Source: Serinicoccus sediminis (lineage in GTDB: Bacteria; Actinomycetota; Actinomycetes; Actinomycetales; Dermatophilaceae). From it: a DNA stretch of 36,333 nt. Made by a program: the position numbers and the translations under genes. Within the stretch, counting starts at the first letter, position 1, and every line of letters starts with the position of its first letter. Under the pieces are notes generated by a model. The model was not told where the DNA came from. It saw nothing but the letters and a program-made list of their open reading frames with translations, and did no database searches. Location: the NCBI RefSeq assembly GCF_004153545.1, contig NZ_SDVA01000026.1, positions 1-36,333 on the forward strand, given 5' to 3'. Positions 1 through 36,333 of the stretch are shown one piece after another.

Positions 1-2
1 GG

Positions 3-596
3 GCCGTGCTGATGTCACCGTTGGCCGCGCCGGTCCGCCGCGACGACGCCGAAGAGGGCAGTGCGAGCCTCGCGGAGCTGGACACCCGCACGGCCGGGCA
101 ACGCCGCTACGACGCTCTCATGACCGTGTTCCGGCGCGGGGTGGCCGGCACACGAGGCCAGCCCACGACACCCAAGGCGCAGGTCATGGTGACCATCACC
201 CTGAAGGAGCTGCGCGGCGCCCTGGCCGGTGTCGGGCACACGGTGCACGACGGCACGATCCCGGTCCATCAGGTGCGGCAGCTGGCGTGCGAGGCCGACG
301 TCATCCCGGCCGTGCTCGGTGAGAAGGGACAAATCCTGGACCTGGGTCGGGCGAAGCGGTTGGTCACGCCAGGTCAGCGGCGGGCGTTGGCGCACCGCGA
401 CGGCGGGTGCACCTTCCCCGGGTGCCACGTGCCCGCGACGTGGTGCGACGCCCACCACGTCGTGCACTGGGCCCGCGGCGGACGATCAGACCTTGGTAAC
501 TACGCCCTGCTCTGCCCCAGGCACCACACCTGGGTGCACCAGCACGACACCGCCGCCGACGTCGACGAGACCGGAGTGCGATGGAGACTGCGATGA
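3..596 (+). CDS. DUF222/HNH endonuclease, C-terminal part (5' end outside window)
   Basis: The reading frame is open to the left edge, so this is the C-terminal ~197 residues of a larger protein; family members are usually 400-550 residues. The first ~110 residues look like the end of the DUF222 domain that precedes HNH nucleases in actinobacteria. The HNH nuclease follows: CTFPGC (zinc-binding Cys pair), CDAHHVVHWARGG (catalytic His pair) and LLCPRHHTWVH (second Cys and the terminal His residues). Such proteins occur in many copies in Intrasporangiaceae and relatives and are suspected to be mobile or selfish nucleases, but their biological role is unknown. A GC-rich hairpin lies 12 nt after the stop. 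The family call is firm; any role is inference. Confidence 0.9.
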   Translation, partial: AVLMSPLAAPVRRDDAEEGSASLAELDTRTAGQRRYDALMTVFRRGVAGTRGQPTTPKAQVMVTITLKELRGALAGVGHTVHDGTIPVHQVRQLACEADVIPAVLGEKGQILDLGRAKRLVTPGQRRALAHRDGGCTFPGCHVPATWCDAHHVVHWARGGRSDLGNYALLCPRHHTWVHQHDTAADVDETGVRWRLR

Positions 597-608
597 CCCC
601 GCCCCACA

Positions 609-629
609 CCCGGCCCCCGGTGGGCCGGG
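609..629 (+). terminator. GC-rich hairpin after the HNH gene
   Basis: CCCGGCCC and GGGCCGGG form a perfect 8-bp stem around a 5-nt loop, 12 nt past the HNH stop codon. There is no T-run after it, which is common for actinobacterial terminators. Function is inferred from structure and position. Confidence 0.5.
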
Positions 630-774
630 CCGCTGGCCTGCGCATGGCCACCTCCGGCCCAGCGCACATCCGGGACAGGTCGTGCGCCACGTGGATGACG
701 TCCTGCCGCGGACGCGGAGAGCCGGGGGCCGACAGAGGGGCCCCGCTGCCGGAGAACTCCGGCGCGGCTACGCG

Positions 775-780
775 TAGATT
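775..780 (+). promoter_or_regulatory. Candidate -10 box (TAGATT) for a leaderless transcript
   Basis: TAGATT fits the actinobacterial TANNNT -10 pattern and ends 7 nt before the ATG at 788, which would place the transcription start at the start codon. No Shine-Dalgarno sequence and no convincing -35 box are visible. Confidence 0.4.
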
Positions 781-787
781 GGGAATC

Positions 788-1009
788 ATGACCCACGACT
801 CCGACCAGGGCGGCACCGTCTCCGAAGGTGGCTCCGGCTCCCTCAACGAGGAGACCATCCGCGGGGGCGCCGACGCGGTGCCCGAGACCCCCGACACCAA
901 CGACTCCGGGCCCGACGACGCGACGGCCGAGGACAAGCACCACGACGAGGACAGCGACGCCGCGACCGACCGCGGCCGCCAGAGCACCGTCGAGGACCAA
1001 GGGCGCTGA
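788..1009 (+). CDS. Small acidic, disordered hypothetical protein
   Basis: This 73-residue frame is rich in Asp, Glu, Gly, Ser and Thr, without hydrophobic segments, and is probably intrinsically disordered and cytoplasmic. I do not recognise a family. The ATG at 788 is preferred over upstream in-frame starts because a TAGATT -10 box ends 7 nt before it, suggesting a leaderless mRNA; there is no ribosome-binding site. The gene lies alone between the HNH terminator and the DUF2200 gene, whose start is 10 nt downstream, so the two could share a transcript. It could still be a non-coding frame of GC-rich DNA. Confidence 0.5.
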
Positions 1010-1019
1010 CGGTCGTGCC

Positions 1020-1361
1020 ATGAGCCGCATCTTCACCGTCAGCGTCGCCTCGGTGTACCCGCACTACGTCACCAAGGCGGAGCGCAAGGGCCGCACCGAG
1101 TCGGAGGTGCGCGAGGTGTTCGAGTGGCTGACCGGGTTCGACGACGCCCAGCTGAGCAAGCACCTGGCTGACGGCACGACCTTCGAGGACTTCTTCGCGG
1201 CCGCGACCCTCAACCCGCACGTCGACCAGATCACCGGGTCCGTCTGCGGCGTGAAGGTCCAGGAGGTCGAGGACCCGCTGATGCGGCAGATCCGCTACCT
1301 GGACAAGCTCGTGGACGAGCTGGCCAAGGGCCGACCGATGGCCAAGATCTTGCGCTCATGA
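1020..1361 (+). CDS. DUF2200 family protein
   Basis: This 113-residue protein matches the DUF2200 family over its full length. Diagnostic blocks are [19 protein letters not shown] near residue 12, [25 protein letters not shown] near residue 77, and the C-terminal [18 protein letters not shown]. The family is small, cytoplasmic and broadly distributed, with no established biochemical function. The start was set at ATG 1020 because the conserved family N-terminus ([15 protein letters not shown]) begins there; longer in-frame extensions lie in another gene's coding sequence. No strong ribosome-binding site precedes it. The stop at 1361 is 83 nt before the next small gene. Confidence 0.88.
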
Positions 1362-1444
1362 CAGCGGTGTCGCTGCCGAGGCCTGCAGCAGCGTACTGTC
1401 ATGACCAGCGGGACCACTCAGGTCTCCCCATCAAAGGCCACGCC

Positions 1445-1579
1445 ATGACAGACAAGTCGCCGCGTCAGACCATGTCCAAGAAGTCCGGCAAGAGCATCAA
1501 GGAGAAGCGGGCGGAGAAGCGGGCCAAGGGGGACGAGGCCTCGCAGCTCGAGAACGTCATCCACCCCAAGAAGCGCTGA
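1445..1579 (+). CDS. Small basic conserved actinobacterial protein
   Basis: The 44-residue product is dominated by Lys and Arg. Its core KKSGKSIKEKRAEKRAK resembles a short Lys-rich hypothetical protein that I recall being widespread in actinobacteria and annotated without function. It has no membrane segment; a helical nucleic-acid-binding peptide is plausible, but that is inference. An in-frame upstream extension to 1358 exists, but the family-like sequence starts at ATG 1445. The gene ends 48 nt before the convergent ohr stop codon, with no obvious terminator between them. Confidence 0.7.
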   Translation: MTDKSPRQTMSKKSGKSIKEKRAEKRAKGDEASQLENVIHPKKR

Positions 1580-1627
1580 GCACCTGCCCCGGCGTCCTCG
1601 GAGTGCGCACCCCTCGTCGCCTCACCG

Positions 1628-2044
1628 TCATGCGACGGTGAGGGTCACCTCGACGTTGCCGCGGGTGGCGTTCGAGTAGGGGCACACCTGGTGCGCCTGC
1701 TCCACCAGCTTCTCGGCCTCGGCGCGCTCGACCTGGGGGAGCGTCACCTCGAGACCGACGGCCAGGCCGAAGCCGCCGTCGCCGTTCGGGCCGATGGAGA
1801 CGTCCGCGACCACCTCGGAGTCCGTGACGTCGGCGCCGGAGCGCTTCGCGACGCCCCGCAGGGCCGAGTGGAAGCACGCGGCATAGCCGGCGGCGAAGAG
1901 CTGCTCGGGGTTGGTGGCGCCGCCCGGGCCACCCATCTCCTTGGGGGCTCGCACGTCGGCGGCGAGGATGCCGTCGCTCGACTCGACGCGGCCGTTGCGG
2001 CCGTCCCCGGTGGCGAGGGCAGTGGCGGTGTAGAGAGTGTCCAT
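1628..2044 (-). CDS. ohr: Organic hydroperoxide resistance protein (Ohr/OsmC family)
   Basis: Ohr is a cytoplasmic thiol peroxidase that reduces organic and fatty-acid hydroperoxides using lipoyl-protein thiols. The 138-residue length is typical. The two catalytic cysteines are in the family contexts: AACFHSAL (Cys57) and VCPYSNAT (Cys121); the NPEQLFAAGYAACF block separates Ohr from other OsmC proteins. The start ATG at 2044 immediately abuts a perfect inverted repeat, and a promoter (TTGCAC, 17-nt spacer, TACAGT) places transcription initiation at the ATG, so the mRNA is probably leaderless. It is divergent from a MarR regulator of the OhrR type, the classical arrangement for peroxide-responsive repression. 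Confidence 0.95.
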   Translation of the reverse strand: MDTLYTATALATGDGRNGRVESSDGILAADVRAPKEMGGPGGATNPEQLFAAGYAACFHSALRGVAKRSGADVTDSEVVADVSIGPNGDGGFGLAVGLEVTLPQVERAEAEKLVEQAHQVCPYSNATRGNVEVTLTVA

Positions 2045-2066
2045 GTGCGCAACTGTATTGCGCACA
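2044..2066. promoter_or_regulatory. OhrR operator (perfect inverted repeat)
   Basis: TGTGCGCAA, 5-nt spacer CTGTA, TTGCGCACA: nine-base arms with perfect dyad symmetry. It lies between the divergent ohr and ohrR starts, covers the ohr -10 box and touches the ohr start codon, so a bound dimer would block ohr initiation. Assignment to OhrR is by position and by symmetry typical of MarR operators. Confidence 0.85.
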
Positions 2067-2080
2067 ATCGAATGGTGCAA
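2052..2080 (-). promoter_or_regulatory. ohr promoter
   Basis: On the minus strand, a -35 box TTGCAC (2080-2075), 17-nt spacer and a -10 box TACAGT (2057-2052) are followed by 7 nt and then the ohr ATG. Spacing is ideal and predicts a leaderless mRNA. Confidence 0.75.
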
Positions 2081-2084
2081 ACGC

Positions 2085-2090
2085 TACGAT
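2085..2090 (+). promoter_or_regulatory. ohrR -10 box (TACGAT)
   Basis: TACGAT ends 6 nt before the ohrR ATG at 2097, which would make the transcript leaderless. The GGAGGG touching the ATG is too close to act as a ribosome-binding site. The expected -35 position falls in the right arm of the operator, giving autoregulation. Confidence 0.55.
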
Positions 2091-2096
2091 GGAGGG

Positions 2097-2552
2097 ATGG
2101 ACGGCTATCCCCAGCTGGCGCTCGACCAGCAGATCTGCCTGCCGCTCTACGCCGCCTCCCGCGCCGTGACCCGGCGGTATGCCGAGCTGCTGGAGGAGGT
2201 CGGCCTGACCTACCCGCAGTACCTCACGCTCCTCGCCCTGTGGGACGTCGGGGAGCCGCTGAGCGTGCGCGATCTGGGTTCCCGCCTGCACCTGGACTCC
2301 GGCACCCTCACGCCGCTGCTCAAGCGGATGGAGGCGGCCGGCCTGGTGCAGCGGGTGCGGGACGCCCGGGACGAGCGGCGCGTCCTCGTGTCGGTCACCG
2401 ACAGCGGATGGCAGCTGCGCGACCGCGTGGCCGACGTCCCGGCCCGGTTGGCCGGTGGCATGGGGATGACCCAGGAGCAGGGCCGCGCCCTGCGGTCGCT
2501 GCTCGACACGGTCATCGACGCCCTGGAGGACGACTCGCCGGCGACCGGCTGA
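2097..2552 (+). CDS. ohrR: MarR-family organic-peroxide sensor/repressor
   Basis: OhrR represses ohr until a reactive N-terminal cysteine is oxidised by organic hydroperoxide. The 151-residue protein has that cysteine at residue 14 (QQICLPLYAASR), matching Cys15 of Bacillus OhrR, and the family blocks TYPQYLTLLALW and LDSGTLTPLLKRMEAAGLVQR (recognition helix), followed by the wing DARDERRVLVS. The start at 2097 is chosen from alignment to the family and from the TACGAT box 6 nt upstream; the longer frame from 2037 runs through the operator and is unlikely. No second (resolving) cysteine is present, so it should be of the one-Cys type that needs a low-molecular-weight thiol. Confidence 0.94.
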   Translation: MDGYPQLALDQQICLPLYAASRAVTRRYAELLEEVGLTYPQYLTLLALWDVGEPLSVRDLGSRLHLDSGTLTPLLKRMEAAGLVQRVRDARDERRVLVSVTDSGWQLRDRVADVPARLAGGMGMTQEQGRALRSLLDTVIDALEDDSPATG

Positions 2553-2655
2553 CCCGCCCCACCTCGTCACAGGCCGTGCGCCGGGCTCGGCGTCGTCGCC
2601 GGTCCCGGGAGGTGATGCTCGCCAAGATGGTCGTCGAGGTGTATCTGGACCTGCG

Positions 2656-4092
2656 GTGCCGCCTCCTGCTGGTATGCCGACTCCCGCGCCCGGTGCCGCC
2701 GGCGGGCCCATCGTGCCGCTTCCCACGTCCGTCACCGGTTTCGTAGGTGCCGCGGACGACGGGCCGGTGGGCTCCCCGGTCACCGTGACCAGCGCCGCCG
2801 ACTTCCACGACACCTTCGGGATCAGCCTCGGCCCGGACCGTCCGCTGGGGGTCGCCGTCGATCTCTTCTTCGCCAACGGCGGTCAGCAGGCCGTCGTCGT
2901 CCGAGCCGTGGGTCCGGCTCCGGAGCAGCTCGTGCCTGCTGACGGCACCGGCGGTGTGCACGCCCTCGACCGCTCGGGCATCACCGTGCTGGTTCTTCCC
3001 GGTCTCACGAGCGAGCACGGCGACCAGGTGCGGGCCGCGCTCGAGAGGTGCGCGGCATACCGAGCGGTGCTAATCCTGGACCTCCCACCCGGAGCGTGGT
3101 CATCGGTGACGGGCGTGGGTCTCGCTGGGCTGGGCGAGCACCAGGGGCGGGCCGCGGCCTACCACCCCTGGGTCCTGGTCGACGGCATGGCAGTGCCGCC
3201 GAGCGGGGCGGTGGCCGGGGTCGTCGCCCGCACCGACGCCGAGCGAGGGGTCTGGACGGCGCCGGCGGGGGTCGAGCTGCGCGGCATCGAGGGGTTCGCC
3301 GAGACCCTCGACCGAGCCCGGACCGACGAGCTGACCGCTGCAGGGGTGAACGCCCTGCGCGAGTTCGCCGGGCGGGGGAGGCTGGTGTGGGGTGCGCGGA
3401 CGGTCGCCGGCGCGCGGTCCGGTGACCCGGAGTGGCGCTACGTGCCGGTGCGGCGGCTCACCGACCACGTGCTGTCATCGGTGTCGGCGGGGCTGGCGTT
3501 CGTGGCGGACCGGCCCGACGACGCGGCCTTGTGGGTGCAGGTCCGGCGACTGGTGGAGGACTTCCTGCACGGGCTGTGGAGGCAGGGCGCGTTCGCGGGT
3601 GTCACAGCAGACGAGGCCTTCGGGGTGGGCTGCGGCCTGGGGGAGAGCATGACCGAGGCCGACGTCCGCGCCGGGCGGGTGGTGGTGTCGCTGTGGATCG
3701 CCCCGTCGCGCCCGGCGGAGTTCGACGTGCACACCCTGACGCTGCAGGCCGCCGGAACCGCTTCCGGCACACGGCAGCTCGAGGGAGCGGACACCCACTG
3801 GTCAGCCGGAGGACGTCCGAACGGCCGACGCCGGGCGAGCGGCCGGCCGGGCCTCGACCGGGTGGAACGCAGACGCAGGGGCCTCGGCCGGGTGGACCTG
3901 GGACGGGTGATGTCCCGCTACATCGGTGAGACCGAGAAGAACGTCGGCCGGGTCCTGGACGAGGCGGATCGATCGGGGCCGCTACTCGCGTTCGACGAGG
4001 CGGACGCGCTCTTCGGCAGACGGACGGATGGCGTCGAGTCGGCCGACGGGCCGGAGGCCGCCGATCCGCCCGACGAGCCGGACCCTAGATGA
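2656..4092 (+). CDS. Orphan contractile-injection sheath fused to an AAA+ ATPase fragment (eCIS relic)
   Basis: Residues ~15-375 are a tail-sheath protein of phage-tail-like/extracellular contractile injection systems (eCIS). Family blocks in order are VTGFVGAADDGPV, RGVWTAPAG, AGVNALREF, GRLVWGARTV, WRYVPVRRL and, at the sheath C-terminus, APSRPAEFDV. From about residue 410 the sequence changes to the middle of an eCIS AAA+ ATPase: RVDLGRVMSRYIGETEKN then LLAFDEADALFG (Walker B, near residue 447). Walker A and everything after Walker B are missing, so this part cannot be an active ATPase. The usual sheath N-terminus (PGVYVEE type) is also absent. Start is uncertain (GTG 2656 or ATG 2674; neither has a ribosome-binding site). 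No tube, baseplate or spike genes adjoin. The frame overlaps the convergent DUF2231 gene by 8 nt. Most likely a deletion remnant. Confidence 0.8.
   Translation: MPPPAGMPTPAPGAAGGPIVPLPTSVTGFVGAADDGPVGSPVTVTSAADFHDTFGISLGPDRPLGVAVDLFFANGGQQAVVVRAVGPAPEQLVPADGTGGVHALDRSGITVLVLPGLTSEHGDQVRAALERCAAYRAVLILDLPPGAWSSVTGVGLAGLGEHQGRAAAYHPWVLVDGMAVPPSGAVAGVVARTDAERGVWTAPAGVELRGIEGFAETLDRARTDELTAAGVNALREFAGRGRLVWGARTVAGARSGDPEWRYVPVRRLTDHVLSSVSAGLAFVADRPDDAALWVQVRRLVEDFLHGLWRQGAFAGVTADEAFGVGCGLGESMTEADVRAGRVVVSLWIAPSRPAEFDVHTLTLQAAGTASGTRQLEGADTHWSAGGRPNGRRRASGRPGLDRVERRRRGLGRVDLGRVMSRYIGETEKNVGRVLDEADRSGPLLAFDEADALFGRRTDGVESADGPEAADPPDEPDPR
3849..3896 (+). repeat. 30-bp-period direct repeat at the sheath/ATPase junction
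   Basis: Two 18-bp copies (3849-3866 and 3879-3896) begin GGGCCTCG and end CCGGGTGGA, differing at one base, with a period of exactly 30 nt, so the frame is kept. They lie precisely where sheath homology has ended and ATPase homology begins, consistent with a duplication formed during the fusion. Confidence 0.7.
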
Positions 4093-4663
4093 CGATCTGG
4101 GCCGGGTCGTCGAAGGCCGGGTGCGTGGTGCCGACGTCGCGGGCCACGGCCAGGTGACCGCCGAGGTATGCCGCGACGCCGGACGCCCCGGCCCCGCCGA
4201 TGGCGAGGGCCGCGCCCAGGCGGTGGTTGCCGCTGCGGCGAGCGAGCCAGGAGGCCGTGTAGGCGCCCGCGGCGAGGGCGTTGCCCACGGCGTGCACCAG
4301 GCCGACGCGCTTGTCGCGCGTGCCGGTCTGCGACCACTCCGCCCAGCCCGACCAGGCCGTGGGGGCGGCGGTGAGCAGCCCCAGACCCACCAGCCGCTGA
4401 GCAGCCGGTGCGGCGTCGGGCCCGCCGACGAGGTCGAGGACCGTCGCCGAGGTCCAGGACCCCATGGTGACGTCGGTGAGGAGGGGGTGCAGGGCGTGGC
4501 CGAGCCACTCACCGCGCAGCACCCACCCCGTCGTCCCCGACCCGAAGACGGAGGTGATGGTGGGTTCGATGGCCTGGACCGGGCCGTCCAGCGCCTCGGT
4601 CTGCTCGAGGCGTTCGGTCCACCGCACGATGGCGGGCACGGGCTGTGACTGAGTCTGCTCCAT
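4085..4663 (-). CDS. DUF2231 membrane protein
   Basis: The 192-residue protein has the DUF2231 signature HALHPLLTDVTMGSWTSA near residue 55 and about four hydrophobic segments (roughly residues 62-80, 95-112, 130-150 and 155-178). The conserved His and the polar DVTMG within the membrane region suggest a redox or heme-related role, but the family has no settled function; members often sit beside Rieske or other electron-transfer proteins. The ATG at 4663 is chosen because the family N-terminus begins shortly after it; GAGGA lies about 10 nt upstream. It is 90 nt downstream of the sulfide:quinone oxidoreductase-like gene on the same strand and probably co-transcribed with it. Its stop overlaps the end of the convergent sheath relic. 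Confidence 0.85.
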   Translation of the reverse strand: MEQTQSQPVPAIVRWTERLEQTEALDGPVQAIEPTITSVFGSGTTGWVLRGEWLGHALHPLLTDVTMGSWTSATVLDLVGGPDAAPAAQRLVGLGLLTAAPTAWSGWAEWSQTGTRDKRVGLVHAVGNALAAGAYTASWLARRSGNHRLGAALAIGGAGASGVAAYLGGHLAVARDVGTTHPAFDDPAQIVI

Positions 4664-4753
4664 CCCGCCATCGTCCTCGTGCTCGCCACCGACCGCACCT
4701 CGAGACGGACGGCGCAGCCTCGTCCACGCGCGCTCGAGCTGGGGCACAGGCCC

Positions 4754-5935
4754 TCAGGGGATGAGCCGGCCTCGCAGCAGCGCGCGGAAGTAGAGGACCG
4801 GCTCGACGTAGCGGTCGAAGAGCCACAGGGCCCGCCGGGGGACCGTGAGGTCCACCAGGCTGGTGGTCGGCGCCTGGGCGCCGCTGCGGTCGAACTCGGC
4901 CAGCAGCAGGCGACGCCGGTCGAGCGTGACGGGGATGATCGTGTAGCCGTCGTAGCGCCGCAGCGACTGCCCCAGCCTGCTGCGGGCGATGTTGTCGGCC
5001 AGGATCTCGACCTGCCGACGCAGGGCACCGCCGGAGGAGCGGGTCTCGATCGCGGCGGCGTCTCCCAGGCTCCACACCCGTGGCGCCGAGCGGTGGGCGA
5101 GGGTCTCCGGGTCGACGTCGACCAACCCCGAGGTGCCCGGCCGAGCCAGCGGCTCCAGCCAGGCCCGGCCGCGGTAGGGCGGCACCACGACGGCCAGGTC
5201 CACCGCGTCGAGCACCGTCCCGGTGGGCCCGTCCAACGTCACGGTGCACTCCCCGTGGTCCACCGACGCCACCCTCGCCTGCCGGTGCACGATGACGCCG
5301 AGCTCGCCGAGACGCGCAGAGAGCTCGCCGTCCACGAACGGCACGTCGAGGACGTCGGAGAAGGGCGTCACCAGGTGGATGTCCATGTCGCGCAACACTC
5401 CCCGGTCGCGCCACAGGTCGGCGGCGAGGAAGAGGGGCTTGAGGGCCGTGCCCCCGCACGGCGACGGCTCGGGAGGGATCGTGAAGACGACCCGGCCGCG
5501 CGTCATACCGTCGATCGCCTCCCACAGCGCCGGCGCCTGGTCCTCCACGTGAGCGGTGAGCGACCACCCTGCTCGCATGGCCGCGGCGAGCCCCGGCACC
5601 GCGTCGAGGTCCTCCTCCATCCCGGGCGCCAGGACGAGGTCGCCGTAGCCCACCCGCCGGCCGTCGCCGAGCTCGACCTCGCGCTCGTCGGGGTGCACCG
5701 CCACCGCGCGGTCGCGGATCCAGGTGCAGCCGGCGGGCACCACCGAGGCGGTGCTGCGGGTCAGCTCGCTCAGGGTGGCCTGGCCACCCGCGACATAGTT
5801 GAGCAGCGGCCGGAAGAGGTGGGGCCGGTCCGGCGAGATGACGGCCACGTCCTTCGCCCCGACCCGGAGCAGCCGCGCGGCGAGCGAGACGCCGGCGTTG
5901 CCGGCGCCGATGACGACCACGTCGTGCCGTGTCAT
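4754..5935 (-). CDS. Sulfide:quinone oxidoreductase-like flavoprotein lacking one redox cysteine
   Basis: The 393-residue protein aligns end to end with type II sulfide:quinone oxidoreductases (the mitochondrial SQOR type). It has the FAD-binding GAGNAGVSLAARL (10-22), HLFRPLLNYVAGG, RSTASVVPAG, the second nucleotide-binding glycine motif region, LGDAAAI for the flavin (290-296), and the C-terminal quinone-side block EPVLYFRALLRG. Cys160 in EPSPCGGTALK matches the first catalytic cysteine, but the second, in the SQOR motif YTSCP, is Ile334 here (YTIIP). Sulfide oxidation through the usual trisulfide cycle therefore looks impaired; another quinone-linked oxidation is possible. A -10-like TAGTCT (5974-5969) and GGGAG before the ATG support this start. 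An 11-codon frame opens at 5964 and ends by overlapping the start codon. Confidence 0.85.
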   Translation of the reverse strand: MTRHDVVVIGAGNAGVSLAARLLRVGAKDVAVISPDRPHLFRPLLNYVAGGQATLSELTRSTASVVPAGCTWIRDRAVAVHPDEREVELGDGRRVGYGDLVLAPGMEEDLDAVPGLAAAMRAGWSLTAHVEDQAPALWEAIDGMTRGRVVFTIPPEPSPCGGTALKPLFLAADLWRDRGVLRDMDIHLVTPFSDVLDVPFVDGELSARLGELGVIVHRQARVASVDHGECTVTLDGPTGTVLDAVDLAVVVPPYRGRAWLEPLARPGTSGLVDVDPETLAHRSAPRVWSLGDAAAIETRSSGGALRRQVEILADNIARSRLGQSLRRYDGYTIIPVTLDRRRLLLAEFDRSGAQAPTTSLVDLTVPRRALWLFDRYVEPVLYFRALLRGRLIP

Positions 5936-5968
5936 GTGCTCCCGTCCCGGTCGGTGCTGCGCATGGTC

Positions 5969-5974
5969 AGACTA
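5969..5974 (-). promoter_or_regulatory. Candidate -10 box (TAGTCT) of the SQR-like operon
   Basis: TAGTCT on the minus strand would start a transcript with a leader of about 27 nt containing GGGAG near the ATG at 5935. No consensus -35 box was seen. Confidence 0.35.
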
Positions 5975-5998
5975 TCCGGGAGTCCGGGTATGCCTCCT

Positions 5999-6054
5999 GT
6001 CCAGCGGTCCAGCGGTCCAGCGGTCCAGCGGTCCAGCGGTCCACTTGTACAGCG
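5999..6054 (+). repeat. 8-bp tandem repeat (GTCCAGCG x5 plus two degenerate units)
   Basis: Five perfect GTCCAGCG units (5999-6038) are followed by GTCCACTT and GTACAGCG. The array lies between the SQR-like gene and the SNF2 helicase gene, upstream of both. Being non-coding and outside any hairpin, it could vary in copy number by slippage. Confidence 0.9.
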
Positions 6055-6093
6055 GTCCCGCAGGTCGTCGGCGTCGCCGTCGGACCCTGCGGC

Positions 6094-6099
6094 TACGCT
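6094..6099 (+). promoter_or_regulatory. Candidate -10 box (TACGCT) of the SNF2 helicase gene
   Basis: TACGCT ends 8 nt before the ATG at 6108 and 6 nt before an in-frame-independent GTG at 6106, predicting a transcript with almost no leader. No -35 consensus was seen. Confidence 0.35.
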
Positions 6100-6107
6100 C
6101 GCCGGTG

Positions 6108-8843
6108 ATGGACAGGGACGAGCGGGCGCGCCTGGAGGGGGTCATCACCCAGGGGGAGGGGCTGGTTCCTGTCGCCCACCGGGTCCGCGCGCACCGCTCG
6201 GAGGTCCGCCAGGCCGCTGACGCGGCCGGTGCCCGGCTCGCGGCCCGGGTGACCCGCGTGCGGCCTGCGGGCACACGGGGGTGGCGCGTGCTCCCTCTCG
6301 GCGCGGGCGACGACGTCCTGCTCGGGCAGCTCTCGGCCCGCACCGCGCTGACCGCCCTCAGCGCGACCGAGGAGAAGGTGCTGGAGGACTTGGCCGACCG
6401 GGTGGCACCGGCGGTCGAGGCGGCCCGGTCGCTCGTCGGGCTGCGCCGGTTCGTCACCCTCGGCGCCCGTCGCGCACGAGCCGAGGCGCAGGCCCTCTGG
6501 CTGCTGCTCCATCAGCCCGACTGGGGCGAGGATCCCGAGGCGTGGTTGGCCCGGCTGGACGCACAGACCCGCGAGCCCGCCGTGCCCCTCGCCCTGGGCT
6601 CGGCCCTGCACCCCCGCACGGGTCTGGTCGACCGGATCGGCGGACCGACCGACCACCAGGTGGTCCTGGCGCTCGACGGCCCCCGGAGCGGGCCCACCGG
6701 CCACGCCGACGCCACGACGCTCGGCGACCCACGGGTCGCGCCGAGCGACGAGCTGGCCGGTCTCGAGCAGCAGGACCTGCGTGACCTGCCCGCCGTGCTG
6801 CCACCGCTCGCCGCGGTCATCACCCGGGCGGACGAGGCCCGGCGGCAGGCGCTGGCCGCCGGTGAGGCCGTCCGCGCGGTCGCCGCCGACCGGCTGCTGG
6901 CGCAGATGCCCGTCGACCGGCTCCGCGAGGCGACCGGTGAGCGGCTGCGCATCGGCGCCCTCTCCGAGGCCGGCATCACCACCGTCCGGCAGGTCCTGGA
7001 CCGCGACCACGACCTGGACGCCGTGCCGGGGGTCGGGCCGGTCACCGCCCGGCGCATGCGCGGCGCCGCCCAGACGCTGCGCACCCTGGCCCTCGACGAC
7101 GCGCCCGTCCGGCTCGACCCGGACGACCGCAGCCCGCAGGCGACCCGCCTGCTGGAGCAGCTGCATACGTGGGACCTGCTGCGGCAGACCGCCAAGGCGA
7201 CCGACGTCGTGGCCCTCGCGCAGACGCTGCTGCCGCTCGCCGACCACGTCACCGGGCGCACCACCCACCTCGCCGTCCTCGGTGACGCCCCGGCCCAGGA
7301 CCTGCTCGACCTCGCCCTGCCCGTGCTCGAGCGCGCGCGAGAGCTGCGCGAGGCGCTCGCGCGGGCGCACCAGGACGACCCGTGGGTCGACTTCCTGGAC
7401 CGCCCGGCGCACTACCTCGCGTTGCTGTCCGAGCTGGGCCTCGTCGAGGAGACCGGCACCCACGGCGACCTCCCCGACGATGTCGTGGAGGCGGTCCGGG
7501 CGCAGGAGCTGGACACCACCCACCTCGAGGTGTCGCTGCGCGGCTACCAGGGCTTCGCGGCCCGCTTCGCCCTCGTGCAGGAGAAGGTCGTCATCGGGGA
7601 CGAGATGGGACTCGGCAAGACCGTCGAGGCGCTCGCCGTGCTGGCCCACCGGGCTGCGGAGGGCGCCCGCTGGTTCCTGGTCGTCTGCCCCGCCGCCGTC
7701 ATCAGCAACTGGGTGCGCGAGGTCGGTGCCAAGACCGGGCTCGAGCCGCGCCGGCTGCACGGTGCGGACCGCGGGTCGGAGCTCGCGCGCTGGCGCGCGT
7801 CCGGGGGTGTGGCCGTCACCACCTACACGACCCTGACGACGCTCTGGCAGGATCTGGACGGCTTCGAGGTCGACGTGCTGGTGGTCGACGAGGCGCACTA
7901 CGTCAAGACCCCGGCGGCCCAGCGCTCCCGGCGCGTGGCCGCGCTCGTCGCGCGCACCCAGCACGTCCTGCTGCTCACCGGGACCCCGCTGGAGAACAGG
8001 GTGGGCGAGTTCTCGACCCTCGTCGGCTACCTGCGCCCCGAGCTGCTGGACGGGCTCGGCGACTCCCCGGTCGAGTTCAGGCGCCGCATCGCCCCGGTCT
8101 ACCTGCGCCGCAACACCGAGGACGTCCTCGTCGAGCTCCCGGAGCTGGTCGAGGTGGAGGAGTGGCTGGAGCTGTCCGCGGATGACGAGGCGGCCTACCG
8201 TGACGCGGTCGCCTCCGGCAGCTTCATGGCGATGCGGCGGGCCGCCTTCGCCTCGGGTCCGCGGTCGGCCAAGCTCGAGCACCTGCTCGAGATCGTGGAG
8301 GAGGCGGAGGAGAACGGGCGTCGCGTCATCGTCTTCTCCTACTTCCGCGACGTGCTCGACCTGGTCGCCGGGAGTCTTCCGGGCCCGGTCTTCGGACCGC
8401 TCACCGGCTCGGTCGCCCCGGCGCAGCGCCAGCACGTGGTCGACGAGTTCTCCCGGGCTCCGGGCGGTGCGGCGCTCGTCGCCCAGATCCAGGCCGCGGG
8501 CGTGGGGCTGAACATCCAGGCGGCCTCGGTCGTGGTCCTCTGCGAGCCGCAGCTCAAGCCCACCACCGAGTGGCAGGCGATCGCGCGGGCCCGCCGGATG
8601 GGTCAGCTGCAGACCGTGCAGGTGCACCGGCTGCTCACCGAGGACAGCGTCGACGAGCGGCTCGTCGAGCTGCTGTCGGCCAAGGCCGGCACCTTCGAGG
8701 ACTACGCGCGGGTGAGCGAGACGGCCCAGCGCGCCCCGGAGGCCTACGACCTCAGCGAGGCCGACCTGGCCCGGCGCGTCGTGGCGGCGGAGCGGGCGCG
8801 GCTCTTCCCCGCCGAGGACGGCCCGGCGATGATGGGGCGATGA
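6108..8843 (+). CDS. SNF2-family DEAD/DEAH-box helicase-like ATPase
   Basis: This 911-residue protein has an N-terminal ~480-residue region with a helix-hairpin-helix near residues 280-320 (IGALSEAGITTVRQVL, AVPGVGPVTARRM), and a C-terminal SNF2 motor. Motor motifs: GDEMGLGKT (Walker A, ~500), VVDEAH (motif II, ~592), LLTGTPLENR (motif III, ~624), VIVFSYF (~740), IQAAGVGLNIQAASVVV (motif V) and QAIARARRMGQ (motif VI, ~825). SNF2 proteins translocate on double-stranded DNA; the HhH suggests binding to branched or structured DNA, so repair or defence-linked remodelling is a reasonable guess. There is no partner nuclease or methylase nearby. The stop overlaps the next gene's start as ATGA, indicating coupled translation with the HAD hydrolase. 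Start chosen at ATG 6108 after the tandem repeat. Confidence 0.9.
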   Translation: MDRDERARLEGVITQGEGLVPVAHRVRAHRSEVRQAADAAGARLAARVTRVRPAGTRGWRVLPLGAGDDVLLGQLSARTALTALSATEEKVLEDLADRVAPAVEAARSLVGLRRFVTLGARRARAEAQALWLLLHQPDWGEDPEAWLARLDAQTREPAVPLALGSALHPRTGLVDRIGGPTDHQVVLALDGPRSGPTGHADATTLGDPRVAPSDELAGLEQQDLRDLPAVLPPLAAVITRADEARRQALAAGEAVRAVAADRLLAQMPVDRLREATGERLRIGALSEAGITTVRQVLDRDHDLDAVPGVGPVTARRMRGAAQTLRTLALDDAPVRLDPDDRSPQATRLLEQLHTWDLLRQTAKATDVVALAQTLLPLADHVTGRTTHLAVLGDAPAQDLLDLALPVLERARELREALARAHQDDPWVDFLDRPAHYLALLSELGLVEETGTHGDLPDDVVEAVRAQELDTTHLEVSLRGYQGFAARFALVQEKVVIGDEMGLGKTVEALAVLAHRAAEGARWFLVVCPAAVISNWVREVGAKTGLEPRRLHGADRGSELARWRASGGVAVTTYTTLTTLWQDLDGFEVDVLVVDEAHYVKTPAAQRSRRVAALVARTQHVLLLTGTPLENRVGEFSTLVGYLRPELLDGLGDSPVEFRRRIAPVYLRRNTEDVLVELPELVEVEEWLELSADDEAAYRDAVASGSFMAMRRAAFASGPRSAKLEHLLEIVEEAEENGRRVIVFSYFRDVLDLVAGSLPGPVFGPLTGSVAPAQRQHVVDEFSRAPGGAALVAQIQAAGVGLNIQAASVVVLCEPQLKPTTEWQAIARARRMGQLQTVQVHRLLTEDSVDERLVELLSAKAGTFEDYARVSETAQRAPEAYDLSEADLARRVVAAERARLFPAEDGPAMMGR

Positions 8844-9517
8844 CCCCCGCACCCGCCGTCCTCCTCTTCGACGTCAACGAGACCCTCTCCGACATGAGCC
8901 CGATGGCCGACCGGTTCACCGAGGTGGGTGCTCCGGCGGCCCTGGCGAAGACCTGGTTCGCCTCGCTGCTGCGCGACGGCTTCGCCCTGACCGTGACCGG
9001 TGACAACCCGGGTTTCGCCGACGTCGGGCGCGCGGTGCTGCGGCCGATGCTGTCGGCCGAGCTGCGGCCGACCGACGTGGACGATGCGGTGGAGCACGTC
9101 CTGGCAGGCTTCGGCCAGCTGTCGCTGCACCCGGACGTGGAGGCGGGCGTCCGGCGGCTGCACGACGCCGGCGTGCGCCTCGTGACGTTGAGCAACGGGT
9201 CCACCACGGTGGCCCAGGGGCTGTTCGAGCGGGCCGGGCTGCTGGACTGCTTCGAGCAGCTGCTGACCGTCGAGGACGCGCCGCGGTGGAAGCCCGCGCC
9301 CGAGTCCTACGCCTACGGCCTGGGGGTATGCGGTGTCCCCGCCTCCGAGGCGATGCTCGTCGCCGTGCACCCGTGGGACCTGCACGGTGCCCGGGCAGCC
9401 GGTCTGCGGACCGCCTGGGTCACCCGCACCCGGGGCACCTACCCCGCGCACATGGCCCGCCCCGAGGTCGCCGCGAGCGGCATCGACGACCTGGCCCGGC
9501 AGCTGGCCGAGGGGTAG
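8840..9517 (+). CDS. Haloacid dehalogenase type II-like HAD hydrolase
   Basis: The 225-residue HAD-superfamily protein has motif I FDVNETL with nucleophile Asp near residue 10, motif II TLSNGS (~120), motif III WKPAPESY (~150) and motif IV VHPWDLHGARAAG (~180). The WKPAPE and VHxWDxxGA forms are those of L-2-haloacid dehalogenases, which hydrolyse 2-halocarboxylates, but many actinobacterial relatives act on unknown phosphate or halide substrates. It overlaps the helicase stop by 4 nt and is probably translationally coupled to it. It ends 3 nt before the convergent RNA methyltransferase. A paralogue of similar length lies at 31497-32162. Confidence 0.9.
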   Translation: MTPAPAVLLFDVNETLSDMSPMADRFTEVGAPAALAKTWFASLLRDGFALTVTGDNPGFADVGRAVLRPMLSAELRPTDVDDAVEHVLAGFGQLSLHPDVEAGVRRLHDAGVRLVTLSNGSTTVAQGLFERAGLLDCFEQLLTVEDAPRWKPAPESYAYGLGVCGVPASEAMLVAVHPWDLHGARAAGLRTAWVTRTRGTYPAHMARPEVAASGIDDLARQLAEG

Positions 9518-9520
9518 TCG

Positions 9521-10408
9521 TCAGCTGCGCCGGCCACGCATGGCCGCGTGCAGCACGATCGACCCGGCGACGGCCGCGTTGAGCGAGCTGGCCGAGCCCA
9601 CCATCGGGATGCTCAGCACGCCGTCGCAGGCCTCACGCCAGGCCTGGGCCATGCCGCGGGTCTCGTTGCCCAGGACGAGCAGCGTCGGCCGCTCCCACGG
9701 CACGGCCTCCAGGTCGGTCTTGCCCTCTTCGTCGGTGCCCAGCACCTGCATCGCGACCCCGGCGTCCCGTTGTTCCGCAACCCAGTCGAGCACGGTCTGG
9801 GCCGAGTCGACGCGCACGGTCGGGACGGCGAAGCAGGACCCTGTCGAGGCCCGGACCGCCTTGGGGTCGTAGGGGTCGGCCGCGTGCCCGGTCACGACCA
9901 GGCCGGTCCCGCCGAAGGCGTCGATGGACCGCTGCAGCGTGCCGATGTTGCCCGGCTGCCCCGGACGGTCGAAGACCGTCACGAGCGGCACCCGTTGCGG
10001 CACAGCAGGACTTGACCCTGACAAGGGTGTCGACGTCGCGCGGGTGCCGCTCGACGACCCCGCCACCCGGCTCAGGTCGTCGGCCGGCATGCCCACCACC
10101 GCGACCAGCTCGGTCCGCTCGTCCTCCCGCTGGGCCAGCTCGGCCAGCAGGTCGGGTGCGACCTCGAAGCGTTCGCCGCCGCTGCTGGCCCAGACGTCGG
10201 ACGCCCACCCGGACCGCCGCGAACCCAGCGGCCGCAGCAGGGCCCGGACCGGCCAGCCGTGGGCCAGCGCCTGGTCGATCGGCCGGACGCCGTGGACGAG
10301 GAACTCGCCCGCACGGTGCCTCGTCCTGCGGTTGCCGAGCAGCGCCTCCCACCGCTGGAAGGTGGCGTTGCGGGCGGTGACGCGCAGCGTCCGGCGAGGT
10401 GCAGGCAT
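9521..10408 (-). CDS. TrmH/SpoU-family RNA 2'-O-methyltransferase
   Basis: The 295-residue protein is a SPOUT (alpha/beta-knot) RNA methyltransferase using S-adenosylmethionine to methylate a ribose 2'-OH of rRNA or tRNA. The N-terminal ~90 residues form the substrate-binding domain (FLVHGVRPIDQAL). Motif 1 is FDRPGQPGNIGTLQRS (~150), motif 2 is LLVLGNETRGMAQAW (~245) and motif 3, the knot, is IPMVGSASSLNAAVAGSI (~275). The residue around 110-140 insertion (SSGTRATSTPL region) is low complexity. Target nucleotide cannot be told from sequence. The ATG at 10408 lacks a clear ribosome-binding site. It lies downstream of the DHFR-like gene with an 86-nt gap and may be read from the same promoter. 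Confidence 0.9.
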   Translation of the reverse strand: MPAPRRTLRVTARNATFQRWEALLGNRRTRHRAGEFLVHGVRPIDQALAHGWPVRALLRPLGSRRSGWASDVWASSGGERFEVAPDLLAELAQREDERTELVAVVGMPADDLSRVAGSSSGTRATSTPLSGSSPAVPQRVPLVTVFDRPGQPGNIGTLQRSIDAFGGTGLVVTGHAADPYDPKAVRASTGSCFAVPTVRVDSAQTVLDWVAEQRDAGVAMQVLGTDEEGKTDLEAVPWERPTLLVLGNETRGMAQAWREACDGVLSIPMVGSASSLNAAVAGSIVLHAAMRGRRS

Positions 10409-10494
10409 ACCCCGATCGAACCAGACACCCCCTCCCGCCCGCGCAGAGCGACCGACCCGACCGACCGACCGACCGGCCGCGACCGGGGCGATGT

Positions 10495-11049
10495 TCAGTG
10501 CTGCACGTCGTAGACCGCCATGGTGACCCCGTTGCCGTAGCTCTGCGACTCGACGAGCGTCAGCCGCTGCTTGGCCCCGTCGCCGAACAGCCGGATGCCG
10601 CTGCCGAGCACGACCGGGAAGACGAGCAGGTGGTAGCGGTCCACCAGCCCGGCCTCCGCCAGCCCCTGGGCCAGGGTCGCGCTGCCGTGCACGATGATCG
10701 GGTCGCCGTCACCCTCCTTGAGCGTGCGCACCTCCTCCAGCGACCCCAGCACGGTCGCCTCCCACGGGCTGGTGTCGGTCAGCGTGGTGGAGACGACGTA
10801 GCGCGGCATCGCGTTGTAGCCCGGGAACTCCTCGGTCATCCCGGGCCACACCGGCGCGAACTCCTCGTAGGTGCGACGCCCGAGCAGCAGCGCCCCTGCC
10901 TCGTCCTGCTCCCGGCCCTTGATCTCGTAGGCCGCCTCGTCGAACTCGACGTCCTTGAAGCTCCACCCCGCGTGCGGGTGGTCGCCGCCGCCGGGTGAGT
11001 CGACGACCCCGTCGAGGGTGATGATCTCGGTGACGATCAGCTGGCGCAT
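10495..11049 (-). CDS. Dihydrofolate reductase family protein (RibD C-terminal-like)
   Basis: The 184-residue product belongs to the RibD-C/DHFR-like reductase family, common in actinobacteria. Signature blocks are the N-terminal ITLDGVVDSPGG, LLLGRRTYEEFAPVWP (~58) and the C-terminal VFPVVLGSGIRLF. Fold and NADPH use are expected; a true folate or riboflavin role is unlikely because such orphan members are usually separate from the essential folA and ribD genes. The ATG at 11049 is supported by a strong ribosome-binding site, GGAGGAG, 5 nt upstream. The 185 nt upstream contain no gene. The order with the RNA methyltransferase downstream has no clear functional logic. Confidence 0.9.
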   Translation of the reverse strand: MRQLIVTEIITLDGVVDSPGGGDHPHAGWSFKDVEFDEAAYEIKGREQDEAGALLLGRRTYEEFAPVWPGMTEEFPGYNAMPRYVVSTTLTDTSPWEATVLGSLEEVRTLKEGDGDPIIVHGSATLAQGLAEAGLVDRYHLLVFPVVLGSGIRLFGDGAKQRLTLVESQSYGNGVTMAVYDVQH

Positions 11050-11234
11050 CCTGCTCCTCCGGTATGCCGTGCTCGGGTCCGTGGCCCCGTCGCCGTCGGT
11101 GGCGCCGGGTCCGGTGTGACCGCGCGGGTGCGGCCGTCGAGGAGTATGACGTCGCCCGGGTCGCCGACTCATCGGCGCCGTCACCGGCCGGCCCGCCAGC
11201 GCCCTCGGCCCGCGCGGACGGGGGAGCGGCCGTC

Positions 11235-11711
11235 CTAGGTGACCAGCCGTCGCAACGCCCACCGCGCCACCGGGCGGTAGGCGAGCACCACGGGGGCGGG
11301 GCCCCGCAGCACGAGACCGGCCTCGGTTCGGCGAGCGGTGCCACCGGCCGGCCCGCCGGTGTCACCGCCGTCGCCATCGCCACCCTCCCCGACGGTCTCC
11401 AGCGTGTGGTGCAGGTCGAGGCGGAACGGCCCGGGCACCGGACGCACGAGACGCACGGTCCAGGACCACGTGCGCGCGGGCTCGTCCACCGCGGTGACCA
11501 CGAAGTCCACCGCCAGGCTCAGCGAGCCGTGCACCCTCCCGGACATGCCGGGGTGCAGGCGGACCGTGCCGTCGGCAGCCACGCCGTCCACCTCGACACG
11601 GCGCAGGTGCGGCGCCCAGTCCGCCCAGCGGGACGGGTCGGCATACCGCTCCCACGCCTGGTCGACCCCCACCGGCCCCCGTGCCGAGGTCGAGACCTCG
11701 CGAGGCCTCAC
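11235..11711 (-). CDS. SRPBCC (START/Bet v1-like) family protein
   Basis: The 158-residue protein has a polyketide-cyclase/SRPBCC beginning: STSARGPVGVDQAWERYADPSRWADWAPHLRRVEVDG, then the expected beta strands and a C-terminal helix ending with AYRPVARWALRRL. Members bind hydrophobic ligands in a cavity; no ligand can be inferred here. A Gly/Asp-rich insertion lies near residues 108-125. The start is GTG at 11711 and overlaps the stop of the upstream DCC-family gene (GTGA), so the two genes are translationally coupled. It ends with no terminator visible, 185 nt before the DHFR-like start. Confidence 0.85.
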   Translation of the reverse strand: MRPREVSTSARGPVGVDQAWERYADPSRWADWAPHLRRVEVDGVAADGTVRLHPGMSGRVHGSLSLAVDFVVTAVDEPARTWSWTVRLVRPVPGPFRLDLHHTLETVGEGGDGDGGDTGGPAGGTARRTEAGLVLRGPAPVVLAYRPVARWALRRLVT

Positions 11712-12178
11712 CCGCGCCCCGTGTCAGGGCCGGGGGCCGAGGTGGGCGACACCGGCGGTGCGGATGACGCGGTCGAGGAGGCGCCCGCGGCACCGGCCTG
11801 CGGCAGGCCGCACTGCGCCGTGCTGCCGGGCAGCCGGCCCCGGTTGCTCGCGACCAGGCGGTAGAGCGCGGCGCCGGGCCGGCCCATGACCCGCGAGCCC
11901 AGGACGAGCCCGAGGGTGCGCCACGGCTGCGGGCTGTGCGCCAGGATCTGTGCCCACGCGCGGTGGCCGTACTCCACCCGCCCGTCCGGCATCACCACGG
12001 GCATCTCGAGGTCGGTGCGCGACGCGTCGACCCCGAGCGCGCCGAGGTCGTGCTCCTGCAGCGACGACACGACCACCCGCGCACCCAGGCGCGGGATCCA
12101 CCCCGCCGCCATGGTGCAGAAACCGCAGTCGCCGTCGTAGAGCGCGAGGGGTCGTCGTCCCGGTGTCGCCGTCGTCAT
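11708..12178 (-). CDS. DCC-family thiol-disulfide oxidoreductase-like protein (DUF393)
   Basis: The 156-residue protein starts with the DUF393 hallmark LALYDGDCGFCTMAAGWI, whose DxxCxxC motif is presumed redox-active. Central VVVSSLQEHDLGALGV and VEYGHRAWAQIL fit the family. The ~35 residues at the C-terminus, rich in Ser, Ala and Pro, are not part of the family core and look disordered. Function within the family is uncharacterised; a thioredoxin-like disulfide exchange in the cytoplasm is assumed. The stop overlaps the GTG start of the SRPBCC gene. ATG 12178 is preferred over 12196 because family homology begins directly after it. Confidence 0.88.
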   Translation of the reverse strand: MTTATPGRRPLALYDGDCGFCTMAAGWIPRLGARVVVSSLQEHDLGALGVDASRTDLEMPVVMPDGRVEYGHRAWAQILAHSPQPWRTLGLVLGSRVMGRPGAALYRLVASNRGRLPGSTAQCGLPQAGAAGASSTASSAPPVSPTSAPGPDTGRG

Positions 12179-12281
12179 GCCCTCATGCTCGCGCACGGGA
12201 GCGCCCTGGGCGACCCGGTGCGGACGGGCAGGGCAGCCGCGCGGTCACCGATGCCGTCCCGGAGCCGCCGTCAGGCAGTCG

Positions 12282-13346
12282 TCAGACCGGCTGCGGCTCG
12301 CCGAGCGCACGTCCGGTGACCATCGGGCGGGGCTCCTCGACCTGGCCGTCCGCGCTGACCGGGGCCTCGTCGATGGCCTCGGCGGTGGCGGTCGGCTCGG
12401 GCGCCCCGGTGGGGCGCGGGTCCAGGTGCACCCCGGCGATCATGCACCGCACCGACCCACCGGCCAGCTCGATGGTGGGGATGTCGACCGAGACGATCTG
12501 GCAGGAGCGCTCGATCGCGGTGATCTGCGGCCCGGTGAGGCTGCGCCGGGCCCGGCCCGACATGGCCATGATGTGCTGTCGGCGACCCTCCGGCGTCCGC
12601 CCGAGCAGCTCGACCGCGTTGCCCGCGAACTCCCGCACCTGGTGCTCGCTGAGCTCGATGATCTCCCGCCCGGTGACCTCCAGCCGCTCGCGCACCTCCC
12701 GGCGGCGCTGCTCGTCACGGATCATGTCGAGCGCGATGAGCGCCACGTCGGTGCCGATGCAGGCGATGACGTTGGTGTGGTAGACCGGCACCCCGCCGGC
12801 GTCGACCGCGTCGAAGGGCATCGGCTCGTAGTTGAAGTCGCTGCAGAAGCGCTCCAGCACATGGGTGTCCGCCCGGTGGCTGACGGCCGTGTAGGCGACG
12901 CGGGAGACGTGGTCCAGCACCATGGCGCCGGTGCCCTCGAGGAAGATGCCGTCCGGCTCCAGCCCGGAGTAGTCGACGATCGTCTGCAGGCGGTAGTCGG
13001 CCTTGAGCATCTCGAGGATGTCGCCGCGCCGTTCGTGCCGGCGGTTCGAGGCATACATCGGGTAGACCGCGACGTAGCCGCCCGGGTGCGTGGAGAGCCA
13101 GTTGTTCGGGAAGACGCTGTCCGGCCGCGTGTGGTCGGGGTCGCTGAAGACGTGGACCCGCACGCCGGCGTCCCGCAGCGCCTGCGCGACGGCGTCCATC
13201 TCGGCCAGCGCCGCCGCCGACGTCACCTCCACCGACTGCCCGACGGGCACGTCGTGCTGGAAGGCGTTGTCCGTGGCGGTGGCCGGGTTGGGGACGAAGT
13301 TCTCGGCACGGATGAGGATCACGGAGGACGGGGCTTGGGCACTCAC
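12282..13346 (-). CDS. ctlX: CtlX-type citrulline/amidino hydrolase (guanidino-group-modifying family)
   Basis: The 354-residue protein has the pentein fold sequence pattern of amidinotransferases and arginine deiminases, closest to citrulline-utilisation hydrolase CtlX. Blocks are VFPNNWLSTHPGG (~78-90), GIFLEGTGAMVLDH (Glu137), VPVYHTNVIACIG (His190) and, near the end, GGSVRCMIAGVH (Cys301, the nucleophile), forming the expected Cys-His-Glu set. Substrate citrulline is by homology only. About 40 residues after the catalytic domain form an Ala/Pro/Glu-rich tail unusual for the family. GTG 13346 is chosen because homology begins there and a TAGATT box ends 7 nt before it. It is divergent from the YCII-ECF42 operon. 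Confidence 0.85.
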   Translation of the reverse strand: MSAQAPSSVILIRAENFVPNPATATDNAFQHDVPVGQSVEVTSAAALAEMDAVAQALRDAGVRVHVFSDPDHTRPDSVFPNNWLSTHPGGYVAVYPMYASNRRHERRGDILEMLKADYRLQTIVDYSGLEPDGIFLEGTGAMVLDHVSRVAYTAVSHRADTHVLERFCSDFNYEPMPFDAVDAGGVPVYHTNVIACIGTDVALIALDMIRDEQRRREVRERLEVTGREIIELSEHQVREFAGNAVELLGRTPEGRRQHIMAMSGRARRSLTGPQITAIERSCQIVSVDIPTIELAGGSVRCMIAGVHLDPRPTGAPEPTATAEAIDEAPVSADGQVEEPRPMVTGRALGEPQPV

Positions 13347-13353
13347 GCCCGGC

Positions 13354-13359
13354 AATCTA
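13354..13359 (-). promoter_or_regulatory. Candidate -10 box (TAGATT) of the ctlX-like gene
   Basis: On the minus strand TAGATT ends 7 nt before the GTG start at 13346, again predicting a leaderless transcript. No Shine-Dalgarno sequence precedes the GTG. Confidence 0.4.
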
Positions 13360-13398
13360 TGGCATCTGGTGCGCCCTTCCGAAAAAGTCCTGACGAGC

Positions 13399-13424
13399 TG
13401 TCGATCCGGCGCCGCCCCGTCCGA
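13399..13424 (+). promoter_or_regulatory. Putative ECF42-dependent promoter
   Basis: TGTCGA (13399-13404), a 17-nt spacer and CGA (13422-13424). From memory, ECF42 target promoters carry TGTCGA at -35 and CGA/CGT-like bases at -10, upstream of DGPF/YCII genes. The site is 52 nt before the first YCII gene of this ECF42 operon, so the sigma factor probably drives its own operon. Confidence 0.65.
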
Positions 13425-13476
13425 CATGCTGGTGAGGTCGCGCACGGCGGCCCGCACGAGGAGCAAGGAGAGCAGC

Positions 13477-13839
13477 ATGAGTTCCTACACCGTTCTCATC
13501 ATCGGGGCGGCCGACCGCTGGTGGACGTCGATGAGCCTGGCCGAGCGCACGGAGGGGTATGCGCAGTACGCCCGGCTCGGCGAGGCGCTCGCCGCCGGGG
13601 GGCACCGGGTGGTCGGCGGAGCCGAGCTGACCCGGACGTCGGAGGCCCGGTCCATCCCGGCCGGCGGCGGACCGGCGACCGACGGCCCGTACGCCGAGAC
13701 CGTCGAGCAGGTCGGTGGCTACTACCAGGTCGAGACCGACGACCTCGACGGTCTGGTGGAGTGCTTCCAGATCATCGCCCGCACCGGCGACGGCATCGAG
13801 ATCCGGCCCAATGTCGACGCCGCCGACCGGCCGAGCTGA
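13477..13839 (+). CDS. YCII/DGPF-domain protein (first)
   Basis: The 120-residue protein carries the YCII-related signature DGPYAETVEQVGGYYQVET in its second half, a variant of the DGPF motif. Such small ferredoxin-like-fold proteins are the standard genomic partners of ECF42 sigma factors; their biochemical role is unknown, though a ligand-binding or sigma-modulating role has been suggested. A good ribosome-binding site (AAGGAG, 6 nt spacing) precedes ATG 13477. It is the first gene of a three-gene operon; the second YCII gene starts 10 nt later. It is about as similar to that gene as expected for an old tandem duplication (shared DGPYAE-VEQ-GG block). Confidence 0.9.
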   Translation: MSSYTVLIIGAADRWWTSMSLAERTEGYAQYARLGEALAAGGHRVVGGAELTRTSEARSIPAGGGPATDGPYAETVEQVGGYYQVETDDLDGLVECFQIIARTGDGIEIRPNVDAADRPS

Positions 13840-13849
13840 GGAGCCGACC

Positions 13850-14203
13850 ATGAAGTACGTCATCCTGCTCATGTCCGAGGGCGAGATGCCCGCCTGGTCC
13901 GCGCTGAGCGAGGAGGAGCAGCAGGCGGGGATGGCCCGGTTCGAGGCCTTCGACGCCGCGTGCCGGGCCCGCGAGGGCGTGGAGATCCTGGCCGGCGAGG
14001 CGCTCGGCGCGGGCGACACCGCGACGACCGTGCGTACCCGCGGCGGCGAGCGCATCGTCACCGACGGTCCCTATGCGGAGGCGGTCGAGCAGCTGGGCGG
14101 GTTCTACCTCCTGCAGGCCCCCGACCTCGACGTCGTGCTCGACCTGCTCACCGTCCTGCCGCCCTACGACATCCAGGTCAGCCCGGTGGTCGACCCCTAC
14201 TGA
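13850..14203 (+). CDS. YCII/DGPF-domain protein (second)
   Basis: The 117-residue product begins MKYVILLMSEG, the typical start of YCII proteins encoded next to ECF sigma factors, and has the conserved DGPYAEAVEQLGGFYLLQAPD block near residue 73. The ribosome-binding site TGAGGAG overlaps the stop codon of the preceding YCII gene, and the sigma-factor gene starts 5 nt after this stop, so all three are one transcript. As in other ECF42 operons, the function of the protein is not established; no catalytic motif is recognisable. Confidence 0.92.
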   Translation: MKYVILLMSEGEMPAWSALSEEEQQAGMARFEAFDAACRAREGVEILAGEALGAGDTATTVRTRGGERIVTDGPYAEAVEQLGGFYLLQAPDLDVVLDLLTVLPPYDIQVSPVVDPY

Positions 14204-14208
14204 CCACG

Positions 14209-15468
14209 ATGCCTCCCGAGCTCGACCAGGTCGTGCGCGAGGAGTGGGGCCGGCTGGTCGCCCTGCTCCTCGCGCACTTCCGGCGCCTGGACCTCGTCGA
14301 GGACGCCCTCGGCGACGCGGTGGAGGCCGCCGCCCGGCAGTGGCCGCGGGACGGCACCCCGGCGAACCCGGCGGCCTGGCTGCAGACCGTGGCCCGGCGC
14401 CGCATCGTCGACCGGCTGCGCGCGGAGGCGATGGCGCAGCGCCGCCACGCCCTGGTCGCCACCGACCTGGAGCGCCGGCCACCGCGGGCGATGGCCGACC
14501 CCGGCGACCTCGTCGAGGACGACCTGCTGCGTCTCGTGCTCATGTGCACCCACCCGGCCCTGTCGCCGGAGTCCGCCAGCGCGCTCGCGCTGCGGCTCGT
14601 GCTGGGCGTCAGCACGCGCGACATCGCCGCCCTCTTCCTCGTGCCCGAGCCCACCATGGCCGCCCGCATCACCCGGGCGAAGAAGAAGATCGTCACGGCC
14701 GGCATCCCCTTCGCCGTCCCCGACCTGGCGGTCCTTCCCGACCGGCTCGCCACCGTCGCGCAGACGGCATACCTCGCGTTCACCGCCGGGTACGCCCCGG
14801 CCAGCGGCCCCGACCTGCTGCGGACGGCGCTCGCGGGGGAGGCGGTGCGCCTGGTCCGCACGGTGCGCGCGCTGCGGCCGGGGGACCCCACGCTGACCGC
14901 GCTGCTGGCCCTCGTGCTGCTGCAGCACTCCCGTCGCGACGCCCGGCTGGACGGCGAGGGCCGGCTCGTGCTGCTGGACGACCAGGACCGTGACCGCTGG
15001 CACCGTGACGAGATCGAGGAGGCGGGGCGGCTGCTCGCCTCACCCGGTCTGATGGGCGCCCTCCTGCCCAGGCAGGCCGCGAGCTACCTGCTGCAGGCAT
15101 TCGTCGCCGCCGAGCACGCCGCCGCGCCCACCAGTGCGCAGACCCGGTGGGACCGCATCGTCGGCCTCTACGACCAGCTGCTCGCCCTCTCACCTTCGCC
15201 CTCCGCGCGCCTCGCCCGGGCGGTCGCGGTCGCGGAGGCGGACGGTCCGCGCGCCGGGCTGGCCGCCCTCGACGGCGTCGAGGTGCCCGGCAGCCACCGG
15301 GTCGCCGCGGTCCGGGCCGAGCTGCTGGCCCGCGCGGGGGAGCGGACCGCGGCGCTCGCGCAGCTCGACGCCGCCCTGGCCGCCTGCGACAACGACACCG
15401 AGCGCGCGCACCTGCAGCGGCGCCGCGCCGAGATCTCCGGCGCCGAGATCGTCCACCCCGGAGGCTGA
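14209..15468 (+). CDS. ECF42-group RNA polymerase sigma factor with C-terminal TPR-like extension
   Basis: This 419-residue sigma factor is far longer than ordinary ECF sigmas (~190). Sigma region 2 occupies residues ~5-80 ([34 protein letters not shown]) and region 4 residues ~110-170 ([36 protein letters not shown]). The remaining ~240 residues (from YLAFTAGYA through [11 protein letters not shown], the [11 protein letters not shown] block and [13 protein letters not shown]) are the helical repeat extension found in ECF42. No anti-sigma gene is present; in this group the extension is thought necessary for activity. It is the last gene of the YCII operon. The likely regulon includes this operon through the TGTCGA promoter at 13399. 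Confidence 0.92.
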
Positions 15469-15536
15469 CCTCGGCGCTACCCTCGGAGAGTGCGGTCCCG
15501 GGCCCGGCCGAGGGCATCCACCGACGGGTCGTCGAC

Positions 15537-16907
15537 GTGGCACTGAGCGTCCTCGACCTGTTCACCGTGGGCATCGGGCCGTCGTCGTCCCACACGGTCG
15601 GGCCGATGCGGGCCGCCCGCCGGTTCGCGGAGGGCCTGGCGGCCGATGGTCTCCTGCCCGAGGTCGACGGGGTGCACGTCGAGCTGTTCGGCTCGCTCGG
15701 CGCCACCGGCCACGGGCACGGCTCGGACCGTGCCGTCGTCCTGGGGCTGGAGGGCGAGGACCCGGAGACGGTGGACACCGCCACCGTGACCGAGCGGGTG
15801 GCCGCCGTGCGGGACCGCGGCCGGCTCAGCCTGCTCGGCCGGGTCGAGGTGCGCCTCGGCGAGGACGACCTGGTGCTGCACCGTCGCGCCACCCTGCCCG
15901 GTCACCCCAACGGTATGACGTTCCGCGCCTCCCGCGACGACGGCACCGTGCTGCGGGAGCGGACCTACTACAGCGTCGGGGGCGGCTTCGTCGTCGACGA
16001 GGCCGCCCTCGGTGCCGACCGGGTGGTCCCGGACGACACCCCGGTGCCCCACCGGTTCGGCACCGGCCGGGAGCTGCTGGCGCAGTGCCAGGAGCAGGGG
16101 GTCGGTGTGGCCGGGCTCATGCGCCTGAACGAGGAGGCCTTCCGGCCGTGGGAGCAGACCCGGGCCCAGCTGCTGCACCTGTGGTCGGTCATGCAGGAGT
16201 GCGTGGCGGCGGGGCTGCGGCACGAGGGCACCCTGCCCGGCGGGTTGAGGGTGCGGCGGCGGGCGCCGATGCTGCACGCCCGGCTGCAGGAGCAGGGCCT
16301 GCCGGACGACCCGTGGCGCGCCATGGACTGGATCGACCTGTGGGCCATGGCGGTCAACGAGGAGAACGCCTCCGGCGGCCGGGTGGTCACGGCCCCCACC
16401 AACGGTGCCGCCGGCATCATCCCGGCGGTCCTGCACTACTACCGCCACCTCGTCCCGGGCGCCGACGACGACGGCGTCGTGGACGTCCTGCTCACCGCGG
16501 GCGCGGTCGGGATCATCATCAAGGAGAACGCCTCCATCTCCGGGGCCGAGGTCGGCTGCCAGGGGGAGGTCGGCTCGGCCTGCGCGATGGCCGCGGCCGG
16601 GCTGACCCAGGTGCTGGGCGGCACCCCGGCCCAGGTGGAGGCCGCCGCCGAGATCGGCATCGAGCACCACCTCGGGCTCACCTGCGACCCCGTCGGCGGG
16701 CTGGTCCAGATCCCGTGCATCGAGCGCAACGCGGTCGGCGCGATGAAGGCGGTGCACGCGGCCCGCCTCGCCACCCACGGCGACGGCACGCACACCGTCT
16801 CCCTCGACCAGGCGGTCCGCACCATGCGGCAGACGGGGAAGGACATGAAGCGCAAGTACAAGGAGACGTCGCGCGGCGGGCTCGCCGTCAACGTCGTCGA
16901 GTGCTGA
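15537..16907 (+). CDS. sdaA: L-serine ammonia-lyase, iron-sulfur dependent, single-chain
   Basis: The enzyme deaminates L-serine to pyruvate and ammonia in the cytoplasm with a 4Fe-4S cluster. The 456-residue chain has the beta domain first ([21 protein letters not shown], then [16 protein letters not shown]) and the alpha domain from ~residue 190. Cluster cysteines lie in [15 protein letters not shown] (~340-350), [18 protein letters not shown] (~382 and ~393); [18 protein letters not shown] is the substrate loop. The start is a GTG at 15537, set by homology; no ATG is available. An 18-codon frame opening at GTG 15490, 6 nt after a TACCCT -10-like box, overlaps this start and contains four serine codons. 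The gene ends before an AT-richer stretch and is convergent with nagA. Confidence 0.92.
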
Positions 16908-16925
16908 GGCGCGCCGGAAGGTATC

Positions 16926-16981
16926 GGTTAGGCAAAGGTTTGGTGTCGGACCTTTTCCGGACGGCCCGGCAGACGTAGCGT
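16926..16981 (+). promoter_or_regulatory. Putative regulated promoter of a small transcription unit
   Basis: Direct repeats GGTTAGG (16926-16932) and GGTTTGG (16937-16943) with an 11-nt period, one helical turn, resemble sites for tandem-binding response regulators. They precede a -35-like TTTCCG (16954-16959), 16-nt spacer and TAGCGT -10 box (16976-16981). AAAGGT/ACCTTT also form a 6-bp dyad (16934-16955). All assignments are by pattern only. Confidence 0.35.
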
Positions 16982-16988
16982 CGACGAC

Positions 16989-17162
16989 GTGATGTCGGAG
17001 TCCTGTGTCCTGGGCGCCCGGAGCCATGGCTACCTGGTGCGCCGGACGGTGGTCCCGTCGGAGGCCCCCGCCTCCGCGGCCACCGGCGGGTCCACACAGC
17101 TGGCGGACACGCCGTCCCGGAGTCCTCTGCCCTTGCAGGAGTGGCCCCACCCGGACGCGTGA
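16989..17162 (+). CDS. Possible small protein (56-57 residues), unrecognised
   Basis: A GTG at 16989 followed by in-frame ATG 16992 opens a frame of 56-57 residues ending with TGA at 17160-17162. In the ATG-started frame, 51 of 56 third positions are G or C, clearly above first and second positions, which is the pattern of real genes in this genome. A TAGCGT -10 box ends 7 nt before the GTG, as in the other leaderless genes here, and a long hairpin begins 15 nt after the stop. The product starts MSESCVLGARSHGYLVRR and is Pro/Ser/Ala-rich later, without a membrane segment. I know no homologue. It could instead be a small RNA or a chance frame. Confidence 0.35.
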   Translation: MMSESCVLGARSHGYLVRRTVVPSEAPASAATGGSTQLADTPSRSPLPLQEWPHPDA

Positions 17163-17177
17163 GCTGGTGAACCCGAG

Positions 17178-17218
17178 GACTGAGCCGGTCTGCAGCAGTG
17201 CTGCGGACCGGCTCAGTC
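17178..17218. terminator. Long perfect hairpin, probable bidirectional terminator
   Basis: GACTGAGCCGGTC (17178-17190) pairs perfectly with GACCGGCTCAGTC (17206-17218); the bases between, GCAGCA and TGCTGC, extend the stem almost to a minimal loop. It lies between convergent sdaA/small ORF and nagA and covers the nagA stop codon. There is no T-run on either side. Confidence 0.85.
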
Positions 17219-18349
17219 GCCGTCAGGGCCGGAGAGGACCTCTCCGGCCCGGACCACGAGGTGCACGTCGAGGTCGGCGTCGAGCCCGACGAGGTCGGCA
17301 CGGTGACCCGGGGCCAGCTGGCCGGCGTCCAGCCCGAGGGTCCGGGCGGGGTTGCTCGTGGCGGCGACGAGCGCGGCGCACCGCGCGACGCCGGAGGCGA
17401 CGGAGGTCCGGACCGCCCGGTCCAGGGTGAGGGTGCTGCCAGCGATCCGCCCCGTGTCCACGGTCCGCGCCACCCCGTCGACCACCTCCACGTCCATCGG
17501 GCCGAGGCGGTAGCGACCGTCGGGCGCGTGCGCCGCCGCCATCGCGTCGCTGACGAGCACGATGCGCGACAGGGTGCTGCGCACGGTGAGCTCGACGACG
17601 TCGGGGTGCACGTGCACGCCGTCCGCGACGAGCTCGACCGACAGCCGCGGGTCGGCGAGGGCGGCGACGACCGGGCCCGGGTCCCGGTGGTGCAGCGGCC
17701 GCATGGCGTTGTAGAGGTGGGTGACGACGGTGGCCCCCGCGTCGGCGGCGGCGCGCAGCTGGTCGGCGTCGGCGTCGGTGTGCCCGACGGCGACGACCAC
17801 CCCCGCCGCGACCAGACGGCGGACCGCGTCCATGCCGCCGGGCAGCTCGGGCGCCAGGGTCACCATGCAGATGCCCCCGCCGCCGGCCTCCAGCAGGGCG
17901 TCGATCTCGGCCGGGTCGGGGTGACGGAGGTCACCGAGGTGGTGGGCCCCGCGGTGGAGCGGGCTGAGCCACGGCCCCTCCAGGTGGATGCCGTCGATCA
18001 TCCGCCCGCGCACCAGCGGGGCCAGCGCGCGGACCTGCTCCAGCAGCGTCTCCGGGTCGGCCGACACGAGCGAGGCCACCACGCTGCTCGTCCCCGCGGC
18101 GTGGTGGGTGGCGGCCGCGGCCCGGACCTCGTCCGGGTCGGTCGTGGCGAAGGTATGCCCCCCGCCGCCGTGGCAGTGGATGTCGACGAACCCCGGCGAC
18201 AGGTAGGGGACGTGCCGGTCCGCGGGGTAGAGCGGGGCGCCCCGGCCCACCTGGGTGATCCGGTCGCCCTCCACGGCGACCCACCCGCCGTCGAGGGTGC
18301 CGTCCGGCCAGAGGACGTGCTCCCCGGAGATGACCGTCCTGTCCCTCAT
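17213..18349 (-). CDS. nagA: N-acetylglucosamine-6-phosphate deacetylase
   Basis: NagA removes acetate from GlcNAc-6-phosphate to give glucosamine-6-phosphate, the step before NagB. The 378-residue amidohydrolase has the metal site HCHGGGG (His58, His60), metal ligand Glu in IHLEGPWLSP (~122), VGHTDAD (~190), THLYNAM (~212) and the catalytic Asp in VSDAMAA (~266); NPARTLGL and GHRADLVGLD near the end are family-typical. Start ATG shares one base with the nagZ stop (TGATG), so translation is coupled. It is the last gene of the seven-gene minus arm, and its stop lies within the hairpin terminator. Start in this position is unambiguous; much longer upstream frame belongs to nagZ in another phase. 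Confidence 0.95.
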   Translation of the reverse strand: MRDRTVISGEHVLWPDGTLDGGWVAVEGDRITQVGRGAPLYPADRHVPYLSPGFVDIHCHGGGGHTFATTDPDEVRAAAATHHAAGTSSVVASLVSADPETLLEQVRALAPLVRGRMIDGIHLEGPWLSPLHRGAHHLGDLRHPDPAEIDALLEAGGGGICMVTLAPELPGGMDAVRRLVAAGVVVAVGHTDADADQLRAAADAGATVVTHLYNAMRPLHHRDPGPVVAALADPRLSVELVADGVHVHPDVVELTVRSTLSRIVLVSDAMAAAHAPDGRYRLGPMDVEVVDGVARTVDTGRIAGSTLTLDRAVRTSVASGVARCAALVAATSNPARTLGLDAGQLAPGHRADLVGLDADLDVHLVVRAGEVLSGPDGD

Positions 18350-19875
18350 CACACCCCCCGCAGGGCGTCCGCGGCAGCCCCCGCGCCGGCCGCGCCGCCG
18401 CCGTAGGTCCGCACGACGCAGGCAGGCGCCGCACCGGCGGGCAGGTCGCGGATGCCGGTGTGCACCAGCACGTCGCACCGGCCGAGCAGGCGGAGTGCCT
18501 GCTCGTGCCCCAGGTCGGTCTGGTCGTCGCTCACGAGGACCAGTCCACCACGACCGGCGTCGTCGGACACCCCGTCCGCCTCGACGACCCGCCCACCGAG
18601 CTCGGCCGCCAGGACCGTGGTGACGACCTCCTGCCGGGCCCCGCTCGCGATGTTGGCGCGGCCACCCAGGGCGGCCACCACCGGCTCGGGCAGCGACGGC
18701 ACCGTCCCGGCCACCCGCACGGCACGGGCGGCGGCGGCCCGCCCCGCCCGGGCCGCCGCCCCGTCGTCCGTTCGCGTGTCGACCGCGCGCGCCCCGCTGT
18801 CGCCGTGATGACCACGCGTCTCGTCCGTCGGCTCCTGCCCCGACCGTCGCTCGGCCTGACGGTCGCCGAGAGCGGCCACCCGCGCAGCGGCCTCGCGCAG
18901 CCGCTCCTCGGGCAGCTCGCCGCTGCTCACCGCCTCCACCACCGCGTCGGCGAGCGCCAGCGTGTCGGCCTCCGCGTCGTAGTCGCCCGGGAAGGCCGGG
19001 TTGCCGATGCACAGCAGGTCGGCCCCGGCGGCGAGCGCGAGCACCGCGGCGCCCGCACGGCCATACCCCTGCGCCACCGCCGCCATGTCGAGGGCGTCGG
19101 TGCAGATGACGCCCTCGAAGCCCAGCTCGCGCCGCAGCAGGCCGAGGACCGAGGGGTTGAGCGTGCCCGGCAGGTCGCCGTGTCCCGGCACCACGAGGTG
19201 GCCGGTCATGACGACCGGTACGCCGGCGCGGACCGCCGCGCGGAAGGGCACCAGCTCGCGGGCAAGGAGCAACGCGTCGTCGACGTCGAGCACCGGCAGG
19301 TCGAGGTGGGAGTCGACCCGGGTGGAGCCGTGCCCGGGGAAGTGCTTGGCGCAGGCCAGCACCCCGGCCTCGCCGAGCCCCTCGACGGCCGCGACGACGT
19401 GCCGCGAGACGTGCTCGGGGTCGGCGCCGAAGGAGCGCACCCCGATGACCGGGTTCGCCGGCTCGGTGTTGACGTCGGCGTCCGGCGCCGCCGTCAGGTC
19501 GATGCCGACCTCGCGCAGCTGCCGACCGAGCCCGCGCATCACCTCGCGGGTGAGGTCGACGTCGTCGGCCACGCCCAGCGCCCACGCGCCCGGCCAGGGG
19601 GAGCCGTCCCGGTGGTGCAGCCGGGTGACGGTGCCCCCCTCCTCGTCGGCGGCGACGAGCGCCGCGGGTCGGCGGGCGTGCACCTCCTCGGCCAGGGCGG
19701 CCACCTGGGTCTCGTCCTCGACGTTGTGGCCGAAGAGCCACACGCCCGCCAGTCCCTGGTCCAGCAGCTCACCCGCCCAGCCCGGCAGCGTGGTGCCGAC
19801 GAAGCCGGGGGCGAGCACGCCGAGCGCGGCGCGGCGCAGCTCGTCCGTCCCGGTCTGTGAGGAGGTGTCGGTCAT
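18349..19875 (-). CDS. nagZ: Beta-N-acetylhexosaminidase (NagZ-type GH3) with C-terminal domain
   Basis: Glycoside hydrolase family 3 enzyme expected to split GlcNAc from MurNAc or anhydroMurNAc in imported wall fragments. The catalytic (beta/alpha)8 domain spans ~10-345: DEEGGTVTRL (78-87), KHFPGHGSTRVDSH (177-190, the NagZ loop with its catalytic His-Asp dyad) and nucleophile Asp260 in CTDALDM. No signal peptide is present, so the enzyme is cytoplasmic. At 508 residues it is longer than Gram-negative NagZ (~340): a polar linker (~345-385) leads to a second alpha/beta domain as in two-domain NagZ of Gram-positive bacteria. It overlaps the upstream permease stop by 4 nt (ATGA) and nagA by 1 nt. 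Confidence 0.93.
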   Translation of the reverse strand: MTDTSSQTGTDELRRAALGVLAPGFVGTTLPGWAGELLDQGLAGVWLFGHNVEDETQVAALAEEVHARRPAALVAADEEGGTVTRLHHRDGSPWPGAWALGVADDVDLTREVMRGLGRQLREVGIDLTAAPDADVNTEPANPVIGVRSFGADPEHVSRHVVAAVEGLGEAGVLACAKHFPGHGSTRVDSHLDLPVLDVDDALLLARELVPFRAAVRAGVPVVMTGHLVVPGHGDLPGTLNPSVLGLLRRELGFEGVICTDALDMAAVAQGYGRAGAAVLALAAGADLLCIGNPAFPGDYDAEADTLALADAVVEAVSSGELPEERLREAAARVAALGDRQAERRSGQEPTDETRGHHGDSGARAVDTRTDDGAAARAGRAAAARAVRVAGTVPSLPEPVVAALGGRANIASGARQEVVTTVLAAELGGRVVEADGVSDDAGRGGLVLVSDDQTDLGHEQALRLLGRCDVLVHTGIRDLPAGAAPACVVRTYGGGAAGAGAAADALRGV

Positions 19876-20693
19876 CCCTTGGTCGCTCCTGACATGAGTC
19901 CGCTGGAGAGCCGCGACTGGACGGCGACGAAGAAGATCATGACCGGGACGGTGATGATCGAGCTGGCCGCCATGACGGCACCCCAGTCGGTGCCGCTGCG
20001 GGTGAAGAAGGTCCGCAGGCCGACGGCGGCGGTGTACATGTCGTCGTCGGCCATGAAGGTGAGGGCGAAGATGAACTCGTTCCACGCCAGGATGAAGCTG
20101 AAGACGCTCACCGCGACCAGACCCGGGGCGACGAGCGGGAAGAGCACCTTCCAGAACATCTGCCACCAGCTGGCCCCGTCGAGGTAGGCCGCCTCCTCCA
20201 GCTCCACCGGCACCGCGGCGACGAAGCCGCGCAGGGTCCAGATCGCGAAGGACAGGCTGAACGCGATGTAGACCACCGACAGCCCGAGCAGGCTGTTGAG
20301 CAGCCCCAGCGTCTTGGCCTGCAGGAAGAGCGGGATGACCAGCGCCTCCATCGGCACCATCTGCACGATGAGGATCATCATGAGGATCTTGGTGCGCCCG
20401 GAGAAGCGGAAGCGGGCGACCGCGACCGCGGCGAACAGCGCGAGCAGCCCGCTCGCCACGACGGTGACCACGGCGACGATGAGCGAGTTGAGCAGGTAGC
20501 TGGGGAACCGGGTCTCCGACAGCACCCGGCCGAAGTGCTCGAGGGAGATCCCGGACGGTATGACGCCGCGCCCGCCCGCGTTCGCCGCCGGGTCGAGCGC
20601 GGTGCCGACCATGACGAAGACCGGGAAGATGCTGAAGACCACGACGACGACGCAGGCCAGCACCAGCCCGCCGCGCCCGAGCAGCCGCCTCAC
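19872..20693 (-). CDS. Carbohydrate ABC transporter permease (MalG type)
   Basis: The 273-residue inner-membrane permease has six predicted membrane segments and the EAA loop EEAAYLDGASWWQMFWKVLFPLVAPG (~173-198) that docks the ATPase. An N-terminal segment, periplasm-facing loop and C-terminal SSGLMSGATKG agree with MalG-type proteins. With the second permease and the lipoprotein it should import an amino sugar or muropeptide-derived disaccharide. There is no ATPase gene in the locus; many actinobacterial sugar transporters borrow a shared MsiK-type ATPase, so this is expected. Start GTG 20693 overlaps the upstream permease stop (GTGA), and its own stop overlaps the nagZ start. Confidence 0.93.
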   Translation of the reverse strand: MRRLLGRGGLVLACVVVVVFSIFPVFVMVGTALDPAANAGGRGVIPSGISLEHFGRVLSETRFPSYLLNSLIVAVVTVVASGLLALFAAVAVARFRFSGRTKILMMILIVQMVPMEALVIPLFLQAKTLGLLNSLLGLSVVYIAFSLSFAIWTLRGFVAAVPVELEEAAYLDGASWWQMFWKVLFPLVAPGLVAVSVFSFILAWNEFIFALTFMADDDMYTAAVGLRTFFTRSGTDWGAVMAASSIITVPVMIFFVAVQSRLSSGLMSGATKG

Positions 20694-21595
20694 AGCTCCT
20701 CCTCCTTGAACAGCGTCCGCAGGTAGACCGCGGTGATGACCATGAGCAGGACGGTGAGCAGCACCGCGATGGCGGCGCCGAGCCCGAACTGGTTCTGCGA
20801 CATGGCGGTGATGTAGCTCCAGGTGCCCAGGTTGAGCACCTCACGGTTGGAGCCGTCACCGCCGGGCATGAGGTAGATCTGGGTGAAGACCTTGAAGTCC
20901 CAGATCGTCGACAGGATGGTGACGATCGCGAAGACCGGCTTGAGCATCGGCAGGGTGACGTGCCGGAACCGCTGCCAGGCGTTGGCGCCGTCGATCATCG
21001 CCGCCTCCGGCAGCTCGGACGGGATGGTCACCAGCCCGGCGAGCACGGTCACGGCGACGAAGGGGAAGCCGTGGTGCACGACGTTGAGGGTGGCGATGGC
21101 GTAGAACCACCCCCGCTCGGTGAAGAGGTTCTGGGTGGCGACGTCGACCAGGCCGAGCTGCCCGAGGACGCCGGTGAGGAAGCCGGCCCGGGCGTCGAAG
21201 AGGTAGACCCACACGTAGGTCCCGGTCACGGCCGGCACCGCCCAGGCGGCCATGACCGCCATCGTCACCAGCGTCCGCCAGCCGGGGGAGAGGCGGTGCA
21301 GCAGCAGGGCCACGAGGGTGCCGACGACCACCGTCAGCACCACGCAGACCAGCGCGAAGACGACCGTGTTGGGCAGCGCCACCCGCCACAGCCGCTCGTC
21401 GGTGAGGACGTCGCGGTAGTTCTGCAGGCCGATCAGCTCGGCACCGCCGCGCACCAGCTCGCGCAGGCCGAAGTCCTGGAAGGACAGGACGACGACGCGC
21501 ACCATGGGCCACAGCAGCAGGATGCCGATGACGGCCAGGGTCGGCGCGAGCAGCAGCCACGGCCGCCGCGCCGACCCCAGGGCGGGCGAGCTCAC
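20690..21595 (-). CDS. Carbohydrate ABC transporter permease (MalF type)
   Basis: The 301-residue protein has six membrane segments beginning with WLLLAPTLAVIGILLLWPMVRVVVLSF and the EAA loop ELPEAAMIDGANAWQRFRHVTLPML (~200-224). It pairs with the MalG-type permease immediately downstream. GTG 21595 overlaps the binding-protein stop (GTGA) and its own stop overlaps the next permease start, so synthesis of the transporter subunits is coupled. The substrate is inferred from the surrounding nagZ, nagA, murQ, anmK and nagB genes to be a cell-wall sugar, but direct sequence evidence for specificity is lacking. Confidence 0.93.
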   Translation of the reverse strand: MSSPALGSARRPWLLLAPTLAVIGILLLWPMVRVVVLSFQDFGLRELVRGGAELIGLQNYRDVLTDERLWRVALPNTVVFALVCVVLTVVVGTLVALLLHRLSPGWRTLVTMAVMAAWAVPAVTGTYVWVYLFDARAGFLTGVLGQLGLVDVATQNLFTERGWFYAIATLNVVHHGFPFVAVTVLAGLVTIPSELPEAAMIDGANAWQRFRHVTLPMLKPVFAIVTILSTIWDFKVFTQIYLMPGGDGSNREVLNLGTWSYITAMSQNQFGLGAAIAVLLTVLLMVITAVYLRTLFKEEEL

Positions 21596-22905
21596 GAGCC
21601 GAAGATCTCGTTCATCTCGTCCGCGGCGGTGGTGGCGGCCTCCTCGGGGCTCGCCTTGCCGCCGAGGATCGACTCCATCATCGCCGGGATCGTCTGGGCG
21701 CCCTCGACCTGGCCCCACTGCGGGGTGACCGGCAGCGTCGCGCTGGCCTCGAGCATCTGCTGGGCGAACGGCGCCACCAGCGGGTCCTCGGCCTCCTCGA
21801 GCTGGCTGAGCAGGTCGTTGGTCGCGGGGAAGAAGCCGGTCTGCTCCCCCCACATCTCGGCATACTCACCGGTCGTCATCATCTCGACGAAGGTCCAGGC
21901 GAGGTCCTCGTTGTCGGTCGTCTCGAAGACCGACAGGTGCGAGCCGCCGGCGAAGGAGGGCGACATGCCGCCGTCCGGGCCGGGGATCGGCACGACGCCG
22001 AGCTTGCCCTCCAGGTCGCCGTTGGCCTCGACGATCGACTTCGGGGTCCACGACCCGCTGATGATCATGCCGGCCTCGCCGCGGGCGAAGGCGTCGCGGG
22101 TGTCGGCCTCGTTCCACGTGCTGGCGGCCGGGGTGGACAGGTCGTGCTCGCCGGCCAGGCTCTCGAGGAACTGCAGGCCCTCGATCGACTCCGGGGAGTC
22201 CAGACCGGACTCCCAGGTGTCACCCTCCTGGGTGGCGACCTCGCCACCGGCGCCCCAGATGAACGGCGTGGTGGTGTGCGTCGAGTTCGGCACCGGGAAG
22301 GGGATGAGGTCGGGGTCGCTCTCCTTGAGCGCCTCGCCGACGCTGACGAGCTCATCCCAGGTGGTGGGCGGCTCGACGCCGGCCTCCTCGAGCAGGTCGG
22401 TGCGGTAGATGATCGAGCGGACACCGGCATACCAGGGAGCGCCGTAGACCGCGCCGTCGAGGGTGCCGGACTCGAGGACGCTGTCGACGTAGCCGTCGGC
22501 CAGGCCGGCCTCCTCGATCTTGTCGGAGACGTCCATGAGGGCGCCGGCGTCGCCGAACTCCGGGGTCCAGGTGGTGCCGACCTCGGCGACGTCCGGCCCG
22601 GTGCCGCCGGCGATCGAGTTGGTGAACTTGTCGTGCGCCGAGGCCCACGGGACGTACTGGATGTCGAGGGTGGCGCCGGTCTCCTCCTCGAAGGCGGTGC
22701 TCACCTCCTCGAAGAACGGCGTCGCGTCCGGGTTGGTGCCCTCCATGATCCAGACGGTGAGGGTCTCGCCGGAGGCGTCGCCACCGCCCGAGCCGGCGTC
22801 GCCGCCGGAGCCGGAGCCGGAGTCGTCGGAGCCGCAGGCCGTGAGCGTGAGGGTGGAGGCCGCCGCCAGCGCGAGCAGCCGGGTGGCACGTGAGGTGCGC
22901 ATCAT
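21592..22905 (-). CDS. Extracellular sugar-binding lipoprotein of ABC transporter
   Basis: The 437-residue protein has a lipoprotein signal peptide (TRLLALAAASTLTLTAC, lipobox LTAC with lipidated Cys near residue 24), a Gly/Ser/Asp-rich tether, then a family 1 solute-binding domain: TLTVWIMEGTNPDATPFFEEV, GGTGPDVAEVGTTW, GAPWYAGVRSIIYRTDLLEEAG and GEAGMIISGSWTP. It delivers its ligand to the two permeases encoded directly downstream. The start ATG 22905 has AAGGA at good spacing, 49 nt after the gntR stop, the largest gap in the minus arm. Ligand inferred from context: GlcNAc, MurNAc or a GlcNAc-(anhydro)MurNAc disaccharide. Confidence 0.94.
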   Translation of the reverse strand: MMRTSRATRLLALAAASTLTLTACGSDDSGSGSGGDAGSGGGDASGETLTVWIMEGTNPDATPFFEEVSTAFEEETGATLDIQYVPWASAHDKFTNSIAGGTGPDVAEVGTTWTPEFGDAGALMDVSDKIEEAGLADGYVDSVLESGTLDGAVYGAPWYAGVRSIIYRTDLLEEAGVEPPTTWDELVSVGEALKESDPDLIPFPVPNSTHTTTPFIWGAGGEVATQEGDTWESGLDSPESIEGLQFLESLAGEHDLSTPAASTWNEADTRDAFARGEAGMIISGSWTPKSIVEANGDLEGKLGVVPIPGPDGGMSPSFAGGSHLSVFETTDNEDLAWTFVEMMTTGEYAEMWGEQTGFFPATNDLLSQLEEAEDPLVAPFAQQMLEASATLPVTPQWGQVEGAQTIPAMMESILGGKASPEEAATTAADEMNEIFGS

Positions 22906-22954
22906 GAGGGTGTCCTTTCGTGGGGTGTGACGTGGTGCGAGGTATGCAGCAGGG

Positions 22955-23701
22955 TCAGGGCCGCCCGCCGGCGGCGGTCGGGAAGAGGTCGACGAGGATG
23001 CGGTAGCGGTCGCCGCGGTAGACCGAGCGGACGAACTCCGCCGCCCGGCCGTCGGCCACCCGGGAGGTGCGCTCGAAGAGGAAGGCGGGGGAGCCCTCGT
23101 CCGTCCCGAGGTGCTCGGCCTCGTCCGCGGTGACGAGGTGCGGCTCGATGGTCTGGGTGCCGGCGCTGATGGTCAGCCCGTAGCGCGACTCGAGCAGCTG
23201 GTAGAACGAGGCGTCCTCCAGGTCGCTCCCGGACAGGCCGGGGACCAGCTCGGTGGGCACGTGCAGGTCCTCCAGGGCCATGGGCTCGCCGTCGGCGGTG
23301 CGCACCCGGCGCACGTGCACGACGCTGGACGTGGGGTCCACCCCGAGCACCGAGGCCAGCATCATGCCGGCCGGACGGTGCCGCGCCCAGACCGTGTGCG
23401 CGCCCGGGGTCATGCCGCGGGAGCGCATGTCGGTGGAGAAGGACGTCGCGGACAGCTGCTGGTCCACCCGCTCCGGCGCGACGAAGGTGCCGGCCCCCGC
23501 CCGCCGGATGAGCCGGTGGTCGGCGACCAACGCCTCGACCGCGCGGCGCAGGGTCATCCGGGCCACCCCGAGGTCGGCCGCCAGGTCGCGCTCGGCCGGC
23601 AGCGGCTCCCCGGGCCGCATCGGGGCGATGAGGTCCTCCAGCCGCTGGCGGACCAGCTCGACCTTGCCGAGCCGGGCGCCGTTCACGGGCTCCGCGCTCA
23701 T
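22955..23701 (-). CDS. GntR/HutC-family regulator (DasR/NagR-like)
   Basis: The 248-residue regulator has an N-terminal winged helix (LPAERDLAADLGVARMTLRRAVEALVADHRLIRRAGAGTFV, ~35-76) and a C-terminal UTRA effector domain (from ~95, with VVHVRRVRTADGEPMALEDLHV). This is the DasR/NagR/YvoA group, whose effectors are GlcN-6-P or GlcNAc-6-P, both intermediates of this locus. It is likely the local repressor, binding the operator cluster between the two arms (25323-25365), which resembles DasR sites. ATG 23701 overlaps the stop of the upstream GHL10 gene (ATGA). Effector and sites are inference from family and context. Confidence 0.9.
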   Translation of the reverse strand: MSAEPVNGARLGKVELVRQRLEDLIAPMRPGEPLPAERDLAADLGVARMTLRRAVEALVADHRLIRRAGAGTFVAPERVDQQLSATSFSTDMRSRGMTPGAHTVWARHRPAGMMLASVLGVDPTSSVVHVRRVRTADGEPMALEDLHVPTELVPGLSGSDLEDASFYQLLESRYGLTISAGTQTIEPHLVTADEAEHLGTDEGSPAFLFERTSRVADGRAAEFVRSVYRGDRYRILVDLFPTAAGGRP

Positions 23702-25302
23702 CGACCACGCACCGGCCGGGAGGCGGGGGACTGGGTGTTGTCGGTCGACAGGGCGGTGACGACGTAGACGTCGTGCTTGTCCCCGTCGGGGTCCACCCAG
23801 TCGGTGTCGCCGTCGCCCAGCACCGCGACGAGGTGGTCGGCGTCCAGGTCGTCGCAGGAGACGCGGCCCGGCCCGCGCGCGTCGTCGACGCGGTAGACGG
23901 CGAACCCGGCGTCCTCACCCGGGTGGCTCCACGACAGGGCGACGCCCTCGGCGGTGCGGGTGGTGCGGACCGAGGTCGGGGCGGCGACCTCCTCCGTGGT
24001 GCCCGGGTGCAGCGCGGGGGGCAGGGCCGGGTCGGCGTAGTGCTCGGACTGCAGGAGGGACCAGTGGTCCAAGCGGTTCGCGCGCACGTCCTTGGCGGAG
24101 AAGTAGACGTCGCCGGTGACCTGCGGGTAGTCCTCGTTGAGGTCGAGGTGGCGCACCATCTCCGCGGGGTCGGACCACTCCGGCGACTGGGTCGAGGTGC
24201 CGACCTTGTAGGTCGCCTGCCCGATCCACAGCGCCACGTCGGTGCCGTCCACCTGCTCGCTCCACCACGGGACGAGGACGTCGTAGGCCGCCGGGTCGAA
24301 GCCGATCGCCCAGTAGACCTGGGGCAGGACGTAGTCCAGCCACTCCTGCTGCACCCACAGGCGGGTGTCGGCGTAGAGGTCGTCGTAGGTCTGCGCCCCC
24401 GCCGTGGTGTCCGAACCCTCCGGGTCGGTGGCGACGTTGCGCCAGACGGCGAACGGGCTGACACCGAAGGCGACGTGCGGCTTGGCCGCTTCGATCTGCT
24501 CGTGCAGACCCTCGATGAGCTGGTCGACGTTGTCCCGCCGCCAGTCGTCGCGGTCCTCGAAGCCGGCGCCGTAGGCGGCGTAGCTGGCGTCGTCGGGGAA
24601 CTCCTGTCCGGCCACGGGGTAGGGGTAGAAGTAGTCGTCGAAGTGGACTCCGTCGATGTCGTAGCGCTCGACGGCCTCCATGATGACGGCGGTGGTGTGC
24701 TCGCGGACGGCGGGCACGCCCGGGTCGTAGTAGAGCTTGCCGCCGTAGGCCACCGTCCAGTCGGGGTTGACCCGGGCCGGGTGGTCCTCGGCGAGGGCGG
24801 TGGGGTCGGTGCCGGTCAGGGTGACGCGGTAGGGGTTGAACCAGGCGTGGAAGTCGAGGCCACGGGCGTGCGCCTCCTCGACGGCGAAGGCCATCGGGTC
24901 CCACCCGCCGAAGTCGGCGCCCTGCTCACCGGTGAGCCAGGCGCTGCTCGGCTCGAGCTCGGAGGGCCAGAACGTGTCGGCCGTCGGCCGGACCTGCACG
25001 AAGACGCTGTTGAGGCCGGAGGCGACCGCCTCGTCGTACCAGGCCTCCAGCTCGGCCTGCGCCTCCTGCGGGCTCAGCCCGGGCCGGGAGGGCCAGTCGA
25101 TGTTGGCGACGCTGGCGAGCCACACGCCGCGCATCTCGTGCAGGGGGGCCTCCGGGGCAGGGCTGCACGACGTCCACGGCGGGGCCGCCGGGGCAGGGGT
25201 GGCCTGCGAGGTGGCGGCGCCCCCGAGGGCGAGGGAGGCGCCCAGCGGGACGACGGTGCTCACCAGGGCCGCGCGGGTGCGGCGGGTACGAGGTGCGGGC
25301 AT
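23698..25302 (-). CDS. Secreted GHL10-family glycoside hydrolase (DigH/YddW-like) with Fn3-like tail
   Basis: The 534-residue protein has a Sec/Tat-like signal peptide (basic MPAPRTRRTRAAL, then a hydrophobic core and Ala-rich cleavage region near residue 35) and a GHL10 domain at ~55-430: RGVWLASVANIDWPS, VFVQVRPTADTFWPSELEP, LDFHAWFNPYRVT, DGVHFDDYFYPYP, and LPQVYWAIGF. A fibronectin-III-like domain follows (~440-530: LSWSHPGEDAGFAVYRVD). E. coli DigH of this family digests peptide-free peptidoglycan glycan, so this enzyme probably releases wall sugars outside the cell for the adjacent importer. First gene of the minus arm; AAGGA lies ~12 nt before ATG 25302. No LPXTG or lipobox is present. 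Confidence 0.92.
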   Translation of the reverse strand: MPAPRTRRTRAALVSTVVPLGASLALGGAATSQATPAPAAPPWTSCSPAPEAPLHEMRGVWLASVANIDWPSRPGLSPQEAQAELEAWYDEAVASGLNSVFVQVRPTADTFWPSELEPSSAWLTGEQGADFGGWDPMAFAVEEAHARGLDFHAWFNPYRVTLTGTDPTALAEDHPARVNPDWTVAYGGKLYYDPGVPAVREHTTAVIMEAVERYDIDGVHFDDYFYPYPVAGQEFPDDASYAAYGAGFEDRDDWRRDNVDQLIEGLHEQIEAAKPHVAFGVSPFAVWRNVATDPEGSDTTAGAQTYDDLYADTRLWVQQEWLDYVLPQVYWAIGFDPAAYDVLVPWWSEQVDGTDVALWIGQATYKVGTSTQSPEWSDPAEMVRHLDLNEDYPQVTGDVYFSAKDVRANRLDHWSLLQSEHYADPALPPALHPGTTEEVAAPTSVRTTRTAEGVALSWSHPGEDAGFAVYRVDDARGPGRVSCDDLDADHLVAVLGDGDTDWVDPDGDKHDVYVVTALSTDNTQSPASRPVRGR

Positions 25303-25322
25303 GTGCTCTCACGTCCTTGTCA

Positions 25323-25365
25323 GAGTCTCTAGACCAACGGTGCTAGACCAGTGGTCCAGAGATTG
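25323..25365. promoter_or_regulatory. Cluster of DasR-like GntR operators between the two arms
   Basis: Three overlapping matches to the DasR-type 16-mer (ACTGGTCTAGACCAGT, from memory): 25323-25338 (right half TCTAGACCA intact), 25337-25352 (ACGGTGCTAGACCAGT, 13 of 16 by hand) and 25350-25365 (left half intact). GACCAGTGGTC (25346-25356) is itself a palindrome. The sites cover the region of both divergent promoters. Binding by the locus GntR protein is inferred. Confidence 0.75.
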
Positions 25366-25366
25366 G

Positions 25367-25372
25367 CATACT
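25367..25372 (+). promoter_or_regulatory. Candidate -10 box (CATACT) of the murK-murQ arm
   Basis: CATACT ends 7 nt before GTG 25380, in line with the leaderless pattern. It lies directly beside the operator cluster, so repression by occlusion is expected. Confidence 0.4.
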
Positions 25373-25379
25373 GCCTCTC

Positions 25380-27299
25380 GTGATGTCAACGACGAACGAG
25401 CACGACGGCGTGGCGGTCAGCCTTCTGGCGGTGGACCTCGGCAAGACGGGGGCGCGGGCCCGCTGGCGGTCCGGGGAGCAGGTGCGCGAGGCAGACGGTC
25501 CTGGGGTGGTCGGGCTGGCGGCCGCCGACGGGGTCCAGCAGGTGGTGGGTGCGGTGCGTGCGCTGACCGCGTCGCTCGGGCTGAGCGGGTCGCGGGTCGA
25601 CGTGCTGGCGGTCGGGCTGGTCGGCTACCACGCGGCGAGCGGGCGACGGGAGGCCCTGGCCGACGCCCTCCTCGAGCAGGTCGCCGATGCCGTGGTGCTG
25701 ACGGGGGACGTCACGACGACCTTCGTGGGGGCCCTCGCGGGCCGTCCCGGCGTCGTGGTCGCGGCCGGCACCGGGGCGGTGGCGCTCGCCGCCGACCCGA
25801 CCGGTCGCACCGCGGTCCGGGACGGGTGGGGCTTCCTGCTGGGCGACGACGGCAGCGGGTATGCCGTGGGTCGCGCCGGCCTGCGCGCGGCCCTCGAGCA
25901 CCGCGACGGCCGGGGCGGGTCGGCCGCGCTGGAGCACGCGGCGACGGCGCGCTTCGGCGACCTCGCCGGGCTGCCGTCGGCGGTCCACTCCGAGGAGCAC
26001 CCGTCGCGGCTCATCGCCTCCTTCGCCAAGGACGTCGCCCGGGCGGCCCGGGACGGCGATGAGGTGGCGGTGCGGATCTGGGCCGACGCCGCCGACGCGC
26101 TGGCCCGCACGGCCCGCGCGGCCCGCGACGCGGTCGACCCCGGCCTGCCGGTCTGCCTGGCCGGGGGGCTGGCCGACGTCGGCCCGGTGCTCACCGAGCC
26201 CTTCGCGCAAGCCCTCGGCGCCGAGGTGCTCGCCCCGGCCGGCACCTCCCTCGACGGCGCCGAGACGCTCGCCCGCCAGGTCTGGTCGGGCGGGATCGAC
26301 CCGGTCGTGTCCGACCAGGTCACCGTGACCCGACGCACAGAACACGCGCCGGGGACACTCCGGACCACCCCCGAGCCCGCGGACGACACCCGCGCCGAGG
26401 TCATCGGCGCCCTCGCGACCGAGGGCGTCCGCGAGGACCTCCTGGACCTCGACGAGCGGGACACCCAGGAGGTGCTGCGCGAGCTGTGGGAGGCCGAGGC
26501 CACGGTTGCCCCCGCGCTCCTCGGCGTCGTCCCGGTCGTCGCCGCGGCCGTGGACGACATCGCCGACCGGCTGCGCGGCGGCGGCCGGATGTTCTACCTC
26601 GGGGCCGGGACGCCCGGGCGCCTCGCCTTCGTCGACGCCTCCGAGCTGCCGCCGACCTACGGCACCCCCGCCGATCTCGTGCGGGCGCTGCCGGCCGGTG
26701 GCGTCGAGGCCATGGTCCTGGCTCGCGAGGGGGCCGAGGACGACGGCCCGGCGGGTGCGGCCATGGTGCGCGAGGCGGGCGTCGGCCCGCAGGACGTCGT
26801 CGTGGGCATCAGCGCGTCCGGCCGCACGCCCTACGTGCTGGAGGGGCTGCGCGCGGCGGCCGAGGTGGGGGCGCTCACCGTCGCCGTGTCCAACAACCTC
26901 GGCGCACGGGCCTCCCACGGCGTCGACCACGCGATCGAGGTCGCGACCGGCCCGGAGGTCATCAGCGGGTCGACCCGGCTGAAGGCCGGCTCGTCCCAGA
27001 AGATGCTGCTCGGCGCCCTGTCCACCGCCGTCATGGTCCGGCTCGGCAAGACGCACGGGCCGTTCATGGTTGATATGCAGGCGTCCAACATCAAGCTGCG
27101 GGACCGCGCGGTGCGCATGGTGCAGCGGGTCAGCGGATGCGAGCCGGGCCGGGCCACGGAGGCGCTCGAGGCAGCCGGGTGGAGCACCAAGGTCGCGGTG
27201 GTCATGGTGCTCGGCGGCCTCACCGCCGAACGTGCCCGCGAGCTGCTCGCCGAGGGCGGCGACTCGGTGCGGGGCGCGCTCGGGATGGTGCGGTCGTGA
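25380..27299 (+). CDS. murQ: Fused amino-sugar kinase / N-acetylmuramic acid 6-phosphate etherase
   Basis: A 639-residue two-domain protein. Residues ~14-305 are a BadF/NagK/MurK-type ATP-dependent kinase: LLAVDLGKTGARAR (phosphate 1), VVVAAGTGAVAL (phosphate 2), DGWGFLLGDDGSGYAVGR and VCLAGGLADVG (adenosine). Residues ~335-639 are a complete MurQ: YLGAGTPGRL, DASELPPTYG (with the catalytic Glu), GISASGRTPYV (SIS domain), ISGSTRLKAGSSQKM and FMVDMQASNIKLRDRA. The kinase would make MurNAc-6-P and/or GlcNAc-6-P; MurQ converts MurNAc-6-P to GlcNAc-6-P and D-lactate. The two are normally separate genes. GTG 25380 or ATG 25383 is the start. The stop overlaps anmK (GTGA). Confidence 0.93.
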   Translation: MMSTTNEHDGVAVSLLAVDLGKTGARARWRSGEQVREADGPGVVGLAAADGVQQVVGAVRALTASLGLSGSRVDVLAVGLVGYHAASGRREALADALLEQVADAVVLTGDVTTTFVGALAGRPGVVVAAGTGAVALAADPTGRTAVRDGWGFLLGDDGSGYAVGRAGLRAALEHRDGRGGSAALEHAATARFGDLAGLPSAVHSEEHPSRLIASFAKDVARAARDGDEVAVRIWADAADALARTARAARDAVDPGLPVCLAGGLADVGPVLTEPFAQALGAEVLAPAGTSLDGAETLARQVWSGGIDPVVSDQVTVTRRTEHAPGTLRTTPEPADDTRAEVIGALATEGVREDLLDLDERDTQEVLRELWEAEATVAPALLGVVPVVAAAVDDIADRLRGGGRMFYLGAGTPGRLAFVDASELPPTYGTPADLVRALPAGGVEAMVLAREGAEDDGPAGAAMVREAGVGPQDVVVGISASGRTPYVLEGLRAAAEVGALTVAVSNNLGARASHGVDHAIEVATGPEVISGSTRLKAGSSQKMLLGALSTAVMVRLGKTHGPFMVDMQASNIKLRDRAVRMVQRVSGCEPGRATEALEAAGWSTKVAVVMVLGGLTAERARELLAEGGDSVRGALGMVRS

Positions 27300-28486
27300 T
27301 CGTCGTCGGGGTGGGGTCGGGCACGAGCGTGGACGGCATCGACGTGGCGGCGCTGGACCTCGTGCTCGACGGCGACGTCGAGGTGGTCCGAGCCCGCCTG
27401 CTCGGCTCGGGCACGGTGCCCTTCGACCCCGCGCTGCGCGCCGAGGTGCTGGCGGCCTTCCCGCCCGGCCGGGTCGGGCTGCAGCAGGTATGCCGTCTCG
27501 ACACCCGGCTGGGGCAGGCGTTCGCCGACGCGGTCGCCACGCTCGGCGTCGAGCTGGCCGGGCGGACCCCGGACCTCGTCGCCTCGCACGGGCAGACGCT
27601 CTTCCACGACGTCGTCGACGGCCGCGTCGCGGGAACCCTGCAGCTGGGCCAGCCCGCCTGGGTCGCCGAGCGCACGGGTGCCCCCGTCGTCTCCGACCTG
27701 CGGGTCGCCGACGTGGCGGCCGGCGGCCAGGGCGCACCCCTGGCCAGCACCTGGGACACGCTCTGGCTGGGAGGGCGGGGGCATACCTGCGCGGCGCTCA
27801 ACCTGGGCGGCATCGCCAACGTCACCGTCGTGCCGGGAGGGCCCGGCGCGGCGCAGGGCGTGCGGGCCTTCGACACCGGCCCGGCCAACGCGCTCGTCGA
27901 CGCGGTCGTCGCCCGGCTGACCGACGGTCAGCAGACGTACGACGTGGACGGCGCCGGCGCCGCGGCCGGAACGGTCGACGACGAGCTGCTGGCGGTGCTG
28001 CTGGCCGACGGCTACTACGCCCTGCCCGCGCCGAAGACGACGGGCAAGGAGCACTTCCACCTCGGGCACGTCGATGCCGCGCTCGCGACGCTGGGGCGGG
28101 AGGTCGCGGGCACCGACCTGCTGGCCACGCTCACCGAGCTGACCGTGCGCACGGTCGCCGAGGCGCTGCGCCCCTTCGCGCCGGGCGAGCTCGTCGTGAG
28201 CGGGGGAGGAGCGCGCAACCACACCCTGGTGCGAGGCCTCGAGCAGACGCTGCCCGAGGCGCGTGTCGTGACCAGCGAGGCGCACGGCATACCGGTCGAC
28301 GCCAAGGAGGCGTGCCTCTTCGCGCTCCTGGGCTTCCTCACCTGGCACGGGCTCCCGGGCACCGTCGCGGGGGTCACCGGGGCCGCGCACGCGCGCCTCG
28401 CCGGGCGCATCACACCCGGTCACGCCCCGCTGCGCCTTCCCGAGCCCGCGGGGAGCGCCCCGACGCGGCTGGTGGTGGTGGGCTGA
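27296..28486 (+). CDS. anmK: Anhydro-N-acetylmuramic acid kinase
   Basis: AnmK hydrolyses the 1,6-anhydro bond and phosphorylates anhydroMurNAc to MurNAc-6-P. The 396-residue ASKHA-fold enzyme has GVGSGTSVDGIDVA (4-17; family MSGTSxDG with Met replaced by Gly), SHGQTLFHD (~98), LQLGQPAWVAERTG, DLRVADVAAGGQGAPL (~135-150), NLGGIANVTV, FDTGPANALVD (~190) and LVVSGGGARN (~302). It implies that the cell consumes anhydro-muropeptides made by lytic transglycosylases, its own or another bacterium's. GTG 27296 overlaps the preceding stop (GTGA), and the stop overlaps the nagB start (TGATG). Product feeds the MurQ domain encoded just upstream. Confidence 0.95.
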   Translation: MIVVGVGSGTSVDGIDVAALDLVLDGDVEVVRARLLGSGTVPFDPALRAEVLAAFPPGRVGLQQVCRLDTRLGQAFADAVATLGVELAGRTPDLVASHGQTLFHDVVDGRVAGTLQLGQPAWVAERTGAPVVSDLRVADVAAGGQGAPLASTWDTLWLGGRGHTCAALNLGGIANVTVVPGGPGAAQGVRAFDTGPANALVDAVVARLTDGQQTYDVDGAGAAAGTVDDELLAVLLADGYYALPAPKTTGKEHFHLGHVDAALATLGREVAGTDLLATLTELTVRTVAEALRPFAPGELVVSGGGARNHTLVRGLEQTLPEARVVTSEAHGIPVDAKEACLFALLGFLTWHGLPGTVAGVTGAAHARLAGRITPGHAPLRLPEPAGSAPTRLVVVG

Positions 28487-29271
28487 TGGAGGTGGTGATC
28501 TGTGGTGACGTAGGGGAGATGGGCCGGCTCGCGGGTGACGTCGTGACCGGGCTGGTGCGCTCGCGCCCCGACGCCGTGCTCGGGGTGGCGACCGGCTCCA
28601 GCCCGCGCCCGGTGTATGCCGACCTCGTCGCCCGGGTGCGCGCCGGGACCCTCGACCTGTCCGGGGTGCGGACCTTCTCGCTGGACGAGTACGTCGGGCT
28701 GCCCGCGGACCACCCGTCCGCCTACCGCGCGGAGATCCGGCAGCAGCTGACCGACCCGGCCGGCATCCCGGAGGGGCAGGTGCACTCCCCGCCCGGGGAC
28801 GCGGACGACCTGCCGGCGGCCGCGGCGGCCTACGAGCGGCTCATCGAGGACGCGGGCGGGATCGACGTGCAGCTGCTCGGGCTCGGCAGCGACGGGCACA
28901 TCGCCTTCAACGAGCCGGGCTCCTCGCTGGCCAGCCGCACCCGCGTCAAGACCCTCACCCGGCGCACCCGGGAGGACAACGCCCGTTTCTTCGACGGCGA
29001 CGTCGACGCGGTGCCGACGCACTGCCTCACGCAGGGTCTCGCCACCATCAGGGCGGCGCGGCACGTCGTGCTGCTGGCGGCGGGCGAGGGCAAGGCCCGG
29101 GCGGCGGCCGAGCTGGTCGAGGGCGCGGTCTCGGCGCGGTGGCCGGCGACCGTGCTGCAGTGGCACCCGCACGTCACCGTGCTGCTCGACGAGCCGGCAG
29201 CGAGCAGGCTCGAGCTCGCGGACTACTACCGGGAGACGTGGGCCCACAAGCCCGACTGGCAGGGGCTCTAG
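28486..29271 (+). CDS. nagB: Glucosamine-6-phosphate deaminase
   Basis: NagB converts glucosamine-6-phosphate to fructose-6-phosphate and ammonia, the exit from this pathway into glycolysis. The 261-residue protein has VLGVATGSSPRPVYADL (phosphate loop), FSLDEYVGL with Asp67, LGLGSDGHIAFNEPGSS with Asp136, His138 and Glu143, the catalytic set, and KTLTRRTREDNARFF. Length is typical of Gram-positive NagB, without the allosteric C-terminal extension of the E. coli enzyme. ATG 28486 shares a base with the anmK stop. It is the last gene of the plus arm and ends 12 nt before the convergent AtoE-like gene, without a recognisable terminator. Confidence 0.95.
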   Translation: MEVVICGDVGEMGRLAGDVVTGLVRSRPDAVLGVATGSSPRPVYADLVARVRAGTLDLSGVRTFSLDEYVGLPADHPSAYRAEIRQQLTDPAGIPEGQVHSPPGDADDLPAAAAAYERLIEDAGGIDVQLLGLGSDGHIAFNEPGSSLASRTRVKTLTRRTREDNARFFDGDVDAVPTHCLTQGLATIRAARHVVLLAAGEGKARAAAELVEGAVSARWPATVLQWHPHVTVLLDEPAASRLELADYYRETWAHKPDWQGL

Positions 29272-29283
29272 GCGGTCACCGGC

Positions 29284-30645
29284 TCAGACGCCGGAGCCCA
29301 GGATCAGCAGGGCGGCCGCGAAGAGCACCCCGGTGGTGAGCAGGATCACCGTCGTGTAGCCCAGGATGTCGCGGATCTTCAGGCCCGCGATGGCCAGCAG
29401 CGGCAGCGCCCAGAACGGCTGGATCATGTTGGTCCACTGGTCGCCGTAGGCCACGGCCATGATGGCGACCTCGGGGTCGACGCCCAGGCTGCTCGCGGCC
29501 TCCAGCAGCACCGGCCCCTGCACCGCGATCTGGCCGCCGCCGGAGGGGACGAAGAAGTTGACGATCCCCGCGGAGAGGAAGGCGAGCAGGCCGAACGTGG
29601 CGGGCGTGGAGACCGAGACCAGCGCCTCCGAGAGCACCGTGATGAGCCCGGTGCCGGCCATGATGCCCATGATCCCGGCATACAGCGGGAACTGCAGGAG
29701 GATCTCGCCGACGTTGGACGCGGCGCGCTGGGTCAGCTCGACGATCTCGAAGGGGTTGCGGACCAGCAGCAGGCACAGGGTGAGGAAGGTCCAGTTGACG
29801 ATGTCGAGGGTGATCGAGCCGCCGCCGCTGAAGTGGACGACGAGGTATGCCAGCAGCAGCAGCCCGGGGACCAGCGTCAGCACGCGCGACGCGTCGAGGC
29901 GGTCCGCGGGCGTCGTGACGTCGTAGCGGATCTCGTCGTCGACCATCCGGTGCTCCGGCATCTCGACGATGCCGGCACCGTGCCGCGGTGCCATGAGCGC
30001 GATCGTCCCGGCGACGACGGCGACGGCCAGCACGGCGGTCACCATGTTCCAGGGCGAGAAGGTGGTCTCGGTGATGGGCAGCGGCTGGCCGAGCTGCTCG
30101 CTGACGAAGCTGTCCGGGGTGGCCGCGACGAGTGGCGCCGACCCCGAGTAGCCCATGTGCCACACCACCATCCCGGTGTAGCCGGCGGCGACGAGCAGCG
30201 GGAAGTGGCGGGGCTCGCCCCGGCGGCGCCCCTCGGCGGCGACCTCCTTGGCGAGCAGCGCACCGACGACCAGGCCGAGACCCCAGGTGAACAGCCCGGC
30301 GACGCAGGTGACCAGCGCGACGAAGACGTAGGGCATGACCCGGCCCCGCGGGACCGCGGCCAGCCGGCGCAGCCCGGCCCGGACCGGCCCGGTGTTGGCC
30401 AGGATGTAGCCCAGCAGCAGGATGAGCGCCATCTGCGTCATGAACGCCAGGAGACCGGCGAGCCCGTCGCCCCACGCGGTGAGGACGTCCACCGGGCCGG
30501 CGTCGGTGAGGCCGAGGGCCGCCACCATCACCACCACCGTCAGGACGATCGCGAAGACCAGGGCGGAGGGGATGAAGCGCTCGACGACGGAGTTCAGCGG
30601 GCCCATGGCTCGCTGCACGCCCGTGCGGTGCTGGGTCTGCGTCAC
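29284..30645 (-). CDS. atoE: Short-chain fatty acid transporter, AtoE/TIGR00366 family
   Basis: The 453-residue integral membrane protein has about 11-12 hydrophobic segments and AtoE-family blocks: FIPSALVFAIVLTVVV near the N-terminus, GYTGMVVWHMGYSGSAPL (~155-172), NFFVPSGGGQIAVQGPV (~365-381) and YGDQWTNMIQPFWALP (~405-420). Family members are proposed to take up short-chain fatty acids such as acetoacetate or butyrate; direct proof is limited. The start GTG 30645 has GAAGG upstream; ATG 30606 is an alternative. It is convergent with nagB and divergent from the VOC gene, so it is probably an independent unit rather than part of the sugar locus. Confidence 0.9.
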   Translation of the reverse strand: MTQTQHRTGVQRAMGPLNSVVERFIPSALVFAIVLTVVVMVAALGLTDAGPVDVLTAWGDGLAGLLAFMTQMALILLLGYILANTGPVRAGLRRLAAVPRGRVMPYVFVALVTCVAGLFTWGLGLVVGALLAKEVAAEGRRRGEPRHFPLLVAAGYTGMVVWHMGYSGSAPLVAATPDSFVSEQLGQPLPITETTFSPWNMVTAVLAVAVVAGTIALMAPRHGAGIVEMPEHRMVDDEIRYDVTTPADRLDASRVLTLVPGLLLLAYLVVHFSGGGSITLDIVNWTFLTLCLLLVRNPFEIVELTQRAASNVGEILLQFPLYAGIMGIMAGTGLITVLSEALVSVSTPATFGLLAFLSAGIVNFFVPSGGGQIAVQGPVLLEAASSLGVDPEVAIMAVAYGDQWTNMIQPFWALPLLAIAGLKIRDILGYTTVILLTTGVLFAAALLILGSGV

Positions 30646-30715
30646 TGGGTCGACCTTCGTGTCGGGGGCGGGGCTCGGCCGACGCTAGCGGACGATCACT
30701 GTCCCCCAGCGGATC

Positions 30716-30721
30716 TAGTCT
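30716..30721 (+). promoter_or_regulatory. -10 box (TAGTCT) of the VOC gene
   Basis: TAGTCT ends 6 nt before ATG 30728 with no ribosome-binding site between, predicting a leaderless mRNA. Confidence 0.45.
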
Positions 30722-30727
30722 CGCGAC

Positions 30728-31456
30728 ATGCGCCTGGAGAACATCGTCATGCAGGCCCGCGATCCGCAGGCCGCGGGCCGGTTCTGGTCGGCGGCACTGG
30801 GTCTGGTCGACCTGGGCCCCGGTGACCCGGACGACGACGAGGGCCGGCTGTCGCTCGGCGACGACGTGTGGCTCGACGTCTGCATCGAGCGGGTCGCCGA
30901 GCCCCCGCCCCCGGGGTGGCGGCTGCACCTGGACCTGCTGGGCGGTGCGCAGCAGCAGGAGGTCGTCGAGCGGCTCCTCGGCCTGGGCGCCACCCGCGCC
31001 GACATCGGGCAGGGCGAGGTGCCCTGGGTGGTGCTCGCCGACCCGGACGGGCACCCGTTCTGCGTCATGGAGGAGGGCGCGGCCTACTCCGGCACCGGGC
31101 CGGTCGCCGCGCTGCCGCTCGACAGCGCCGACCCGGAGCGGGACGCCGAGCTGTATGCCGCGCTCACCGGCTGGGTACCCGCCCGAGGTGTCGGGCCGGT
31201 CACCCTGCGGCACCCCAGCCTGCGCGGTCCGCTCCTCGAGCTCTGTCCGGAGCCCGGACCGAAGGTCCGGCAGAACCGCACGCACCTCGACGTCCGCCCG
31301 ACGCCGGACGGGCCTGACCAGCGCGGCGTGGTCGAGCTCGCCCTGTCGCTGGGCGCCTCCCTCGCGGCCGATGACTGGGCGCAGGGGCACCCGTGGACGG
31401 TGATGCGCGACCCCTCCGGCAACGAGTTCTGCGTGCTGGCCGACAGCGAGGGCTGA
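30728..31456 (+). CDS. Two-domain VOC (glyoxalase/bleomycin-resistance fold) protein
   Basis: The 242-residue protein contains two VOC domains, the usual number for a complete metal-binding barrel. Domain 1 (~1-118) starts LENIVMQARDPQAAGRFWSAALGL and ends VVLADPDGHPFCVM; domain 2 (~125-240) has DSADPERDAELYAALTGW, RTHLDVRPT and ends TVMRDPSGNEFCVL. The repeated DPxGxxFCV endings are characteristic of actinobacterial glyoxalase-like proteins of unknown substrate; the family includes dioxygenases, epimerases and drug-binding proteins. It is a single-gene unit with a TAGTCT box 6 nt upstream. No adjacent gene indicates a pathway. Confidence 0.88.
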   Translation: MRLENIVMQARDPQAAGRFWSAALGLVDLGPGDPDDDEGRLSLGDDVWLDVCIERVAEPPPPGWRLHLDLLGGAQQQEVVERLLGLGATRADIGQGEVPWVVLADPDGHPFCVMEEGAAYSGTGPVAALPLDSADPERDAELYAALTGWVPARGVGPVTLRHPSLRGPLLELCPEPGPKVRQNRTHLDVRPTPDGPDQRGVVELALSLGASLAADDWAQGHPWTVMRDPSGNEFCVLADSEG

Positions 31457-31475
31457 CCCGGCGCCGCGGAGGCCC

Positions 31476-31487
31476 GCGGTCGACCGC
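31476..31487. terminator. Possible bidirectional terminator (12-bp palindrome)
   Basis: GCGGTCGACCGC is a perfect palindrome within the 40-bp gap between the convergent VOC and HAD genes; CCGCGG and CCGCGG-like bases nearby could form an alternative hairpin. No T-run. Weak evidence. Confidence 0.3.
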
Positions 31488-31496
31488 CCGGATCGA

Positions 31497-32162
31497 TCAG
31501 AGGGCCAGCAGCCCGTCCACCACCTCGACGAGGTCGCCTCCCCGCACGTCCGCGGGGAGGAACACCTCACCGGGCTCGCCCTCGAGCCGGGAGCACCAGC
31601 CCGCGAGCGCGCCGGCCTTCGTGGCGCCGTGGCAGTCCCACGCGTGCACGGCCACCAGGGCCATCCGCTCCAGCGGGCAGTCGAGCGCGTCGGCGGCGTG
31701 GCGGTAAACCTCGGGTGCCGGCTTCCAGACCCCGACCGTGTCGCACGTGACGACCTCGTCGACGTACTGGTCCAGGCCAGCCCCCTCCAGGAACGAGCGC
31801 GTCTGGTCCGGGTCGCCGACCGTGAGACACCCCACGCGCACGCCGGCGTCGGAGAGTCGTCGCAGGGCCGGTACCGCGTCGAGGAAGGCGGGGACGGTCG
31901 CGAAGCCCTCGAGGACGTGGTCGATCTCGGCGTCGGTCATCGCCTGCTTGGTCTCGGTACGCAGGGCCTGCCGCGCGGTGGCGGTGAAGTCGGCGACGTC
32001 GCCGGCCAGGGTGAGCGCCATCGCGTCACGCTGGAATCGCATGAAGAACGGGCCCAGCACGGACCCGGGCTGCCCGACGGCCTCGAGCCGCTCGGCGAGG
32101 GGGTCCAGGTCGAGCAATGTCTCCAGGACGTCGAACACGACGGCGTCGACACGGTCGGTCAT
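31497..32162 (-). CDS. Haloacid dehalogenase type II-like HAD hydrolase (second copy)
   Basis: The 221-residue protein has motif I VVFDVLETLLDLDPL (nucleophile Asp ~11), motif II region CLTVGDPDQTRS (~115), motif III VWKPAPEVYRHAA (~145) and motif IV VAVHAWDCHGATKAG (~172). The same WKPAPE and VHxWDxHGA layout occurs in the HAD protein at 8840-9517, so the two are paralogues, but motif II is TVGD instead of SNGS, suggesting a different substrate. ATG 32162 is supported by AAGGAGG 7-8 nt upstream. It lies downstream of the hemerythrin gene with a 97-nt gap. Confidence 0.88.
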   Translation of the reverse strand: MTDRVDAVVFDVLETLLDLDPLAERLEAVGQPGSVLGPFFMRFQRDAMALTLAGDVADFTATARQALRTETKQAMTDAEIDHVLEGFATVPAFLDAVPALRRLSDAGVRVGCLTVGDPDQTRSFLEGAGLDQYVDEVVTCDTVGVWKPAPEVYRHAADALDCPLERMALVAVHAWDCHGATKAGALAGWCSRLEGEPGEVFLPADVRGGDLVEVVDGLLAL

Positions 32163-32259
32163 CGGAATGCCTCCTTCGCATGCAGGGGCGCCGGACGGCG
32201 CATCCTCCACGCTAGGGATGATCGGAGGAGGCGCACGGTGGAACGACACCCCAGCGCCC

Positions 32260-32730
32260 TCACAGGGGACCGAGCACCGAGCGGACGTCTGCCTGGAGGT
32301 CGAGGCTCTGGAGGACTCCCAGCAGCTGGCGCTCCTCGTAGCCGAAGTGGGACTCCATGACGGCATCGATCCCGTCGAGGTGGCGGACGAGCTCGGCCGG
32401 GCCGGAGCGGTGGTCCACCGCGTGCTGCAGCTCGGTGAGCAGGTGCGCGATCATCGAGTGGTCCTGCTGGAGGGCGCGGAGGGTCTGTCCCAGGTGGGGG
32501 TGGGCGGCTGCGATCGCGGGGAAGAGGTGACGGTCCTCGCCCTCGTGGTGCTGGGTGAGCGCCGCACAGAAGCCGCGGCAGAACATCAACAGGTCCCGGG
32601 TGGCGTCGGGGGCGGGGCCGCCGTCGTCGACGGCCTCACGGGTCACGCGCAGCGCCTCACGGAGGCGGTCGTGGACAGCCCGCATCTCCACGCTCCAGGC
32701 CACCAGCCTGGCCGACTCGCCCTCAGCCAT
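32260..32730 (-). CDS. Hemerythrin HHE-domain protein
   Basis: The 156-residue four-helix-bundle protein has the hemerythrin pattern of iron ligands: MRAVHDRL (His20), TQHHEGEDRHLFP (~59-71), LQQDHSMIAHLL (~88-98) and MESHFGYEERQLL (~126-138). A di-iron site binding oxygen or sensing nitric oxide or oxidative stress is expected from the family; the real ligand is not known. ATG 32730 has no clear ribosome-binding site. It is divergent from arr across 179 nt that hold no other gene. The region may be co-transcribed with the downstream HAD gene. Confidence 0.9.
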   Translation of the reverse strand: MAEGESARLVAWSVEMRAVHDRLREALRVTREAVDDGGPAPDATRDLLMFCRGFCAALTQHHEGEDRHLFPAIAAAHPHLGQTLRALQQDHSMIAHLLTELQHAVDHRSGPAELVRHLDGIDAVMESHFGYEERQLLGVLQSLDLQADVRSVLGPL

Positions 32731-32897
32731 ACGAGGGCGACAGGGTGGACGAGGTCATCGTCACGTCCCTCCGACGTCCACGCCTCCATGCCTGACACGG
32801 TCTGCCACCAGCACGCGACGCTGTCCAGCAGGCTACCTGCGGAGCGAGGCGCGTGGAAGACCGTCGCTCGGGCGCAGCGCCAGGGCGACGACCCCGC

Positions 32898-32903
32898 TAG
32901 AGT
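32898..32903 (+). promoter_or_regulatory. -10 box (TAGAGT) of arr
   Basis: TAGAGT ends 6 nt before the arr ATG at 32910, predicting a leaderless transcript. No -35 consensus at 16-18 nt was seen. Confidence 0.45.
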
Positions 32904-32909
32904 CGGCCC

Positions 32910-33344
32910 ATGGACGAGGCAAGGGTGCCCGTGCCCTTCGAGATCTACCAGGAGGGCGTCTACCTGCACGGCACCAAGGCCGACCTGGCGGTCGGCGACC
33001 TGCTGACGCCGCACCGGGAGTCGAACTTCGAGCCCGGCCGGGTCATGAACCACATCTACGTCACCGAGACGCTGGACGCCGCGACCTGGGGCGCCGAGCT
33101 GTCCGTCGGGGCGGGCCGGGGACACATCTACGTCGTCGAGCCGCTGGGGGCCCTCGAGGACGACCCCAACGTCACCGACAAGAGGTTCCCTGGCAACCCG
33201 ACCCGATCGTTCCGGTCCGCCGAGCCGGTGCGTGTCGTCGCAGAGCTCCGCGACTGGGTGGGTCACTCTCCCGAGCAGGTGCAGGCCATGCGGGACGGCC
33301 TCGCGGCGATGCAGCGCGAGGGCAGGGCTCCGATCGACGACTGA
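32910..33344 (+). CDS. arr: NAD+-rifampin ADP-ribosyltransferase
   Basis: Arr inactivates rifamycins by ADP-ribosylating the ansa-chain hydroxyl. The 144-residue protein closely follows chromosomal Arr of mycobacteria and streptomycetes: YLHGTKADLAVGDLLTPH (His20), ESNFEPGRVMNHIYVTETLDAATWGAEL (Tyr50), GRGHIYVVEPLG, and LEDDPNVTDKRFPGNPTRSFRS with an acidic catalytic residue near 85. The length is that of the whole family. Nothing around it indicates mobility (no integron or transposase), so it is probably an intrinsic gene as in many soil actinobacteria. It is divergent from the hemerythrin gene and convergent with the DUF4287 gene, ending 27 nt from it. Confidence 0.94.
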   Translation: MDEARVPVPFEIYQEGVYLHGTKADLAVGDLLTPHRESNFEPGRVMNHIYVTETLDAATWGAELSVGAGRGHIYVVEPLGALEDDPNVTDKRFPGNPTRSFRSAEPVRVVAELRDWVGHSPEQVQAMRDGLAAMQREGRAPIDD

Positions 33345-33371
33345 GCGCCCGTCGGCGGTGCCCGGGGCTCA

Positions 33372-33662
33372 TCAGGAGGCGGGCCGGGTCGCCTTCCCGT
33401 CGAGCCAGAGTGTGTCCGACTCGTCCCGGTGGGTGCCGGTGGTCCCGACGTGCTTGCTGCTGATGGTCGGTCCGTTCTTGATGACGTGCACCAGGGCCAT
33501 GGCGTGGCCGCGTCCGAGCCCGTGCTGTTCCTTCCACCACGCGACGATGTCGCTCGTGCTCGTCTGCTCGTCGAAGCCACGGGCACGCGCCTGCTCGATC
33601 AGCTGACGTGGTGTCAGCCCCGTCTTCTCCTCGATCGTGTCGAGGTATGCCTGGAAGGACAA
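33372..33662 (-). CDS. DUF4287 domain protein
   Basis: The 96-residue protein has the DUF4287 core FQAYLDTIEEKTGLTPRQL at the N-terminus and WWKEQHGLGRGHAMALVHVI (~45-65), a pattern of small helical proteins found across actinobacteria and proteobacteria without known function. No ATG is available at the right place: the family N-terminus fits a TTG start at 33662 (giving M-S-F-Q-A-Y), preceded by AGGAG at 5 nt. The C-terminal ~25 residues are polar and may be disordered. It is convergent with arr. The 252 nt upstream, to the membrane-protein gene, contain an imperfect dyad near 33748-33772 but no convincing gene. Confidence 0.85.
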   Translation of the reverse strand: MSFQAYLDTIEEKTGLTPRQLIEQARARGFDEQTSTSDIVAWWKEQHGLGRGHAMALVHVIKNGPTISSKHVGTTGTHRDESDTLWLDGKATRPAS

Positions 33663-33914
33663 AGTTGCTCCTGTTCGCCTCTGTGCCCGTCGCCGACGAG
33701 CGTGTGGTGGTCTGACGACGGGCCAACGCACGACTCATCGGTCCGACGAACGACGTTCGGTTGTCGGGTCCCGAGAGCGGGCAGGCCAGCACCATGGGTT
33801 TGCCGGCCCGGGTCGTACCGCTGCGACACACTCAGCGATCGAGCGCCAGGCCTGTGCTCGCGAGGACGCCGACGACCACCTCGTCAACAGCCGGGACCGG
33901 GCGTGTGGACCGGG

Positions 33915-34256
33915 TCACGACGGCCGTGGTCTCGGCCAGACCAGGGGCATGGCCGCGGCGGCCGCGACGCCGAGTGCCCCGGCCAGCACCACGCCGGCAC
34001 CCAGGAGCGCCGCCAGGGCGGTGACCGCGGCGGCGGCGAGGAGCTGCAGGCCCTTGCGCCAGCCGGCCTGCTCGGCCGTCGCTCGACCCTGGCCCAGGGT
34101 GGTCGGCAGGGCCGCGGCGAGTGCGACGACGGCCACGGACACGAGCAGGGCCAGGGGGCGCTGGTCCGTCTCCACCACGCGGCGCAGCGCACGCAGGAGC
34201 GCGAAGAGCGCGAGGAGGGCGGCCACCCACGCCACCCGCGACCTCGTCCAGGACAT
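33915..34256 (-). CDS. Small membrane protein of unknown function
   Basis: This 113-residue protein has three to four hydrophobic stretches: ~9-22, ~36-52, ~70-88 and ~88-105, separated by short basic loops (RALRRVVETDQRP; EQAGWRKG). I recognise no family. A TAGCCT -10-like box (34270-34265) ends 8 nt before the ATG at 34256, consistent with the leaderless pattern; there is no ribosome-binding site. It lies between the beta-propeller gene upstream and the DUF4287 gene downstream, all on the same strand, with sizable gaps on both sides. Composition, Ala/Leu-rich, is what a membrane protein would show, but a false frame cannot be excluded. Confidence 0.6.
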   Translation of the reverse strand: MSWTRSRVAWVAALLALFALLRALRRVVETDQRPLALLVSVAVVALAAALPTTLGQGRATAEQAGWRKGLQLLAAAAVTALAALLGAGVVLAGALGVAAAAAMPLVWPRPRPS

Positions 34257-34264
34257 GACGCATG

Positions 34265-34270
34265 AGGCTA
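34265..34270 (-). promoter_or_regulatory. Candidate -10 box (TAGCCT) of the small membrane protein gene
   Basis: TAGCCT on the minus strand ends 8 nt before ATG 34256. No -35 consensus was seen. Confidence 0.3.
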
Positions 34271-34341
34271 CGCGCCACCCGTGGGACGGGACGCTCGGCG
34301 GTGGTTCGGGCCGCGGCGACGGGCCTCACCCACCCCGTCGG

Positions 34342-36000
34342 TCAGGGCGAGGTGGAGCCGACGAGGTCCGCGTCCAGGCTGATGTCCGAGGACGAGGACG
34401 AGGCCTGGTGGACCTCGACGGCCAGCGTGTTGGTGCCCGGCACCAGCAGCGCGGGGTCGAGGGTGAACGCCCGCAGCGCCCGCTCGGCCTGCCCGTCCCG
34501 GGTGGCCGAGGCCCGGGTGGTGGCGGTGACGGCGCCGCCGGGCATGTTGTCGCGCACCGCTTCGACGCCGTTGACGTAGACCACGGCGCCGTCGTCGACG
34601 ACCATCGTCACGGTGAGGTCCTGCGGCACCGTGTCCACGGTGAATTGGGTGCGGAAGTACGTGGTGATGTACTTGCTCGACGCCGACGGTCCGAAGCCCA
34701 CGACGGTGGCCTCGTCGCCGTCGCCATACCCGAACTCCGCGGACCCGGTCGCCCAGCCGCTGTCGTCGAAGGTCGATCCCTGCCACCCCGGGGCAAGGTT
34801 GCCGCGGTCCCAGTAGGTCCACGAGGCGGCGGACCCGTCGACGTAGGTCTGCTGGACGGTCGGGGGCGGCGCCGCGCCGCCGGTGAAGCGGACGAAGCCC
34901 TGGGCCGGTATGCCGCTCACGTTGGTGAACTCGCCGCCGGCGACGACCCCGGTGGCGGTCGCGTCGATCGCGAAGATGCCCCAGAAGTAGTTGAAGGTGG
35001 GTCGGAAGGCGAGGTCCACGACGCCGGTGCGCTCGTCGGCGACCAGCAGCTTGAGCCGGGTGTCGTCCTGGTAGCCGTCGTGGAAGCCGAAGTACACCTG
35101 GCCGTCGTGGTGGTCGATGGCCTGCACGTCGCCCATCGTGGTCTGCCGCCACCGGCGGACCCCGGTGGCGCTGTCCCACGCGGTCGCGCTGTTCGACCCC
35201 GCCGCCAGGGCGCCGAACAGCAGCGAACCGTCGTCGTTGAGGGCGAGGTCCAGGACAGGGCGGACGCTGGACTGGTAGGCCTGGGGACCGGCGGTCCCGG
35301 TCAGGCTGGACACGGCCGCGACCCCGGTCCGTGGCGCGCCGCCGGCCGAGCTGAAGTTGCCCGCGACGTACAGGACGTTCTGGGTGGGGTGCTTGATCAG
35401 TGAGGTCACCTTGGCATCGGCCCGGCCGACGAAGGCGGCGTCGACGGCACCTGTGGTGGCGAGCAGCTTGGCCACCCGCTGGCGCGCCACCCCGCCGATG
35501 GCGCCGAAGTCGCCGCCGGCATACACCCAGCCGTCCCGGACGTCGAGCCCCAGCACGCCCCCGTTGGCGTCGGCCCGGAAGGCGGGGTCGACGGCGCCGG
35601 TCGTCAGGCTGACCTTGGCCAGCCGGGCTCTCGAGACGCCGCGGATCTGCCCGAAGTGTCCACCCACGTAGAGCGCCGTCCCGTCGGTGGCCAGCGCCAT
35701 GACGGTCGACCCGGCGTCGGCGATGAAGTCTCGACGCAGCGCACCGGTGGCGGCATCGAAGGCGGCCAGGTTGCGCCGGGCCACGGTCTCACCCCCGGGG
35801 CTGGTCGCCGTGGTGAACCGGCCCCCGACGTAGACGGTCGGACCGACGACGAGCACCGCGGAGACCTTGCCGTTGACCCGCCACGAAGGGGAGGGGACCT
35901 GGGAGGGCGTGGCCGCCGTCGCCGCATGGGGAAGGCCCAGGACCAGGACGAGCGCGCAGATCATGATCCGTGCGAGGAAGAAGCGGCGCCGACCCACCAT
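34342..36000 (-). CDS. Secreted delta-60-repeat beta-propeller protein with C-terminal beta-sandwich
   Basis: The 552-residue protein has a signal peptide (VGRRRFFLARI then ICALVLVLGLP, cleavage after ATA near residue 30). Residues ~40-370 form a beta-propeller of ~45-residue delta-60 (DUF5122-like) repeats, each with YVGGRF, YVGGHF, YAGGDF or YVAGNF and a following VSLTTGAVDPAF-type strand. Residues ~385-545 resemble a galactose-binding-like sandwich (WTYWDRG, GWQGSTFDDSGWATGSAEFGYGDGD, VTMVVDDGAVVYVNGVEAVRDNMP, LAVEVHQ). Function is unknown; surface adhesion or sugar binding is possible. No LPXTG motif follows, so it is not an obvious substrate of the adjacent sortase. A promoter whose -10 overlaps ATG 36030 favours the ATG at 36000. 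Confidence 0.85.
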   Translation of the reverse strand: MVGRRRFFLARIMICALVLVLGLPHAATAATPSQVPSPSWRVNGKVSAVLVVGPTVYVGGRFTTATSPGGETVARRNLAAFDAATGALRRDFIADAGSTVMALATDGTALYVGGHFGQIRGVSRARLAKVSLTTGAVDPAFRADANGGVLGLDVRDGWVYAGGDFGAIGGVARQRVAKLLATTGAVDAAFVGRADAKVTSLIKHPTQNVLYVAGNFSSAGGAPRTGVAAVSSLTGTAGPQAYQSSVRPVLDLALNDDGSLLFGALAAGSNSATAWDSATGVRRWRQTTMGDVQAIDHHDGQVYFGFHDGYQDDTRLKLLVADERTGVVDLAFRPTFNYFWGIFAIDATATGVVAGGEFTNVSGIPAQGFVRFTGGAAPPPTVQQTYVDGSAASWTYWDRGNLAPGWQGSTFDDSGWATGSAEFGYGDGDEATVVGFGPSASSKYITTYFRTQFTVDTVPQDLTVTMVVDDGAVVYVNGVEAVRDNMPGGAVTATTRASATRDGQAERALRAFTLDPALLVPGTNTLAVEVHQASSSSSDISLDADLVGSTSP

Positions 36001-36028
36001 GGCCCGTCCGTTCGTGAGAGGTGCTCTC

Positions 36029-36057
36029 ATCGTCCGCCCGCCGGGGGCTGGCGTCAA
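36029..36057 (-). promoter_or_regulatory. Promoter of the secreted beta-propeller gene
   Basis: Minus strand TTGACG (36057-36052), 17-nt spacer, GACGAT (36034-36029). The -35 is nearly consensus. It predicts transcription starting just downstream, which excludes the upstream ATG 36030 as the start and supports ATG 36000 with a leader of about 20 nt. Confidence 0.5.
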
Positions 36058-36125
36058 GGATGCCGCGCGAGTCTTCGTCGCCCCGCGCGACGTGGCGGTG
36101 CCGCGGACCGCCGGGCGACCGACCT

Positions 36126-36333
36126 TCAGCCCTGGCGGGCGTAGACGATGATGTTGTCGTCGTAGTGGCCGGTGGTGTCGGAGAAGGTGCCGCCGCAGGT
36201 GATGAGGCGCAGCTCGGGGCCGGTGGTGTTGCCGTAGACCTGGGTGGTGGGGAAGGTGTCCTTGGGGTACTGCTGCAGGTCGTAGATCTCGAAGGTCGCG
36301 GTGGTGCCGTCGGCGCGGGAGACCTCGACGGTG
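36126..36333 (-). CDS. Class F sortase, C-terminal part (start outside window)
   Basis: About 69 C-terminal residues are present. The catalytic cysteine lies in LRLITCGGTF, preceded by TVEVSRADGTTATFEIYDL and YPKDTFPTTQVYG, and the chain ends GHYDDNIIVYARQG. The ITCGG context and the very short C-terminus after GHYxDNxxVYA identify actinobacterial class F sortases, extracellular membrane-anchored transpeptidases whose substrates are mostly unknown. The catalytic Arg appears to fall in a different place than in class A enzymes: the expected downstream Arg is best matched by the Arg of YARQ, while His lies outside the window. It is upstream of the secreted beta-propeller gene on the same strand, 125 nt apart. 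Confidence 0.88.
   Translation of the reverse strand, partial: TVEVSRADGTTATFEIYDLQQYPKDTFPTTQVYGNTTGPELRLITCGGTFSDTTGHYDDNIIVYARQG

What the first reader, a model, noticed from the sequence alone, without database searches (positions are those of the whole stretch)
17213..29271. Self-contained, divergent peptidoglycan-sugar recovery island using an ABC importer
Ten genes give every step from outside to glycolysis: secreted GHL10 glycan hydrolase, binding lipoprotein, two permeases, NagZ, AnmK, kinase-MurQ, NagA and NagB, with a GntR regulator. Eight of the nine within-arm junctions... precisely all except gntR to the lipoprotein gene overlap by 1-4 nt (ATGA, GTGA or TGATG). The presence of anmK with a non-AmpG importer and a secreted DigH-like hydrolase suggests use of anhydro-sugars or disaccharides scavenged from walls, possibly of other bacteria.
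Basis: partly seen in the sequence, partly recalled or inferred. Interest (0 to 1): 0.7.

Follow-up and report, generated by a model that had tools for sequence, protein, structure and literature searches.

The report
Cell-wall sugar import and breakdown cluster
This is a conserved ten-gene cluster of an actinobacterium that most likely cuts cell-wall sugar chains outside the cell, imports the two-sugar pieces with an ABC transporter and turns both sugars into fuel, a new combination of known parts rather than a new kind of system.

Summary
The ten genes are real and correctly placed. One count is wrong: the two arms give eight junctions, of which seven overlap, not eight of nine. The genus is Serinicoccus/Ornithinimicrobium-like. 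Nine of its 31 searched genomes carry the island in the same order, eight with all ten genes. First, the GHL10 enzyme scores higher to Cwp19, a demonstrated lytic transglycosylase making anhydroMurNAc ends, than to DigH. That would explain AnmK: in the family 12 of 13 GHL10 genomes have AnmK, against 15 of 106 others. Second, it is not fully self-contained: no ABC ATPase and no stem-peptide amidase lie in it. Searches found no AmpG or PTS EIIC in the genome, and only one nagA above cut-off. The kinase-MurQ fusion was seen only in this genus among the samples. Proposed path: secreted GHL10, ABC import of GlcNAc-(anh)MurNAc, cytosolic NagZ, two kinases, MurQ, NagA, NagB. The importer's substrate is inferred, not shown. 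Verdict: new variant of a known kind.

The parts
23698..25302 (-). GHL10 (PF02638) secreted peptidoglycan glycan-cleaving enzyme, predicted lytic transglycosylase, with signal-peptide-like start and a C-terminal part without Pfam match
   Evidence: Pfam 295.9 bits, residues 56-378; Cwp19 phmmer 368 bits; DigH 41% over 386 aa and 308 bits by phmmer; hydrophobic N-terminus
22955..23701 (-). gntR, HutC-type regulator, DasR/NagR-like
   Evidence: GntR + UTRA; best solved relatives DasR and YvoA/NagR at E about 1e-43
21592..22905 (-). Sugar-binding lipoprotein of the ABC importer
   Evidence: SBP_bac_1; lipobox LTAC at residue 21; 41% identical homologue in a Nitriliruptoraceae cluster, L085
20690..21595 (-). 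ABC permease 1
   Evidence: BPD_transp_1; GlcT/UgpA/MalF-like, all below curated cut-offs
19872..20693 (-). ABC permease 2
   Evidence: BPD_transp_1; MalG/GlcU/UgpE-like, all below curated cut-offs
18349..19875 (-). NagZ-like GH3 beta-N-acetylglucosaminidase, two-domain, probably cytosolic
   Evidence: GH3 N domain; KHFPGHG and DSH motifs; model pLDDT 78, pTM 0.81; best folds 6k5j and B. subtilis NagZ 4gyk
17213..18349 (-). nagA, GlcNAc-6-phosphate deacetylase; only match above the family cut-off in the genome
   Evidence: TIGR00221 229.5 bits, cut-off 225.65; own-genome search
25303..25382 (.). Divergent promoter region with operator-like repeats: TAGACCAACGGTGCT at 25330-25344 and TAGACCAGTGGTCCA at 25344-25358; -10-like CATACT at 25367-25372, 7 nt before the GTG at 25380
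   Evidence: Second element kept as TAGACCANYGGTCC in 9 of 9 genomes, first as TAGACCAACGGTG in 8 of 9; exact 15-mer at one place in the genome; half-site TAGACCA as in the DasR dre consensus (PMC4398421 passage)
25383..27299 (+). Kinase-MurQ fusion: BadF-type MurNAc/GlcNAc kinase (about residues 1-310) and MurNAc-6-phosphate etherase (about 340-638); a GTG at 25380 is an alternative start
   Evidence: Pfam/NCBIfam; kinase nearest MurNAc/GlcNAc kinase 8zo3, MurQ nearest 4s12/1nri; single ORF in all nine genomes with the island
27296..28486 (+). anmK, anhydro-MurNAc kinase (GTG start)
   Evidence: PF03702 343.7 bits and NF007146 518.5 bits over cut-off 440
28486..29271 (+). nagB, glucosamine-6-phosphate deaminase
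   Evidence: TIGR00502 and NF001684 above cut-off

Best explanation
It is a peptidoglycan-sugar catabolic island. The secreted GHL10 enzyme cuts MurNAc-GlcNAc bonds in wall glycans as a lytic transglycosylase, giving GlcNAc-anhydroMurNAc pieces, and GlcNAc-MurNAc where the MurNAc lacks a stem peptide. The lipoprotein and two permeases, powered by an ATPase encoded elsewhere, import the disaccharide. Cytosolic NagZ splits it. AnmK turns anhydroMurNAc into MurNAc-6P; the kinase half of the fusion phosphorylates free MurNAc and GlcNAc; the fused MurQ turns MurNAc-6P into GlcNAc-6P; NagA and NagB give fructose-6P. A DasR/NagR-like repressor acts on the shared promoter of both arms and is probably released by GlcN-6P or GlcNAc-6P. 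Shown here: gene identity, conserved order and overlaps, family motifs, a conserved operator-like sequence, the GHL10-AnmK association. Inferred: every activity, the importer's substrate, the ATPase, the regulator's target and inducer.
For: All ten proteins match their Pfam families; nagA, nagB, anmK and murQ (NF003915) also exceed NCBIfam cut-offs. GHL10 closer to Cwp19, which makes anhydroNAM ends and, with unsubstituted NAM, reducing ends (PMC6016235 passages). GHL10 tracks AnmK: 12 of 13 vs 15 of 106 genomes; within the 52 genomes with a MurQ or kinase hit 12 of 13 vs 14 of 39; by genus 7 of 7 vs 10 of 46 (not corrected for relatedness). The two genes lie within about 2.2 kb in 7 of those 12. 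Kinase has G148 where NagK has G145 and MurK P134, not the bulky Glu/His said to block MurNAc. NagZ's start is part of the modelled fold, not signal-peptide-like, and it folds like B. subtilis NagZ. No AmpG, no PTS EIIC match; single nagA above cut-off. A Nitriliruptoraceae MAG (L085) has nagA, nagZ, gntR, a 41% SBP, permeases, murQ, GHL10, anmK and kinase together; Allorhizocola (L109) has GHL10 divergent from kinase-SBP-permeases-murQ. Regulator nearest DasR/NagR.
Against: Nothing shows what the SBP binds: its best solved relative is Lin1841, the next rows are named only as sugar-binding proteins, with maltose- and trehalose-type proteins further down; its AlphaFold model failed (pLDDT 45). 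GHL10 includes DigH, described as a hydrolase, so the product could be non-anhydro. G097 (partial GHL10 hit, residues 5-178) has no AnmK match, and L109 shows no anmK in the 18 kb held. In 5 of the 12 co-occurring genomes the two genes are far apart or on different contigs. NagZ is below its NCBIfam cut-off (161.9 vs 207), and MurQ below TIGR00274 (287.4 vs 302). At up to two mismatches the operator gives 25 matches on both strands, some in this promoter, vs 19 for the reversed pattern. The canonical DasR core is absent from the promoter (best 3 mismatches). G134 lacks nagA and nagB at the locus.
Confidence: 0.75

Rival explanations
1. General amino-sugar island: the importer takes GlcNAc or chitobiose, as NgcEFG or DasABC of Streptomyces do (recalled), and the muramic genes only handle sugars that arrive by another route.
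For: SBP has a weak NgcE match (45 bits, cut-off 400); DasR/NagR-like regulator; this is the only nagA above cut-off, so the island probably also serves GlcNAc.
Against: AnmK and MurQ act on muramic sugars (family knowledge), and the murQ-anmK pair overlaps within the same island in all nine genomes; no chitinase in the island; a related SBP sits with murQ-anmK-kinase-GHL10 in a distant lineage (L085); no importer of AmpG or PTS EIIC type was found; other importer types were not searched for.
Confidence: 0.2
2. The GHL10 enzyme is a DigH-type hydrolase, so the main import is GlcNAc-MurNAc, and AnmK handles only the anhydro chain ends made by other lytic transglycosylases.
For: 41% identity to DigH over 386 aa; DigH degrades denuded glycans and can release their anhydro ends (PMC12288456 passages); Cwp19 also gave products with reducing ends.
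Against: Higher score to Cwp19; the GHL10-AnmK association is predicted by a transglycosylase but does not exclude DigH-type release of anhydro ends.
Confidence: 0.3
3. The island serves feeding from, or attack on, walls of other bacteria rather than recovery of the cell's own turnover.
For: The enzyme is secreted and the encoded pathway leads towards glycolysis.
Against: Nothing found here distinguishes the two; own turnover gives the same fragments; no further lytic enzyme or toxin gene is among the ten.
Confidence: 0.15

Closest known systems
E. coli anhydro-muropeptide recycling (lytic transglycosylases, AmpG, NagZ, AnmK, MurQ, NagA, NagB)
   Same: Same enzymatic sequence from anhydro-disaccharide to fructose-6P (pathway recalled; partly in PMC9790009 and PMC13041923 passages)
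   Different: Carbohydrate-type ABC importer in place of AmpG; one coupled cluster; GHL10 enzyme built in; kinase fused to MurQ
B. subtilis MurNAc cluster (NagZ, NamZ, AmiE, MurR, MurQ, MurP)
   Same: NagZ and MurQ in a single cluster (cluster composition recalled)
   Different: No PTS MurP, no NamZ, no AmiE, GntR in place of MurR, cytosolic NagZ, AnmK added; a NamZ-type variant with an ABC importer does occur in the same family (L042)
Agrobacterium YejBEF-YepA muropeptide ABC importer (PMC9790009, passages seen)
   Same: ABC importer replaces AmpG
   Different: Peptide-type importer of a Gram-negative that takes muropeptides; here a carbohydrate-type importer in an actinobacterium
Cwp19 of Clostridioides difficile (GHL10 lytic transglycosylase; PMC6016235, passages seen)
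   Same: GHL10 catalytic domain; the only solved relative found by sequence at E <= 0.001
   Different: Cwp19 has CWB2 wall-binding repeats, none matched here; here encoded in a sugar-catabolic cluster
Tannerella MurTQK and MurK kinases (PMC10465942, passages seen)
   Same: Sugar kinase genetically linked to MurQ; MurK relatives among weaker solved hits
   Different: Here kinase and MurQ are one protein
DasR/NagR regulators
   Same: GntR/HutC family, best solved relatives, TAGACCA half-site
   Different: The palindromic dre core is not in the promoter; the exact site used here was found at one place in the genome

Membership tests
GHL10 peptidoglycan-cleaving enzymes | GHL10 catalytic domain full length | tested here: met
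   PF02638 1-311/311, 295.9 bits
GHL10 lytic transglycosylase (Cwp19-like) | Product ends in 1,6-anhydroMurNAc | not testable with these tools
   Score to Cwp19 368 vs DigH 308 bits is suggestive only
AnmK | Full-length AnmK equivalog | tested here: met
   NF007146 518.5 bits, cut-off 440; the best single PDB hit is levoglucosan kinase (207.2 bits), AnmK chains close behind (198.1)
MurQ etherase | Etherase family match with catalytic glutamates (identity of these residues recalled) | tested here: met
   NF003915 340.5 bits over cut-off 168, but TIGR00274 287.4 under its cut-off 302; E421 and E449 invariant in nine genus sequences
MurK-type MurNAc/GlcNAc kinase | Small residue at the lactyl site (MurK P134, NagK G145) | tested here: met
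   G148 aligns with NagK G145 (positions from PMC10465942 passages)
MurK-type MurNAc/GlcNAc kinase | Phosphorylates MurNAc | not testable with these tools
   Needs an assay
NagZ | GH3 fold with KHFPGHG and Asp-His motif | tested here: met
   NF003740 161.9 bits is under its cut-off 207
DasR/NagR regulator | GntR-UTRA, nearest to DasR/NagR | tested here: met
DasR/NagR regulator | Canonical dre core TGGTCTAGACCA in the promoter | tested here: not met
   Best match in 25303-25382 has 3 mismatches; half-sites TAGACCA / TGGTCC occur in another arrangement
Muro-disaccharide ABC importer | Lipoprotein binds GlcNAc-(anh)MurNAc | tested here: inconclusive
   Nearest solved relatives do not tell; model failed

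The most novel reading that the evidence does not exclude
The lipoprotein-permease pair is a dedicated carbohydrate-type ABC importer for GlcNAc-anhydroMurNAc and GlcNAc-MurNAc in a Gram-positive bacterium, fed by its own secreted GHL10 lytic transglycosylase and feeding a kinase-etherase fusion that channels MurNAc-6P; it would give actinobacteria a named muramic transporter of the kind that mycobacterial work has so far left unknown.
Probability: 0.5. Interest if true: 0.6.

Novelty: new variant of a known kind. Interest (0 to 1): 0.42.

Why it matters
How actinobacteria bring muramic sugars across the membrane is at least partly open: a 2026 mycobacterial preprint speculates on uptake of MurNAc by an unknown transporter (PMC13041923, passages seen). 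This island, with its relatives, names a concrete candidate importer, ties the GHL10 enzyme to anhydro-sugar metabolism in Gram-positives, and offers a kinase-etherase fusion for testing substrate channelling.

Tried and rejected
SBP structure prediction from ten sequences gave pLDDT 45; no fold search was made with it. Rfam (at gathering scores) and tRNA scans of the window found nothing. Operator at up to two mismatches: 25 matches on both strands against 19 for the reversed pattern, so no wider regulon can be claimed. The DasR dre core at up to three mismatches matches 20 places in the window (chance mean 8), two of them in this promoter, all with 2 or 3 mismatches. A literature search for a MurQ-kinase fusion gave two papers whose titles and abstracts are on other subjects (listing); searches for an ABC importer with MurQ and for GHL10 with AnmK/MurQ listed no paper on such an island (listings). 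These cover open-licence PMC only; the 2008 MurQ review is not held, so a fusion may be in print there. The paper on Rpf and anhydroMurNAc has no mention of AnmK or MurQ in the terms searched. Idea that the fusion is widespread: not borne out in the samples seen; one case, G048, matched over residues 10-602 with one stop codon inside and was not resolved. MsiK-like ATPase: no homologue of the island's permeases within 1.5 kb of it at E <= 1e-8, but no link to this importer was tested. Presence of nagA/nagB elsewhere in G134 was not tested.
Full report
Observation. ORF and junction reading and family scans confirm ten genes at 17213-29271. The left arm on the minus strand is GHL10, gntR, SBP lipoprotein, permease 1, permease 2, nagZ, nagA. 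The right arm on the plus strand is kinase-murQ, anmK, nagB. Eight within-arm junctions exist, seven overlap by 1 or 4 nt, and gntR-SBP is a 49-nt gap.

Conservation. GHL10 was searched in 31 genomes of the genus, the window's own included: 9 have it. Lengths of five of the contigs equal those of named records of Serinicoccus chungangensis, S. kebangsaanensis, two uncultured Serinicoccus and Ornithinimicrobium pekingense (Serinicoccus is in Micrococcales). In all 9 the island has the same order; 8 have all ten genes, and G134 lacks nagA and nagB at the locus. The same seven junctions can be read as overlaps in the 8 complete islands; the gntR-SBP gap is 40-49 nt in 7 of these 8, and the start choice gave an overlap in G104. 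The script preferred overlapping start codons where they existed, so these counts lean towards overlap. In the 77-83 bp divergent promoter the second operator-like element, TAGACCANYGGTCC, is kept in 9 of 9, and the first, TAGACCAACGGTG, in 8 of 9. The exact 15-mer occurs at one place in the 3.5 Mb genome; at up to two mismatches there are 25 matches on both strands, some in this promoter itself, against 19 for the reversed pattern.

The secreted enzyme. Its only solved relative by sequence at E <= 0.001 is Cwp19 (368 bits). E. coli DigH is 41% identical over 386 aa and scores 308 bits in phmmer. Cwp19 was shown to give 1,6-anhydroNAM ends on Micrococcus peptidoglycan, and reducing ends where NAM was unsubstituted (PMC6016235, passages). 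DigH degrades denuded glycans and can release their anhydro ends (PMC12288456, passages). Either way both anhydroMurNAc and MurNAc could arise, and the island encodes a kinase for each. The pairing is not peculiar to this genus. Of 119 family genomes, GHL10 is in 13 and AnmK in 27 (E <= 1e-30), and a MurQ or kinase hit in 52 (E <= 1e-20; in G014 and G062 the kinase only). Twelve of 13 GHL10 genomes have AnmK against 15 of 106 without (Fisher 2e-8); within the 52, 12 of 13 against 14 of 39 (4e-4); by genus 7 of 7 against 10 of 46 (1.3e-4). These tests are not corrected for relatedness. The exception, G097, has a partial GHL10 hit. In 7 of the 12 the two genes lie within about 2.2 kb; in the other five they are far apart or on different contigs.

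The cytosolic enzymes. NagZ has the GH3 motifs, and its model (pLDDT 78, pTM 0.81) matches two-domain GH3 N-acetylglucosaminidases, 6k5j first and B. subtilis NagZ next. Its start folds as part of the domain, so I read it as cytosolic (inference). Its NCBIfam NagZ score is under the cut-off (161.9 vs 207). The kinase half is nearest the MurNAc/GlcNAc kinase 8zo3. G148 sits where NagK has G145 and MurK has P134, the position said to leave room for the lactyl group (PMC10465942, passages). The MurQ half exceeds the cut-off of NF003915 but not of TIGR00274. AnmK exceeds its equivalog cut-off, although levoglucosan kinase is the top single PDB hit by a small margin.

The fusion. It is one ORF in all nine genus genomes that have the island. 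The genome-contig scan gave 58 loci; 27 have both a kinase and a MurQ hit on the matched strand, and 5 of these 27 are one ORF, in either order of the domains, all Serinicoccus or Ornithinimicrobium. In the family search G048 matched over 10-602 with one stop inside; I did not resolve it.

Transport. No AmpG and no PTS EIIC match was found in the genome, and only one nagA is above cut-off. No ATPase lies in the island; an MsiK/UgpC-like gene above cut-off lies at G000:C16. Two Amidase_2 genes lie elsewhere. The SBP's nearest solved relatives do not reveal the ligand. Relatives use other transporters with the same core: an SSF symporter follows anmK in two Isoptericola and in Rhodococcus marinonascens. 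A cluster with nagZ, murQ, a different SBP (23-26%), permeases and kinase occurs in 8 of the 20 stretches; in one of them, L042, I identified NamZ, a beta-lactamase-fold protein and an RpiR-type regulator in between. A Nitriliruptoraceae MAG (L085) has nagA, nagZ, gntR, SBP (41%), permeases, murQ, GHL10 (70.7 bits), anmK and kinase together, and a SIS protein in place of nagB. Allorhizocola (L109) has GHL10 divergent from kinase-SBP-permeases-murQ, but no anmK in the 18 kb held, and its SBP was found by Pfam only.

Regulation. The GntR protein is nearest DasR and NagR/YvoA. The dre consensus is A(G/C)TGGTCTAGACCA(G/C)T (PMC4398421, passage). The promoter has no close match to its core (best 3 mismatches); TAGACCA half-sites recur in another arrangement, so a related but not identical site is likely (inference). 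A CATACT element 7 nt before the GTG at 25380 suggests a leaderless transcript for the right arm (inference).

Conclusion. Known enzymes in a new, tightly conserved combination: a secreted GHL10, a carbohydrate ABC importer, the anhydro route, and a kinase-etherase fusion seen so far in one genus. Importer specificity is the key untested step. No paper in the listings of my ten searches was on such an island; those searches cover open-licence PMC only.

Noticed in passing
L042-L048, L059 (same family): A second muramic cluster type pairs NagZ and murQ with a different ABC importer (SBP 23-26% identical) and kinase; NamZ, a beta-lactamase-fold protein and an RpiR-type regulator were identified in L042 only.
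   Followed up: partly
L082, L083, L084: In two Isoptericola and Rhodococcus marinonascens the kinase-murQ-anmK core is followed by an SSF sodium symporter instead of an ABC importer.
   Followed up: partly
L074 (G134, Ornithinimicrobium pekingense): The island lacks nagA and nagB while keeping the other eight genes.
   Followed up: no
L085:8987-10894: The murQ ORF of a Nitriliruptoraceae MAG has an N-terminal part of about 340 residues without Pfam match; the start was taken mechanically.
   Followed up: no
window 12282-13484 (-) and 13631-14203 (+): A DDAH-type dimethylarginine hydrolase (PF19420) and a YCII gene lie left of the island and are beside it in 6 of 8 relatives (in L041 the stretch held ends before that point).
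   Followed up: partly
window 25367-25383: A -10-like CATACT lies 7 nt before the start of the kinase-murQ gene; the element is kept in 8 of 9 genomes, suggesting a leaderless mRNA.
   Followed up: no
window 5799-8843 (+): SNF2-related helicase of about 1014 aa outside the island.
   Followed up: no
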